64,000 nt of DNA from Ceratobasidium sp. AG-K (taxonomy: Eukaryota > Basidiomycota > Agaricomycetes > Cantharellales > Ceratobasidiaceae), in NCBI GenBank assembly GCA_037039685.1, contig JAWNGF010000003.1:3315571-3379570 (forward strand). The letters are read 5' to 3'. Shown here one piece after another: positions 1 through 64,000 of this stretch (the stretch's first letter is position 1; the number at the start of each line of letters is the position of its first letter). The notes under the pieces are model-generated. The model saw nothing but the letters and a program-made list of their open reading frames with translations. It searched no databases and was not told the DNA's origin. The translations under genes and the position numbers were made by a program.

Positions 1-2
1 CT

Positions 3-143
3 CTCTCCCTCCTAGTCCAACATGAGCGCGACTTTGAGCAGGCCAAGTGGGACGCAATGAATGCGTGCTTGGAGGAGGATATGTGGCTCCTGGCAGAGTG
101 GGAAGGATGGCTGGCGATCAAGGAATGGATCACCCAAAAGTAG
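3..143 (+). CDS. C-terminal end of a tryptophan-rich third ORF of an LTR element (partial)
   Basis: An open frame enters from the left edge and stops at TAG 141-143. The visible 46 residues are rich in Trp and acidic residues (for example DMWLLAEWEGWLAIKEWITQ). It is followed after 40 bp by a purine tract and then an LTR, so it is the last ORF of an element lying mostly left of the window. The composition resembles the Trp-rich third ORF of the other LTR family here (8413-9177), although the sequence is different. Function unknown. The start lies outside the window. Confidence 0.55.
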   Translation, partial: LSLLVQHERDFEQAKWDAMNACLEEDMWLLAEWEGWLAIKEWITQK

Positions 144-183
144 TTGTGCGCAGTCCCCTATGCCCAGCCTAAAGGGGGGGCAA

Positions 184-735
184 TGTTGTGACCCATGTAC
201 AAAATCCCTGGACTCTGGCTGTGTGGCTCGGACTCTGGCGCCCTAAGCGCCCTATGTACAATGTATGGCCCTCTCCCACGTTTAGTGTGGTGTATGGATG
301 ACGTGTCACCTTGGCCCATATGGCCTTGCTGTCTTCTGGATCTTTCCCTTGGAAGGATTGTGCTTCTGGAATGTTCTTCCAGAAGCACTTTCAGTTTGCT
401 GACTGATACTGGCGCCTGATTGGCCAGTTTATGTATTGTACCACTTTAAGGCATTTTTGCCTCATGCTATATATACTGGCTTGCAAGCATGGACTCACTC
501 CAGCTTGCTTTGCCTCGTCATCTCTCCCCTCAGAGTGCACTCTAAGTCCCAAAGGCCTTACAGCCTTTGTCTCTCATCTAAGTGGGCCTTTGGCCATCAT
601 CAGTATCGATGCTAAGGTTGCACTAGCAACTTAGCAAACGGACTAAGGAGCCTATAAGGCATATCGAGGCCAGTCTCTACAACTAAGGCAAGGACGGTCA
701 CTGTTGTTGGTCAACCTGCATAGAGGGTTGCAACA
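184..735 (+). mobile_element. LTR of family 2, followed by its own primer-binding site
   Basis: The 552-bp LTR runs from TGTTGTGACC to GGTTGCAACA and follows the purine tract at 171-183. It has a TATATATA box at 468-475. The 12 nt at 502-513 (AGCTTGCTTTGC), 34 bp after the TATA box, are the exact reverse complement of 738-749, which lies two bases beyond the LTR end. That is the position of the primer-binding site. The LTR thus has a 3' internal end on its left and a 5' internal start on its right, as in a tandem LTR-internal-LTR-internal array. The internal region on the right is cut off by the inverted LTR at 754. Confidence 0.75.
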
Positions 736-753
736 TTGCAAAGCAAGCTCCAA

Positions 754-1220
754 TGTTGTAAGCTTCTTCTTGATGGCTATGAGACAAGCCACGATGGAGA
801 GTGGACGGCACTAAGACCTAAGCGACCTCTTGAACCGCAACACACTTAAGTGTCTGTAGGCTCTTGAGGGTAGGGGTGGTTTAAAGTGTCACTCAAAGGG
901 GATGTTAGACGAGACAAAACAAGCTGGGGTTACCAGGCTTGTTGGTCCTCTATATATATTCACAAAGTGGCCAAGTCATACAAGGCGCAGCCACATGAGT
1001 CAAACAAAACAGCCAGTCAGGAGTGTCCATGTGAGTCATGCTGTATGAACAGACATGACTTGTACAAAGCACAGCCGCGTTACACAATGTAACAGAATAA
1101 CCACAAGAAGGTGGCAACGCGGCACAGGAAAAGACAAACAACATATGAACAGGATGACAGACACAAGGACAGATGGTGGAGGCACAAGACAAGTCCAATG
1201 GAGTGAGCTGGCTCACAACA
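754..1220 (-). mobile_element. LTR of the family-1 chromovirus, inverted
   Basis: The 467-bp sequence is the reverse complement of the LTR at 9220-9686 and shares its U3 variant, unlike the LTR at 2029. It is bounded by TGTTG and CAACA, where other copies have TGTCG and CGACA, consistent with CpG decay. The adjoining sequence at 1221-1232 is the reverse complement of the family's purine tract (GAGGGGGAGTAA), so this is the 3' LTR of a minus-strand element whose ORF3 follows at 1263-2027. Confidence 0.85.
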
Positions 1221-1262
1221 TTACTCCCCCTCAGGAGTCCATCTAGGGGACCTGGATGGGCT

Positions 1263-2027
1263 TCATTGGATCTTGCAATCCTTGCCTTTGGCAAGCATGT
1301 GCTCTTCCAGGCCCTCATCCTCCTCAATGGTCAAGTCAATCGGGTTGAACACAGTGTTACCTGGTTTGTCAGAGAACTTTTCCCATTCCTCCCATGTCTC
1401 CTCCTTCATCCAGTCGGCCTTGGACCAGTCCAAAACCCTCTTCTGAGCCTCCACAAAATCCTCGTCCCATTGTTGCACGTCCGGCTCTGCTTCCTTCCAT
1501 GCTGACACATCTGCGTCCTCCCACTTCCACCAGTTTGGAGCCCACTTGAACTTTTCCTTCTGGTATCTTCCCCTTTCCATCTTCCAGTCGCTCAAGTCCC
1601 TTTTGTAGTTGGCGTCACAGGTGTCGTTCCACCTAGGTCGGAGCATTGGTTGTCTCCCGTTGTACCCTGGTACCCACTTGCTTGAGTATGCCCCCTCTTG
1701 TCCCCATTCAACGACTCCGAGCATATGGGTGGAAAGGAGGACAACCTACGAGACCTGGAACACAGCGCATCCTTGACAAACAAAGATGTCCTTTTGTAGG
1801 AGTTGCATGCGTGTCGGCCATTTCTTTCCGACCCACTGGAATTCTCCCAGGTCTGAGTGTAGGACGTTGTCCAATGCCCTAAAGTGCATTCTACCGGAGC
1901 TCTGCTGCGCCCTCTTGAAGACGTAGAGGGCGGCTCCAGCGTCAAGGATCCTTGCTGTGGCAAAGGCAGGTCCTTCAAGGATGCGGGTGAGGTTGTTGGA
2001 GATGGTGGCATGGGTAACGGCAGGCAT
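1263..2027 (-). pseudogene. Tryptophan-rich ORF3 of the family-1 element, inverted copy with one stop
   Basis: The 255-codon frame starts at ATG 2027-2025 (MPAVTHATISNNL) and ends just before the polypurine tract of the inverted LTR. One in-frame TAG (1748-1746) interrupts it where the forward copy at 8413 has TGG. Conversely this copy keeps CAA where the forward copy has TGA, so each copy retains the codon the other has lost. The C-terminal half is dense in Trp (for example FKWAPNWWKWEDADVSAWKE). The segment ends exactly where the 5' LTR at 2029 begins. No known domain recognised. Confidence 0.7.
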
Positions 2028-2028
2028 T

Positions 2029-2484
2029 TGTCGTGAGCTAGCTCCCTCCATCAGACTCGCCTGTTGTCTTGCCTGCCTGTTTCTTCCTTTGTGTTGTGTT
2101 TCTGTTTCCGTTTGCCGCATTGCCACCTTCTTGTGGTTATTTCTGTTACACTGTGTAACGTGGCTGTGCTTTGTACAAGTCATGTCTGTTCATACAGCAT
2201 GACTCACATGGACACTCCTGACTGGCTGTTATGTATGACTTGTGTGGCTGTGCCTTGTATGACTCGGCCACTTCTTGAATATATATAGAGGACCAACAAG
2301 CCTGGTAACCCCAGCTTGTTTTGTCTCGTCAAACATCCCCTTTGAGTGACACTTTAAACCACCCCTACCCTCAAGAGCCTACAGGCACTTAAGTGTGTTG
2401 CGGTCCAAGAGGTCACTTAGGTCTTAGTGCTGTCCACTCTCCATCGCGGCTTGTCTCATAGCCATCAAGAAGAAGCTTACGACA
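2029..2484 (+). mobile_element. 5' LTR of chromovirus copy 1
   Basis: The 456-bp LTR runs from TGTCGTGAGC to GCTTACGACA. TATATATA at 2280-2287 lies 33 bp before AGCTTGTTTTGT (2313-2324), the likely transcript start. Its U3 differs clearly from the LTR at 9220, so the two need not come from a single insertion, and I find no matching 5-bp duplication at the outer ends (GCATT on the left, TCAGA on the right). Confidence 0.85.
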
Positions 2485-2486
2485 TT

Positions 2487-2498
2487 ACAAAACAAGCT
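2487..2498 (+). promoter_or_regulatory. Primer-binding site for self-priming
   Basis: ACAAAACAAGCT begins three bases after the 5' LTR and is the exact reverse complement of 2313-2324, at the predicted start of the element's own mRNA. A primer-binding site matching the mRNA 5' end rather than a tRNA is the arrangement known from Tf1 and sushi-type elements. The same pair occurs in copy 2 (58445-58456 with 58620-58631), and family 2 has a co-varying pair. Confidence 0.75.
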
Positions 2499-2506
2499 TA
2501 ACAATC

Positions 2507-4930
2507 ATGTCCATTCAGGAGGATGTGGGGTCACACCTCACAACACCATTATCAACAAGGAGAGGACCAAGTAGGGTTTCGAGACCTACAAGTTCCCTCA
2601 ACAAACATGATATCGCACAAGCTTGGGCCGGAGGACCAGCAAGGTCTCGCCCACAAAGCCAAGCTTCTATGCCTGGAACATTCAACACTGAGAACGTTTC
2701 AGTTGTTCAGGAAGAACCTACCATAGTTGCTAGGGAGCCAGGAGATTTCACCAACGACCCCACACCGGTCACAATTTGGATCCCAATCTCAAATGCAAGC
2801 CCAGGTCCATCACGTCCACTATGGCCTATGGGGGCCAGAAGACAGTTTTTCTCCCCCCTACCTGAAGCTCACGGGGGCGTATCCCTTGTTCCTATCAGGC
2901 CGCCACCCACACCGCACATTTCCCTTGCTGCTCAAGTACCACAGATTGGGGGAACCATCACCAATGCCGGCCCAATCCCAATAAGCTCTCAGACCGTGAC
3001 TCCAGTTAACCCAGCGACGCCATACGTACCACAGGGGTATTCCCAGCATCCAACAGCAACTGAAGGACAAGACCCCCCTAGGATTCCCAGCTCAAGTTCT
3101 AGCTCCAGCGGAAGAACCTTGATTAGCAACCTTGACGACCTCAATGATCTTCACCTCGGAAGACACAATGCACTGCTAAGGATTATTGATGGAATGAGGA
3201 TAACAATCAACAGAAGACTCAACAGGTTAGAACAATCCACTCAAGTGTTGGCTAACAACCAACAAATCTTCAACGATTCCCTCAACAACCTACAAGGAGC
3301 CCTGACAGATATCCTTACTGACGCACAAAACAGTGAACACAACAGCTTCCTGGTTGGGCAAGACGTAATCCACTTAAGAAACAAAGTCACGAACACACAA
3401 GGACTAGTAAACAATGTACAGGAAGATCTTAACACCACGAGACAGGCACAGTTAGCCTGGAACAAAGCAGTCACCCAAGGACTAGAAGGACTAGGGGGAG
3501 ACGGAAGGATTGCTATTGAAGCAATCAATAACATGTGCAAACAGATGGACAAAGCATCCCTACATGCCATATCACCCCCCCACCCTGAAGCAGAATCTAC
3601 CAGACTCGACGAATTAGAACAAAGGATACATGAGCTTTCTGAAAACCCTGACAACAGAAGGGAAGCCAGACGTCCAAAAGTAACTAGACCAAAGGCTTTT
3701 GACGGGAAGAAAGGAGAAGGAGCAGAAATGTTCATCACCCAAATGGAAAGCTACTTGGTCAGGTTGGGCGACCAGTACAGCTCAGGACAAGAACAAATTA
3801 GAGAAGCACTAGCCAACTTCAAATCGGACAACAGATCCGCTACACATTGGGCTCAGGTCCTACTACGGTCTATGAACAATGGAGTTCCGGGCCCAAACCT
3901 AAGGTCTTGGGAAACATTCAAATCACACTTCATGGAGCAATTTAGCGACCCTAACAAGAAGGCCAAGGCGGAGGCCGATATCCGAAAAAGCAAGCAAATC
4001 ACTTCAGTAGCAAACTACGCAACGGAATTCCGCTTTCACATGGTGGATGTGAATTGGGGGGAAGAAGCCCTTATCAACCAATTCAAGGAAGGACTCAAGC
4101 CGGAAATCAAAACAGAATTGGCACAATTTGAACTTTCCCTTATCAACAAGGATGGAACTGAAAGGCACCTCAACCTTAACCAATGGATCACTCTTGCAAT
4201 CTCCATTGACCAGAAATTGCAACAGATCAAGGCATCCACCGGAAAGAAAACACCCCAAGCGACCACCACTGGGCAAGCCTCTACAAAACAGCTTCCAGAC
4301 GAAGTATACAAGGCAAGAATAGCATCAAACCAATGTCTGAAGTGCAGTCAAGAAGGTCACCGTTTGCTCAAATGCTTGTCCAAGGAGTGGATAACAACTG
4401 AGCCCAGCATAAGGGGAAGAGAAGCTACAATCTGTCGTAAGCTTCTTCTTGATGGCTATGAGACAAGCCGCGATGGAGAGTGGACGGCACTAAGACCTAA
4501 GTTACCTCTTGAACCGCAACACACTTAAGTGTCTGTAGGCTCTTGAGGGTAGGGGTGGTTCTAAGTGTCACTCAGAAGGGATGTTTTGACAAGACAAAAC
4601 AAGCTGGGGTTACCAGGCTTGTTGGTCCTCTATATATATTCAAAAGGCGGCCGAGTCATACAGAACGCAGCCACATGAGTCACAGCAGTCAACCAGTCAG
4701 GAGTGTCCAAGTGAGTCATGCTGTATGAACAGACATGACTTGTACAAAGCACAGCCGCGTTACACAATGTAACAGAATAACCACAAGAAGGTGGCAACGC
4801 GGCAAACGGAGACGGAAACACAACACAAAAGAAAGGAACAGGCGGACAAGACAACAGGCGAGTCCGATGGAGTGAGCTGGCTCACGACACAATCATAGAA
4901 GATTCGGGAAAAGAAGGGGTCTCCCTCTAA
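2507..4930 (+). pseudogene. gag: Gag of chromovirus copy 1, interrupted by a solo LTR
   Basis: Structural protein of a Ty3/gypsy element. The frame opens at ATG 2507, 22 nt after the 5' LTR. The N-terminal 200 residues are rich in Pro and Ser. Next come Asn/Gln-rich helical segments with coiled-coil character (about 205-370), then a retrotransposon capsid-like region containing WETFKSHFMEQFSD. A zinc knuckle follows, C-x2-C-x4-H-x4-C (CLKCSQEGHRLLKC). The reading frame is broken at 4433 by an inverted solo LTR and resumes at 4895 until TAA 4928-4930. Removing the LTR and one duplication restores the same frame as copy 2. As it stands, translation would read into the LTR and stop at 4526-4528. 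Confidence 0.85.
4433..4889 (-). mobile_element. Solo family-1 LTR inserted in gag, with 5-bp target duplication
   Basis: The 457-bp inverted LTR is bounded by TGTCGTAAGC and CTCACGACA. The target duplication CAATC is present on both sides (4428-4432 and 4890-4894). Copy 2 provides the empty site (ACAATCAGAGAAGAC near 60606). The event is an insertion followed by LTR-LTR recombination. Confidence 0.93.
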
Positions 4931-4947
4931 CTGTGTGTGGAGAGACC
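4906..4947 (+). promoter_or_regulatory. Predicted -1 ribosomal frameshift signal between gag and pol
   Basis: The heptamer GGGAAAA (4906-4912) lies in the gag frame as G GGA AAA, the X-XXY-YYZ pattern. After a 5-nt spacer, GGTCTC (4918-4923) can pair with GAGACC (4942-4947); two more pairs form around a bulged A. The gag stop lies inside the loop. A -1 slip enters the pol frame directly. Copy 2 has the identical arrangement at 60623-60664. Predicted from sequence only. Confidence 0.7.
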
Positions 4948-7900
4948 AAAGAACCAGCAATGGAAACAATGTACTTTAGAGCAACAAACAAATCAACCAT
5001 TGTTTACACAAGCATTGCTGGAATCACAGAACCAGTCCCTACTCTCATTGATTCAGGAGCTTTGAAGAACTTTATGGACATCTCTTGGGCCCGCTCCAAC
5101 AACATTCCTCTCATTGAGCTTCCCTCCCCACAAAAAGTAATTGGCATCCAGGGAAAAGAACTCTCACACCAAATATGCTTCAAAGCCAAGCTTGTACTGG
5201 ATGTAGAAGGAAAAACCTTCAAACAAATCTTTTTCGCTATGCCTACTGGAGAAACCAAGCTCATTTTAGGACTTGAGTGGTTAGAAGAAGCAAACCCCAA
5301 TATTGACTGGAAAATGAAGCACATATCATGGCGACCAGAACCCATACAGGCAAGAACAGCCTCAATAGACAACCTACCAGAAGAATTCAAAGAATTTGCC
5401 GACGTGTTTAGCGAGGAAAAGTTCAAGAGAATTGCGGATCATTGCCCATACGACTGTGCCATTGACTTCAAGGAAGGGGCTGAACTTCCAAAACCGGCCA
5501 GACCTATCCCGCTCTCACTGGCCAAATCAATTGCACTAAGGGAATACCTGGATGAGGAAATTGCCACTGGGAAAATTTGACCTAGCAAATCCCCCATTGC
5601 ATCACCTTGTTTCTTTGTCAAAAAACCTATTGATCCAAAGAATCCAGAAGCAGTACAACAATTACAGCTTGTCCAAGACCTCAGAGGAGTGAACACCATT
5701 ACACAGGACAACAGGTTTCCAATGCCCTTAATGGAAGATCTTCTGGATAAAATCAAGGATGCAAAAATTTTCTCCAAAATCGATCTGCGCATGGGTTTCA
5801 ACAATATCAGAATCAGGGGAAGGGGACAAATGGAAAACAGCTTTCAGAACCAAGGAAGGCCTTTTCAAATACATTGTCATGCCCTTTGGGCTAAAAAATG
5901 CACCTGCCATATTCCTAAGATACATGAACCACATCTTCCACAACCTTATTGACGTATGTGTCATAGTATACATTGACGACATCCTAGTCTTCTCTAAGAA
6001 CAGAAGCCAACATACTATAGATGTCAGGAAGGTGCTGAAGATCTTACTGGATGAAAACCTATTTGCAAAGCTCCCAAAATGCGAATTCTTTGTCACCAAA
6101 CTTACATATACCAGACTTGGAATCAGTGATTCTGGCATCTCAATGGAGGAAGAGAAGGTCAAGGCAACAAAGGAATGGAAGGAACTGAAAACGGTCAAGC
6201 AGGTTCAGGCGTTCCTAGGATTTGCAAACTTCTACCGAAGATTTGTACCAAATTTTAGCCATTTGGCAAAACCCTTGACAACCCTGACAAGAAAGGATAA
6301 CAAATGGAAATGGGAAAAGGATCAACAGGAGGCCTTTGATGCCCTGAAAACAGAAATTAGCAAGGAGCCCACACTATGCCATCCTGACCCTGAGAAACCC
6401 TTTTTCCTGGAAACAGATGCAAGCGGAGTAGCAATGGGGGCAACTCTGTCTCAAAGGCAAGACGATGGCTACCTACACCCTATAGCGTTCCTGTTGAAAT
6501 CCTGCAATGAGGCCCAGCTCAACTACAACGTCCATGACAAGGAACTTATGGCAATCATAGAATCATTGACACATTGGAGGTTATACCTTGAGGGAACAAA
6601 GGATCCAATCACTATCTACACCAATCACAGGAACCTACAGTTCTGGAAGGAAGCAAGAACGTTCAACCGTCGACACGCAAGATGGCATCAACTACTGGCT
6701 TCCTACAACTTTGATATCATATACCGTCCTGGAATCCTTTCGTCTAAACCGGACCTGTTGTCAAGATGATCTGACCATGAGGATATTCCCACACCGGAAC
6801 AAATCATGATATCCGCTGAAAAATTTAAAGGATTTATGGGGCAGATGGACACAGACATTATGGCAACTATCAAGGAAGCACAAGAAACTGATGAAGGACT
6901 GGCAAAAATCAAGGAAATCTGCGAATCAAGAGAAATGTTACCAAGAACCCTGCAACATAGCGCAAAAGATTACAACTTCAAGGAGGGACTAATGTGGTAC
7001 AAAGGGAAAATTTACGTCCTGGAAGATAAGGAAGCCAGACTGTCCATCATGCAACTACACCATGACTCAAGGATTGCAGGGCATGAAGGACAAGCCAGGA
7101 CGTTGGAACTAATATCAAGAAGATACTTCTGGCCAGGACTGAAGCAGAGCATAAACAGATACGCGGAATCCTGCAAGACCTGCCAACAAACAAGGGGATC
7201 AAAGTCAATAGTACTGATCAAACCTCTAGAAATTCCAAAAGGTCCCTGGGAAGACATAGCATTTGACTTTGTAGTAAAATTGCCAAAGTCCAGAGGGTCA
7301 GACAGCATCATGGTAGTGGTGGACTGGTTCTCAAGAATGGCGCACTTCATACCCTGCAAGGAATCTCACACGGCAAGTGAACTGGCAAATCTTTTTGTCA
7401 CAAATGTTTGGAAACTACATGGCTTTCCAAAAAGCACAATCTCAGACCAAGGGACAACTTTCAATTCTAAACTTATGAAGGCCATTTATGAGAGAATTGG
7501 AACTAGCCCAAGTTTCAGCACTGCCTACCACCCCCAGACAGATGGAGTGACAGAGAGAATCAACCAATGGATGGAAGGCTGGCTACAATCCTTTGTCAAC
7601 TACCGGCAAGATGATTGGGCAGACTTGTTACCAATTGCAGAATTCAGTTATAATCTGCAGAAGCACCATGTAACGGGTGGTTCCCCTTTTGCAATAGTCT
7701 ACGGCAGGGAACCACTGTGGAACATCTCATCAAAAGAATCGATGGTTCCTGAAGCAAACACCATTACGGAAAAATGGCGTAGCATCCACAACAAAGCAAT
7801 TGCATCTATGGAAAACCAAAGGCTCCCAAAGGAAGAACCAAAAAACGAGTACCAGGAAGGAGATCTAGCATGGCTGTTGGGAAGAAACATCCAAACAAAA

Positions 7901-8266
7901 AGACCCTCAAAGAAACTGGATAACAAGAAGCATGGACCATTTGTTGTGAAGCAAAAGATAGGATCACATGCTTATGAGCTCACTCTGCCAGCAACAATGA
8001 GGGTGCACCCTGTTTTCCACATTGACTTGCTCAGCCCTTACATAGAAGACACGGAGTTCAAGTGAAACCAACCCCAACCGCCGCCGATCATTACTGAAGA
8101 AGGAGAAGAAGAATATGAAGTAGAAAAGATTTTAGACTGGAAGGAGACAAAGGATGGGCTTTTTTACAGGGTCAGATGGAAGGGATATGGAGACAAAGAA
8201 GACACGGAACAGAAGGCAGAAGATTTTGGACATCTATCCAAGATCATCAAGGACTTTCTACGTTGA
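4933..8266 (+). pseudogene. pol: Pol of chromovirus copy 1 (protease, RT, RNase H, integrase, chromodomain), damaged
   Basis: Domain order in the -1 frame after gag: aspartic protease (LIDSGA, Asp codon 5050); reverse transcriptase with an intact YIDD (about 5969-5980); RNase H (LETDASGVAMG, about 6409); integrase with an HHCC zinc segment (LHHDSRIAGHEG then CKTCQQ) and a D-D-E core seen in FDFVVKLPK, TISDQGTTF and YHPQTDGVTERINQ; then a chromodomain (YEVEKILDW to YRVRWKGYG, about 8108-8260). Against copy 2 it carries TGA at 5578, a one-base insertion near 5820, and TGA at 6767, 8063 and 8264. In copy 2 these four stop positions are CGA or part of a CCGA/ACGA context. It cannot make a full polyprotein. 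Confidence 0.88.
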
Positions 8267-8412
8267 CACCCCAAAGCTCCCACGCCATCTAACTACATTC
8301 CAGGAAAGATAAAAGGCAGAGGGGGCGCAGTTGGTATTGACATCTGCAAAACTTGCAACTACTCCAGAACAAACTCACAACTCTATGCTCTAAACCTTTT
8401 CTGCTCTCCACA

Positions 8413-9177
8413 ATGCCTGCTGTTACCTGTGCCACCATCTCCAACAACCTCACCCGCGTCCTCGAAGGACCTGCCTTTGCCACAGCAAGGATCCTCGACG
8501 CTGGAGCCGCCCTCTACGTCTTCAAGAGGGCGCAGCAGAGCTCTGGTAGAATGCACTTTAGGGCATTGGACAACGTCCTACACTCAGACCTGGGAGAATT
8601 CCAGTGGGTCGGAAAGAAATGGCCGACACACATGCAACTCCTACAAAAGGACATCTTTGTTTGTTGAGGATGCGCCGCGTTCCAGGTCTTGGAGGTTGTC
8701 CCCCTTTCCACCCATATGCTTGGAGTCGTCCAATGGGGACAAGAGGGGTCATACTCGAGCGAGTGGGTACCAGGGTACGACGGGAGACAACCAACGCTCC
8801 GACCTAGGTGGAACGACGCCTGGGACGCCAACTACAAAAGGGACTTGAGCAACTGGCAGATGGAAAGGGGAAGATACCAGAAGGAAAAGTTCAAGTGGGC
8901 TCCAAACTGGTGGAAGTGGGAGGACGCAGATGTGTCAGCATGGAAGGAAGCAGAGCCAGACGTGCAACAATGGGACAAGGATTTTGTGGAGGCTCAGAAG
9001 AGGGTTTTGGACTGGTCCAAGGCCGACTGGATGAAGGAGGAGACATGGGAGGAATGGGAAAAGTTCTCTGACAAACCAGGTAACACTGTGTTCAACCCGA
9101 TTGACTTGACCATTGAGGAGGATGTGGGCCTGGAAGAGCACATGCTTGCCAAAGGCAAGGATTGCAAGATCCAATGA
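8413..9177 (+). pseudogene. Tryptophan-rich ORF3 downstream of pol, one in-frame stop
   Basis: The 255-codon frame starts at ATG 8413 (context CCACAATGC) and runs to 9177 with one internal TGA (8665-8667). It lies between the chromodomain and the polypurine tract, the place an env gene would occupy. I see no signal peptide or membrane segment. The N-terminal half (MPAVTCATISNNLTRVLEG, then FKRAQQSSGRMHF) looks globular; the C-terminal half is unusually rich in Trp, Lys and Glu (WKWEDADVSAWKEAEPDVQQ). The same protein is encoded in the inverted copy at 1263-2027. Function unknown; a nucleic-acid or capsid-binding accessory role would be a guess. Confidence 0.7.
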
Positions 9178-9219
9178 AGCCCATCCAGGTCCCCTAGATG
9201 GACTCCTGAGGGGGAGTAA

Positions 9220-9686
9220 TGTCGTGAGCCAGCTCACTCCATTGGACTTGTCTTGTGCCTCGCCCGTCTGTCCTTGTGTCTGTCGTCCTGTTCATATGTT
9301 GTTTATCTTTTCCTGTGCCGCATTGCCACCTTCTTGTGGTTATTCTGTTACATTGTGTAACACGGCTGTGCTTTGTACAAGTCATGTCTGTTCATACAGC
9401 ATGACTCACATGGACACTCCTGACTGGCTGTTTTGTTTGACTCATGTGGCTGCGCCTTGTATGACTCGGCCACTTTGTGACTATATATAGAGGACCAACA
9501 AGCCTGGTAACCCCAGCTTGTTTTGTCTTGTCTAACATCCCCTTTGAGTGACACTTTAAACCACCCCTACCCTCAAGAGCCTACAGACACTTAAGTGTGT
9601 TGTGGTTCAAGAGGTCACTTAGGTCTTAGTGCCGTCCACTCTCCATCACGGCTTGTCTCATAGCCATCAAGAAGAAGCTTACGACA
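9220..9686 (+). mobile_element. LTR at the 3' end of chromovirus copy 1
   Basis: The 467-bp LTR follows the polypurine tract GAGGGGGAGTAA (9208-9219) and ends GCTTACGACA. AGCTTGTTTTGT is at 9515-9526 downstream of TATATATA. Its U3 matches the inverted LTR at 754-1220 rather than the 5' LTR at 2029. It abuts an unrelated gypsy integrase remnant at 9687. Confidence 0.85.
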
Positions 9687-10609
9687 TCAGAGAATTGCAA
9701 CCACTTGAACTTCCTTCCAAACCCTGGCAACACATCTCTGTCAACATGATTGTCAAACTTCTGCTTTCCAAAGGTCTAGATTCAATCCTGGTCATTGTCA
9801 ACACCCTGACCAAAATGGTGCATTTCATTCCCTGCACTGAGAAGACCACATCCCCCTAACTTGCGGAGTTGTTCATGGAACACTGCTGGAACCTACATGG
9901 GACCCTGGAAACGGTAGTATTGGATTGTGGGCCTACCTTTGCATCCAAATTCATGAAAGAACTATATCAAGCCCAGAATATTCAACCCAGACTCTCCACA
10001 GAGTACCACCCTGAAACTGACAGACAGACAGAGTGCATCAACCAAATGGTTGAAGCTTTCATTCAGATGTATTGCTCTTTCAGACAACACAACTGGGCGT
10101 CATTACTACCCTTTGCCAAGTTTGCAGACAACAATTCTCTCCACTCCAGCATTGGTATGACACCTTTCTTTGCCAACACAGCTTGCCACCCATCAATTGA
10201 AGGAACACCAGTGGAAGCCAGTTCTGTCCCGGAAGCTGCAGCACATGCGCAGCACATCCAAAACAATCTGGAAGAAGCCAAGGCCAGTCTGACCCTGAGT
10301 CAGGAACAGGACAAGGAATATGCGGACCAACAATGACAAAAAGATTCTTTCATTCCAGGCAATAAGGTTTGGCTGAGCCATGATCTCATCACAACAAATT
10401 GACTGTCCCTCAAACTGTTGTACAAACACCTTGGACCATTTACTATTTTGGAAGCTGTAGGGAAGAATGCCTACAAATTGGAGTTACCACCATCAATGAC
10501 CATGCACCCAGTAATCAACATGTTGTGCCTTGCCAAACACAAGGAAGATGAAATTGAGGGTTGTCAGATCAAACCACCCCTGCCAATCAAGATGCCAGAA
10601 GTGTCATGA
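9687..10609 (+). pseudogene. Ty3/gypsy integrase remnant of another family
   Basis: The translation in one main frame resembles the integrase core and C-terminus of a gypsy element: LPSKPWQHISVNMIVKLL, LIVINTLTKMVHFIPC-like text, the D-x-G motif LDCGPTFASKF, and STEYHPETDRQTECINQ with the catalytic Glu. It then reads GPFTILEAVGKNAYKLELP as in a gypsy integrase tail. Stops at 9857-9859, 10334-10336 and near 10399 break it. The 5' part is missing, truncated at the LTR that ends at 9686. Confidence 0.8.
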
Positions 10610-11339
10610 GCTGACTAAGCTCAGACATTTTATTCTGATTTTATATTCTTTTTTCCAAACACTTTCCTTTTTTGGTACAAATGTCCTTTGGTGCTTAACT
10701 TGTATCATGTGATGTATTTGTCTTTTCATTTGATATTGGTACTGCTTTGGGAACTTTCAGAATATCAAGTCATACCTCTTATCTTGCTTATCATTGGTTG
10801 TACTCAGCTTTCTCACACTGATAGATGATGACGTGGCACTGATCCCTCATGTATATAAACCCAGAGGTCAAGCTGATTAACAACAAGGCTTGACCTCCTC
10901 TCCACTAGGACTTGTTCAATCAATCCTGTCTCGTGGCTGTGCCTGTTATGTTTTGTTTCTCTTTTCCCGCCGTGTTGCCACCTCCTTGTGGTTTTCCTGT
11001 TACATTGTGTAACGTGGCTGTGCTTTGTATGAGTCATGTCTGTTCATACAGCATGACTCACATGGACACTCCTGACTGGTTGACTGTTATGACCCATGTG
11101 GCTACGCTTTGTATGACTCGGCCACTTCTTGAATATATATAGAGGACCAACAAGCCTGGTAACCCCAGCTTGTTTTGTCTTGTCAAACATCCCCTTTGAG
11201 TGACACTTTGAACCACCACTACCCTCAAGAGCCTACAGACACTTAAGTGTGTTGTGGTTCAAGAGGTCACTCAGGTCTTAGTGCCGTCCACTCTCTGTCA
11301 CGGCTTGTCTCATAGCCACTAAGAAGAAGCTTACGACAC
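10604..11339 (+). repeat. Composite LTR remnant
   Basis: From about 10935 to 11339 the sequence is the 3' part of a family-1 LTR, including the TATATATAGAGG box, the CAGCTTGTTTTGT start and the terminal GCTTACGACA. The preceding 10604-10930 begins TGTCATGAGCTGAC and contains a second promoter-like TATATAAACC (about 10852) followed by the palindromic arms AGGTCAAGC and GCTTGACCT. This could be the LTR of the integrase remnant upstream, invaded by or fused to a family-1 LTR. No target duplication found. Confidence 0.5.
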
Positions 11340-11410
11340 ACTGGCTGGTTTTGTGTGACACATTCTAATTCTTCTACATTATTTATATCCATTTTAGCTG
11401 GTACCTGTGT

Positions 11411-11587
11411 ACATCTGGAAACCTCCCTGGACCTATATAGCACTATGTAGTGCCATGTAGCAATATAGCAAAATAGGTATGCTCCAAAATTATAGCACCA
11501 TGTAGCCAGGTCAGGTGCATGTAGTGCTTTGTAGTGCCATGTAGCAGGTCATCCAGCTACATAGCACTGTGTAGCAAAGGAGCTATT
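11411..11587 (+). repeat. Short dispersed repeat, copy 1
   Basis: A roughly 175-bp unit begins ACATCTGGAAA and is full of small palindromic motifs around CTATGTAG/CTACATAG. A second copy lies in opposite orientation at 14059-14944, with about 80% visible identity. No coding potential. It resembles a MITE-like or fold-back repeat, but no clear target duplication was found. Confidence 0.6.
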
Positions 11588-12271
11588 GGGAATGTGAATG
11601 TACTAGCCCAATCAGAAGCCACTGGACTGTTCTGTGGTCTACCCACATATCATGCAAAATCATATTGCATTCTATAAGTAGCTGTGTACATGTACTACAT
11701 GCAATGCTTGTTGGTTGATCTAACATAACAGGCTGTACATGGGTTCATACTCAGCACAGGCTATGTCCTAGAAGTGCTTTCAAGTGCCATTGATAAACAT
11801 TAAAACAAAGTGTCAACTGGTGTCCCAAAGATTGCAAACTCAAGCAGACTTACCTGGCTGAGTGTCACTTTGTCTGTTGGGCCAAGGCCTAAAAGCCCAT
11901 TGTAAGTCGACTCTGACAACACACAGAGCAGCTGTGAGTACAATGTAGTTCACTGACACAGCCGCTTACTGGTTTCAAGTGACAATTTCTGAGTGCCCTT
12001 ATTGATCACCACTCACCACCATATTCAGCCAAGATCCCAGCATGTTGATGTAGGGGAGACAATCAGTGGGTTTATTGTTAGCTTTGGTGAGTTTGCACAA
12101 GCAGACTACTTCCCACAGGTCACAGGTGATGCAATCAAAGCGCCAATATCAGTGTTGTCAAATTCAGGGTTGTATGGTTAGGTTTGGCAAAAAGTCAGGT
12201 CATGAGGTCATGACCTTGACCAAACCTTGACAAGTCAGGACATGTGATAGCCTCCAATGAGAAAGGGCAAG
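11588..12271. other. Non-coding stretch
   Basis: No convincing reading frame, RNA gene or repeat boundary was seen. The sequence is moderately AT-rich and sits between the dispersed repeat and the solo LTR at 12272. Confidence 0.4.
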
Positions 12272-12717
12272 TGTCACAACCTTTTCTTGTTCTCTCTTTG
12301 TTGTCCTGTTTGTCTCATGTTTGGTCTCGTTCTTCTCACCTTGGTGCATTTAGTCGCCTTTATGTAAGCCATGACCGCAGGACATGCCTGCCTGGCCTGT
12401 TCCCTCGTCCCCTTGGAGTCCATGGACTTACCTTGTTTCCTTTGTCTCTTTCTTGCTTCCCTTGGACCCTTGCTTTTTCTCGTTTTGCTTTCCCTTTGTC
12501 TCCTGCTCTCTATTGTACATAGCCACAGTAGAAAGTTTATATACCAACAACACAAGTCTTGCTCCCACAAGACTTGTTCTCTTGTTGTTTTCCCCATCAC
12601 TCATTGTGTGACTCACTTAGGCCTAAGCGCCATACATTCAACCTTTGTTGTCATCCCAACCCCCATCCTCACTGCCTGTGGAGTCTCGGCCTCCAAGGTT
12701 CAACTAGGGTTGTGACA
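12272..12717. mobile_element. Solo LTR with perfect 5-bp target duplication
   Basis: The 446-bp sequence is bounded by perfect 10-bp inverted termini TGTCACAACC and GGTTGTGACA and flanked by GCAAG on both sides (12267-12271 and 12718-12722). A TATA-like TTTATATACC lies at about 12536. It belongs to a family different from those at 184 and 2029. No internal coding region remains. Confidence 0.9.
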
Positions 12718-14058
12718 GCAAGCAGACACAGAGGATGCTCTATGAACAACACAGGAAATAGGTTGGCTACAGTGTTCAGCCAACTAGAAACATGAAGGAA
12801 GCAGAAAGAAGCTGTGAACCAGGACATGCAACCACTGACCCGGACACAGTCTATATAACATGTTTGGACATGCTTTTTGTGACTCAATAGCTTAGCGGGT
12901 ACCAAGCAAACAGGCTGTGCATTCAAGTCCAGCCTACTGTATCCTTTTTGGCTGACTTCCCTGATTGGCCTATTTTTTGCACTCACGCAATCTGCATTGC
13001 TTCTAAAGACCCTTTGATTCTTGTCTGTGTCTTGAATCTGAACTTAGTCTGACTAGTGCAGCTACAATCGTTGCGACATTTTACCTGCCATGTGAGCTGA
13101 CTGGTCAAAGGTCAGGTTAGGGATTGACCTAACCCCATGGTTAGGTCAGCAGACCCATTTGACCATCAGGGTCCTGGGACCGCTCCATGACAACACTGGC
13201 CAATATTCCCAGGCCGTGGCATCACTACTTGCCTGCCACTGTTGAAGCCAGCCCGGACGGCCACTCCGTGCCAAGTAACGGGCGCCACGCGTGGCCTCCA
13301 TGGCCGAGCCTTGGTTTCAAGACGTTGGTGAGCGAGAGAGGTCGTGTCGGTGGTTGTGGCGGAAAAGAAGCTGTGTTGTGGAGCGAGCTGTATGACTTAA
13401 CAGCTCCATGCTGTGGACGTAGGCGCCGATCGGAGGCTCCGAACCAATCACAGCATGCTCTTGCCACCACTGCTCTTTCTTGCTCGACCACCACACCGAC
13501 TGGCCATATACGACCGGACCCCACCCCGCGGCCAAGGCTGTAGCGTTGGTTGTTGCCTACCGTGCGGTGCAGCCTACTCAACGGCAACGTGACTTGATGT
13601 GTTGTGTCTCGTCGCTCATAAGTATCGCTTTTTTATCGTCTGTTTGGTTCTTCCGGTTGAATGATATGCTCCCGTGCTCCTCTCACTCAAAATCGACTGA
13701 GAATAAAGGCCCATGAGCTGCTGGTCTTGCGCTCATTGTAGCTTCTGGATCAGTAAGTCAATCGTGACATTCCGGTGGCGGCACGCTTAACTCAGTATGT
13801 CAGTCAAACCAACCAACTTCTCGAGCCAATATAACGTTGTAAATGCACGCTGATCGCGCCGAAGTCGTGCCGAAGCATGAGCAATGCTTTCTATGACTCA
13901 AACCACGAAGAGAGCTGTCGTGTGCTGCTAATCCGCAGGTCTAAGTTTGTCTGTGACATGTATATACACCGTGTGATAATAAAATGTGCTTGATGCAATT
14001 CATGAGTGGGCTGCATGACGCATGCAAATCATATTGATTTTAATGACTAGGAATCCCG
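12718..14058. other. Non-coding stretch with a GC-rich island
   Basis: An open frame of 118 codons at 13187-13543 lies in a locally GC-rich patch, but it has no recognisable domain and is overlapped by a frame of similar length on the other strand. I do not call it a gene. The rest shows nothing I can name. Confidence 0.35.
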
Positions 14059-14944
14059 TTGCTACATGGTGCTATGTAGTCGGATGGCCTGACACATGGC
14101 ACTACATAGCGCTATGTGCACGTGGTTTTCATGGGTACCGTCACACGAGGGGGTTTTCGGAAATGAACAAGCGGACAGGCTGGCCAAGGCAGCGGCAAGG
14201 ACGACCCCCGTCCTCATGTTCAACAGGTCCAGCGACTACATCAAGCATCACGCACGCGAGGGGCTCCTCCGGCATTGGAACTCCGATTGGGAGCAGTTCA
14301 AAAAGTCAAATCAGTCATCCCAGGCGACGCAAGCTCTACGCTTTCCGCCGCGACTCAAACTGCATCCTATTCACGCTAAACCAGGACATCGAAGAGGCGT
14401 TCACACGCAGCTGATCCGGGCCATCACTGGTCACGGTCGGCACGCCTCATTCCTTGCACGTATCGGCTCCATCCCATCGCCCGCATGCTCTTGCGGTGCT
14501 CCTTTGCAGGACGTACCTCACATTTTCCGGTCGTGCCCTAAACACGAAAGGAATAGAGGCGTACTCAGGGGCATCACCTACTTGCTCAACATTTCAACAC
14601 TCTTCTCGACGTCTGCAGGTCTCAAGGCGGCTCTGGGGTTCTTGGCGTCCGAGAGGGTGGACATTTAGTTACTTACACGCTCACTCTGCTCCGCTTTTAC
14701 TGTCCTTCCTTTCTAGTTCTCCTGTGTGCTGTGGTCTACACCTGGGTTGTACTTTATGTCTGGCTTTGCTGTGGTGTCTCCCTCGTAGGAGGCCGCCTTA
14801 CAAATAGTATCCAAAAAAAAAAAAAAAAAGCTATGTGCACGTGACCCGGCTACATGGTGCTATAATTTTGGAGCGTACCTATTTTGCTATATCGCTACAT
14901 AGCGCTACATAGCACTATGTCGGTCTGGGGAGTTTTCCAGATGT
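14059..14944 (-). repeat. Short dispersed repeat, copy 2, split by a LINE insertion
   Basis: The reverse complement of this interval, with the LINE at 14125-14829 and one duplication removed, aligns along its whole length to 11411-11587. Shared blocks include ATAGCAAAATAGGTA and CTCCAAAATTATAGCACC. It gives the empty-site structure for the LINE insertion. Confidence 0.65.
14125..14829 (+). mobile_element. 5'-truncated LINE (non-LTR retrotransposon) with poly-A tail and 14-bp duplication
   Basis: The insertion encodes the C-terminal end of a LINE ORF2: an RNase H segment (WVPSHEGVFGNEQADRLAKA) followed by a Cys/His stretch (ACSCGAPLQDVPHIFRSC) typical of the Tad/I-type tail, stopping at 14668. 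A short 3' UTR and 17 A residues (14813-14829) follow. GCTATGTGCACGTG flanks the element on both sides (14111-14124 and 14830-14843), the mark of target-primed reverse transcription. The remaining reading frame appears undamaged, so the insertion may be recent. Confidence 0.93.
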
Positions 14945-15265
14945 ATGCTCTATGTACGTATGATAGTGGAATACTAATACGATAGACGTTGCTTGCTCAT
15001 GAGCCTGTGATTGAAAGCGTGCTCGGCTAACCAATCTCACTCGTGAGGATGACTTGTAAGTCGGGGATCAGTCTATAGGACTCGCAAGCTCCCGTGGGCT
15101 CTCATGTGTGCTTGTCGTTTTGCTAATTCAGCTGCTAATCGCTCGTGAGTGCAACTAACGTAGTTGTGAGATCTCGTTGGACCTAGTTGTTTGTAAAATA
15201 CGTAAACAACCCGTCTTCAGCAGCCAATACCTCGCAAGATCTGATGAGCACTCACAAGATATTTC

Positions 15266-15510
15266 TCAACCAAAAGCGAGAAATCTCGGTTGGCTCTTGA
15301 GGTCTCGTGATGCCTGGGACTATCTCACCAGTCTCTGGAGCGCTCGGGATTGCTCATAAGCGCTCAGGAGACAAACAAGCAAAAGGCTCGTTTCTGCTCG
15401 TAACATCTCGTGAGCACTCACGAACCATCACGAGCTTGATGAGATAGTTCCCGCCATCACAAAAACTCACGAGCCAAACGAGATTTCTCGCTTTTGGTCA
15501 AGTTGGCTTT
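15266..15510. repeat. Imperfect fold-back with arms of about 105 bp
   Basis: The left arm (about 15266-15371) contains CCAAAAGCGAGAAATCTCG. The right arm (about 15395-15510) contains its reverse complement, CGAGATTTCTCGCTTTTGG, and the match continues through GGGACTATCTCACCAG/TGATGAGATAGTTCCCG. The arms are rich in CTCGTGAG-like words. It could form a long hairpin. No coding content. Confidence 0.6.
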
Positions 15511-15960
15511 TGCTGATGGAGCTCAGGGATGAAAGTATCGCACAGAACAATGACCTGATGAAAATCAAGCGCGAGTCGCCCCACCGATGGGTTTCACCGT
15601 TTTCCTGACCAATCTTTGCCCCAAATACAGTATAACTCCGCCTGGTTTGAAAGTCCGCCAAGCGAAGTCAAGCACGTGAAAGTTCGAGAGCAGTATAGAC
15701 CATTAGAAAGGCAAATCCCTTCAATGGGCGGGAGCTACTGATATAGTAGGTATGCATGTTGGGCTAAGCGGTTCTCGTAAACCCTATCACGAACCTTGTG
15801 CAGTACGTCGCACAGGTTTCTACAAATCAGCAAATTCAGGGTACGCACAATTTTACGATGGTTGCCCCACGCGGGTATAAAGCGGCATTCCGCCTGGAAC
15901 GTGGATAGGTATCTGCCGTCTTTTGCACAAGAGAGCCTATAACGATTGATATCAAATCAG
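15511..15960. other. Upstream region of the TPR-CHAT gene
   Basis: No gene seen. A weak TATA-like GGGTATAAAGC lies at about 15873, roughly 85 bp before the proposed ATG at 15961, and may be part of the promoter. Confidence 0.35.
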
Positions 15961-18900
15961 ATGGACCCTACGCTTCATTCCTATGTGGATGAGGTACCAA
16001 GGTGCGTTCCATCAGTTATGATCTAACAATGCTTCCTGTAACTCACGTTTATGAAAACTACAAAGAACTCAGTCATCCTTTCATACTGGGTCTGAAACGG
16101 AAGAAGATACGACACATGAAGGTTAGTAAACTAAATGGTTATGTTTTTATGCACAACATTGACATCGCTGCTTGAAGGGGTATATGCGCCGCAGACAGGC
16201 AGCTCGAACAGTAATTCAGGTAGCAAAAGGCTCGAAGAAATCCCACTTGGCATACCTACTCGCCATGATGAATTGAATGCCAATGGGAGCCAGCGCACAG
16301 AAAACCACTTGACCCACATTGGCGTCGCGGGTCCCCTCACCGCGTCAAAGAACCAGACAGATAGCAGGTTTGTGGGCTGTTGTTGACTCAGGGTTTACGC
16401 GAATCGAGAGAGTATCACGTCTACTGACGAGGCTGTATTCTCTAGTCCAAGGTCCAAGGATCCGGAGCAGTGCAAACAACTCTTTATGGCTGGTACCTCA
16501 GCATATTGTAGATTTCAAGAAACAGATGTAGTCGAAGACATCAACAAGGCTATCGATTTCTGGGAAAAAATTCTCGCCCTCAAGCCTGACCCCTATGGCC
16601 TCGCACATGGGCCAGCTGTACATAGTAACCTCGGATTAGCGTACATTGGTCGGTTCGAACGTATAGGGGAACTGTCAGATCTACGATTAGCAATCACTTC
16701 CGGGACACAGGCGGTCACACTTACTCCCAAAGAGCATCCAGACAAACCAGGGAGACTCAATAACCTTGGACTCGCATATGGGAAATCTTTTGGGCACTGC
16801 GGCGAGCTTTCAGATCTCCAAAGGGCAATTGAATTAGGTGAAGAGGCCATCGCACTCACCCCTGATGGTAACCCAGGCAAATCTGGAAGGTTGATTAACC
16901 TTGCGAACTCATATCGGAGTCGATTCAAGCGTCTGGGCGAGGTTTTAGACTTAAACAAAGCATTGGATTGCGCACTCCAGGCTACCTGCCTTGTTGCTGA
17001 TGGTCACCCTGACAAGCCTGCAAGACTTAGCGACCTGGGTGTTTCGTACAGGAATCGATTTGATCACCTGGGTGATCTCGCGGATTTGGATAAGTCAATT
17101 GAGTATGGAGCGCAAGCCGCTTTACTCACCACCAGTGGCCATCGAAATAAGCCAACTATTCTCTCCAACTTAGGGATGTCATACGAGACGCGGTTCAAGC
17201 GTCTGGGCAATCTTCCGGATTTAGATGAATCAATCAAATGTGGGGCAGAAGCCGTTTCGCTCACTGCCAGAAATCATTCAGGGCGACCAGGAAGGCTCAA
17301 CAACCTAGGAAGCTCATATTTGGCCCGTTTCAAGCGTCTGGGCGTGATTTCGGATTTGGAAAAGGCAATCGAATGCGGATCACAGGCCGTTTCACTCACT
17401 CCAGATCATCATCCGAATTTGTCTGGAAGACTTGGCAACCTTGGGAACTCATACCAAGCTCGATTTGAACAGTTTGGCGAGCGTTCGGATCTGGACGAGG
17501 CGATCAAACATGGTGAACAGGCTATTGTACTCACCCCTGATGGCCACCTGGGCAAACCGGGAAGACTTAGTGACCTTGGAGTCTCGTACACGACCAGGTT
17601 TGGCCAACTAGGCGAGCTCTCGTATCTCAACAGAGGAATTGAATGCGTCGAACGGGCTAACCTGCTCACCCCTGACGACCACCCAGACAAGCCAGATAGA
17701 TTAAGCACTCTTGGCGCCTCTTACCAAACTCGGTTCGAGAGGCTCGGAGATGCTTCAGACTTGAACTTGGCAATCGAATACTGTGCTCAGGCAACCACGC
17801 TCACCCCCAATGGTCACCCAAATAAGCCAAAAGTGCTTGGAAGTCTTGCGATGTCCTACCTCAGCCGGTTCAAGGCGCTCGGCAAGGTTTCAGATCTCAA
17901 TATGACAATAGAATACGGAGAAGAAGGTATTCTTCTGACTCCTGATGACCACCGAGACAAGCCAGGAGCTCTCAACAACCTGGGAATCTCATACCAGAAC
18001 CGCTTTGAAGTTCTTGGCGAGCTTTCCGATATACACAAAGCAATAGAATACGGAGTGCAGGCCGTTCGCCTCACTCCCCGTGGCCGCCCAGGCAAGCCGG
18101 GGAGCCTCAGCAACCTTCTTGCTTCATACCTAAGGCGCTATGAACCTCTCCATGACCTTTCCGACCTTAACAAAGCAATCGAATGTGGGGTGCAAGCTGT
18201 TGCACTCACACCTGACGACCTTGAAATTGATCCAAGGACGCTCAACAACCTCGGAGTGTCGTACAATACTCGTTTTGAGCGACTGGGTGAGCTTACGGAT
18301 CTAAATAAAGCGATTGAGTGCAACTCCAAGGCCGTTTTATCCACACCTGATTGTCACCCCGGCAAGCCAAGAAAACTCAGTAACCTAGGAGCTTCATATC
18401 AGATGCGCTTCGAGCGCCTTGGCGAGCCTTCAGACTTGGATAAAGCGCTCACATGCTATGTGGAGGCCATCACTCTTACTCCAGATAGCCATTCAGAAAG
18501 GGCCAGGAATCTTAGCAGCCTTGCATCCTCCTACTTGACTTTGTTTGAGAGTCGAGGAGAAATCGAAAGCTTGGACAAAGCGGTTGAGTATGGAGAGAAG
18601 GCTGTTGCACTGATCCCAAACGGGCATCCCGACAAGCCAACAGCCCTTAACAACCTTGGCGGCTCATATCAAGCTGCGTTCAACCGCCTGGGAGACCTTT
18701 CATTCTTCAGCAAAGCAATCAAGTGTGCAGACCAGGCGGTTATATTGACCCCCGATGGCCACTCAAGCAAACCTGGTAGACTAGTCAACTCCGGAAGATT
18801 ATATCGACAGCGGTTTGAGCGTCTCGGAGACCCGTTAGACAGGGGTTCCGCAGTTGCTTCATTCAGGAAAGCTGTGCAATCATCGAACGGAGCTCCGTTT

Positions 18901-20549
18901 GATAGGCTTAGAGCATGTCTTCACTGGATGCAATTACCCTCAGTCGAGGCCGATCTCCATCCGGCATACCAACACGCTATGGAGCTGCTTCCTCAGGTGA
19001 TCTGGGTTGGCACCACTATAAAGCGTCGTTACGAGCTCGTAGCGCAAATCGGAGCCTTAGCTACGGAAGCAGCATCTCATGCCATTGCCCATGGGGCCTA
19101 CGATACCGCTCTCGAGTGGCTCGAAGCGGGCCGCTCCATGGTTTGGGGACAGATCACCCAGCTACGTACACCATTTGATCAGCTCGCCGCCCACAACATC
19201 GAACTCGCGTGGCAACTTCGGGAGGTGGCTGGTAAGCTTGAGCATGCAGGGACTCGTTTACCTCTGGATGCGTCGTTCGAGCTTGATAGCCGTAACCTGG
19301 ATGAAGAAGCAAACACGCATTTGGAATTAGCAATGAAGTGGGATACACTTCTGAAGGACGCCCGCTCTATCCCGGGGCTCGAAGAGTTCCTGTCCGCTCC
19401 CAAGTCACCCGACCTACGTGGTGCGGCTAAACATCAGCCCATCGCGGTCATCAACATTCACGAGTCTCGCTGTGACGCTCTAATACTGCAGCCCGGAAGT
19501 AATTCTATCGCTCATGTTCCTTTGCCAATGTTCTCACTTGAAAACGCGACGACTGCACGCGAGAACCTGGTATCACTCGTCGGTCATCGGGGTTTCAAAA
19601 AGGCTGGCAAGCATGGTTCTATGGACGGCAAGTCCGGGTCAATGGAGGCATCATTGAGAGGCTTATGGTTGGGTGTTGTCAAGCCTGTGCTCGACTTTCT
19701 TGGTTTCACGGTACGTACCTTTCAGCGCAGAATATATGCGCTGTGCTAACTGTGCATGTCTAGCCGAAACCTCACGCCGACCAACTTCCACACATTACTT
19801 GGTGTACGACTGGCATTCTCTCATTCCTTCCACTCCACGCCGCTGGGTGCTATGACCAATCGATGTCCAATACGTTCAATTGCGTGATATCCTCATATAC
19901 GCCATCGCTTAGCGCCTTGCTGAAGAGCCAGTCGCAAGCTCCCGACGGACGCTCTGGAATCGTCGCCGTCGGCCAGGAGCATACAGCCGGCTTCAACATT
20001 TTACCATGCGTCTATGACGAGCTCAGGGTCATCAAACACCGCTCCAGCGACAGTTCGTACTTGCAGCTAGAGGGCAGCGAAGCTACCGTAGATCGGGTAT
20101 TGGAAGCAATGGAACGGCACAGCTGGGTCCACCTAGCCTGTCACGGGACGCAGCACACATCGGACCCGACCCAGAGCGCCTTTCTTCTGAACGGTGGCGG
20201 TCTCACGCTAGCTGCCATTACGAAAAGGTCGTTTGCAAACAAGGGACTGGCGTTTCTCTCTGCTTGTCAGACTGCAATGGGAGACAAGAACATCCCGGAC
20301 GAGGCGGTCCATCTAGCTGCAGGGATGCTGATGGCGGGGTACCCGAGCGTGATTGGGACAATGTGGAGTATTGCTGATGAGGATGGTCCGGAGGTCGCCG
20401 ATCTAGTATACGCGGAGCTACTCAAGGATGGGGTTATGGATTACACAAAGGCGGCAAGCGCGCTGCACAGGGCGGTCGCTCAGCTGCGCACCAAGGTCGG
20501 ACAGCAGGCGATTGCGAGATGGGCGCCATTCATCCACATTGGTTTGTAA
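15961..20549 (+). CDS. TPR-repeat protein with C-terminal CHAT protease domain
   Basis: Proposed five-exon model: 15961-16001, 16066-16121, 16178-16367, 16446-19710 and 19764-20549, all with GT-AG introns and preserved phase (1445 residues). The protein has a short Ser/Thr-rich head, about 17 consecutive repeats of roughly 45 residues with the pattern NLG-SY--RF-RLG--SDL-KAIE-G--AV-LTPD-HP-KP (about 110-875), a helical linker, and a CHAT domain. The CHAT catalytic pair is visible as HLACHG and FLSACQTA. CHAT domains are caspase-like; in fungi TPR-CHAT proteins are suspected to act in regulated cell death or self/non-self recognition, but no substrate can be read here. No stop or frameshift was found. 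The three small 5' exons are inferred from splice signals and are the least certain part. Confidence 0.85.
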
Positions 20550-21025
20550 TGGAATAATGTAGATGAGGTTTTCCGAGTCTTATGTATGCGTGTAAATCGG
20601 TGGTCGGGGGGTAAATTGGTAACAATACGTGCATTATCGGCAAAAAGTCCAAAACATGCGAAAACGCCACATGAATTGCTGACATTTCGGGGGTTTGTGA
20701 AACGTTACAACTGGTTAAAACGTCTTCTGATCGACTGTAGCGAACTGTCTATCCCGAACAGACCATTAAAATTGCTTGTAACGTTCCACAATGGCCCAAA
20801 ATCGGTCTGACATTTGACGGACCTTTGCCAATGTCATGATTGGAATTTGGACGACAGTCCCGCGAGCCTGATTGAGCTCAGCCCCCAAGTCACGTGTCAT
20901 CAATTTTTATTTCTATTTTGAATACATCTTTAACGAGCTACATGAACGCGAGGTCAAACCGCTCGTGGACCAAGTCCAGACGGCCGAAGCACCACGTGTC
21001 ATCAAAATACCACTTACGCTCGACC
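20550..21025. other. Intergenic region
   Basis: 3' flank of the TPR-CHAT gene and 5' flank of the CLF1-like pseudogene. No additional feature was recognised. Confidence 0.4.
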
Positions 21026-23514
21026 ATGGCTGACCGCCAGAACGAGAACCGCGCACCTCGAGTCAAGAACAGGGCGCCGGCCACCGTTCAGACCACCGCG
21101 GAGCAACTCCTTCGCGGGACGCAGGAACGACAGGGCACTTCATTCGGGGCGCCCAAACAGGGAGTCGAGGACTTTGAAGAGCTCCACGAATACCATGGTT
21201 GAAACGCAAAGAGTTCGAGGAACTGATCCGGAAAACGCGGGAGAGTGTCAAATAGTGGCAGTCGTATGCAAGCTGGGAGGCTAGCTGAGCTATACGGAAA
21301 TGGTGAGTGACGAGGGGTAAATTTGAACTGCTGCTAAGACTTGTACAGGAACTCAAAGCGAGGAACGTGCAACACTCTCGCAATCTGTTTGACCGAGCAG
21401 TCACTCTACTCCCACGAGTCGACCAGCTCTGGTGCAAGTACGTGTATCTCGAGGAACTTCTCCAAAACGTCCCCGGTGCGCGACAGGTGTTTGAGCGATG
21501 GATGGCCTGGGAACCAGATGACAAGGCGTGGCAGGCGTAAATCAAGCTCGAGGAGCGCTACAACGAGTTGGACCGTGCCTCCGCGATATACGCACGCTGG
21601 GCTGCGATTCGACCTGAACCTCGTGTGTGGGTCAAGTGGGGCAAGTTTGAAGAGGAACGAGGGAAGCTTGACAAGGCCCGGGAGGTTTTCCAAACGGCGC
21701 TAGAGTTTTTCGGAGATGGGGCAGAAGAGGTGGCACATGCACAGGCGGTGTTTGCTGCTTTTGCCAAGATGGAGACGAGATTAAAGGAGTATGATCGCGC
21801 TCGGGTGATCTACAAGGTACGTCGGTGCAGCTAGATCAGCTAGTGCGTGATGCTAACTATCTTGCAGTTTGCTCTGTCGCGCGTTCCCCGATCCATCTCA
21901 GCCCCGCTCTTCGCTGCCTATACCAAGTTCGAGAAACAGCATGGCGAGCGCTCTGGTGCCGAAGCTGCAGTCCTTGGCCGTCGCCGCATCCAATACGAGG
22001 ACGAGCTACAACAGGATTCGCGTAATTATGATGTCTGGTTCGACTATACTCGTCTGGAGGAAGAAGCCTACCGAGCTGCCAAGGAGGATGGGCTGGACGT
22101 CAGCGGCAGTGGGTCAGGAGAAGCAGGAAGCGTCGAACGTGTACGGGACGTGTATGAGCGAGCCGTGGCGCAGATACCTCCTGGTGGAGAAAAACGGCAT
22201 TGGAGGAGATATATCTTCCTGTGGTTAAACTATGCCGTATTTGAGGAAATGGAGACCAAGGTGAGTCGACTGCTTTTGTGCCCTTGGTCGTACTCGTCAC
22301 TCAAATTTTCTACAGGACGTATCTCGAGCGCGTCAAATCTATACCACGGCGATCAAGGTCGTTCCCCCCGACAGTTCACGTTTGCCAAACTCTGGATTAT
22401 GGCGGCTCGTTTCGAGATTAGGCAACTTGATCTTACGGCTGCGAGAAAACTACTTGGTGCGGCGATCGGAATGTGTCCCAAGGAAGCGCTGTTCAAGGGA
22501 TACATTCAACTCGAGCTGGAGGTGAGTTTTATTACTGGTCTTTTGCCCGCCTCTACTAACCTGTCTTCATAGTTACGAGAGTTTGACCGAGTCCGCAAAC
22601 TATACGAAAAATACCTCGAGGCAAGTCATCCCGCGCCCTTGCACTCCTGAATGCCACAATGCTAATCCCTCCATAGTACGACCCCACAAACACCTCGGCC
22701 TGGATCCGTTTCGCCGAACTCGAAACCGCCCTCGGCGACCTCGCCCGCACACGCGCCCTCTTTGAACTCGCCATTTCCCAATCCGCCCTCGACATGCCTG
22801 AACTCCTCTGGAAAGCGTACATTGATTTCGAGTTTGAAGAACGCGAGCGCGAACGCACCCGGGCGCTCTACCGCCGCTTGTTGGAACGTACCGGCCATGT
22901 CAAGGTCTGGATCGCGTTTGCGCTGTTCGAGGCCGCGCGGATGGTCGGAGACGAGGACGAGGAAGGGGGTGAGGTGGAGACGTCCGAGGGTGATCCTGAA
23001 AAGGCGCGTGAGGTGTTCCAGGAGGGGTATAATAGCCTCAGACAGCGTGGGCTCAAGGAAGAGGTGGGTTGCCATGTTTCGATTTTTTGCGGGATGTTTA
23101 TGGGTTTTTAGCGAGTCGTGCTTTTGGAGTCGTGGAAGTCGTTCGAGGCGGAACATGGCACGGAAGAGCAGGTCGCCAAGGTGCAGGGCATGATGCCTCA
23201 AATCATCAAGCGGTGGCGCAAGGCCGACGAGAGTGGCGCACTCGAGGAATGTGCGTATCACCCTAATTCATCCCGCATTCCATTTCTCACACGGTCTGTT
23301 GATAGATTGGGACATGCTATTCGCCGACGACGAGCGGGACGCGAATCCCACCTCGTTCAAACTCTTGCAAATGGCACGTGCCTGGAAAAATGCCCAGGCA
23401 AACACGGGTGCTGACTCGGACTCGGACGAGGATGCGGATGGAGAGGCGGACGGAGAGGCGGACGGAGTGCCAGCTGGAAAACCGGGACGTGCCGAGGACA
23501 GTGATTCGGAATGA
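21026..23514 (+). pseudogene. CLF1: Broken copy of the pre-mRNA splicing factor CLF1 / crooked neck
   Basis: The N-terminus ([20 protein letters not shown]) and HAT repeats ([20 protein letters not shown], then [20 protein letters not shown], then [20 protein letters not shown]) are those of CLF1/Crn, a HAT-repeat scaffold of the spliceosome that is normally essential. Five independent lesions are seen: a lost base giving TGA at 21200; TAG at 21253; an in-exon deletion near 21284 that joins WEAS directly to LSYTEM; TAA at 21538 where Tyr is expected; and a one-base loss in the C run at about 22363. Introns and splice sites are otherwise intact and the acidic C-terminus ends at TGA 23512. An intact copy must presumably exist elsewhere or in a second nucleus. 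Confidence 0.85.
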
Positions 23515-24767
23515 GTGTTTGGCTTGGTGCCGGTGCGTGCAAACGCGGGTCATGTAATTGGGATAACATTTTGTTTCAATACGAATTGTTTCATGATCTA
23601 AACCTCTGTTGGGCTCCGTTGCTGTGTAGTTTTCCCGCAGCGACCACTAAATGGTACCTCTACAATCGTTCCTGGTGGTGTCTCTGGAGTCTTCCGAATA
23701 GACATGGGGTCGAAGGCGTGCCCGCTACCTCCTCAAGTATGGAAAAGGTTTGCCTGGGTCGTGTCGAAGGATCATTTGTCTATGTCGGTTTGCTGAGTGC
23801 AATATGTTAGCGAGGGTCCACGAGTGCGGTTTACCCGAATCATACGCAGAATAAATCGCAATGTGTAATTGTGCACCAATGGTATACCAATACGCTCACG
23901 AATCTCTATATCGACCACACGAGGCCGACTTCAATGATTTTCATGCGATCGTCACACTGGCCCAGAGCTCGGACTTGGTCACTTGCCGGCCGATAACTTG
24001 CATCGACCCAAGCCCCTACTGGAATATCCAGGGGTTTGGACATATATTCAAGGCAGATATTGTTGGCTGGTCGCGGGGTGTGGGATGTGAATTCAGCAAG
24101 ACCTGGTGGGTTCATGCGTATTACAAGGTTAATTGTGTTGGTGGTCAAGGATGCTAAACTTATTTCGATTGCTAAGACCAGCTCCTTGCATCACCGAGGT
24201 CGCGCCCGCTCAAGATGATAAGGCTCACAAGCCCACATCTGCCCTGCATATCTTGATTCACAGTGGTGCGTCGTGTTTTTGTCAACTGTTTTTTTTGCAG
24301 TGAAACTTACTAAGGTGCCGGGCGATGCACATACTGCAGCCTCCGACTCCAGTGATAGTAAATATATAAAGTTATACCTAACCTGATTTTAACTTACCCT
24401 GTATTCTCGAAACTGAGAATCTGTCATATATGCGCATTTATTAGAGGTCTGCAAGTCAACAACGTGAATAAAAGCAACAAAAGTCCAAGTTGAGTTGTCA
24501 TTATACAAAACGTATCGTGAACTCAAGAAACAAACCGGCTAATACATTTCTCAATCAGACTAAAGTCTCGTCCTATGACTGTAGTCACAAGGTGTGCGCC
24601 GAAAAGTGCCAGATCAGCTTTCAGGGATATGAGAGGCATTGATATTATGTGGTGCATCATGCTCGCCTTGGGCTGTGCTGTATGGAAGAGGTGAGTTGAG
24701 TTATTTATTTCAATCAGTGAGCAAGGAACTGAAGTGGCTCACTTGATTGCGGGGCCATAATGCTATT
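23515..24767. other. Intergenic region
   Basis: No convincing gene. Short open frames on both strands lack domains. This is the 3' flank of two convergent genes (CLF1-like on plus, F-box-like on minus). Confidence 0.4.
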
Positions 24768-26171
24768 TCAATCCCAATCCGGGGTACGCTGGTAGGAGTC
24801 CCTACTCCTGACTGCAACAATGGGACAAACCTCAGTTAGGGCGAGCTCGGCGTCCGAATCCGACAACTCGTTCTTTCCGTCTCGCACGAACCCCCAGAGC
24901 ACGAGCATCTTGACCGGATGGCGCTGGATAATCCTCTGGATGGGAGTCAAGTGAATAATACCTCCACGGACATATAAAGCATCTAGACGATACCCATTAT
25001 GATGATTATTGCAAGTGCACAAGTCCGAGCTCGCTTTCTCATCATCGGATGGGATCCACGCAATATCCTGCAAGAATAGCTCACGAAGGCAAGGGAGCAC
25101 ATGAAGGATTTGGTCCATGGTCTGGCCAAGATTTTTCCGGCGTTGTGGTCTTGGCCGAGTCGGCGCTATCACGTGGAGCCTGGTGATATTGGAGCGCATA
25201 AAGAACTCTGGTATTTCGGTGTTGTTCAATCGTACTGGTTGGCTATGGACCTTCAATGAGAAACGGAGTGGTTGCGGACCAGGGGTAATCAAGCGGGTGA
25301 CGGTGCCGACTTCGCTGTACCGTAGTGAAGGTACACACAGTGCTTCAAGTAGCGGGAGATGGACGGGAGGTATCGCTGCTTGCGAAGATGGGGTTAGTTT
25401 TAGACCAAAATGGAAGATGCGAAGCCCAGGGCTTGCTGTTAAAATACGGGCGAGGTCAGCATCCGCAATCAAAGCTTGCGAATGGTTCACATCGCGGGTT
25501 AGATAAAGCTCGACTAGATCACAGTAAGCTGGACTTGTCCAGGTAAAGTAAACACCGTGGAGCCTTAGAGACTTGACAGGAAGAAGCACGGTGTGCAGTA
25601 CTTGTGATGAAACACTCAAGCGAAGCCCGGCACGATGGGGGTCGTCAGCGCACTGGATGAAAATTGGGATATTCCACTGGAAGTGTAGATATAACTCGGT
25701 AAGAACACCTGGTTCACATTTACTGAAGCAGTCATCGAGGATTTCAATTTTGTCTCCCTGATATGAAGAGGATACCCCGTGTTCGAGTGACAGTGCACGC
25801 ATCCGTGTCGCCATAGAACCAAGTAGCTTGGCAAGTGAACCGTCACATTGATACTTGGGTCTGTTTTGCTCGACAATGTGAATATCCAACGGCGCCCCAG
25901 ACGCTTGTTTTACCATGTTTTGCATACGAGAAGCAAAGAAGCTAGTCTGCTGGGAGTCGAGAGGGATCAGATCGATGTGAGTCCAAAGGCTGGGTGTATT
26001 AAGCACGAGATGGCGCCAGCGGGAGTTTATGTGCGATAGTAGCTCGGGGTATCTTGCACTCGGGGATTTAGAGTAACATTGCTCAGCGATGCAAGAACCA
26101 GAGATGACTGCGTGACGGAATATATGGATGAGGATTTCGGGAGGGAATGAATCTATAAGCATTGTGACCAA
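24768..26171 (-). CDS. F-box-like protein
   Basis: Single-exon gene of 467 codons. The N-terminus has the F-box pattern of Agaricomycete F-box-like proteins (DSFPPEILIHIFRHAV, then SHINSRWRHLVLNTPSLWTH, residues about 6-65). The rest resembles the degenerate leucine-rich region usual in these proteins (LLPVKSLRLHGVYF, LTASPGLRIFHFGLKL). F-box proteins recruit substrates to SCF ubiquitin ligases; such genes occur in large families in Agaricomycetes and individual targets are unknown. The second ATG (codon 4) is also a possible start. No stop or frameshift inside. Confidence 0.8.
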   Translation of the reverse strand: MVTMLIDSFPPEILIHIFRHAVISGSCIAEQCYSKSPSARYPELLSHINSRWRHLVLNTPSLWTHIDLIPLDSQQTSFFASRMQNMVKQASGAPLDIHIVEQNRPKYQCDGSLAKLLGSMATRMRALSLEHGVSSSYQGDKIEILDDCFSKCEPGVLTELYLHFQWNIPIFIQCADDPHRAGLRLSVSSQVLHTVLLPVKSLRLHGVYFTWTSPAYCDLVELYLTRDVNHSQALIADADLARILTASPGLRIFHFGLKLTPSSQAAIPPVHLPLLEALCVPSLRYSEVGTVTRLITPGPQPLRFSLKVHSQPVRLNNTEIPEFFMRSNITRLHVIAPTRPRPQRRKNLGQTMDQILHVLPCLRELFLQDIAWIPSDDEKASSDLCTCNNHHNGYRLDALYVRGGIIHLTPIQRIIQRHPVKMLVLWGFVRDGKNELSDSDAELALTEVCPIVAVRSRDSYQRTPDWD

Positions 26172-28181
26172 GCAATGGATTACGGGGAAGTTATTCCGAT
26201 TCGACGTGTGGGTTGCAGCAGATGAGTGTTTGGATTATCTTTGGGTATGAAGGTGTCCGCAAAGCCAAGCCACATTCTCGAGAGGGATTACATAATCAGG
26301 AGGTTCCGAGCTGTGCCTCCCGGTTGAAATGTGAGCGGTTCCCAGAAAATAATTACTGCAGGTGAGATTGGGTTTCTCACAAATATAACACGCCATGTGT
26401 CTCAGTCGCATACACGATAGCTTTGGATGGGTGAACCCGGCGTATATTGTACCGCAAGGTGAACTGTCGGAAAACCGTTGCACCGCACCAGCAAGAGCCT
26501 AGTGAACACGAGTCAAGGCAAAAGATAGTTTTATAAAGCTATGTCCTATCAAATGAAACCAGCTTTTCCATGTGCTCGACAATCTACAACGTTCGTATGG
26601 CGTCCACCAGGCGAGCCTTCGAGAGACCTTTCCCAGAACCCGTACACTCCAATGCTTCCTAGACTCCCATCCGCAACGCACCCAATCCCCTTGCTGAGTC
26701 TTGTTTGCATATTGCAAACATCTTGCACACACTCTTTCACTTGTCGGATAGGCAGCTAGACGAGATCACACGTGGAATCTACGAACACCAGACGACAACG
26801 CCAGATTAAACTACTTCTGACTCGTAGAAACGCGTCACGGGCAAGTCTCCATCGGGCTAGCAACCAGATCCTCTGAGGAGGTATAACCGGCGTATGGATG
26901 GTGAGCCTTGAGTCAAACTTGTGCCCTGGCTAGAGATGAGGCTGATAGGGTTCAGACTTAGTTTTGAAGTGATGGCTCGTGCGTGTTCTGTGTGCTGTAT
27001 CCTCGCAGGGCCGCGCCGAGCGATGGGACAAAGTGGACCTGTCCCCGCCATTGATCGCAGCACTTGGAACCCGAGTGTCCCCGTATTGTATCCCCTGGCC
27101 TGGTCACACCACGAAGTAGCGCAATGCCAATAGTGACCCAACGCATGCACAACAGGCAAATTCCATATATGTGCCAGTCCCGTTCTCCGACTACGCTTAT
27201 ATGCGCTTTTTTCGTCCCATCATAATCCGCTCTGTTCCCTCGATTTTTGCTTTGGCAAGCTAACATAATGGGAAGGCCGTGTTCACGGGGAGAAAAGAAT
27301 GAGGTGCCTGGATAAGCAAATAAAAATTTAATAGATAATACATACATGAACAGACTCATAGAACTACGTTGCGGTTCAAATACCTCGACAGCATGCCAAA
27401 TAACCACGGGAACAAGGGGGGGGGGGGGGGGGGCAGAGCCGGGAGCAGTCTCCTGTCATGTATTTTATCGTCGCCGTCGTCATGCGTTCAGTTGCGTGGA
27501 GGTAGACGGTAGCGCTGGACCAAGCTGCTGGTGGTGAGCTCACGTAGAGCGGTGGCCGCCGCGTTGGGAAGCCAGAATAGCGACAAACGGGGTCACATCG
27601 GGTTGTACAGTCGGAAATGGACCGTTGAGGCACAATCCAAAACCGATGAGCTCATGCCTAGTTGAAGCTTTGAAACTGGGGGATTGTATGAGGTACGACG
27701 ACCATATATCACTATTGCACAATTCCTGCTTGAAATTGGTCAGTCGGAAAGCACAGTAGAGTAGCATACAAGGGGGCATCATACAGGTAAAGTGAGCTTG
27801 GGCCGTTGAACTGGTGCCGTATTTGTGTGACCGAGTCTCAAAATATCCAACGCATGCACCCTTTCTCCAAGCGCAAATTACGCCAGCAAGGAGCCAGATC
27901 TGTCCAGGCTATCTTTTTGGTCTCAAGGGCGTTACCACATTGAACCAAAAGTGTAGGAAATCGTGGGGTATACTAGCTAGGACGAAAACGTTGAATGGTC
28001 ATCGTAGTAGATGCTCAGTTCATCTTACGAATCTTACCTGGACTAGCTTGTTGCTTCCCATCCCATCCTGCGCCGTACCTTCACTGACTTGGTATAAATC
28101 AACCCCTCATATATGCACGCATACAGGATGGCTACCGGTTTCGACATGGGCAAGATTTTCCGACCAAATACACAACCTCAT
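26172..28181. other. Intergenic region with an 18-G homopolymer
   Basis: No gene recognised in about 2 kb. A run of 18 G lies at 27416-27433. Short frames on both strands lack domain features. Confidence 0.4.
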
Positions 28182-28365
28182 CTACGACACGCGCACAAGT
28201 CCCAAATGATTCCCGTCCGAACTTATGTCTTTTCCCTCCAGGACATCTAAAGTTTTCACCCAAATCTCGCGCATGAGATCTTCGATGTGTTCCATAGCTT
28301 CCGCTTGTGACCTCACCCCAAAGTTTTCCACCCTTTCGAAGTGCCTTTGCATCCGCATCCGCATG
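28182..28365 (-). pseudogene. C-terminal fragment of gene X copy A, cut off by a transposon
   Basis: Minus-strand codons from 28365 to TAG 28184-28182 encode MRMRMQRHFERVENFG and then MREIWVKTLDVLEGKD. This is the counterpart of the C-terminus of gene X copy B (EIWVKTLNVLQEKD, stop at 48670). The missing N-terminal part lies 10.8 kb to the right, at 39169-41054, in the same orientation. Joining the two at a shared CATG restores the reading frame. Confidence 0.85.
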
Positions 28366-28729
28366 CATCAGCAAAAAACGCCCACAGGGTCCAGGCCCAC
28401 CCTTGCTAAATTAGTTGACAGCATGTCAGATTTGACTAATTTCACTTCAATTTGGCGGGAATTTTGTGAGCGGGGTGTTTCGAGTCGACCTCCGTCTCGG
28501 TGAGCCAAAATTAGTGAACTATGTACTTGAAACATGCAAAATGTACAATTAAGTAGAATTAGTAGAATTAGTGGGATTAGTGGGGTCACTCGGGTCCACA
28601 GCCCTCGAAAACAGTACATTGGGCGCAAACTATCGATCTCAATCATCCGTCCTACTACTCTCAACTTCCTCTAACACCCCTTGTCCCAGTATTCTACCCG
28701 AGTTTGGATCCTAGGCGGAGGCGCCACAC

Positions 28730-31170
28730 CTAGATCGCACGACAATCCTCCCCACTTGTTGGGTATGATGAGATTAGTATCATCACGAGTGGTCGCGCAT
28801 TTATGGGACTTACGTCGTCAAGCTCCAACTCATTCTGTGCGCCCGTTCTCCAATGAGCAGGCGACTTGACCCCAACTGCGCTCACACGGGAGCGGAGCGG
28901 TCTGGCTACTCTGATCTCCTTGAGCGACGCTGTGGGCCCCGAGGACCTTTGAGCGAGGGATGGCGAAGCGGGCACCTGACGTTGGTGGCTCGTGCTTGGT
29001 GGTGTAGTGGGACGCGGTGGGTTAGCACGAATCGCAACAGGGGATGGCTCACGGGCCGGTGAAGGAGGTTGAGGCGCGGGAAGCTCGACTACAGGGGTAG
29101 GCTGAGGAGGCGGCACACGAGGAGTGGAAGGTTCTGCCGTGGGAGGTGCGTCTTGAGCGCCGTGGCCAGCCCGACCCATGACCGACATGGGCATGCGCGG
29201 CACGAAACTACAACGGCGAGGTGGCTTGGCTGCGCCCTTCTTCTCCAGCTCGAGGGCTGCCAAAGCCTGCTTCTTCCTGGCCGACCCCTCTACTTCGGCT
29301 TCCTCTCTCGGACGCTTGGGTGTAGGAGGCGCAGACGTAGCACGGGCTGGGGTATTAACAGCTTTCGGGGTTCCAGTAGGGATAGGGGTGGTTGCGCGAG
29401 TAGGGGTGGAGGTTACATTCAAGCTGCCGGCAGACGAAGAGCGCCGAGGGGTGCTTCCACTCAGGAGCTTGAACTCGAACGGTCCCAGCGCGTTGCCGGG
29501 GCTCCATGAAACAGGCGGTGGGCGCACGGGCAACTGAGAGACCTCGAAGGTAAGAGGTGACCAAGCTCTGGGAGAAGGGGCGGGCTGGGGGTTGGAAGGC
29601 GCTGCGAGGGTAGAAGGTCCAGGCGCTGGCTCGACCGCAAAGGCTGGCACGGGGGCAGGCAACGATGCGGGCTTCGCAGGGACAGCCTTTGGCAATGGGG
29701 GTACCACAAAGGCGATGGAGGCGGCGGGTGCAACCAGTGCTGGTGGAGGAGCAACTGGCGAAGGTGGTTCCACGGCGAATGTTGGCAGGTTGGGAGCGGA
29801 GTTGGAGGCCGAGTTGGACGTCGCACCAGGCGCTTCGGGTTGTTCAGTAAACACAAACGCAGGGACAGGGGGCTGGTGAGCGGTTGACGCTGATGGTGCG
29901 GGTGCGCTCTCTCCCTCGGCCTCCTCGTCTTCGTCATCGTCGGTGCGGAATCTGAGTCCACCAGTGATGGCGGTCACGTCCATCGTGCGTTCCTCGTCGT
30001 CAAACCGGCCCTCAAAGTCACCACTAGAGCTCGAGCGGTTATCGTCCTCGTCGTCGATGGAGATGTCGGCCTCCCCAGCACCCATACTCTGTCTGGCAGC
30101 TCGAAGGCAAGAAAGCGTATCGTCCAGTCCCATGTCGCGATCGGCAGTGCTCTGCTGGGAGCTCGACGTCGTGTATGTACCCTGCGGGCTGAAAGGGGCA
30201 GACTGGGAATCCTGAGACGCAGGGATGAATCCGCCCCGGAACTCCGAGTTCATCGTGCTGGCGGTGCTATCGTCGTCCAGCTCCTCCCGCGTGGGTAAGG
30301 CTCTGAAGCTCGGCCCAAGCCTCGCTCTTCCGCCGGGGAACAATAGACTTGCCAGTCTTGACCATGTACTCTCCGCTATCCTTGTCCTTGTCCTTGGACA
30401 GCTCTTCTGTCTGGTCATCGATATCGCTGGCACGGCTGAGGTCTCGTCGGTCGACGCTTCGGTCTAGGGGGGGAAGGGGCGCCATGGGAGCCGAAGAGCG
30501 GCGTCGAGATGGGGTGCTGATCTAATAGGTGTCCGTCAACTCCATGCTGTCCTTTCCTCCGCCCTCGCCACCATCAAACTGCTCCTCCTCGGCCCCGAAA
30601 CTATCACCAGCCTCCATACTATGCTCGCTCCCATCGTCAAATTCCACCCAGGCTTCACTGACCTCCTCGCTGTTGACACGGCGTGTTAGGGCTCCTTTTT
30701 GTAGTCGAGGCTTCAGGGGTAGGGGGGTTGGCGGGTGAAGAGTGAGCAGCGGAGGAGCGGGAGAAGAGGCAGTCGCAGTCGAATTGACGGTTGGCTCAAA
30801 CATGCTAGGGAGGTGTAAGACATATGAATCCTTCTCATGTACAAGCCACTCACTGGCGTTGGCTGCTGAGCGGTTGATACTTGTGGTGTGGGTGCGCTCT
30901 CCCAAGTCTCCTCGTCTTCATCGTTGTCGGTGCAGAATCTGAGCCCACCAGCTATGGCAGTCACGTCCATTGTGCGCTCCTTGTCACCGAACCGGTCCTC
31001 AAAATCACCGCTTGAGCTTGAGCGGTTATCATCCTTGTTGCCGATGGAGCTACCGGGGGGATTGGCAGTGGACGGAGAGCGGGAGAAGCAACTGTAACTA
31101 GGCAAATGTAAGCCATAAAAATCTGCCCAACACGCAAGGCACTTACCATACTGAAGCCGGGTGGCAAAGC
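28730..31170 (-). pseudogene. KNL1/Spc7-like kinetochore gene fragment carried by the transposon
   Basis: Several minus-strand frames together resemble the N-terminal, disordered MELT-repeat region of the KNL1/Spc7 kinetochore scaffold: GGKDSMELTDTY near 30522, ERTMDVTAITGGLRF near 29950, and KSEAWAELQSLTHAGG near 30300. A partial duplicate of the second motif (ERTMDVTAIAGGLRF) lies near 30950. The segments are separated by a TAG after MELTDTY and a frameshift near 30290. The last long frame ends in NELELDD followed by a GTAAGT donor, with no recognisable C-terminal kinetochore domain afterwards. I read it as a captured 5' part of a host gene, duplicated internally and decayed. Assignment rests on motif memory and is moderate. 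Confidence 0.5.
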
Positions 31171-31496
31171 TCACTGGCACGCACCGAGCAAAGGCCTCTG
31201 ATCAGCTGCCGCGTTTGTCTCAGTGCAACCCACAATCAGTACAACTCGTATTTTATTCGTAGCTACTAGTTGGTCATGCATGGAGTGGTTTACGGTGCAA
31301 TACTTGATCGTCTGTGGAAGCATGGTGGTGGAGAGTGTGACGACGGCAGGCTAGGCGCTTACCCAATCAGGGCAAGTTGGTCACGATGCATTTGGTTATT
31401 TTGCACATACCAGCACCCCGAAAAAAAATCCACGGTAATGCAAAGATCTAACATACAATTACATTGTGACTCTATAAACCATATACGCGTTTGAGA

Positions 31497-34400
31497 TTAT
31501 TTGGAATGTAAAAACAAGAACATATGCAGGTCTAAATACGAGTTAAGGTAAAATGACTCAAACGCCTCAAGTGCTGGAGGAGAAGACATAGAAAATGGTG
31601 GGGTACTCTGGTGGAATTCGGGTATGAGATGGCAACTTCGACGAACATCAGAAAGGAAAAATATCTGCCCCATATAATGACGATCGTATATCGCTGGGTA
31701 TCGCTCGCGGTTGACACGATACATATTGGTAAGCACAATGGGTTTTGAGCTATGGGGGCAACGGAAGAGCTGTACATAAACAAGGGGTTCGGGAATCCCG
31801 TATCTCGGTGGAAGGGTGAAAATAAGCCGTACTTGACCAACGATATGAGCTAAAGGTATGTAGGGTGTCAAGCTATTGCACGGTACACAATTTAACTAGC
31901 GTCCTACCTGATATCCCATATGAGAATTCGCCAGGGGCTGTTGGGGCTTTTTGTATCAGGACGGTATCAAACTTACTTCCTCGTCGTCGTGCTTTCTGCA
32001 ACTGCTTGCCCGTAGAATGAGGCGACGCATGGATGATATCAACAAACCCATCGGGATCTGTAAGGTCGTCACGGATGATTTGAGTCGCTTTGGGGAAGAC
32101 AGTGACAAGGTCTTGAGGTAACACAGAGATGCCTGATTGTGGGGCTTTTTTCTCTAAAAATTTTGAGAGAGACCAGTCGAACCAATGGATTCCAAAAATC
32201 TCTTCGAGTCGATCCTGTGCCACTGGGGCGAATGGGCTTTTTTGAGCAATATGCCAACCAGGCAAGCTATATAATGAATACCCGAGTTAGATTTGAAGTT
32301 GTATTTATATGCTCACACTTCTTTGAAAATGAGTGGACGTACCTGTTTGCAGAGGCTGTTTCCTTATCCGTGCGATGATTGTCTGAGTATTCAGGTATTG
32401 CCCATTGAAGGTATGCATCAAATTTGAAAACTTGCTCTCGACGATCCAGGTATTGAACCATCTGGGCAAAAAATTGGTTCCTGTTTGTTGCCTGGTAGGC
32501 TCGCTTGGCGAAATTAATATGAAGGCGCTCTGGGCCTTCTGTATTGTAGCCGTCAAGTGTTCCAAGCTCCCGAATCGAAGCCGAGTAATGAAGCATCGAG
32601 TGAACCTTGTTGATGTTGAAGTGTGTGCGAACACCTCGATCAATAAAGACTTTTTTCGATTCGTGGAACCGTCTGAGTGCGTCGTCAAGCCATTGAAGTG
32701 TTATTTCCGTGTGGAATGGGAGTTGGGCATAGTAAATGAAGTCGATCGTTGCTCGAATCACAGGCATGACATCTTCAGGGACAAGCTCGGCCATAACACC
32801 AATGAATACCTTTTCCATCTCGCAATGCTCCTTGCCAGTTGTTTGTGCTAGCTTGGTTACCCCAGACAGAAAATGTCGAAGCTTTGTATGCTCAGGCATC
32901 CATTTATAACGATCATCAACAGATGTTGCCTTGATCAACTCCAGGCACCACTCCATCAGATGATCCTTAAAGACTCCTTTATGGAGCTGATGAAGGAGAT
33001 CTGGTGTGAGTGCCTTAAATATATCGCAGTGTGGCAAGTCAGCCCAGAAAGGTTTTCCAAATGGGCGAAGCCCCTCGTTAACAAAAAGCTCGGTTGTGTG
33101 TCCCAGGGCCTGTGCTTCGAGTGCGTTAGCAGTATGCTTGTGGACTCGATCGGGTGCCTTCTTGAGGTGACCCCGCTTGTTGAACGGGATGGTGCAACGG
33201 TGACAAAGGTTTCTTCGGCAGCACGCAACCAATGTTTGCTCTGGGTTGTCCGCTATGTAAGCAGCCAGGATTGGAAAGCATTTTCGAACATTCCCATCCC
33301 CGCATGCCATATCCACGCCGTTTCGGCCAGCTTGTTCCAATGGTCGGACTAACTCCTTCATGCACATGTGAAATAATCGATCTTTCTGCGGACAGATCAT
33401 GAGAAACTATATGCGCCAAGAAAAAAAAAATACCTGGTTTTTCTTTTCTTGTTTTGTGAAACAGTCTAACTTCGGAACCGGTAGGTAGCCAAGCAAGAGT
33501 GTTCCATACGAGTTAGGTTTGCGGCGAGTGCCTTTTGGAATATTTCCCAATGTGATATACACTGGGTACGCTTGCTTTCCTCCACCAAAATTTGTCAAGT
33601 GAGTCGCATCGGAGGCCAAAATGACTGGGAGGATGGTCACATTCGGTGGCAAGTCTTTCGAGTGCTATAAGTTGTTAGTAAATACCATACACTTCCATAA
33701 TTTATCCATTATTTTATTGCTCACTTGTATCCGCCACCACCAATCACCCGTCCACATTTCCCCATATGCACGTTGTGTTTCTTCAATATCGTTCCATTCA
33801 TGTCGGGGTGCGAAAACCATATCTTTGGCATATATTGGATTTTCTAAAAGCTCTCGGATCACCCCCAGGATATCTCGTGACCAGAGCTCGACAACCTCCT
33901 GGATAGGTTTGCCATCCGGTCCTATTTGATCACCGACAATCGTAACTGGCTTCACCTCCCACCGTGGCCCAGCTGTTGGGAGCTGGTCAAGTAACTTGTT
34001 GAGCATATAGTTGCTCTGGAACAAGAGTCCAGCTTGATTGAGAATCTTTGTTTAACTGGTTAGTCAGTATCCCCCTTTTTATTAGCTTAATTGTATACTT
34101 ACTAAGGGAAGCTTCAGTAGCTTCTCACGACTGCCTTGACTTATGTCATTTTCGACCATCCACTTGACAAATTCAAATTCAAGAAAGTCCGCAAACGGTG
34201 CGGCAGGGGACTCGCCTCGCTCCATCTTGGAGCGATGCAGTCGATCCAAGGCTGGTAAACATTGGCCGATCGGAGCACCCCATAAAGATGAGTCGCTATT
34301 TGGGCCTTCCTTGGGCTGAGGCAACGATTCTGTCCCATTCTCATCTGGACTGTTACCGTCAGCTCCTAGGCGCAAATCCTGATTGGGGGGTGGAGACGAG

Positions 34401-35328
34401 GTGGCAGGAAACGCAGGACTCGAGGGACTATCTGTAGGTGAGTGTGTCATGAATGAATACTCGCCCTCAGGCTCAAGATATTTGTCGTTGATTCCCTCGA
34501 TCTCCTGCATCGACATATTCGCAAAACTTAGCTCAATTTCTGATACAGGATCTTTGTTGGCCATACTCATGTCAGGGCCAATGCTGATATCGAGTGTGTC
34601 AATCCTGTCGTGCTCTTCAGTTTCTCCCATATCAGAATCAAGGTCTCCTCCACTTGACTCGTCGTCAATGTCCGAGGTATGGCTGGCTTCCGAATCTGTA
34701 TCGCAGTCAGAGTCTTCGCAGTTTGCAGCCTCATCCTTGGACATAAGATGAGCAATACTCAAGGATTGTGAGCATAATAATACACTGAGATAAGCAAAAA
34801 CTTACAAACTATTTAGCATCTGGTCTATTTCTTCAGCGCTTGGTGGCGGTACATCCGTATTGGGATGAGGGCTGGTTGGGTTTGCGGGCTGGGGGCATCT
34901 GGTCGCTGGTGGCGTGGAATTCTTCAGTAGGTACTCATGTCCACGCTTTTCGACCATATTGAGCACACTAGCACCAGTAGGTTTAACATATAGACAGCGG
35001 GTTAATAAATTGCTTACATAGCTTTGATTGCCTCAAAGCGCACTTGGCGCTGCTGCCGTTGTCGTTCCTTCTTTGCGCACTTTTTGATTTGCGCAGGGGT
35101 GAGTACTGGGGGCGGGGGTACGATTTCCTGTGGCAGAATACTAAACGCTGGGCTGAAGCTCAAAGGACGGCTTTTGGGAGTAGGTATTGAGAGGGGGTAA
35201 TTAGGTGGCAAACGAGTACCATGCTTTTGTGCTTGATGGCTCTTTCGTCCGCCCACCGTTGTGAAGAACGTATCGCAGTCTGGGCACCACCGAGACAGGT
35301 CACCAGGCATGGTGGGTGGTTTGGACAA
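31497..35328 (-). CDS. Plavaka transposase, eight exons, apparently intact
   Basis: Model on the minus strand: 35328-35018, 34922-34806, 34757-34103, 34045-33725, 33664-33434, 33385-32343, 32266-31908 and 31849-31497. All introns are GT-AG, 48-95 nt, with preserved phase (1129 residues, stop at 31499-31497). The N-terminus has a C2H2 finger ([21 protein letters not shown]), followed by an acidic Ser-rich region. The Plavaka core shows [73 protein letters not shown] and [20 protein letters not shown]. The C-terminal tail is [10 protein letters not shown] and [20 protein letters not shown]. It would catalyse mobilisation of the surrounding element. Confidence 0.85.
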
Positions 35329-35471
35329 AGCACCTTTGGGTATAATGCACTTGCAATCGTGTATTCATGCCTGAGATGTGTCTGAAATTACCTACAAGCT
35401 AGTGTGGGTGCTTGTAGGTGTTCGGTTCCTTTTGTTTGACACTTTTCCAACACGCTAAACAGACTACCATC

Positions 35472-38400
35472 ATGCCGCCAAAAGGGAAGGCCAATGCTAC
35501 TGCCTCTCGTGCAAACACCCGAACTGCAAATGCAAAGCGCGCCAAGGATGAAGATGACCAGCCACCCACTGCCCCTGCTGCCAAAAAAGGACGCACCACT
35601 CAGAACGCGTCAGATCAGGTTGACAACAACACAGTCGGGGGCGAAACCGCCAACTTGTCAGGTATGGATATGGACTAGGCGCTTTGATTTAGGCTAACAT
35701 TACAGCACTCGCACCCATAGATCTCCCAGATGCTCCTGTCGTGACTGTCAAGAAGAAAACGGGACGCGGAAGGGGCGCCAATACGGCCAAAAACAAGAAA
35801 GCGGAGCACGAACTGGAGCCCAACCCACCCGCCGGTACCATTTCCATTGGTCCCACCGTCGGGACTCCCAATTCTCCGACGCAAGATGTCGACATGTTAC
35901 CTCTGCCCCCGGAGAAAAAGAAGAAGTCCAAGGGCAAAGGACCACTCAAGACTGACGACACCATGTCAGCCCCGCAAGATTCGACTCTGGCTGAAACAGA
36001 GTCAACCTCAAAAACACGTCCAGAGCGCAAGACAACACAATCAAGGGTTGCCAAGCAAGGTAATGTCTTATATATGGTTTTTAGATTCTACTCAATGACT
36101 TGCTTGTTGTAGTGTCACAACAAGAGGACAACAGTAAGTTTTGGCATTAACTCAAACTTTGTCAATACAGGCTGATAATCCGTGACAGAACAGCGTCAGA
36201 AAGAGCAAAAACTTCAGCGCCGAGTAGAAAAGCAACAAAAAACCCCGATTAGCGAGACACCTGAGGAAACCAAAGCGTTTCTGGCAAGTGCCCGCAAGGC
36301 CTCCGACCCCAAGTCAACTTCGAAGAATGGTCAAGTGAGTAGCCCATTCTCGTAGACGATTGTGTATTGTGTTAATTGGTATCATCAGGTCTCTTTATCG
36401 CACTCCGTTCCACCTCCCAATAAGCAACAAGAAAGCAATCTCTTAATTGCTCAGCGGGTGGCAAAGCGTATGGTTTCCCCGGCTCCTTCTGCCTTCTCAG
36501 TCGCAACAAGCGGTTCACATAGTGCCAATATATCAGCCCCTCCTACTGGACGGGGTACGCATCTCGCCCCTCCATCTGTTACAAGCTCTCGAGCAGCCTC
36601 GGTTCAACCGAGTGGATTGTCGCATAGTCGTTCTGCATCGATTTCTGCACCACCTTCCGTTGCCTCTTGAGCTGGATCTCTGCGTGCACCTTCAACTCGG
36701 ACCACCTCCCCTCTCCCCGAAGACAATTTTGGAGCTGCAAATGATCCATTTTTGGATTCCACGCTTGCCGAGTCCCTTGAGAGTCTTCCACAGAGCCTGG
36801 CTCCCAAGCTTCTTCCCCTCGTCCCGCTTCCAGCTCCGTTGAGGGAACCCAGGCGCAAGATCCCACTGGAAGAGATTGATTACGACAACCTTTCGCTCAA
36901 GCAACAGAAGGCGTACGATAAGAAGACCAAGCTGACAATGAATGCGCTTGTCGACAGTGATCAGACAATCGTTTCAGCCATCGTCAGTAGACTCGATGCG
37001 CTCGTAAATTCTCACGATCCATTCCCCAACGACAACGACCTCTTTATGCTTTGTTCAGAGGCAAATGCGTGGGGATGTTGAAAGTTTGGAAGAGCTAATT
37101 TCGAATTGCTTCCAGGAAGCCCATACTTTAAGCTGGTACGATTTGTCTCCGCATTTTTCTTGTCTCGGTCACATCATGAATTACTGATTCTTTGACTCTA
37201 GCTCGACGGACGACTTGCCAACATGCGTAGTGGTTTAGTCAAACACGCCGACCATGAGGCACCTACAAAATATGGGTTGCTGTCACCAACCGACCCAAAG
37301 GCGGTGGAAAAGAACCAAAAGCTCGTAACGCTGCTTCTACACAATGCCAATTTCACGCTCCCAGTGAGTTTAGTGTTCGACATCTGATTTTCCTTATCTG
37401 GATGCTCTGGGGGCGGTACTAACATGCCCTTATCTTATCTTAGTCATTGGAACCAAAGGACCGGGGCGCATTCTACGAGAATCCCCTCTTTGTCTTGATT
37501 CTCCAGCAAGCTTTTTTTCGGACAACGCAGAGCACGGGTGTCAAACATCGTGATCTCTGGCGCACAGTGACGGTTCCAGCCTTAGCCGCCGTCGCAACAG
37601 TCGTACGTTCGAGTCCTTAACCTCAGTTCTCACTAATATGTCTGTTTGATTGTAGGTCGAGAAAGTATTAATCGAATACAAATCTGGAAAGCAAATACGG
37701 AAAAAGTTCTCAGGCAATGAGTTCCGGAGCAAATACCTATCGCACATTGTCACATTATGCCATATGTACCAGGCTGACCCCGACCGGCTCGAAACCTACT
37801 GTTCCAAGATGTCGCAGAAGCTTTTGTGAGTGTCTTCCGCTTACGGAGGATGCGATCACGATGACCAACTGGTAAATCTTCATTATTGCTTTCAGATCGC
37901 CGTTCAGTGCAATCGACAACGAGCCTGTTTCCGTTGCACCACGCATTCCGGTGGCCATCATCGCCGCAGAGTATGGCAGGTCGTCAGGGTCAAGCGCCCG
38001 TACCCATGATCCTCGTAACCTACCTCCTAGCGCCGAAACTATAGCTCGTAAACAGCACACGTCGAACCGTGCCGGGCCCAGTAGCTCCTCTCGAGATACA
38101 GGCAGTGCTACCGGCAGCTGGGTCCGTTCACAGGCTTTGACTCAAGAAGCTCCCGACATTGAAGACCCTGATGCCTGGGACTCTGCAATCGCTCCTACCC
38201 CAAGCCTGGGAGAGCAGTTACATGTACTACGCTCCATCATCGGCAGTGATGACGGCGACGACAAGGACGTGTACCAAGATCAGGGAAGGGCTGGTGAGGG
38301 AGAGAATGAAGACGATGGCGACGATGACGAGGACAACAGGGACGAGAACAAACATGAAGACAAGGATGGGAAAAAAGGTGAGTAGAATGAAGCGACGGGG

Positions 38401-38646
38401 TGCATTGTCCATGAGTATTGACCAGGATCAAGGTCAACGAACCACCCAGAAGCAAAGAAACCCGAACTTGAACCCCTCTAGTGATGCGGAGGAGAGCCAG
38501 AGTAGCGTTGGTGAGGGCCATTCCGGAATGCGGTCACGCTCCACAAAAGCCAATGACGCTCGAAACCCGCCCGTCAATGCTCTCTCACAGCGCAGGGGGC
38601 AGAAGCAGAGCAAAGACGACGATGGCGAGAGCGGCGACAACGACGA

Positions 38647-38679
<33 letters not shown>

Positions 38680-38773
38680 TGATGATGATGATGATGATGA
38701 TGATGGCGACGACGATAACGGTGGTGGGGATGGCAAGCAGGACGACGCCGATGACCACGACCATGACAGCTAG
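35472..38773 (+). pseudogene. DUF6532 passenger gene with two in-frame TGA codons
   Basis: Ten exons with preserved phase: 35472-35661, 35706-36059, 36113-36133, 36189-36334, 36389-37135, 37202-37363, 37444-37602, 37656-37825, 37896-38377 and 38433-38773. Basic Ala/Lys-rich head (MPPKGKANATASRANTRTAN), a Lys/Gln-rich coiled segment, a Ser-rich linker, then a DUF6532 domain (ANFELLPGSPYFKL, TLLLHNANFTLP, YENPLFVLILQQAFFR, FRSKYLSHIVTLCHMYQADP) and an acidic tail containing a run of about 20 Asp. TGA at 36668 and 37079 interrupt otherwise clean exons, so it is either recently inactivated or read through. The function of DUF6532 is unknown to me. Its place inside the element suggests a passenger gene. 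Confidence 0.75.
38640..38711 (+). repeat. GAC/GAT trinucleotide microsatellite coding for poly-Asp
   Basis: About 24 consecutive GAC or GAT triplets, GAC first and then GAT, lie in the last exon of the DUF6532 gene and are read as aspartate. Length polymorphism is likely. Confidence 0.85.
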
Positions 38774-39168
38774 GGATCCGTAATCAGCGATATATACTTT
38801 TCTACCGGAAATATAGCTGCAATGCACATTTATTTCCCTAAAGTACCAGACCGTCAATAAAAGCTAGCGTAAAGTCGGCGTTAGTTGAAAATAGTAGCGA
38901 GTGCAAGCAATTAGTGGGGTTGAGTAGGGCTTGGTACGCCCGTGCTAACTGAGCGAAGGATCGGTATCTGATTTCACTAAAATCTACTAAACCCACCAAA
39001 CCTCTAAAACAACCGAGATTAGCAGCGTGCATCTAGAATCACGCGGCCAAGTCAAACCTGTCTAAAAGTTACTTTTTCCGCACTAAAATCGCTGAAATAA
39101 GGGCGACCCTTTCTAACTGACTAACTGACTAATTTCAGCGAAATTAGTGGGGATTTTTTTTGCTGATG

Positions 39169-41054
39169 CATGTAGTCCTGAAATGGCGGTTGAGTGGCTT
39201 GGTCGTTCAGACCCGCCTTCAGATCTCCATACAAGCGCTCGATCGCTTTGGCCTATAGCAGTGGGGTTAAGGGAGATGATCAATGGCCAAGGAATAAGAC
39301 CTACCGCCGCTCGTTCGCCTAGCTTCATTCGTTTATCATCTATATCCTCAAAGCGTGCCAGGAGGTTTCGGTGCACCGTACTAATAACCTCCGAAATGAA
39401 TTCCTGTCCCACGGAATCGAGACCTGTTCTTTCGGCCCGCCATGCTGCTTTTGCTTTCTCGCATATCTTCTGGTCAGTCGCTGAATTCATATCCGAATCG
39501 CCGGATTTCATTGTTCTACCCCAGTGGAGCTGCCAGGCTTGATCCCACTCCCGAGCCCACTGATCGGGTTGGGCTACTTCCGCTGCGGCAGCGGCTTCAT
39601 AGGCAACGGCCCAAGCCACATCACAGTAATTGTTCCAGTTTCGTCCCTGGTAAGATAAGTCCTGTGGTTCCTTTGGGTACAAGTTGGTAACTTCTTTCAT
39701 TGCTGCTGTCCCCGCCGCAAGTGCAGCGGAAACTTTGGGGGCTTTGATAACAGAATCCCACACGCGGGAATCGATTTCTTTCTTAAGTGCGGGTGCTAGC
39801 TGTGATCGGAAAAGAGATCTCTGGAAGGGTATTTTGGTTGATTGACGGAGAGAAACCAGCGGCTTATACAACAGCTCCTTGAGCTTATCTTCATAAGACC
39901 TAGGATCAAGGATGTCATTTGCGGCGTTATCCGAAGCGCTGCCTGGGGAGTTACACGGTGTGGATCGTTTCGGCTTGAAGCTAATGAACCTGCTGGCCTT
40001 TGAAAGTTGTCCGATGGTCCGCGCACTGATCGATCTCTTTCCGCTGGTCGGACTCTTTGTACGAATCGCGGTAGCTGGTACGAGTTGCTTCAAGGAATCT
40101 TTGATGATTGTTGTCCAAGGTTTGTCCGACCCCGTCATCCTGCCCCAGTCGACTGCCCGGCGTGCTTTTTGAGATAAGCGCAGTGTCGGGCTGGATATCA
40201 ATGTAACTCAGCTCGTACTACTTGAGAGTAGAGAACTGCGCATATATATACCTGGATATCAATGTAACTACAGGTAATATAAGCAAATGAATATAAAAGA
40301 TAAAATCTAAACTATACCTCAGCTCGTACTACTTGAGAGTAGAGAACTGAGGACAAAATTTTTACCGAAGCGCGTGTCCATGTGGAACACAATCACGTGA
40401 TACGCATATATACACGTATAAGACTGAATATTCAACACGTGCAGCGACACAAGTTATTGTCCAAGAGAAGAAGTAGCAATTGTATAGAAATAGCTGGTAG
40501 CGATTGGAAAGGGGGTGGGTCTTTAAGCTATAGCAAGTTGCAAGAATGAGCAGTAAGTCTTCTCCACTCGGAAATGATAGACGGAGCAATATCTCAGCGG
40601 CCTCTACTTCGTCAACCTCGTCCTTGGTTGTGAGGATAAGAGCAGTGTCCTTGGCAGCTGTCCCTTCGTCAAGAGAGCCATAGGCGCGGGTTGCGTCATT
40701 GGCCATCCGGTCGAAGCGACACAGAGTTCCGCGGCGGTCATTGAGTGTGACAACGACAAACTCGTGTCGAAGCCCTTCCTTCTGCTTCCGGTACTCAAGT
40801 GAGACAAAGGTTTTAGTCGGTTGTTTCATATACCACTCGTGTGTTTCTCCAATTCCCCAGCCTAGCGAAAAGTCGAGCACGACTTGTGTTGGTGGGGCTT
40901 CTGGCCGGACTGAAGAGGTATGCATTAATGGATTCATGAATGGAACAAGTATGCGGATAGTAGGCGACGTCAAAAAACGATACGTAAGGGCCAAAGCTTA
41001 GGCCCCGGCGCGTCGAGAACGGGGCCGCTCGAGCTCGTGTTGACTGGTGGACAT
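39169..41054 (-). pseudogene. Gene X copy A, main part (interrupted by Plavaka, a 272-bp insertion and a stop)
   Basis: Homologue of the intact copy at 48670-50364. Minus-strand translation from ATG 41054 shows the same head, with TAA at 41000-40998 where copy B has CAA. It continues with the conserved core PPTQVVLDF, TKTFVSLEYRKQKEGLRHEF and LFLYNCYFFSWTITCVAAR. A 272-bp insertion (40437-40166) follows, then the C-terminal half (AYEAAAAAEVAQPDQW, AKAAWRAERTGLDSV), an intron at about 39303-39255, and part of the last exon up to the Plavaka insertion. The remaining C-terminus is at 28182-28365. It is not expected to make protein. Confidence 0.85.
40166..40437. mobile_element. 272-bp insertion with 5-bp duplication in gene X copy A
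   Basis: CGTGC flanks the insert (40161-40165 and 40438-40442) and copy B has no insert. A 30-bp word beginning CAGCTCGTACTACTTGAGAG occurs twice inside it (about 40208 and 40320). On the gene's strand, the junctions CAC|GTGTTG and AAAAAG|CAC supply a GT donor and an AG acceptor that use bases of the duplication. Splicing there would keep frame and add one codon. Confidence 0.7.
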
Positions 41055-41725
41055 GTCGGTTGGTTAAGAGGCGAAGGGCTAGTACGGCCAGTTCTTGGGC
41101 GGTTGGATGACCATGAATTTCAAATTGGTCGGTTGGCAATCACGATATGATAACCGACGTCGACATCTACCGTGCATATCACCTCAACTGATGTTCCATG
41201 CGGTCGTCCGTCGGGTGCTTGCAAACCGCCCTTATAAGATTTTATATCCCCGGTGTTTGAGTTCAGGCTAACTCAGTCCATTGCTGATACGCTAGGTCCA
41301 GCATGTTGGGGGAGGCGGATTGAACCTGTGGCCATAACCGGCCGCCTCGTGGTCGCCTCATGTTCACGTTGTGGCGTTCGATGCATGTCCAGGGCACTAG
41401 AACCAACTCGCTGACCGCTAATCTCCCCTCTGCCACTTCCTACCCTGTAGTGGTGAGTCGTAACTAACGTTTGCACAAATTTGACCAGGGTTGCCTGCGG
41501 GGAGTGCTCGATCAATTCCCAGATTCTCACACACAAAGCGACACCGATGGTACGTCCTCGGCGAGATACTATTCTATGCTCACTGAGCTTTGAAGGATCC
41601 ACCAATCCCCTCAAGGCCCCCAAGGCCCTTAGCGTTCGACACCCAGGATCCTCAGGTTTGTGCTGCGTCGGTGCTCCAATCATCGCGATAGTTGAGCTTA
41701 GCTGTATTTCCTCCTCGTTCCTCAG
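41055..41725. other. Divergent promoter region and uncertain 5' exons of micro-exon gene A
   Basis: Lies between gene X (minus) and the micro-exon gene (plus). A TATA-like TTATAAGATTTTATATCC is at about 41230. Candidate early exons with plausible splice signals are 41490-41549 (ACGECSINSQILTHKATPM-like, ending P-M before GTACGT) and 41596-41655 (DPPIPSRPPRPLAFDTQDPQ, ending before GTTTGT). The first coding exon could not be fixed, and I saw no clear signal peptide. Confidence 0.35.
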
Positions 41726-44700
41726 TCCCAAGGATTAGAAGCTATAGACAGTGTGATGATGTTGGGTGAAGAGAGTAATACTACTCAAGAGGTAGGCCAG
41801 ATTTTGACTAAGAACGTCAAAGGGCGTCTAACGAAAGTGTCGTAAAACTCATATGGTAGCGCGTAAGTCATACATCGTGTATTTACCAACGCATTCTCAA
41901 TGAAAGGAAACTGGGACACTAGATGGTTCGTTTGCAATTCAGCGAAGGATTGATCCACACTAACTCTGGTCGTTCGGGATAACTTCAAGAGGGTACGTGA
42001 ATTGGCATCGCCCCTGATAGACGAAGAAACACATAGCTGTAAGCAGGATGTGAGTATAGATTGACTAGACCACCCGGGTGCAGCGTTTATATATTCCAAC
42101 AGATGGTATGTGGGTGGGATGATGGCGATGGCAATGCTGAAGTCCAGACAATGTGCCGCTATGATAACAGATGGTACGATAGAGCGTCTCGTTTTGCGAC
42201 AGCCTTCGGCTGATATTGCAATCCCGAAATGGATAGAAAGTAAGTCTCATATATGACTATCTAGGCTACCTCGTTATCGTTGTTCCCAATTATAGATAGT
42301 ACGTATTCGCGCGAGCGGTCGCATGCCGAGTTTGAAGGTGAAATTATTGCAGAATGTATATATTCCGTTTGATACTCGCTGTGTCTTCGTTTTTCTGACT
42401 TGGAATGACCTCTCAACCGTTCTTAGTTGGTGCGTGTCTTATTTCTCGTTTTCAGTCGGAAGCAACTATCACTACGTGCGCTAAGCACTCACATTCTAGG
42501 CCGTACGTCCATAAATCAAATCACATAGGTTACGGTGAAAAGACTTATGGAAACTGTGCGTAGGGCGTGCAAGCCACAATCTAGCCGACATCACAATAAC
42601 TGATGTGAATGAATTCTTGCTGCTATAGTGATTGTGAGTTTCTCCTATGGTTAGCAGAATAGCTTACATAGAAATGATCAGTATATAGGAAGTGAGTGAG
42701 CCGCTACGTACCCGTGATTCGGCAAGGTATGTATGCCTTGAATGTCTTGTAAAATGAACTAAGCACGAGTAGGCAGCGTACGCGAGCCGTTGTTGTTCGA
42801 GAGGTCCTATAATGGGAACTTAGCTGATGCCAATTTGATAGGAGGCAAGTAAAGCGGCGTCAGGATGTCATGGCGTGTTTACGAATTGGATCCACAGAGG
42901 GTGAGCTAAATAGGGTGATCGTAGGACGGTAAGGGAGCGCGAACCATGCAGCGATTGAAAATGACGAATGGTTCAAGGGAGTTGAATGAGACTCTTGTTG
43001 CGGTATCCCAGGCTGTATGTTTATTTCTTATTAATTCAGGAACTTGGGAATTGAAGCAGTTGGGATCACTCAGGAGGTGTGCATTTTGCGACGATATAGC
43101 CAAGAACAAAGCCTAACTGGTGGAGGGATTTTAATTAGGAGGTACGACGTTGGGACTGCAAAGAGAGCGAACACACTGACGATTGGTTGGTGAACATTGC
43201 AGACTGTGAGCCTGTTTTTTGCTGTGTGCAATATAGCCAACGGGGACGAGGATTGTATACGGGATCCTAGAAGGTATTAGTACAATATTTCGTGCTATAA
43301 ATGCACACCTGATGTGTGTGAATCGGAACGTACCTCGTAGCCGGTGCGCTCTGGGTATCAAATGCGATTGCAGGTTAACGATTTAATTGCTTGTGTTTGG
43401 CATCTCAGCCGGTGCGTAGACGTGGTTATCGAATCGACTGATGACCCAGCTGACGACTTGATCACTCGCATTTCATATCTCAGGCGGTGCGTAGACGTGG
43501 TTATCGAATCGACTGATGATCCAGCTGACGACTTGATCACTCGCATTTCATATCTCAGGCGGTGCGTAGACGTGGTGATCGAATCGACTGATGACCCAGC
43601 TGACGACTTGATCACTCGCATTTCATATCTCAGAGGGTGCGTAGATGTGGTTATCGAATCGACCAATGACCCAGCTGACGACTTGATCACTCGCATTTCA
43701 TATCTCAGTTGGTGCGTAGACGTGGTGATCGAATCGACTGATAATCCAGCTGAAGACTTGATCACTCGCATTTCATATCTCAGTTTGTGCGTAGATGTGG
43801 TTATCGAATCGACCAATGACCCAGCTGACGACTTGATCACTCGCATTTCATATCTCAGGATGTGCGTAGATGTGGTTATCGAATCGACCAATGACCCAGC
43901 TGACGACTTGATCACTCGCATTTCATATCTCAGTTGGTGCGTAGACGTGGTGATCGAATCGACTGATGATCCAGCTGACGACTTGATCACTCGCATTTCA
44001 TATCTCAGGCGGTGCGTAGATGTGGTTATCGAATCGACCAATGACCCAGCTGACGACTTGATCACTCGCATTTCATATCTCAGTTGGTGCGTAGATGTGG
44101 TTATCGAATCGACTGATGATCCAGCTGACGACTTGATCACTCGCATTTCATATCTCAGGCGGTGCGTAGATGTGGTTATCGAATCGACTGATGACCCAGC
44201 TGACGACTTGATCACTCGCATTTCATATCTCAGGCGGTGCGTAGATGTGGTTATCGAATCGACTGATGACCCAGCTGACGACTTGATCACTCGCATTTCA
44301 TATCTCAGAGGGTGCGTAGATGTGGTTATCGAATCGACCAATGACCCAGCTGACGACTTGATCACTCGCATTTCATATCTCAGTTGGTGCGTAGACGTGG
44401 TGATCGAATCGACTGATGATCCAGCTGACGACTTGATCACTCGCATTTCATATCTCAGGATGTGCGTAGGCGTGGCTATCGAATCGACTGATGATCCAGC
44501 TGACGACTTGATCACTCGCATTTCATATCTCAGGCGGTGCGTAGACGTGGTTATCGAATCGACTGATGATCCAGCTGACGACTTGATCACTCGCATTTCA
44601 TATCTCAGGCGGTGCGTAGATGTGGTTATCGAATCGACTGATGATCCAGCTGACGACTTGATCACTCGCATTTCATATCTCAGTTGGTGCGTAGACGTAG

Positions 44701-46222
44701 TTATCGAATCGACCGATGATCCAGCTGACGACTTGATCACTCGCATTTCATGTCTCAGGAGGTGCGTCTGCTGCCTTCATTGACTAATATTCTCACCAAC
44801 TCTTATGCCGTTCTCACTTCCAATCGTAGTGGGTACGTTCACCGCGTTTCAGGCAATACGTCAATTAAGTGGTCTTCGTCCGGTCGCTCGCTCAGCATAA
44901 GGTGCGCAAGTGGTTATTCTTCTATTTTCATGCAGGTTGATCATTAGTCTGCTCACTTTCGCAACTTCAGAATGTGGGTACATGGGCATATCTGCCGATG
45001 ATGGCATCTGATCCGTTGGCTGTTGCCAATTGATTTAAGAATGTGCGTCCGCGCACCTTTCCCGGGCAAACTCACCATTGGCAGTTGCTCATTTGTTTCT
45101 TGGTGCCCTGGCCTTCAGGTTGTGCGTATGTATTCCACATGGGTTGGCAACGGCGACTGATATGCTTGTGTCGAATTTTATAGTGGGTAAGTATAGGATG
45201 GTTTTTTGGTCAGATGGTGGTTTAAGCTTGGTACGGGACACATCAGAATGTGCGTGTCTGATGGCCATGCATTAATGGTACTCGCTGACTGGTTGCAAAC
45301 GCTCATTCAACTTACTAGAAGGTATGTTGGGTGGTTAGAGGGTTGGACCTGGCAATCCTGACGACGCGGCATCGCCATCTAACCCTCTAGGAGGTATGCA
45401 AATTTCGTCTTCGGAGTAATAATTCAAGCTAATCACGTAACAACCCGATGTGGCCTTTCAGAAGGTACGTGGGACGGTGTCTTTGTCTGAGCACATGACT
45501 GACGTACTTGAGGACTCGATCTAACTTTCAGCGGGTGCGTGTGTGCCAGTCTCTCGCGGCTCAGTCTTTGCCTCCAACAGGCGACTTTTACTTGGTGTTT
45601 TAGCGGGTGAGTTCGTGGCGCTTTCGTCTTGTGGATGGGTGCCGAGGCGCCGATAATTATCGTCTGATATGCTAGCTGGTGCGCGGATTCCCCTCACAAG
45701 ATGAGGTTGTTCGCTAACGACTTGACGACCGGTATTTGGTGCCTCAGGAAGAGGGATTAAAGGCTCGCGGCCCACAAGGCCAGGCAGTCGATAATCAACC
45801 TTCGACGTCTCAGCAAGGTAGGTATCAGTGGCCGTTCAGTTATGGCATGTGTTGACCTCCTGCGGCTGTGTCCTAAAGTCAAGGACGAATCGACTCCAGA
45901 ACTGTGAACGACCAATCAACGTTCAAACTCCAGCGAGTACGTACCAACCTCCTCTCAAGTACCCATGTTCTGACAGTTCCCAAAGACCTCAAGACGAACA
46001 TGTGGGGTGGTGGCTATGGAATATGCACTTGGAATGATACATGCAAATCTGATATGGCAGGACAGGATCCGGAGGCCTCGTAAACGACCACTGGGTGGAT
46101 CGGACGGCAGGGGGGCATGGGCTCGTCTGTCGGGCGATGAGGCAATGGGTCCTGATCCCTTATTTATGGTTGTGTCGAACCCGCCTCAGGGAGGCGTGAG
46201 CTTGCGATGGCCGGTCTATTGA
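41726..46222 (+). CDS. Micro-exon gene A: about 52 single-codon exons
   Basis: A 66-nt exon (41726-41791, ends NTTQE) is followed by a long series of AG-NNN-GT sites spaced 53-81 nt apart, each NNN being a three-base exon: CGC 41860, ATG 41923, AGG 41990, GAT 42047, ATG 42103, ATG 42171, AAA 42237, ATA 42296, AAT 42353, TTG 42427, GCC 42500, GGC 42564 and so on to CCG 43341. A 75-bp tandem array follows (43409-44761), then TGG 44830, CATAAG 44896 and eleven more triplets to CTG 45676. Conventional exons 45748-45817, 45884-45936 and 45986-46222 follow in matching phase. Every triplet read as a codon avoids stops except an unresolved 5-nt exon at 42629 (TGATT). The array reads PAARLFDLALAARLDAALE, then WHKNNVWNKEKRRL joins EEGLKARGPQGQ. 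Product unknown, probably helical, with a basic tail (RIRRPRKRP). The 5' end is unresolved. Confidence 0.6.
43409..44761 (+). repeat. 75-bp tandem array A, 18 units: 72-nt intron plus variable triplet
   Basis: Eighteen units of exactly 75 bp. Each unit is GTGCGTAGACG...CATATCTCAG (72 nt, with a CTGAC branch-point-like word about 33 nt before the AG) plus three bases. The 72 nt are nearly invariant. The three bases between AG and GT take the values CCG, GCG, AGG, TTG, TTT, GAT and GAG. Because 75 is a multiple of 3, both strands show long open frames of 25-residue repeats, which I take as by-products. Confidence 0.9.
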
Positions 46223-48669
46223 ATGAAATATATATTCTTGGCTACGCGTGTAAGCTTGTTTGAGATAGCACACACGGCGGACATGAACTGCAAATTATGT
46301 CGTTTCAGTCGGAACGCTGCGCTGACCAATACACATAGTTGCTGACGTCATCAAGATTGGCAGGCAAGCACCTTAATCTTGATCCTACCCATCATGACTG
46401 TAAAGAAAACACTGACCGAGGACAAGTACCCCGAACACAGGCACTTTCCCCCCACCCGTTCTCGCCGTCTCCAAGCAGAACAACGGCTTCTGCACAGTTA
46501 GTCGGGCGTTCATGACTCTTGCGTTGACGACATTGGGCGCCGTCGGGAGCCTGCTGGCCTTTGTCGATGGCGAGTCCTATGCCGATTTACGTTCGGGTTT
46601 GAGACAAGGCTAATATGACTCAGACTTAGCTGTCAGGCGATAGCTTTGTCCGTGTCCTGTCCGCTACATCCTTACGTCAGAGCCGCGCTGCGCAATGGCC
46701 CAAAGAGTGATCAACTCCCGCCATTGCTCACAACGTTCGGGATTGGAACCCAAGTGTCTCTCGCATAGCCGGCCTCCTCTCCTCAATTTGTTCGTCCAGA
46801 GTAACCCCAGTCCAATAGACATTCAACAGACAAATTCCAAGAACCAACAGATCCCTCCACTGAACCCCATATGTCCATTCGCACCACCTGTCTGTCCTGT
46901 GTAGAGAATCTCGAATGCATGCCACTGAGGTGGTGTCCTACTCGCTCTCGCCTTGCGGACCACTGAGCGTGCAGCTGGGAGAGGACGCAAGTAACACCTG
47001 TAGGCGAGGGTTACACCCCAAACTTAAATCTTCCCGATTTTGGGGACGGACGTCGCACATGGACCGGACAGGACGAGACTAGATCTCGAACATGCAGAAT
47101 GAGGTCGTGTAAAGGACGCGTGGGGCCGGGGAGTCGACAGGGGGTCTGGTCGAGCCGAGTTCCTTGCTGGTGAGTTCTCGGTCCGGTTCGGTCTGTTCGA
47201 GAGACAAGGCTCATGGTTTCTATCTTCGGCTATGGGGTGACACTTCTCGCTTCCGGTCTGTTTGTCTCCCTCGTTGTGTCAGTTTGTGTCGGGTGGCTGG
47301 CGCGGTGGTGGTAGTTGGGCACAACCGATACACTGCACGTATCTTCCGTGTCATGTACAGACCTATAGGCTAATACATTATATGCTGCGCAGTGGCGTTG
47401 GTTGCTCGTTTGCTGCTTCGCTCCCCGGCGCGATTCGACTTTGCCCGTCTGACGCCGCTATAGACTGACTTGGCGCCTTCCTCCCAGAACCTAATTTCCT
47501 CTAGCGCCCAAATACTCTCACACTCAAACCCTGGAGCTAACCGGCTATTCTCCAGACCATATCCCAACCGATGCGTGTTTCGCTCTGAGGGTTGCATTAA
47601 ACTCGGTAATCAGCCACCGAACCCTGATCTTCAATTTTCGACGCGGGCCGAACCTCGGGCTCTGGGGACGTGTCAAAGTTTCGCTTGGATGGACGCGCTC
47701 GGGGGCATCCGTCACATGGATTGAGTGGGTGAATACGTTTGGGGAACGGTATACAGGAACCGACCCAAGATTTCCTCGAAGAGCACGCTGGGAATTTGTT
47801 ACTATGATAGGGTAGGAAGTACGCTATCTAGTGGTGTGTTATAGGTCGGACACTGACGTGAGTTTTTGCAGCCAATCGCGTTGGCCAAGTCGTGGGTGGG
47901 AGCCTACAGGTCGCTGAGATATAGTACTGAGGGCGGAACGCTCGAAACTTGATCATCGTCATCCCGCGTGGCTTGGCTCCTTCTGGTCGGACGTGCTCTG
48001 TTTGTCAGTCAGTACAATGCGATTCTCACTTGCTGACCGACACGAGCTCAGCATCACCTTGCCTCTTGTAATGGCGCACCTGCAGGGAGGTTCCTCGACT
48101 AGAATGATGCCGATTTGGATTCGAATGGAGACGCGATTGGAGAGAAGGATTCGGGAATCTGGTACCAGGACTAGGGTAAGGTATGAGAGTGGGCCTCTGA
48201 TCGGTGTTGTATATTTGTGTAAGCGTAGATGCGATATGTATAATCAATGCAAATGTTGCAACGCGAGGCCGTTTGCGGGCTGCAGCGTACTTCAAAATAT
48301 GTTGTGTGGCCGTACATGTGAGCGTGTTTTGCGCGCGAGCTGGAACGGTCAAGTGAAGCCCATATTGTCAAGTCAAACCGCCTCTAGTTGCGAAGAGCAA
48401 AAGTAGCATAGGGCTGGCAGAGGTCATGAAAGAAGGGAAACTGGGAATACTGTGTCTTGTAACGATCCTAATTAGAGTAAACACTTGACCCCAAATCTCA
48501 GTCACTATATCAAGACCGCGTTGTCGCCTCCCGTATCTCGGCTCCGCGCCGTGTTCTTGCCAAGATAAAATCTTCATTGGTATAAATACGGCGTGCATGC
48601 TACCACAAATGCATGACAACTAAATATCTTGACAAAAGTTGCATGGTCCAGGTGAACACCCAAATTCGT
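46223..48669. other. Intergenic region between the duplicated modules
   Basis: 46223 to about 46760 is similar to 56120-56660 and belongs to the duplicated segment. The rest shows no recognisable gene, only short frames without domains on both strands. Confidence 0.4.
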
Positions 48670-50364
48670 CTACGACACGCATACAAGGGCCAAGTCCTTT
48701 TCTTGCAAGACGTTCAGAGTTTTCACCCAAATCTCTTGCATCGCGCTTTCGATTTTTTCCAAGGCTTCTTCGGGTGATTTGAACCCAATACTTCCCAGCC
48801 TCTCGCAATGATCTAGAATCCGCATCTGCATGTATTCCTGTAATAGCGGTTGGGTAGGCCGGTTCCTTAAGCCTGCTTTTGCATCAGCATAAAGTCGTTT
48901 GATTGCTTTGGCCTAAAATTCTAGCCGGTCAGTGAATAATAGGTTGATCATTGTAAATACACGTACCGAAGCTCGTTCGCCCAGTCTCAATCGCTTGTCA
49001 TCGATATCCGGAACACGTTCAAGAGCAGCCTGACCCACGACATCGACAAACTCGGAAACATATTCTTCTCGTACAGAATCGAGACCTGTTCGTTCGGCCC
49101 ACCATGCCGCTTTCGCTTGTTCGCATACACCCTGCCCAAGACGTGCACTGAATTCTGCATCTCCGGTCTTCATTTTTGCACCCCAATGTAGCTGCCACGC
49201 TCGATCCCACTCCAGGTTCCATTGATCGGGTTGGGCGACTTCCGCGGCTGCTGCTGCTTCGTACGCCACTACCCAAGCTATATCACAAAGACCGCTCCAT
49301 TCGAAGCCCTGATGGTTTAAGGTTTCTGCCTTTGCTGGGTACAAGCTTGTAACTTCACTCATTGCCTTCATACCAGCTTTCAGAGCGGCGGAGGCCCTGG
49401 TAGCTTTGGCAGTAGCCTCTCTGAAGTGACTATCAATGGCCCTCTTGAGCCCGGGTGCTAGCTGGGATCGAAGGAGAGAATACTGGAAGGAGTCGTCGGT
49501 AACATGAAGACCCAGTAATGACTCCTGCAGTAGCTTCTTGAGCCGTTCTTCGTAGAACCTATCTTCCGTGAGGTCATGCGGCGTAGACGATGTTGACTTG
49601 TGTCTGACGAGCTTGCTTATCTTTGGAAATCGCGCGGAAACTGCCATACGGCTCGAGGATCTCGGTACAGGCTGCTCAGGGGAATCTTTTTCTAGTTTCA
49701 CCCAATGTTTCTTTGGTAGTCTTATCGTATTCCAGGAAACTGCCCTCCGCGCCGCGACACAAGTAATCGCCCACGAGAAGAAGAAGCAGTTGTATAGGAA
49801 GAGGCTGTAGGAGCCAGCCAGAGGGTGGCTTTTTATGCTATAGCAGGTTGCTAGAATGAGCGATAAGTCTTCCCCGTCAGGAAATGAGAGGCTGAGTAAC
49901 AGCTTGGCGGACTCGACTTCGTTGATCTCGGTGTTTGTCGTAAGAACAAGCGCCGTGTCTTTGGCAACTGTTCCCGCTTCAAGAGGAGCATATGCACGCG
50001 TAGCGTCATCAGCCATCCGGTCGAAGCGACAGCGAGTTCGATCTCGGTCGTTGAGCGTCACCACGATAAATTCGTGTTGAAACCCCTCCTTCTGCTTCCG
50101 ATACTCAAGAGATATAAAAGTTTTGGTGGGCTGTCTCTTGTACCACTCATATGTCTCTCCAGCATAAAAACTAGAGGGGAAGTCGAGTACGACTTGCGTT
50201 GGTGGAGGTTCGGGCCGAACACATGATGTGAGCATTAACCGGTTTATGGTTGGAGCGAGCGCCCGGATGGTAGGTGACATCAAAAATCGATATGCAAGAG
50301 CTGTAGCTTGATTATTAGGGTGGTGCAGCCGACGCGGAATGAGTTCGTGTGTACTCGTAGCCAT
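48670..50364 (-). CDS. Gene X copy B: intact protein with H-E-F and N-C-x-F-F-S-W motifs
   Basis: Two exons, 50364-48967 and 48912-48670, with a 54-nt GT-AG intron (546 residues). The N-terminal half holds TKTFISLEYRKQKEGFQHEF and LFLYNCFFFSWAITCVAARR. A His near HEF and a Cys in N-C-F-F-F-S-W recall papain-fold hydrolases or acyltransferases of the LRAT/NlpC type, but this is only a motif-level suggestion. The C-terminal half is helical and Ala-rich (VAYEAAAAAEVAQPDQW, AKAAWWAERTGLDSV) and ends in EIWVKTLNVLQEKD. It is head to head with micro-exon gene B about 0.5 kb away. I do not recognise a named family. Confidence 0.7.
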
Positions 50365-50905
50365 GCTAGCAGGTGGAGAGCCCCGTGGTTGCGTTTGGAT
50401 GCTGGCTGATGTCTTTTGCCCTCTGGTCGGATGGTGGATTTCAAATGGAAGCGAGGGTCTTGATTGGCAATACTAATCTAGCCAAAGGGTTTCACGCTTC
50501 CGTAACCGGTTGCCTCGTGATGGCCTCATGCGGTTCGTCTTGTGGCGTTCTCGGGGCGATGCAGGCTCTGGGCACTAGATCCTGCTTACTCGCCGCGTCC
50601 CATTCCTCTCTGCTACTTCCTTCAGTTTGCTTGTGAGTCGTGACTAACCTTTACACAAACTTGACTAGGGTCGCGCGTGGGGGAGTAGCTGGCCAACCCT
50701 CAAAGCTCTCATATACAAACCGGCACCAATGGTGCGCTCTCCGTGAAATGTCATCCTATGCTAATCGACCTTTGATGGAACTAACGCGATTCAACACAAT
50801 GCGCTGGTGTCCGACGCGTATGGTCCCCAGGTGCGTGTGGTATGGCCACGATGCTCCAATCATTGCGATAGTTGAGCTTAGCTGTATTTCCTCCTCGTTC
50901 CTTAG
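50365..50905. other. Divergent promoter region of module B
   Basis: Counterpart of 41055-41725. It contains possible 5' exons of micro-exon gene B, for example the 63-nt open segment at about 50670-50732 before GTGCGC and the open segment ending CCCCAG before GTGCGT at about 50831. One acceptor used in copy A (GAAG at 41595) is GATG here. Confidence 0.3.
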
Positions 50906-53900
50906 TCGCAAGGATCAGAGACTATAGACAGTGTGATGATGTTGGGTGGAGAGAGTAATACTACTCAAGAGGTGGGTCAGATTTTGACTAAGAACGTCGA
51001 AAGGCGTCTAACGAAAGCCTCATTAAACTCATACGGTAGCGCGTAAGTTATACATTGTGTATTTAACAGTGCATTCTCGATGAAGGGAAACTGGGACACC
51101 AGATGGTTCGTTTTCAATTCAGCGTAGGATTGATCCACACTAACTCTGGTCGTTCGGAATACCTTCAAGAGGGTACGTGTATTGCCATCGTCTCTGTTAG
51201 ACGAAGAAACGCATAGCTGTAAGCAGGATGTGAGTGTAGATTAACTAGACCACCCGGGTGAAGTGTTTATATATTCCAACAGATGGTATGTGGGTGGGAT
51301 GATGGAGGTGGCGATGCTGATGCCCAGACAATGTGCCGCTATGATAACAGATAGTACGATAAGGCGTCTCGGTTTGCGACAGCCCGCTGCTAATATTGCA
51401 ATTGCGAAATGGATAGAAAGTAAGTACTCATATGTGACTCTCTAGGCTGCCACGTTATCGTTGTTCCCAACTATAGATAGTACGTATGCGCGCGTGGTCG
51501 CATGCCGAGTTTGAAGGCGGAATCATTGTAGAATGTATATATGCTGTTTGATACTCGCTGTGTCTTCGTTTTTCTGACTTGGAATGACCTCTGAACCGTT
51601 CTTAGTTGGTACGTGTCTTATTTCTGGTGCTTAGTCGGAAGCAACTATCAGTACGTGCGCTAATCAGTCACATTCTAGGCCGTACGTCCATAAATCAAAT
51701 CATATAGTCGCGGTGAACGGACCCATGGAAACTGTGCGTAGGCCGTGCAAGCCACATTCTAGCCGATACCACAATAGCTGAGATGAATGAATTCTCGCCG
51801 CTCTAGTTATCGTAAGTTTCTCTCGGGGTTAGCGGAAAAGCTTACATTGAAATGAGCAGTATATAGGAAGTGAGTGAACCTCTACATACCCGTGATTCGG
51901 CAAGGTATGTATGCCTTGAATGTCATGTAAAATGAACTAAGCACGAGTAGGCAGCGTGCACGAGCGGTTATTGTTCGAGATGTCCCATAATGGGAATTGG
52001 GCTAATGCCAATTTGATAGGAGGCAAGTAAAGCGGCGTTGGGATGTCATGGCGTGTTTACAACTTGGATCCACAGAAAGTGAGCTAAATAGAATGATCGC
52101 GGGACGGTAAGGGAGCGCAAACCATGCAGCGATTGAAGATGACGAAGCGTTGAAGGGAGTTGAATGAGACTCTTGTTGGGACATCCTAGGCTGTATGTGT
52201 ATTTCTTATTGATCCAGGAACTTGGGAATTGAATCAGCTGGAATCACTCAGGAGGTGTACATTTTGCGACGATCAAACCAAGGGCAAAGCCTAACCGGTG
52301 GAGGGATTTTAATTAGGAGGTACGACGTTGGGACTGCAAAGAGAGCGAACACACTGACGATTGGTTGGTGAACATTCCAGACTGTGAGCCTGTTTTTTGC
52401 TGTGCGCAAAATAGCCAACGGGGACGAGGATTGTGTACGGGATCCTAGAAGGTATTAGTATAATATTTCGTGTTATAAATGCACACCTGATGTGTGTGAA
52501 TCGGAACGTACCTCGTAGCCGGTGCGCTCTGGGTATCAAATTCGATTGCAGGTTAACGATTTAGTTGCTTGTGTTTGACATCTCAGCGGGTGCGTAGACG
52601 TGGCCCTCGAATGGACGGATGATCCAGCTGACGACTTGATCACCCGCATTTCATACCTCAGTCGGTGCGTAGATGTGGTTATCGAATCGACTGATGGCCC
52701 AGCTGACGACTTGATCAATCGCATTTCGTATCTCAGATTGTGGTGAGACGGGGTGATCGAACCGACTGATGATCCAGCTGACGACTTGATCACCCGCATT
52801 TCATATCTCAGGAGGTGCGTAGACGTGGTGATCGAATCGACTGATGATCCAGCTGACGACTTGATCGCCCGCATTTCATACCTCAGTCGGTGCGTAGACG
52901 TGGTGATCGAATCGACTGATGATTCAGCTGACGACTTGATCACTCGCATTTCATATCTCAGTTGGTGCGTAGACGTGATTGTCGAATCGATTGATGATCC
53001 AGCTGACGACTTGATCACTCGCATTTCATATCTCAGAGGGTGCGTAGACGTGGTGATCGAATCGACTGACGGTTCAGCTGACGACTTGATCACCCGCATT
53101 TCATATCTCAGGAGGTGCGTAGACGTGGTGATCGAATCGACTGGTGATCCAGCTGACGACTTGATCACTCGCATTTCATATCTCAGTTGGTGCGTAGACG
53201 TGATTGTCGAATCGATTGATGATCCAGCTGACGACTTGATCACTCGCATTTCATATCTCAGAGGGTGCGTAGACGTGGTGATCGAATCGACTGACGGTTC
53301 AGCTGACGACTTGATCACCCGCATTTCATATCTCAGGAGGTGCGTAGACGTGGTGATCGAATCGACTGGTGATCCAGCTGACGACTTGATCACTCGCATT
53401 TCATATCTCAGTTGGTGCGTAGACGTGGCGATCGAATCGACTGATGATCCAGCTGACGACTTGATCACTCGCATTTCATATCTCAGATCGTGCGTAGACG
53501 TGGTTATCGAATCGACTGATGATCCAGCTGACGACTTGATCACTCGCATTTCATATCTCAGTATGTGCGTAGACGTGGTGGTTATCAAATCGACTGATGA
53601 TCCAGCTGACGACTTGATCACTCGCATTTCATATCTCAGGAGGTGCGTAGACGTGGCCATCGCATCGACCGATGATCCAGCTGACGACTTGATCACTCGC
53701 ATTTCATATCTCAGAGGGTGTGTAGACGTGGTTATCGAATCGACTGATGATCCAGCTGACGACTTGATCACTCGCATTTCATATCTCAGATCGTGCGTAG
53801 ACGTGGTTATCGAATCGACTGATGATCCAGCTGACGACTTGATCACTCGCATTTCATATCTCAGTATGTGCGTAGACGTGGTGGTTATCAAATCGACTGA

Positions 53901-56049
53901 TGATCCAGCTGACGACTTGATCACTCGCATTTCATATCTCAGGAGGTGCGTAGACGTGGCCATCGCATCGACCGATGATCCAGCTGACGACTTGATCACT
54001 CGCATTTCATATCTCAGAGGGTGTGTAGACGTGGTTATCGAATCGACTGATGATCCAGCTGACGACTTGATCACTCGCATTTCATATCTCAGGGGGTGCG
54101 TAGACGTGGTGATCGAATCGACTGATGATCCAGCTGACGACTTGATCACTCGCATTTCATATCTCAGAGGGTGTGTAGACGTGGTTATCGAATCGACTGA
54201 TGAGCCAGCTGACGACTTGATCACCCGCATTTCATATCTCAGATGGTGCGTAGACGTGGTGATCGAATCGACTGATGATCCAGCTGACAACTTGATCACT
54301 CGCATTTCATATCTCAGTTTGTGCGTAGACGTGGTTATCGAATCGACTGATGATCCAGCTGACGACTTGATCACTCGCATTTCATATCTCAGATCGTGCG
54401 TAGACGTGGTTATCGAATCGACTGATGATCCAGCTGACGACTTGATCACTCGCATTTCATATCTCAGTATGTGCGTAGACGTGGTGGTTATCGAATCGAC
54501 TGATGATCCAGCTGACGACTTGATCACTCGCATTTCATATCTCAGGAGGTGCGTAGACGTGGCCATCGCATCGACCGATGATCCAGCTGACGACTTGATC
54601 ACTCGCATTTCATATCTCAGAGGGTGTGTAGATGTGGTTATCGAATCGACTGATGATCCAGCTGACGACTTGATCACTCGCATTTCATGTCTCAGGAGGT
54701 GCGTCTGCTGCCTTCATTGACTAATATTCTCACCAACTCTTATGCCGTTCTCCCTTCCAATCGTAGTGGGTACGTTCACCGCTTTTCAGGCAATACGTCA
54801 ATTAAGTGGTCTTCATCCGGTGGCTCGCTCAGCGTGAGGTGCGCAAGTGGTTATTCTTCTATTTTCATGCAGGTTGATCATTAGTCTGCTCACTTTCGCA
54901 ACTTCAGAATGTGGGTACATGGGCATATCTACCGATGATGACATCTAATCCGTTGGCTGTTGCCTATTGATTTAAGAATGTGCGTCCGCGCACCTTTCCC
55001 GGGAAAACTCACCATTGGCAATTGCTCATTTGTTTCTTGGTGTCCTGGTCTTCAGGTTGTGCGTATGTATTCCACATGGGTTGGCAACGGCGACTGATAT
55101 GCTTGTGTCGAATTTTATAGTGGGTAAGTATAGGATGGTTTTTTGGTCAGATGGTGGTTTAAGCTTGGTACGGGACACATCAGAATGTGCGTGCCTGATC
55201 GCCAAGTATTAATGGTACTCGCTGACTGGTTGCAAACGCTCATTCAACTTACTAGAAGGTGTGTGGGGTGGTTAGAGGGTTGGACCTGGCAATCCTGACG
55301 ATGCGGCATCGCCATCTAACCCTCTAGGAGGTATGCAATTTTCGTCTTCGGAGCAATAATTCAAGCTAATCACGTAACAACTCAATGTGGCCTCTCAGAA
55401 GGTATGTGGGACGGTGTCTCTGTCTGAGCACATGACTGACGTACTTGAGGACTCGATCTAACTTTCAGCGGGTGCGTGTGTACCAGTCTCTCGCGGCTCA
55501 GTCTTTGCCTCCAACAGGCGACTTTTACTTGATGCTTTAGCGGGTGAGTTCGTGGCGCTTTCGTCTTGCAGATAGGCGCCGATAATTGTTGTTTGATATA
55601 CTAGCTGGTGCGCAGATTCCCCTCACAAGATGTGGTTGTTCGCTTACGGCTTTGCAACCGGTATTTGGTGCCTCAGGAAGAGGAATTGAAGGCTCGCGAC
55701 CCACAAGGCCAGGCAGTCGATAATCAACCTTCGACGTCTCAGCAAGGTAGGTATCAGTGACGGTTGGGTCATGGCAAGCATTGACCTCCTGCGGCTGCGC
55801 CCTAAAGACAAGGACGAATCGACTACAGAACTGTGAACAACCAATCAACTTTCAAACTTCAGCGAGTACGTACCAACCTCCTCCCAAATACCCATGTTTT
55901 GACAGTTCCAAAAGGCCTCAAGACGAAAACGTGGCGTGGTGGCTATGGAATATGCACTTGGAACGATACATGCAAATCTGGCATGGCAGGACAGGATCCG
56001 GAGGCCTCGCAAACGACCACTGGGTGGCTCGGACGGCAGGGGGGCATAG
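50906..56049 (+). CDS. Micro-exon gene B: about 62 single-codon exons
   Basis: Paralogue of 41726-46222. It begins with the 66-nt exon 50906-50971 (MMLGGESNTTQE) and continues with the same series of AG-NNN-GT sites. Differences from A keep splice signals: CAG to TAG, GTGCGT to GTACGT, GTGAGT to GTAAGT. Several triplets change (ATG to ATA, AGG to AAA, GGC to GCC). The 75-bp array has 28 units and reads RSIESLRELRELIYERIYER, then GRMFIYERE; WRENNVWNKEKRRL follows and joins EEELKARDPQGQ in phase. In the array the other two reading frames of the joined triplets hit stops. The last exon 55915-56049 ends at TAG, earlier than in A. The 5-nt exon is TTATC here. The product is unknown and should be strongly helical, perhaps a coiled coil. 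Confidence 0.6.
52587..54698 (+). repeat. 75-bp tandem array B, 28 units
   Basis: Same unit as array A. Three units are 78 bp because of an extra GTG inside the intron. A higher-order block whose triplets read I-Y-E-R occurs three times. Twenty-nine triplets lie between AG and GT. As in A, intron sequence is conserved while the triplet varies, and long open frames exist on both strands. Confidence 0.9.
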
Positions 56050-58160
56050 GCTCGTCTGTCGGGCGACGAGGTAATGGGTCCTGATCCCTTAGTTATGGTT
56101 GTGTTGAACCCGCCTCAGGGAGGCGTGAGCTTGCGATGGATAGCCTATTGAATGAAATATTTATTCTAGGCTACGCGTCTAAGCTTGTTTGAGATAGCAC
56201 ATGCGGCGGACATGAGCTGCATCTCACGTCGTTTCAGTCGGAACGCTGTGCTGACCAATACACATAGTTGCTGACGTCATCGGGGTTGGCAGGCAAGCGC
56301 CACAAGCTTGATCCTGCCCATTATAACTGTCAAGGAAACACTGACCGAGGACAAGTACCCCGAACACAGGCACTTTCCTCCCACCCTTCCTCGCCGTTTC
56401 CAAGCACAACAACGGCTTCTCGGCAGTTAATCGCGCGTTCATGACTCTTGCGTCAACGACATTGGGCGCCGTCGGGAGCCTGCTGGCCTTTGTCGATGGC
56501 GAGTCCTATGCCGATTTACGTTCGGGTTAGAGGCAAGGCTAATATGACTCAAACTTAGCTATCAGGCGATAGTTTTGTCCCTGTCCTTGTTGCTACATCC
56601 TTGCGTCAGAGCCACGTGCGCAATGGTCCGAAGAGTCACAGCGCTCGGGATTGGAACCCAAGTGTCTCTGGCACGGGCTTCCCTCCGCTTGTCTTGCGAA
56701 ATACCCCGATGCCTCCAGTGAACCCACCGCGTCACTCTTCTCACCATTTTGCTGCCAGGCTAAACACTCCGTGTACGCTGCTCGTTGGCGGCAATGCGAC
56801 GTCATACTTTCTAGCCAGTGAAACTCCGGTGCAAGACAACAATCACTACACACAGATCTCAGATGTAGTCTTGCGAAGCTGCTCCGCCTCCCCCAACGTG
56901 TGTCATGAACAACCTGCAACCTCGCTCAGGGATTGTTGCATTCGATCATCAGTCGTCGGACCCTGGATCTGCAGATTATCTGGCACGCATCGGTCTGGGG
57001 ACATATAGGTGAGCACCACGATGTTGTGTGCCAGTCTTATGCTAATTTCCGTCGTTTCGGGATGCGGCCTGTTCTCGCCAAAATTCCATCGTAGCGCCAG
57101 GATGGGCCTGCGCTAACGTTTTGATTCATCAAGCTTTATACGATATGATATCTCCATCCCCAACGGGAGGATGCGTTGGACTGGGACCGGTCGCCAAAAT
57201 GTGTTCCAACAAGCGCTGATCGAGATATTGGGCTGTACTGGAGGTCGAGGTGAGTGCGTAATCCATTTCTAGTGCCATGACCTCACCTTCTAGTAACCCC
57301 AGAGCTAAGTCAGGACCGAGATGTTCCAGCTATGGCCAGACGTGAGTTTTTACGACAATCACCTTCATGTTTACGCCATACCGAGTTTTTTACTTAGTAT
57401 GGCAGTTTGTAAAGTTCCAATTATATCGAGTTCACCGCGCTCTCCGCCTTGGTCATGTGGAACACTTTGGTAGATTCACACCGGCTCGGAATCCGAAGAG
57501 ACCCGGGGTGCGCTATGAGGCTTTTGAGACCAAGGGTTCAAGGAAGAGGCAAGTGATCAACAGCTCAGTTCCACATCGAACGCTAACGCGGGCACCAGCT
57601 GCAGTTAGTGCTCTCAAGGTTGCAAAAGTCCCTCAACAGGGGTACGTGGGAAAACACGGGGTTCCAAGGACTTGTGCTGTCAGGGTTAATGCGAGATCGA
57701 TACTAGAAAGGCAGATACCATCCCCTAGTATATTCCTGTTCGGGCAACCTGACGCACTCTCTGTAGTTCTGGATGATGCATTTCCCGTGGGACGGGACTC
57801 GAATTCTTGCAAGGACGCGCGTGAAGGGGTTCCTGACCAGTAGCACCGATCCGAATTTGGGCGACAGGGCAAAGGACTCTTTGTGAAGATGTCGCTCGGG
57901 TCAAAGAGTGTAACGCTGAGTACCGATAGGGCTTCTATTTGTTTGATGTTGGCTATGAGTGCGCATGTAGCTTGTAGTCGAAATGATGTACTTGGCTGAA
58001 CCCGGAAAGCTTTAGGTTTCTGGGTGGCGTGCGCTTTTTCTTTTTTTTTATAATCCTGATTTTGTGTCTTTCGGTTTTACACCATACAAGACATCGTACA
58101 ATAAAGATAATAGCTCCCTTGTGGAGATTCGACCCCACTATACCCGGCTCGACGTGCAGG
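56050..58160. other. Intergenic region, end of the duplication and possible exon remnants
   Basis: Similarity to the other module continues to about 56660. Further right, about 57127-57241 reads SIPNGRMRWTGTGRQNVFQQ and then ALIEILGCTGGRG before a GTGAGT donor; this may be an exon of an unknown gene or a remnant. An open frame of 158 codons at 57367-57843 has no domain I recognise. Confidence 0.3.
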
Positions 58161-58617
58161 TGTCGTGAGCCAGCTCACTCCATCGGACTCGACTGTTGTC
58201 TCGCCTGCCTGTCCCCCTCTTTTGTGTTGTGTTCCGTTTCTGTTTGCCGCGTTGCCACCTTCTTGTGGTTATTCTGTTACATTGTGTAATGCGGCTGTGC
58301 TTTGTACGAGTCATGTCTGTTCATACAGCATGACTCACATGGACACTCCTGACTGGCTGTTTCTGTTTGACTTGTGTGGCTGCGCCTTGTATGACTCGGC
58401 CACTTTGTGGATATTTATAGAGGACCAACAAGCCTGGTAACCCCAGCTTGTTTTGTCTCGTCAAAACATCCCCTCAGAGTGACACTTAGAACCACCCCTA
58501 CCCTCAAGAGCCTACAGACGCTCAAGTGTGTTGCGGTTCAAGAGGTCACTTAGGTCTTAGTGCCGTCCACTCTCCATTGCGGCTTGTCTCTCAGCCACTT
58601 AGAAGAAGCTTACGACA
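58161..58617 (+). mobile_element. 5' LTR of chromovirus copy 2
   Basis: 457 bp, TGTCGTGAGC to GCTTACGACA. A TATA-like ATATTTATAG is at 58411-58420, AGCTTGTTTTGT at 58445-58456, and the complementary primer site ACAAAACAAGCT at 58620-58631. The left flank is GCAGG; the right end of the element lies outside the window, so the duplication cannot be checked. Confidence 0.9.
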
Positions 58618-58646
58618 TTACAAAACAAGCTTAACAACATACAAAC

Positions 58647-60647
58647 ATGTCTATCCAAGAAGACGGAGGATCACGCCCCTCATCCACTATATCAACAAGA
58701 AGAGGACCCAGTCGGGCAGCAAGGCCTACAGGATCACTAAACGAGCAAGATATTGCACAAATTCAAGCGGGAGGCCCTGCTTGATCACGCTCCCAAAGCC
58801 AAACATCAATGCCGGGAGCTTTTGGCATTGCTGACATGACAACTGTACAAGAGGAAGAAGCCACTATCACGAATAGGGAACCAGGAGATCTCACAAATGA
58901 CCCCACTCTGGCTGCAATTCGCATTTCAACTGGAAGTCCAGGACCATCACGTCCCTTGTGGCCACTAGGGACTAGGAGACAATTCTTCTCTCCCCAACCT
59001 GAAGCTCATGGGGGCGTGTCACTTGTCCCCATTAGACCTCCTCCTACACCACACATCCCCAATGTCCCCACAGTTCCCCAAATTGGAGGAACCATCACCA
59101 ACGCAGGACCAATTCCAGTGGCTTCCCAGCCAGTCACACCAGCAATTCCAGCACCACCATATGTTCCACAGGGTTACTCCGGGCAATCGGCTCCGGTACA
59201 ACAAAGCACCGGCGATCCAGGGAGCTCGAGTTCAAGTTCCAGCTCTAGCGGCAGGACTGTGATCAGTAATCTAGACGACCTGGACGACCTTCTAGAAGGA
59301 AGACACAACACCACCCTTAGGGTTATAGACGGAATGAGAGTCACTATAGATCGAAGACTTAGCGGCCTAGAACAGGCCACACAAGTACTAGCAAACAACC
59401 AGCAGATCTTTAACGATTCCATCAACACCCTACAAGGCACCTTGACGGACATTCTGAACTCGGCAAGAAATGGCGAACATAATTCTTTCCTAGTTGGTCA
59501 AGACGTAACCCGCCTTCGAAATAAGGTTACCAACACTCAGGGACTAGTGAACAATATACGCGAAGAACTCAACACTACCAGACAAGGGCAACTTGAGTGG
59601 AACGAGGCAGTAACACAAGGACTAGAAACCTTACGACAGGAAGGAACCTCCTTCACTACCAAAATCACAGAAGTCCAGGAAACGATCAACAACATGCGAG
59701 AAGAAATGGACAAAGCATCCCTGCACGGGATCCCCTCCAGGCGATCAAATTCTCCACCACATCCAGATGCAGAATCTACCAGGATCGACGAATTAGAACT
59801 AAGAATCCAACAACTGACCGAGAACCCAAACATTGGGAGCGGACCACGTCGTCCCAAGGTGACCCGGCCAGAAGCCTTTGACGGAAAGAAAGGAGAAGGT
59901 GCCGAAATGTTCATCACACAAATGGAGAGTTAATTTTTACGCCTAGGCAATCAATACACTTCCAATGAAGAAAGAATCCGCAAAGCTCTAGCAAACTTCA
60001 AATCCGAGAACAAGGCCGCCACTCACTGGGCACAAGTACTTTTACGATCGCTTAACCAAAGGGAAAATAACCAAAACCTTGCCTCATGGGAAAGCTTCAA
60101 GACACACTTCATGGAACAATTTAGCGACCCTAACAAAAAGGCAAAGGCCGAAATCGATATCCGGAAGTGCAAGCAGATCAATTTGGTAGCAAATTATGCT
60201 TCTGAGTTCCGTTACTTATTGGTCGATGTCAACTGGGGACAGGAAGCGCTGATCAACCAATTCAAGGAAGGACTGAAGCCTGAAGTAAAGACCGAACTAG
60301 CGCAATTCGAATTGACCCTGATTAACGAGGACGGAACGGAGCGGGAGCTGTCACTAGACCGGTGGATCTCTATCGCAATCTCTATTGACCAGAAATTGCA
60401 GCAAATAAAGACCTCTACAGGGAAGAAGACACCTCAAGCAACCGCTAGCGGACAACCCTCTACAAAGCGACTACCCGACGAAGTTTACAAAGCTAGGATA
60501 GCAACCAACCGCTGCCTAAAATGCGGACAGGAAGGACACCGCTCATTCAAATGCCCATCCAAGGAATGGATAACAACGGAACCTAGCATTAAAGGAAGGG
60601 AGGCAACAATCAGAGAAGACTTGGGAAAAGAAGGGGTCTCCCTCTAA
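58647..60647 (+). pseudogene. gag: Gag of chromovirus copy 2, two in-frame stops
   Basis: Frame from ATG 58647 (MSIQEDGGSR) to TAA 60645-60647, with TGA at 58782 and TAA at 59931. Same domain order as copy 1: Pro-rich head, Asn/Gln-rich helical part, capsid-like region (FKTHFMEQFSDPNKKAKAE) and zinc knuckle (CLKCGQEGHRSFKC). It has no solo LTR insertion and so provides the empty site for 4433-4889. The gag end overlaps the frameshift signal at 60623-60664. Confidence 0.85.
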
Positions 60648-60664
60648 CTGTGTGTGGAGAGACC
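60623..60664 (+). promoter_or_regulatory. Predicted -1 frameshift signal, copy 2
   Basis: GGGAAAA (60623-60629) is in frame as G GGA AAA. After a 5-nt spacer, GGTCTC (60635-60640) can pair with GAGACC (60659-60664). Identical in arrangement to 4906-4947. Confidence 0.7.
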
Positions 60665-63600
60665 AAGAAACCGGCAACGGAAACAATGTACTTTAGAGCG
60701 ACAAATGAATCTACCATTGTTTACGCAAACGTTGCCGGAATCACAGAACCTATCCCAACCCTCATCAATTCTGGAGCATCAAAGAACTTCCTGGACATTT
60801 CGTGGGCTTGATCCAACAACATTCCACTCATAGAACTCTCCACTCCTAAAAGAGTAATTGGAATCCAAGGGAAAGAACTCTCTCACCAAATACGTTTCAA
60901 AGCAAGGCTGGAACTAGAAGTAGAGGGAAGAACTTTCAAACAAGTCTTCTTCGCGATGCCTACTGGAGAAACTAAACTTATTCTCGGACTGGAATGGTTA
61001 GAAGAATCGAACCCTGTCATCGATTGGAAAACGAAGCACATATCATGGCGGACAGAAGCCATTCAAGCAGGGACGGCCTCAATAGACGACCTGCCCGAAG
61101 AATTCAAGGAATTTGCCGACGTCTTCAGCAAAGAAAAATTCAAAAGAATCCCGGATCATCGCCCATACGACTGCGCCATCGACTTCAAGGAAGGAGCTGA
61201 ACTTCCGAAACCAGCCAGACCTATCCCACTCTCTCCGGCAGAGTCAATTGCACTGAGAGAATACTTGGATGAAGAAATCGCAGCAGGGAAAATCCGACCA
61301 AGCAAATCACCCATTGCATCACCTTGTTTCTTTGTCAAAAAACCGATCGACCCCAAAAACCCAGGGGCGGTACGCCAACTACGGCTTGTTCAAGATCTCA
61401 GAGGAGTAAACGCCATTACAAAGGACGACAGATTCCCAATGCCCCTGATGGAAGATCTCTTGGATAAAATCAAGGACGCAAAAATTTTCTCCAAAATCGA
61501 TTTGCGCATGGGTTTCAACAATATCAGAATCAGGGAAGGAGACGAATGGAAAACAGCTTTCAGAACAAAAGAAGGACTGTTCGAATATGTTGTCATGCCG
61601 TTTGGACTAAAAAACGCGCCCGCCATATTCCAAAGATATATGAACCACATCTTCCATGATCTCATCGACGTATGTGTCATAGTATATATCGACAACATAC
61701 TGGTCTTCTCTAAGGACAGAAGTCAACATACCGTGGATGTCAGGAAAGTGCTAAAAATCTTGCTGGAAGAAAATCTATTCGCAAAGCTTCCAAAATGCGA
61801 ATTCTTTGTCACCAAATTGACATATACTGGACTTGGAATCAGCGATTCAGGCATCTCAATGGAGGAAGAAAAAGTCAAGGCAATAAAGGAATGGAAGGAA
61901 CCAAGAACGGTCAAACAAGTTCAGGCGTTCCTAGGATTCGCAAATTTCTACAGAAGATTCGTCCCAAATTTCAGCCGTTTAGCAAAGCCCCTGACAACCT
62001 TAACAAGAAAGGAGAACAAATGGGAATGGGGAAACGATCAACAGGAAGCTTTTGAGGCCCTGAAAACGGAAATCAGCAAAGAACCTACTCTACGCCATCC
62101 AAATCCTAACAAACCCTTTTTCCTGGAAACAGATGCAAGTGGAGTAGCAATGGGAGCAATCTTGTCGCAAAGACAAGACGACGGCTACTTACACCCTATT
62201 GCTTTTTTTTCAAAGTCTTTTAACAAGGCTCAACTGAACTACAACGTCCATGATAAAGAACTTATGGCTATCATAGAATCTTTAACACATTGGAGGCTAT
62301 ACCTTGAAGGAACAAGGGACCCTATCACCATCTACACCGATCATAGGAACCTACAATTCTGGAAGGAAGCAAGAACATTCAACCGTCGACACGCAAGATG
62401 GCACCCATTGCTTGCTTCCTATAACTTTGACATCATATATCGCCCTGGAATCCTGTCATCAAAACCGGACCTGTTGTCAAGACGATCAGACCATGAGGAT
62501 ATCCCGACGCCCAAACAAGTTATGATATCTGTCAAAAGGTTCAAAGGATTTATGGGACAGATAGACACAAACATCATAGAGTCTATCAGGGAGGCTCAGG
62601 AAACAGATGAAGGATTGGCACAAATCAAAGAAATCTGCAAATCAAGGGAAACGTTACCAAAAACCCTACAACACAGCGCAAGGGATTATGATTTCAAGGA
62701 GGGACTATTATGGTTCAAGGGAAGGATCTACGTACCAGAAGATAAGGAAGCCAGACTGGCCATCATGCGGGTCCACCACGACTCAAAAATTGCGGGACAT
62801 CAAGGACAGGCTAGAACACTGGAACTAATATCAAGGAGATACTTTTGGCCAGGAATGAAGCAGAGCATAAACAGATACGTGGAATCCTGTGAGACCTGCC
62901 AACGGACAAAGGGATCAAAGCAAATAGTACCGATCAAGCCTCTAGAGATTCCAAAAGGACCGTGGGAAGACATAGCGTTCGACTTCGTAGTGAAGTTGCC
63001 AAAATCCAGAGGATCAGATAGCATCTTAGTAGTGGTGGACCGATTCTCAAGAATGGCACACTTCATACCCTGCAAAGAATCCCACACAGCAACCGACCTT
63101 GCAAATCTTTTCATCACGAATGTCTGGAAACTGCATGGTTTTCCAAAGAGCACAATCTCAGACCGAGGAACCACTTTCAATTCCAAACTTATGAAAGCCA
63201 TTTATGAAAAAATTGGAACTAACCCAGGTTTCAGCACTGCCTACCACCCCCAAACAGATGGAGTAACGGAGAAAATCAATCAATGGATGGAAGGCTGGCT
63301 ACGATCGTTTGTCAATTACCAGCAGGATGATTGGGCGGACTTATTACCGATTGCGGAATTCAGCTATAATCTACAGAAGCACCGCGTAACAGGTAGTTCC
63401 CCTTTCGAAATTGTCTACGGGAGGGAACCACTGTGGAACATCTCAGCAGAAGAATTGGCGGTTCCAGAAGCAAACAACATCACAGGAAAATGGCGCAAAA
63501 TTCACGACAAAGCAATTGCATCAATGGAAACCCAAAGGCTCCCAGAAGAAGAACCAAAGAACGAGTACCAAGAAGGAGATCTAGTATGGCTGCTGGGAAA

Positions 63601-64000
63601 AAACATTCAAACAAAAAGACCGTCGAAGAAACTGGATAACAAAAAGCACGGACCATTTGTTGTGAAACGAAGAATAGGGTCACACGCTTATGAGCTCGAG
63701 GTGCCAGCAACAATGAGGGTGCACCCTGTTTTCCACATTGACTTGCTCAGCCCTTACAAAGAAGACACAGAGTTCAGCCGAAACCAACCCCGACCACCGC
63801 CGATCATAACAGAAGGAGGGGAAGAAGAATACGAAGTAGAGAAGATTTTGGACTGGAAAAAGACAAAGGATGGTCTTTTCTACAGGGTCAGATGGAAGGG
63901 CTATGGGAGTGAAGAAGACACAGAACAAAGGGCGGAAGATTTTGGTCACCTGTCAAAAATCATCAAGGACCTTCTACGCCGACACCCCGAAGCTCCCACG
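60629..64000 (+). pseudogene. pol: Pol of chromovirus copy 2, runs off the right edge; two active-site changes
   Basis: Reading in the -1 frame, the only stop is TGA 60809-60811; from there to the window edge the frame is open (over 1,060 codons). Domains: protease (here LINSGA, with the catalytic Asp replaced by Asn at 60767), reverse transcriptase (YIDN instead of YIDD, Asn codon 61694), RNase H (LETDASGVAMG), integrase (SDRGTTFNSKL, YHPQTDGVTEKINQ) and chromodomain (YEVEKILDWKK to YRVRWKGYG). The open length looks good, but both the protease and the reverse transcriptase should be inactive. The ORF3 and 3' LTR lie outside the window. Confidence 0.88.

Follow-up and report, generated by a model that had tools for sequence, protein, structure and literature searches.

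The window analysed here, 64,000 nt of Ceratobasidium sp. AG-K (GCA_037039685.1, contig JAWNGF010000003.1, positions 3,315,571 to 3,379,570 of the forward strand), carries two adjacent plus-strand gene copies, A and B, each cut by dozens of predicted introns. With a probability of roughly three in four, these are two tandem copies of a spliced protein-coding gene of a Rhizoctonia-like basidiomycete, with short U2-type introns and mostly one-codon exons, whose codons would be gained, lost, and swapped as cassettes. What looks new is the center of each copy, where 75-bp intron-plus-codon units follow one another with near-identical introns and a variable codon.

Layout of the two gene copies

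In gene A, successive AG-NNN-GT units bearing spliceosomal signals cover positions 41792 to 45747 of the plus strand, on which all features given below lie. The first exon seen (41726 to 41791) starts at 41726 or farther upstream and has ATG ATG at about 41756 to 41761 in its open frame (MMLGEESNTTQE). It is identical to copy B at 61 of 66 positions, and the sequence before it is identical at 54 of 57 positions in 41669 to 41725 and in 158 of 242 alignment columns farther upstream. In the preferred parse, the 5' run (41792 to 43408) contains 24 introns and 23 microexons, of which 19 are 3 nt long, two are 5 nt long (TGATT and GCAGC), and two are 7 nt long (ATGGTAT and GAGGCAA). The 5- and 7-nt exons were chosen to suit the frame and the conservation seen in B; alternative parses exist. 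The array (43409 to 44761) has 19 triplets, from CCG to GAG, and 18 introns of 72 nt, giving a 75-bp unit. It is followed by the 3' run (44762 to 45747), with 14 introns and 13 microexons (12 of 3 nt and CATAAG of 6 nt) in a single open phase (WHKNNVWNKEKRRL). The ordinary exon at 45748 to 45817 (EEGLKARGPQGQAVDNQPSTSQQ) is open in the phase delivered by the microexons. A second ordinary exon was read from the sequence at 45884 to 45936, and the final exon of the earlier model (45986 to 46222) ends in the stop TGA at 46220 to 46222, its reading frame being uncertain.

An earlier note on this DNA had described exactly three bases between acceptor and donor over 4.5 kb, with introns of 53 to 81 nt, about 33 of them around the array and about 54 removed in all. 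The AG-N3-GT chain was found at 41792 to 45747. Nevertheless, 5 of the 36 flank microexons of A depart from 3 nt in the preferred parse (31 of 3 nt, one of 6 nt, two of 5 nt, and two of 7 nt), and the flanking introns measured 49 to 111 nt, those of the arrays in A and B being 72 to 75 nt. The recount gave 58 introns for gene A, namely, 38 flanking introns, 18 in the array, and 2 further ones.

The same note had recognized a single gene. Its chain at 41726 to 46222 is largely real; a second copy at about 50906 to 56151, with 28 array introns, had gone unreported. In the A/B comparison, the first exon of gene B (50906 to 50971) matches 41726 to 41791 of A. The 5' run (50972 to 52586, 24 introns) and the 3' run (54699 to 55676, 14 introns) both align one to one with those of A. 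The array between them (52587 to 54698) has 29 triplets separated by 28 introns, of which 25 measure 72 nt and 3 measure 75 nt. One unit of this array has a poor donor, GTGGTG. The last exons lie at 55677 to 55746, 55813 to 55865, and about 55915 to 56151, with an in-frame TAG at about 56047. The intron total of gene B is about 68.

Splice signals and their conservation

The pattern YAG-N3-GTVNGT occurred 88 times on the plus strand of the window, 84 times inside the two gene stretches, and the same pattern with spacings of 0 to 2 and 4 to 12 bases occurred 1 to 9 times each. The longest lax chain (introns of 45 to 115 nt) had 37 members on the plus strand and 5 on the minus strand of the window. 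The maximum was 6 in 40 background strands (20 stretches of 10 kb sampled from this genome), and that chain had mostly poor donors. In the flanks of gene A without the array, 18 strict sites were counted, compared with a mean of 0.31 and a maximum of 4 in 500 dinucleotide shuffles. No genome-wide excess of 3-nt spacing was seen in 200 kb on both strands (33 matches versus 19 to 37 for lengths 0 to 15).

The CTNAY-like branch words reported earlier were confirmed in 23 of the 38 flanking introns (shuffles, 10.0 ± 2.5; maximum of 17 in 500 shuffles). CTRAY was found in 18 of these introns in A compared with 5.3 in shuffles. The looser YTNAY was less telling (28 versus 19.8), as shuffles also reach 28. 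In the arrays, CTGAC was found in 45 of 46 units.

Because copy B had no part in the original observation, comparison of A and B is an independent test. Copy B retains all 18 strict sites of the flanks of A. At these sites, 36 of 36 AG/GT dinucleotides were kept, compared with 274 of 319 others (Fisher p 0.008), and none of the 54 exon bases had changed. In the fuller flank parse, for which B served as a guide where a few sites were ambiguous, none of the 152 splice-site bases differed, and 186 of 2138 bases of the intron interior (8.7%) were changed or gapped (Fisher p of about 1.8e-5 for the dinucleotides). All 76 flank splice dinucleotides were kept in both copies, and five exchanges at donor position 3 kept a purine each time. 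Some intron lengths differ between A and B (69 to 61, 54 to 52, and 56 to 57 nt), and these differences, not being multiples of 3, argue against read-through. GT-AG ends, a branch word, and conserved ends were all found, which is consistent with predicted U2 spliceosomal introns.

Constant introns and variable codons in the arrays

Diversity per site in the two arrays averaged 0.04 and 0.07 in the introns and was 0.28 to 0.73 in the triplets. Unit pairs with identical introns but different triplets numbered 7 of 14 in A and 4 of 14 in B. The codons and their number differ between the arrays (19 in A and 29 in B), and the block ATC-TAT-GAG-AGG is present three times in the array of B, which together point to tandem duplication of units. 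Turnover of array units was shown by both the unit-to-unit and the A/B comparisons. Descent of the outer introns from an array unit was also considered; the result was suggestive at most, with one 5' neighbor at z 4.1 and 5 of 14 introns on the 3' side at z 2.5 to 3.7, in a set of 820 pairs that averaged 0.23 and whose best value, 4.5, joined two other introns.

Reading frame and predicted product

The triplets had been said to join in phase to conventional exons. This held for the array and the 3' side, whose 13 microexons reach exon 45748, but on the 5' side 3-nt exons alone gave no frame-consistent open path in the two copies, and that parse was dropped. Splice models built on one copy were also dropped, as they gave either no path or exons that differed between A and B. 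The 5' parse is not unique: when exon lengths of 1 to 12 nt were allowed, other open paths scored 250.6 against 245.5 for the preferred one, and an alternative path with 3-, 5-, and 6-nt exons scored 239.0. The statement that skipping any exon keeps the frame is correct for the 3- and 6-nt exons but not for those of 5 and 7 nt. In B, the array triplets can be read openly in only one of three phases, the phase carried by the 3' run into exon 55677; two of three are open in A. None of the 48 array triplets of A and B is a stop codon.

For A, the predicted product would be short and charged, and its middle is probably helical (MMLGEESNTTQERMRDMVYENKFGRLIEAARQRAEETKPPAARLFDLALAARLDAALEWHKNNVWNKEKRRLEEGLKARGPQGQ...). 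No amino-acid constraint was seen: the three last exons had a pN/pS of 0.74 between A and B, with the in-frame TAG in B, and the microexon bases of the full parse change at 8 of 123 positions, about the intron rate. Helical amphipathicity of the array peptides did not exceed that of shuffles (p 0.48 for A and 0.07 for B). No protein relatives of the spliced product were found among 577 candidates scored, with a query in which residues 15 to 19 followed an earlier parse, and no related solved structures were found. No Rfam structural RNA reached gathering scores in the window.

Relatives elsewhere in the genome

A third, diverged and clearly degraded copy lies on C11, near retroelement-like DNA. 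Its local alignment with A scored 32, whereas the maximum was 25.5 for 150 shuffled sequences and 22 for 40 unrelated strands. The relic has four neighboring microexons in the order of A, with three of four donors kept; its alignment with copy B was weak (22.5 versus 21.5 in 10 shuffles). The array intron was not found outside A and B: with up to 3 mismatches, all 38 matches fell within the two copies. Likewise, the flanking DNA was not dispersed, with two loci per flank (A and B), in a search that the diverged C11 relic escaped. A candidate microexon gene on C7, beside a neighbor-family member, was rejected. It had no chain, and its one alignment (25 versus 20 in shuffles) was attributed to chance because copy B does not follow and the score is little above that of unrelated strands (maximum 23.5, n = 40).

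The genome had at least 89 NACHT matches, with 89 of 270 candidates scored, and 18 ankyrin matches, with 27 of 27 candidates scored; none of these matches lay in the window. Neither domain was found in the spliced products or in ten open frames taken from the two copies and their surroundings. No microexon chain above 2 was found at the 3 of 89 NACHT and 3 of 18 ankyrin places examined (about 1.5 kb on each side).

Alternative explanations

The array could instead be a single ordinary exon encoding a 25-residue repeat, CVDVVIESTDDPADDLITRISYLxx, in which two residues are hypervariable. It would then resemble the internally conserved WD, ANK, and TPR repeats known from NOD-like receptors of fungi, for which hypervariable positions within a homogeneous repeat are a signature according to the cited excerpt (PMC4986451). 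The 75-bp unit is divisible by 3 and one plus-strand frame is open for 480 codons in A and 657 in B; the minus strand, however, is also open (472 and 725 codons), as is often so for a 75-bp repeat. There is a slight synonymous excess in that plus-strand frame (5 of 11 changes in A and 11 of 31 in B, whereas 49 would be synonymous among the 207 changes possible). At E up to 1, the array frame is matched by eleven Pfam families, five of which pass curated cut-offs as whole-protein sums (best, MIT_ATG1 with 77.6 bits versus 27). However, no single Pfam stretch passes alone, and the families are mutually unrelated, as with a chance match summed over repeats. For the array frame of A, none of 21 candidates was a homolog at E 0.01. 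This frame closes within about 70 bases before and 25 bases after the array, and the AG-N3-GT spacing continues there in other sequence. In B, one unit has a stop in that frame, and the open stretch starts after that unit. The variable triplet is flanked directly by a good acceptor and a good donor. On the Pfam, homolog, and frame evidence, read-through of the array as a repeat protein was rejected as highly improbable. Very unlikely, too, is an invasion like that of introners, in which copies of one intron entered an existing exon between its codons and the triplets are old coding sequence. Near-identical introns would fit this, and units whose introns are identical do carry triplets that differ at two or three positions. 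However, insertion at every third base is not expected, the array intron was found only in A and B and the flank DNA only at two loci, without scatter over genes (the diverged C11 relic being invisible to that search), and the two arrays differ in codons and number, with one block of B tripled.

It is also conceivable, although improbable, that A and B are decaying remains of a microexon gene that make no protein today and are well preserved because their duplication is recent. The TAG in the last exon of B, the pN/pS of 0.74, the closure of the 5' frame only through irregular exons, and the degraded copy beside retroelement-like DNA favor decay. On the other hand, 76 of 76 flank splice dinucleotides are kept while introns differ by 8.7%, the donor position 3 exchanges preserve the purine, and no array triplet is a stop.

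Preferred reading and possible mechanism

A gene made up largely of one-codon exons best accounts for the predicted features, namely, splice-site conservation between the copies, the branch words, and a phase that stays open through the array and the 3' side. The proposal that almost every central residue has its own exon is partly supported; some exons have 5 to 7 nt. In such a gene, the introns would be recognized singly, across the intron, owing to their shortness. Introns short enough for this could allow 3-nt exons to be joined, each triplet joining the growing exon once the adjacent introns are gone. Unequal exchange between near-identical introns may add, remove, and reorder single codons. 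By analogy with truffles, the likeliest use would be variation in a single segment of a protein for recognition or interaction, and exon skipping might perhaps add variation as well. A broader idea, a codon cassette array, is offered tentatively. Here the unit of inheritance and recombination would be one intron plus one codon. The introns, kept alike by exchange, would serve as homology, so that residues of one helix could be inserted, deleted, reordered, or replaced; skipping would add forms per cell, and the arrangement would have arisen independently of, and outside, the truffle receptors.

Comparison with known systems

The nank genes of the black truffle were reportedly treated by Iotti et al. 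in 2012 (Fungal Biol 116:261). The earlier note knew of no gene with dozens of 3-nt exons; however, the NACHT-ANK (nank) genes of Tuber melanosporum have dozens of 3-bp microexons, according to the cited excerpts (PMC10197012, PMC3689799, PMC9815663). They are described there as NOD-like receptors, an expanded ascomycete family with alternative splicing (PMC3689799, PMC4986451, PMC10197012, PMC9815663). As far as these accounts go, both systems are fungal and have tens of codon-sized exons, present here as a sequence pattern in 31 of 36 flank microexons of A and 19 array triplets. In contrast, the truffle genes contain NACHT and ankyrin, neither of which was found in A or B, and form an expanded family, whereas the basidiomycete gene is present as two copies plus a relic. 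A and B also have a central tandem array of intron-plus-codon units, which may set them apart.

Micro-exon genes of Schistosoma also have many very short exons, but in the part of the account cited these measure 3 to 81 bp and the introns reach 5 kbp (PMC10526429), whereas nearly all microexons of A and B are one codon long, with flank introns of 49 to 111 nt. Microexons of 1 to 15 nt in plants (PMC8831610) and a 3-bp exon in human RPS24 (PMC11162997) indicate, in the passages cited, that single exons of 1 to 5 nt are spliced in vivo; they number one to three per gene there, compared with dozens predicted in succession here. Fungal NOD-like receptor repeats, as excerpted (PMC4986451), share homogeneous repeats, variable codons, and changing repeat number, but their homogeneous part is coding and that of A and B is intron on the preferred reading; no recognizable repeat fold was found in the array frame by Pfam and homolog search. 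Fungal introner-like elements share near-identical introns within one genome, but they are found in many genes, in the cited excerpt (PMC4457414), and the array intron of A and B was not found dispersed.

Implications

If the preferred reading is true, the known range of the spliceosome would be stretched, with about 180 coding bases of copy A divided by 56 introns, and such a gene would be missed by gene finders that expect longer exons. The protein could change one residue at a time through recombination in introns, and a codon cassette array, if true, would be exon shuffling at single-residue resolution. The truffle case would then be less of a curiosity, and microexon arrays may be a recurrent fungal device for variable proteins.

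Predicted chain of codon-sized exons and its genomic background

The earlier note had described a chain of AG-NNN-GT motifs through gene A (41726-46222, plus strand), and the counts bear this out. With a strict site defined as YAG, three bases and GTVNGT, 88 sites were counted on the plus strand of the window and 11 on the minus strand, and the motif with 0 to 2 or 4 to 12 intervening bases gave plus-strand counts of 1 to 9. When the array, the central run of tandem 75-bp units each made of an intron and a one-codon triplet, was excluded, 18 strict sites were left, whereas 500 shuffles gave 0.31 on average and never more than 4. The genome examined comprises 53.6 Mb in 17 contigs, with the window on contig C3. 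Sampling 200 kb from 15 contigs on both strands gave 33 sites with a spacing of three bases and 19 to 37 with other spacings, so this spacing is not a general feature of the genome. The longest lax chain reached 37 in the window, and none of 40 sample strands exceeded 6; requiring a tighter donor lowered the window value to 27, with no more than 3 in the sample strands and 4 on the opposite strand of the window. In addition, CTNAY branch words, also claimed for many introns, were present in 23 of 38 introns compared with 10.0 in shuffles.

Conservation between the two gene copies

Because the initial observation rested on copy A, comparison with a second copy was the best test available without RNA. 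Tandem Repeats Finder located a second array with a matching unit at 52580-54704, and the entire gene is repeated at about 50906-56151 (copy B, plus strand). In aligned stretches the copies are 92.7% alike on the 3' side of the array and 87.5% alike on the 5' side, the latter figure including more diverged upstream sequence. Copy B keeps 18/18 strict sites of copy A. Their AG/GT dinucleotides were unchanged in 36 of 36 cases, whereas of the others within these stretches 274 of 319 were unchanged (p 0.008); the 54 exon bases at the sites were identical. In the full parse, in which a few ambiguous sites of copy A were decided with the help of copy B, changes affected 0 of 152 splice bases and 8 of 123 microexon bases, and 186 of 2138 interior positions were changed or gapped. 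Several intron indels between the copies are not multiples of three. We consider the splice-site chain to be real and maintained, with a probability of about 0.9.

The 41669-41725 segment upstream of the first exon is also conserved (54/57); by eye, it contains a run rich in pyrimidines along with a CCAAT word, and it is possibly the core promoter and not the end of an intron.

Reading frame of the microexons

The triplets had been expected to join in phase to conventional exons, which held for the array and the 3' side and failed on the 5' side, where a frame search found no open path from 3-nt exons alone. All thirteen microexons on the 3' side are 3 nt long except one of 6 nt; joined, they translate as WHKNNVWNKEKRRL for A and WRENNVWNKEKRRL for B, reaching the next exon in open phase in both copies. 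The array triplets can be read without a stop in the phase of the 3' side, giving PAARLFDLALAARLDAALE for A and RSIESLRELRELIYERIYERGRMFIYERE for B; in B the other two phases are closed, whereas in A a second one is open as well. When exons of 3 to 7 nt were allowed on the 5' side, the best path without a stop in either A (RMRDMVYENKFGRLIEAARQRAEETKP) or B (RMRDMVYKNKFGRLIEAARQKAEETKP) includes the exons TGATT, GCAGC, ATGGTAT and GAGGCAA; it is preferred because the A/B differences TGATT/TTATC and GGC/GCC are then silent. This parse is not unique: exons of 1 to 12 nt allow other open paths with higher scores (250.6 versus 245.5), and an alternative with exons of 3, 5 and 6 nt scores 239.0. Judged from the DNA, the chain would quite probably be spliced into a message mostly of one-codon exons.

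The last exon of the gene model is uncertain. Copy B carries an in-frame TAG there, and pN/pS is 0.74 across the last three exons. Another frame in the last exons, open in both copies (45877-46083 and 55806-56084), shows the cysteine pattern GYGICTWNDTCKS and had no Pfam match; it may be an alternative candidate to the frame of the gene model.

Codon turnover in the array

Array A contains 18 introns and 19 triplets, and array B contains 28 introns and 29 triplets. The introns are 72 nt long except for three of 75 nt in B (53565-53639, 53868-53942 and 54471-54545), which share a 3-nt insertion at one common place and each lie between TAT and GAG. Because CTCAG served as the cutting point between units, the CAG at each end is given by construction; 46/46 start with GT, and 45/46 carry the branch word CTGAC. 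Mean per-site diversity is 0.04 in the introns of A and 0.07 in those of B, and at triplet sites it is 0.28 to 0.73. Among unit pairs with identical introns, the triplets differ in 7 of 14 cases for A and in 4 of 14 for B, often at two or three positions, e.g., TTG/GAT and ATC/TAT. The block ATC-TAT-GAG-AGG is present three times in B. The repeated blocks, the alike introns and the differing triplets thereby indicate that units were duplicated blockwise, with introns kept alike and codons turning over. This turnover may reflect selection for variety or an exchange that spares the codon.

Genomic neighborhood and a diverged relic

A neighbor gene on the minus strand (39113-40997 and 48913-50472), placed divergently, was duplicated along with the microexon gene. 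Its first copy is split into two separate frames, by a stop or an intron; its second had no Pfam domain and, among 8000 scored candidates, four protein relatives, three of them from Rhizoctonia solani, the only species among the named relatives; from these, the host was taken to belong to that genus or its family. Searches of the genome with DNA of either flank returned only A and B, and diverged copies escape such a search. With 55 genome matches, some being pieces of one gene, the neighbor gene is one member of a large family, and the region beside its best relative, on contig C11, was therefore examined. A diverged relic of the microexon gene was found there (C11:1896001-1903000, about 1980-2190 of the reverse complement). 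Its alignment with A over two introns scored 32, whereas 150 shuffles did not exceed 25.5 and 40 unrelated strands did not exceed 22; copy B aligned only weakly at the same place (22.5). The relic microexons, in A's order, are ATA, ATG, AAA and ATG, where A has ATG, ATG, AAA and ATA; its introns are 57, 63 and 60 nt long, and the last donor is lost. Beside one other family member examined, neither a microexon gene nor a relic was found.

Both ends of the window (2462-8065 and 58785-64000) contain frames resembling, by eye, Gypsy-type retroelement genes, and beyond the relic the C11 stretch has DNA in common with them. A long TPR gene at 16387-20549 matches the Pfam sensor family TPR-S, known from conflict systems, and is followed by a frame resembling, by eye, a CHAT protease.

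Comparison with truffle NACHT-ANK genes

The earlier note could name no gene carrying dozens of 3-nt exons; one such family exists, the black truffle (Tuber melanosporum) NACHT-ANK genes. These genes are described as having codon-sized microexons by tens (PMC3689799) or 3-bp mini-exons by dozens (PMC9815663), with alternative splicing of 3-bp long microexons diversifying sensor domains (PMC10197012). No NACHT domain (89 of 270 candidates scored) and no ankyrin was found in the window, and neither was found in the predicted spliced products of copies A and B or in ten open frames within and around both copies. Thus, the present gene lies outside that family by domain, although it would work alike. 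Varying one protein segment is a possible, if somewhat doubtful, function of the array, and a role in recognizing self or other organisms would be a guess by analogy with the truffle case.
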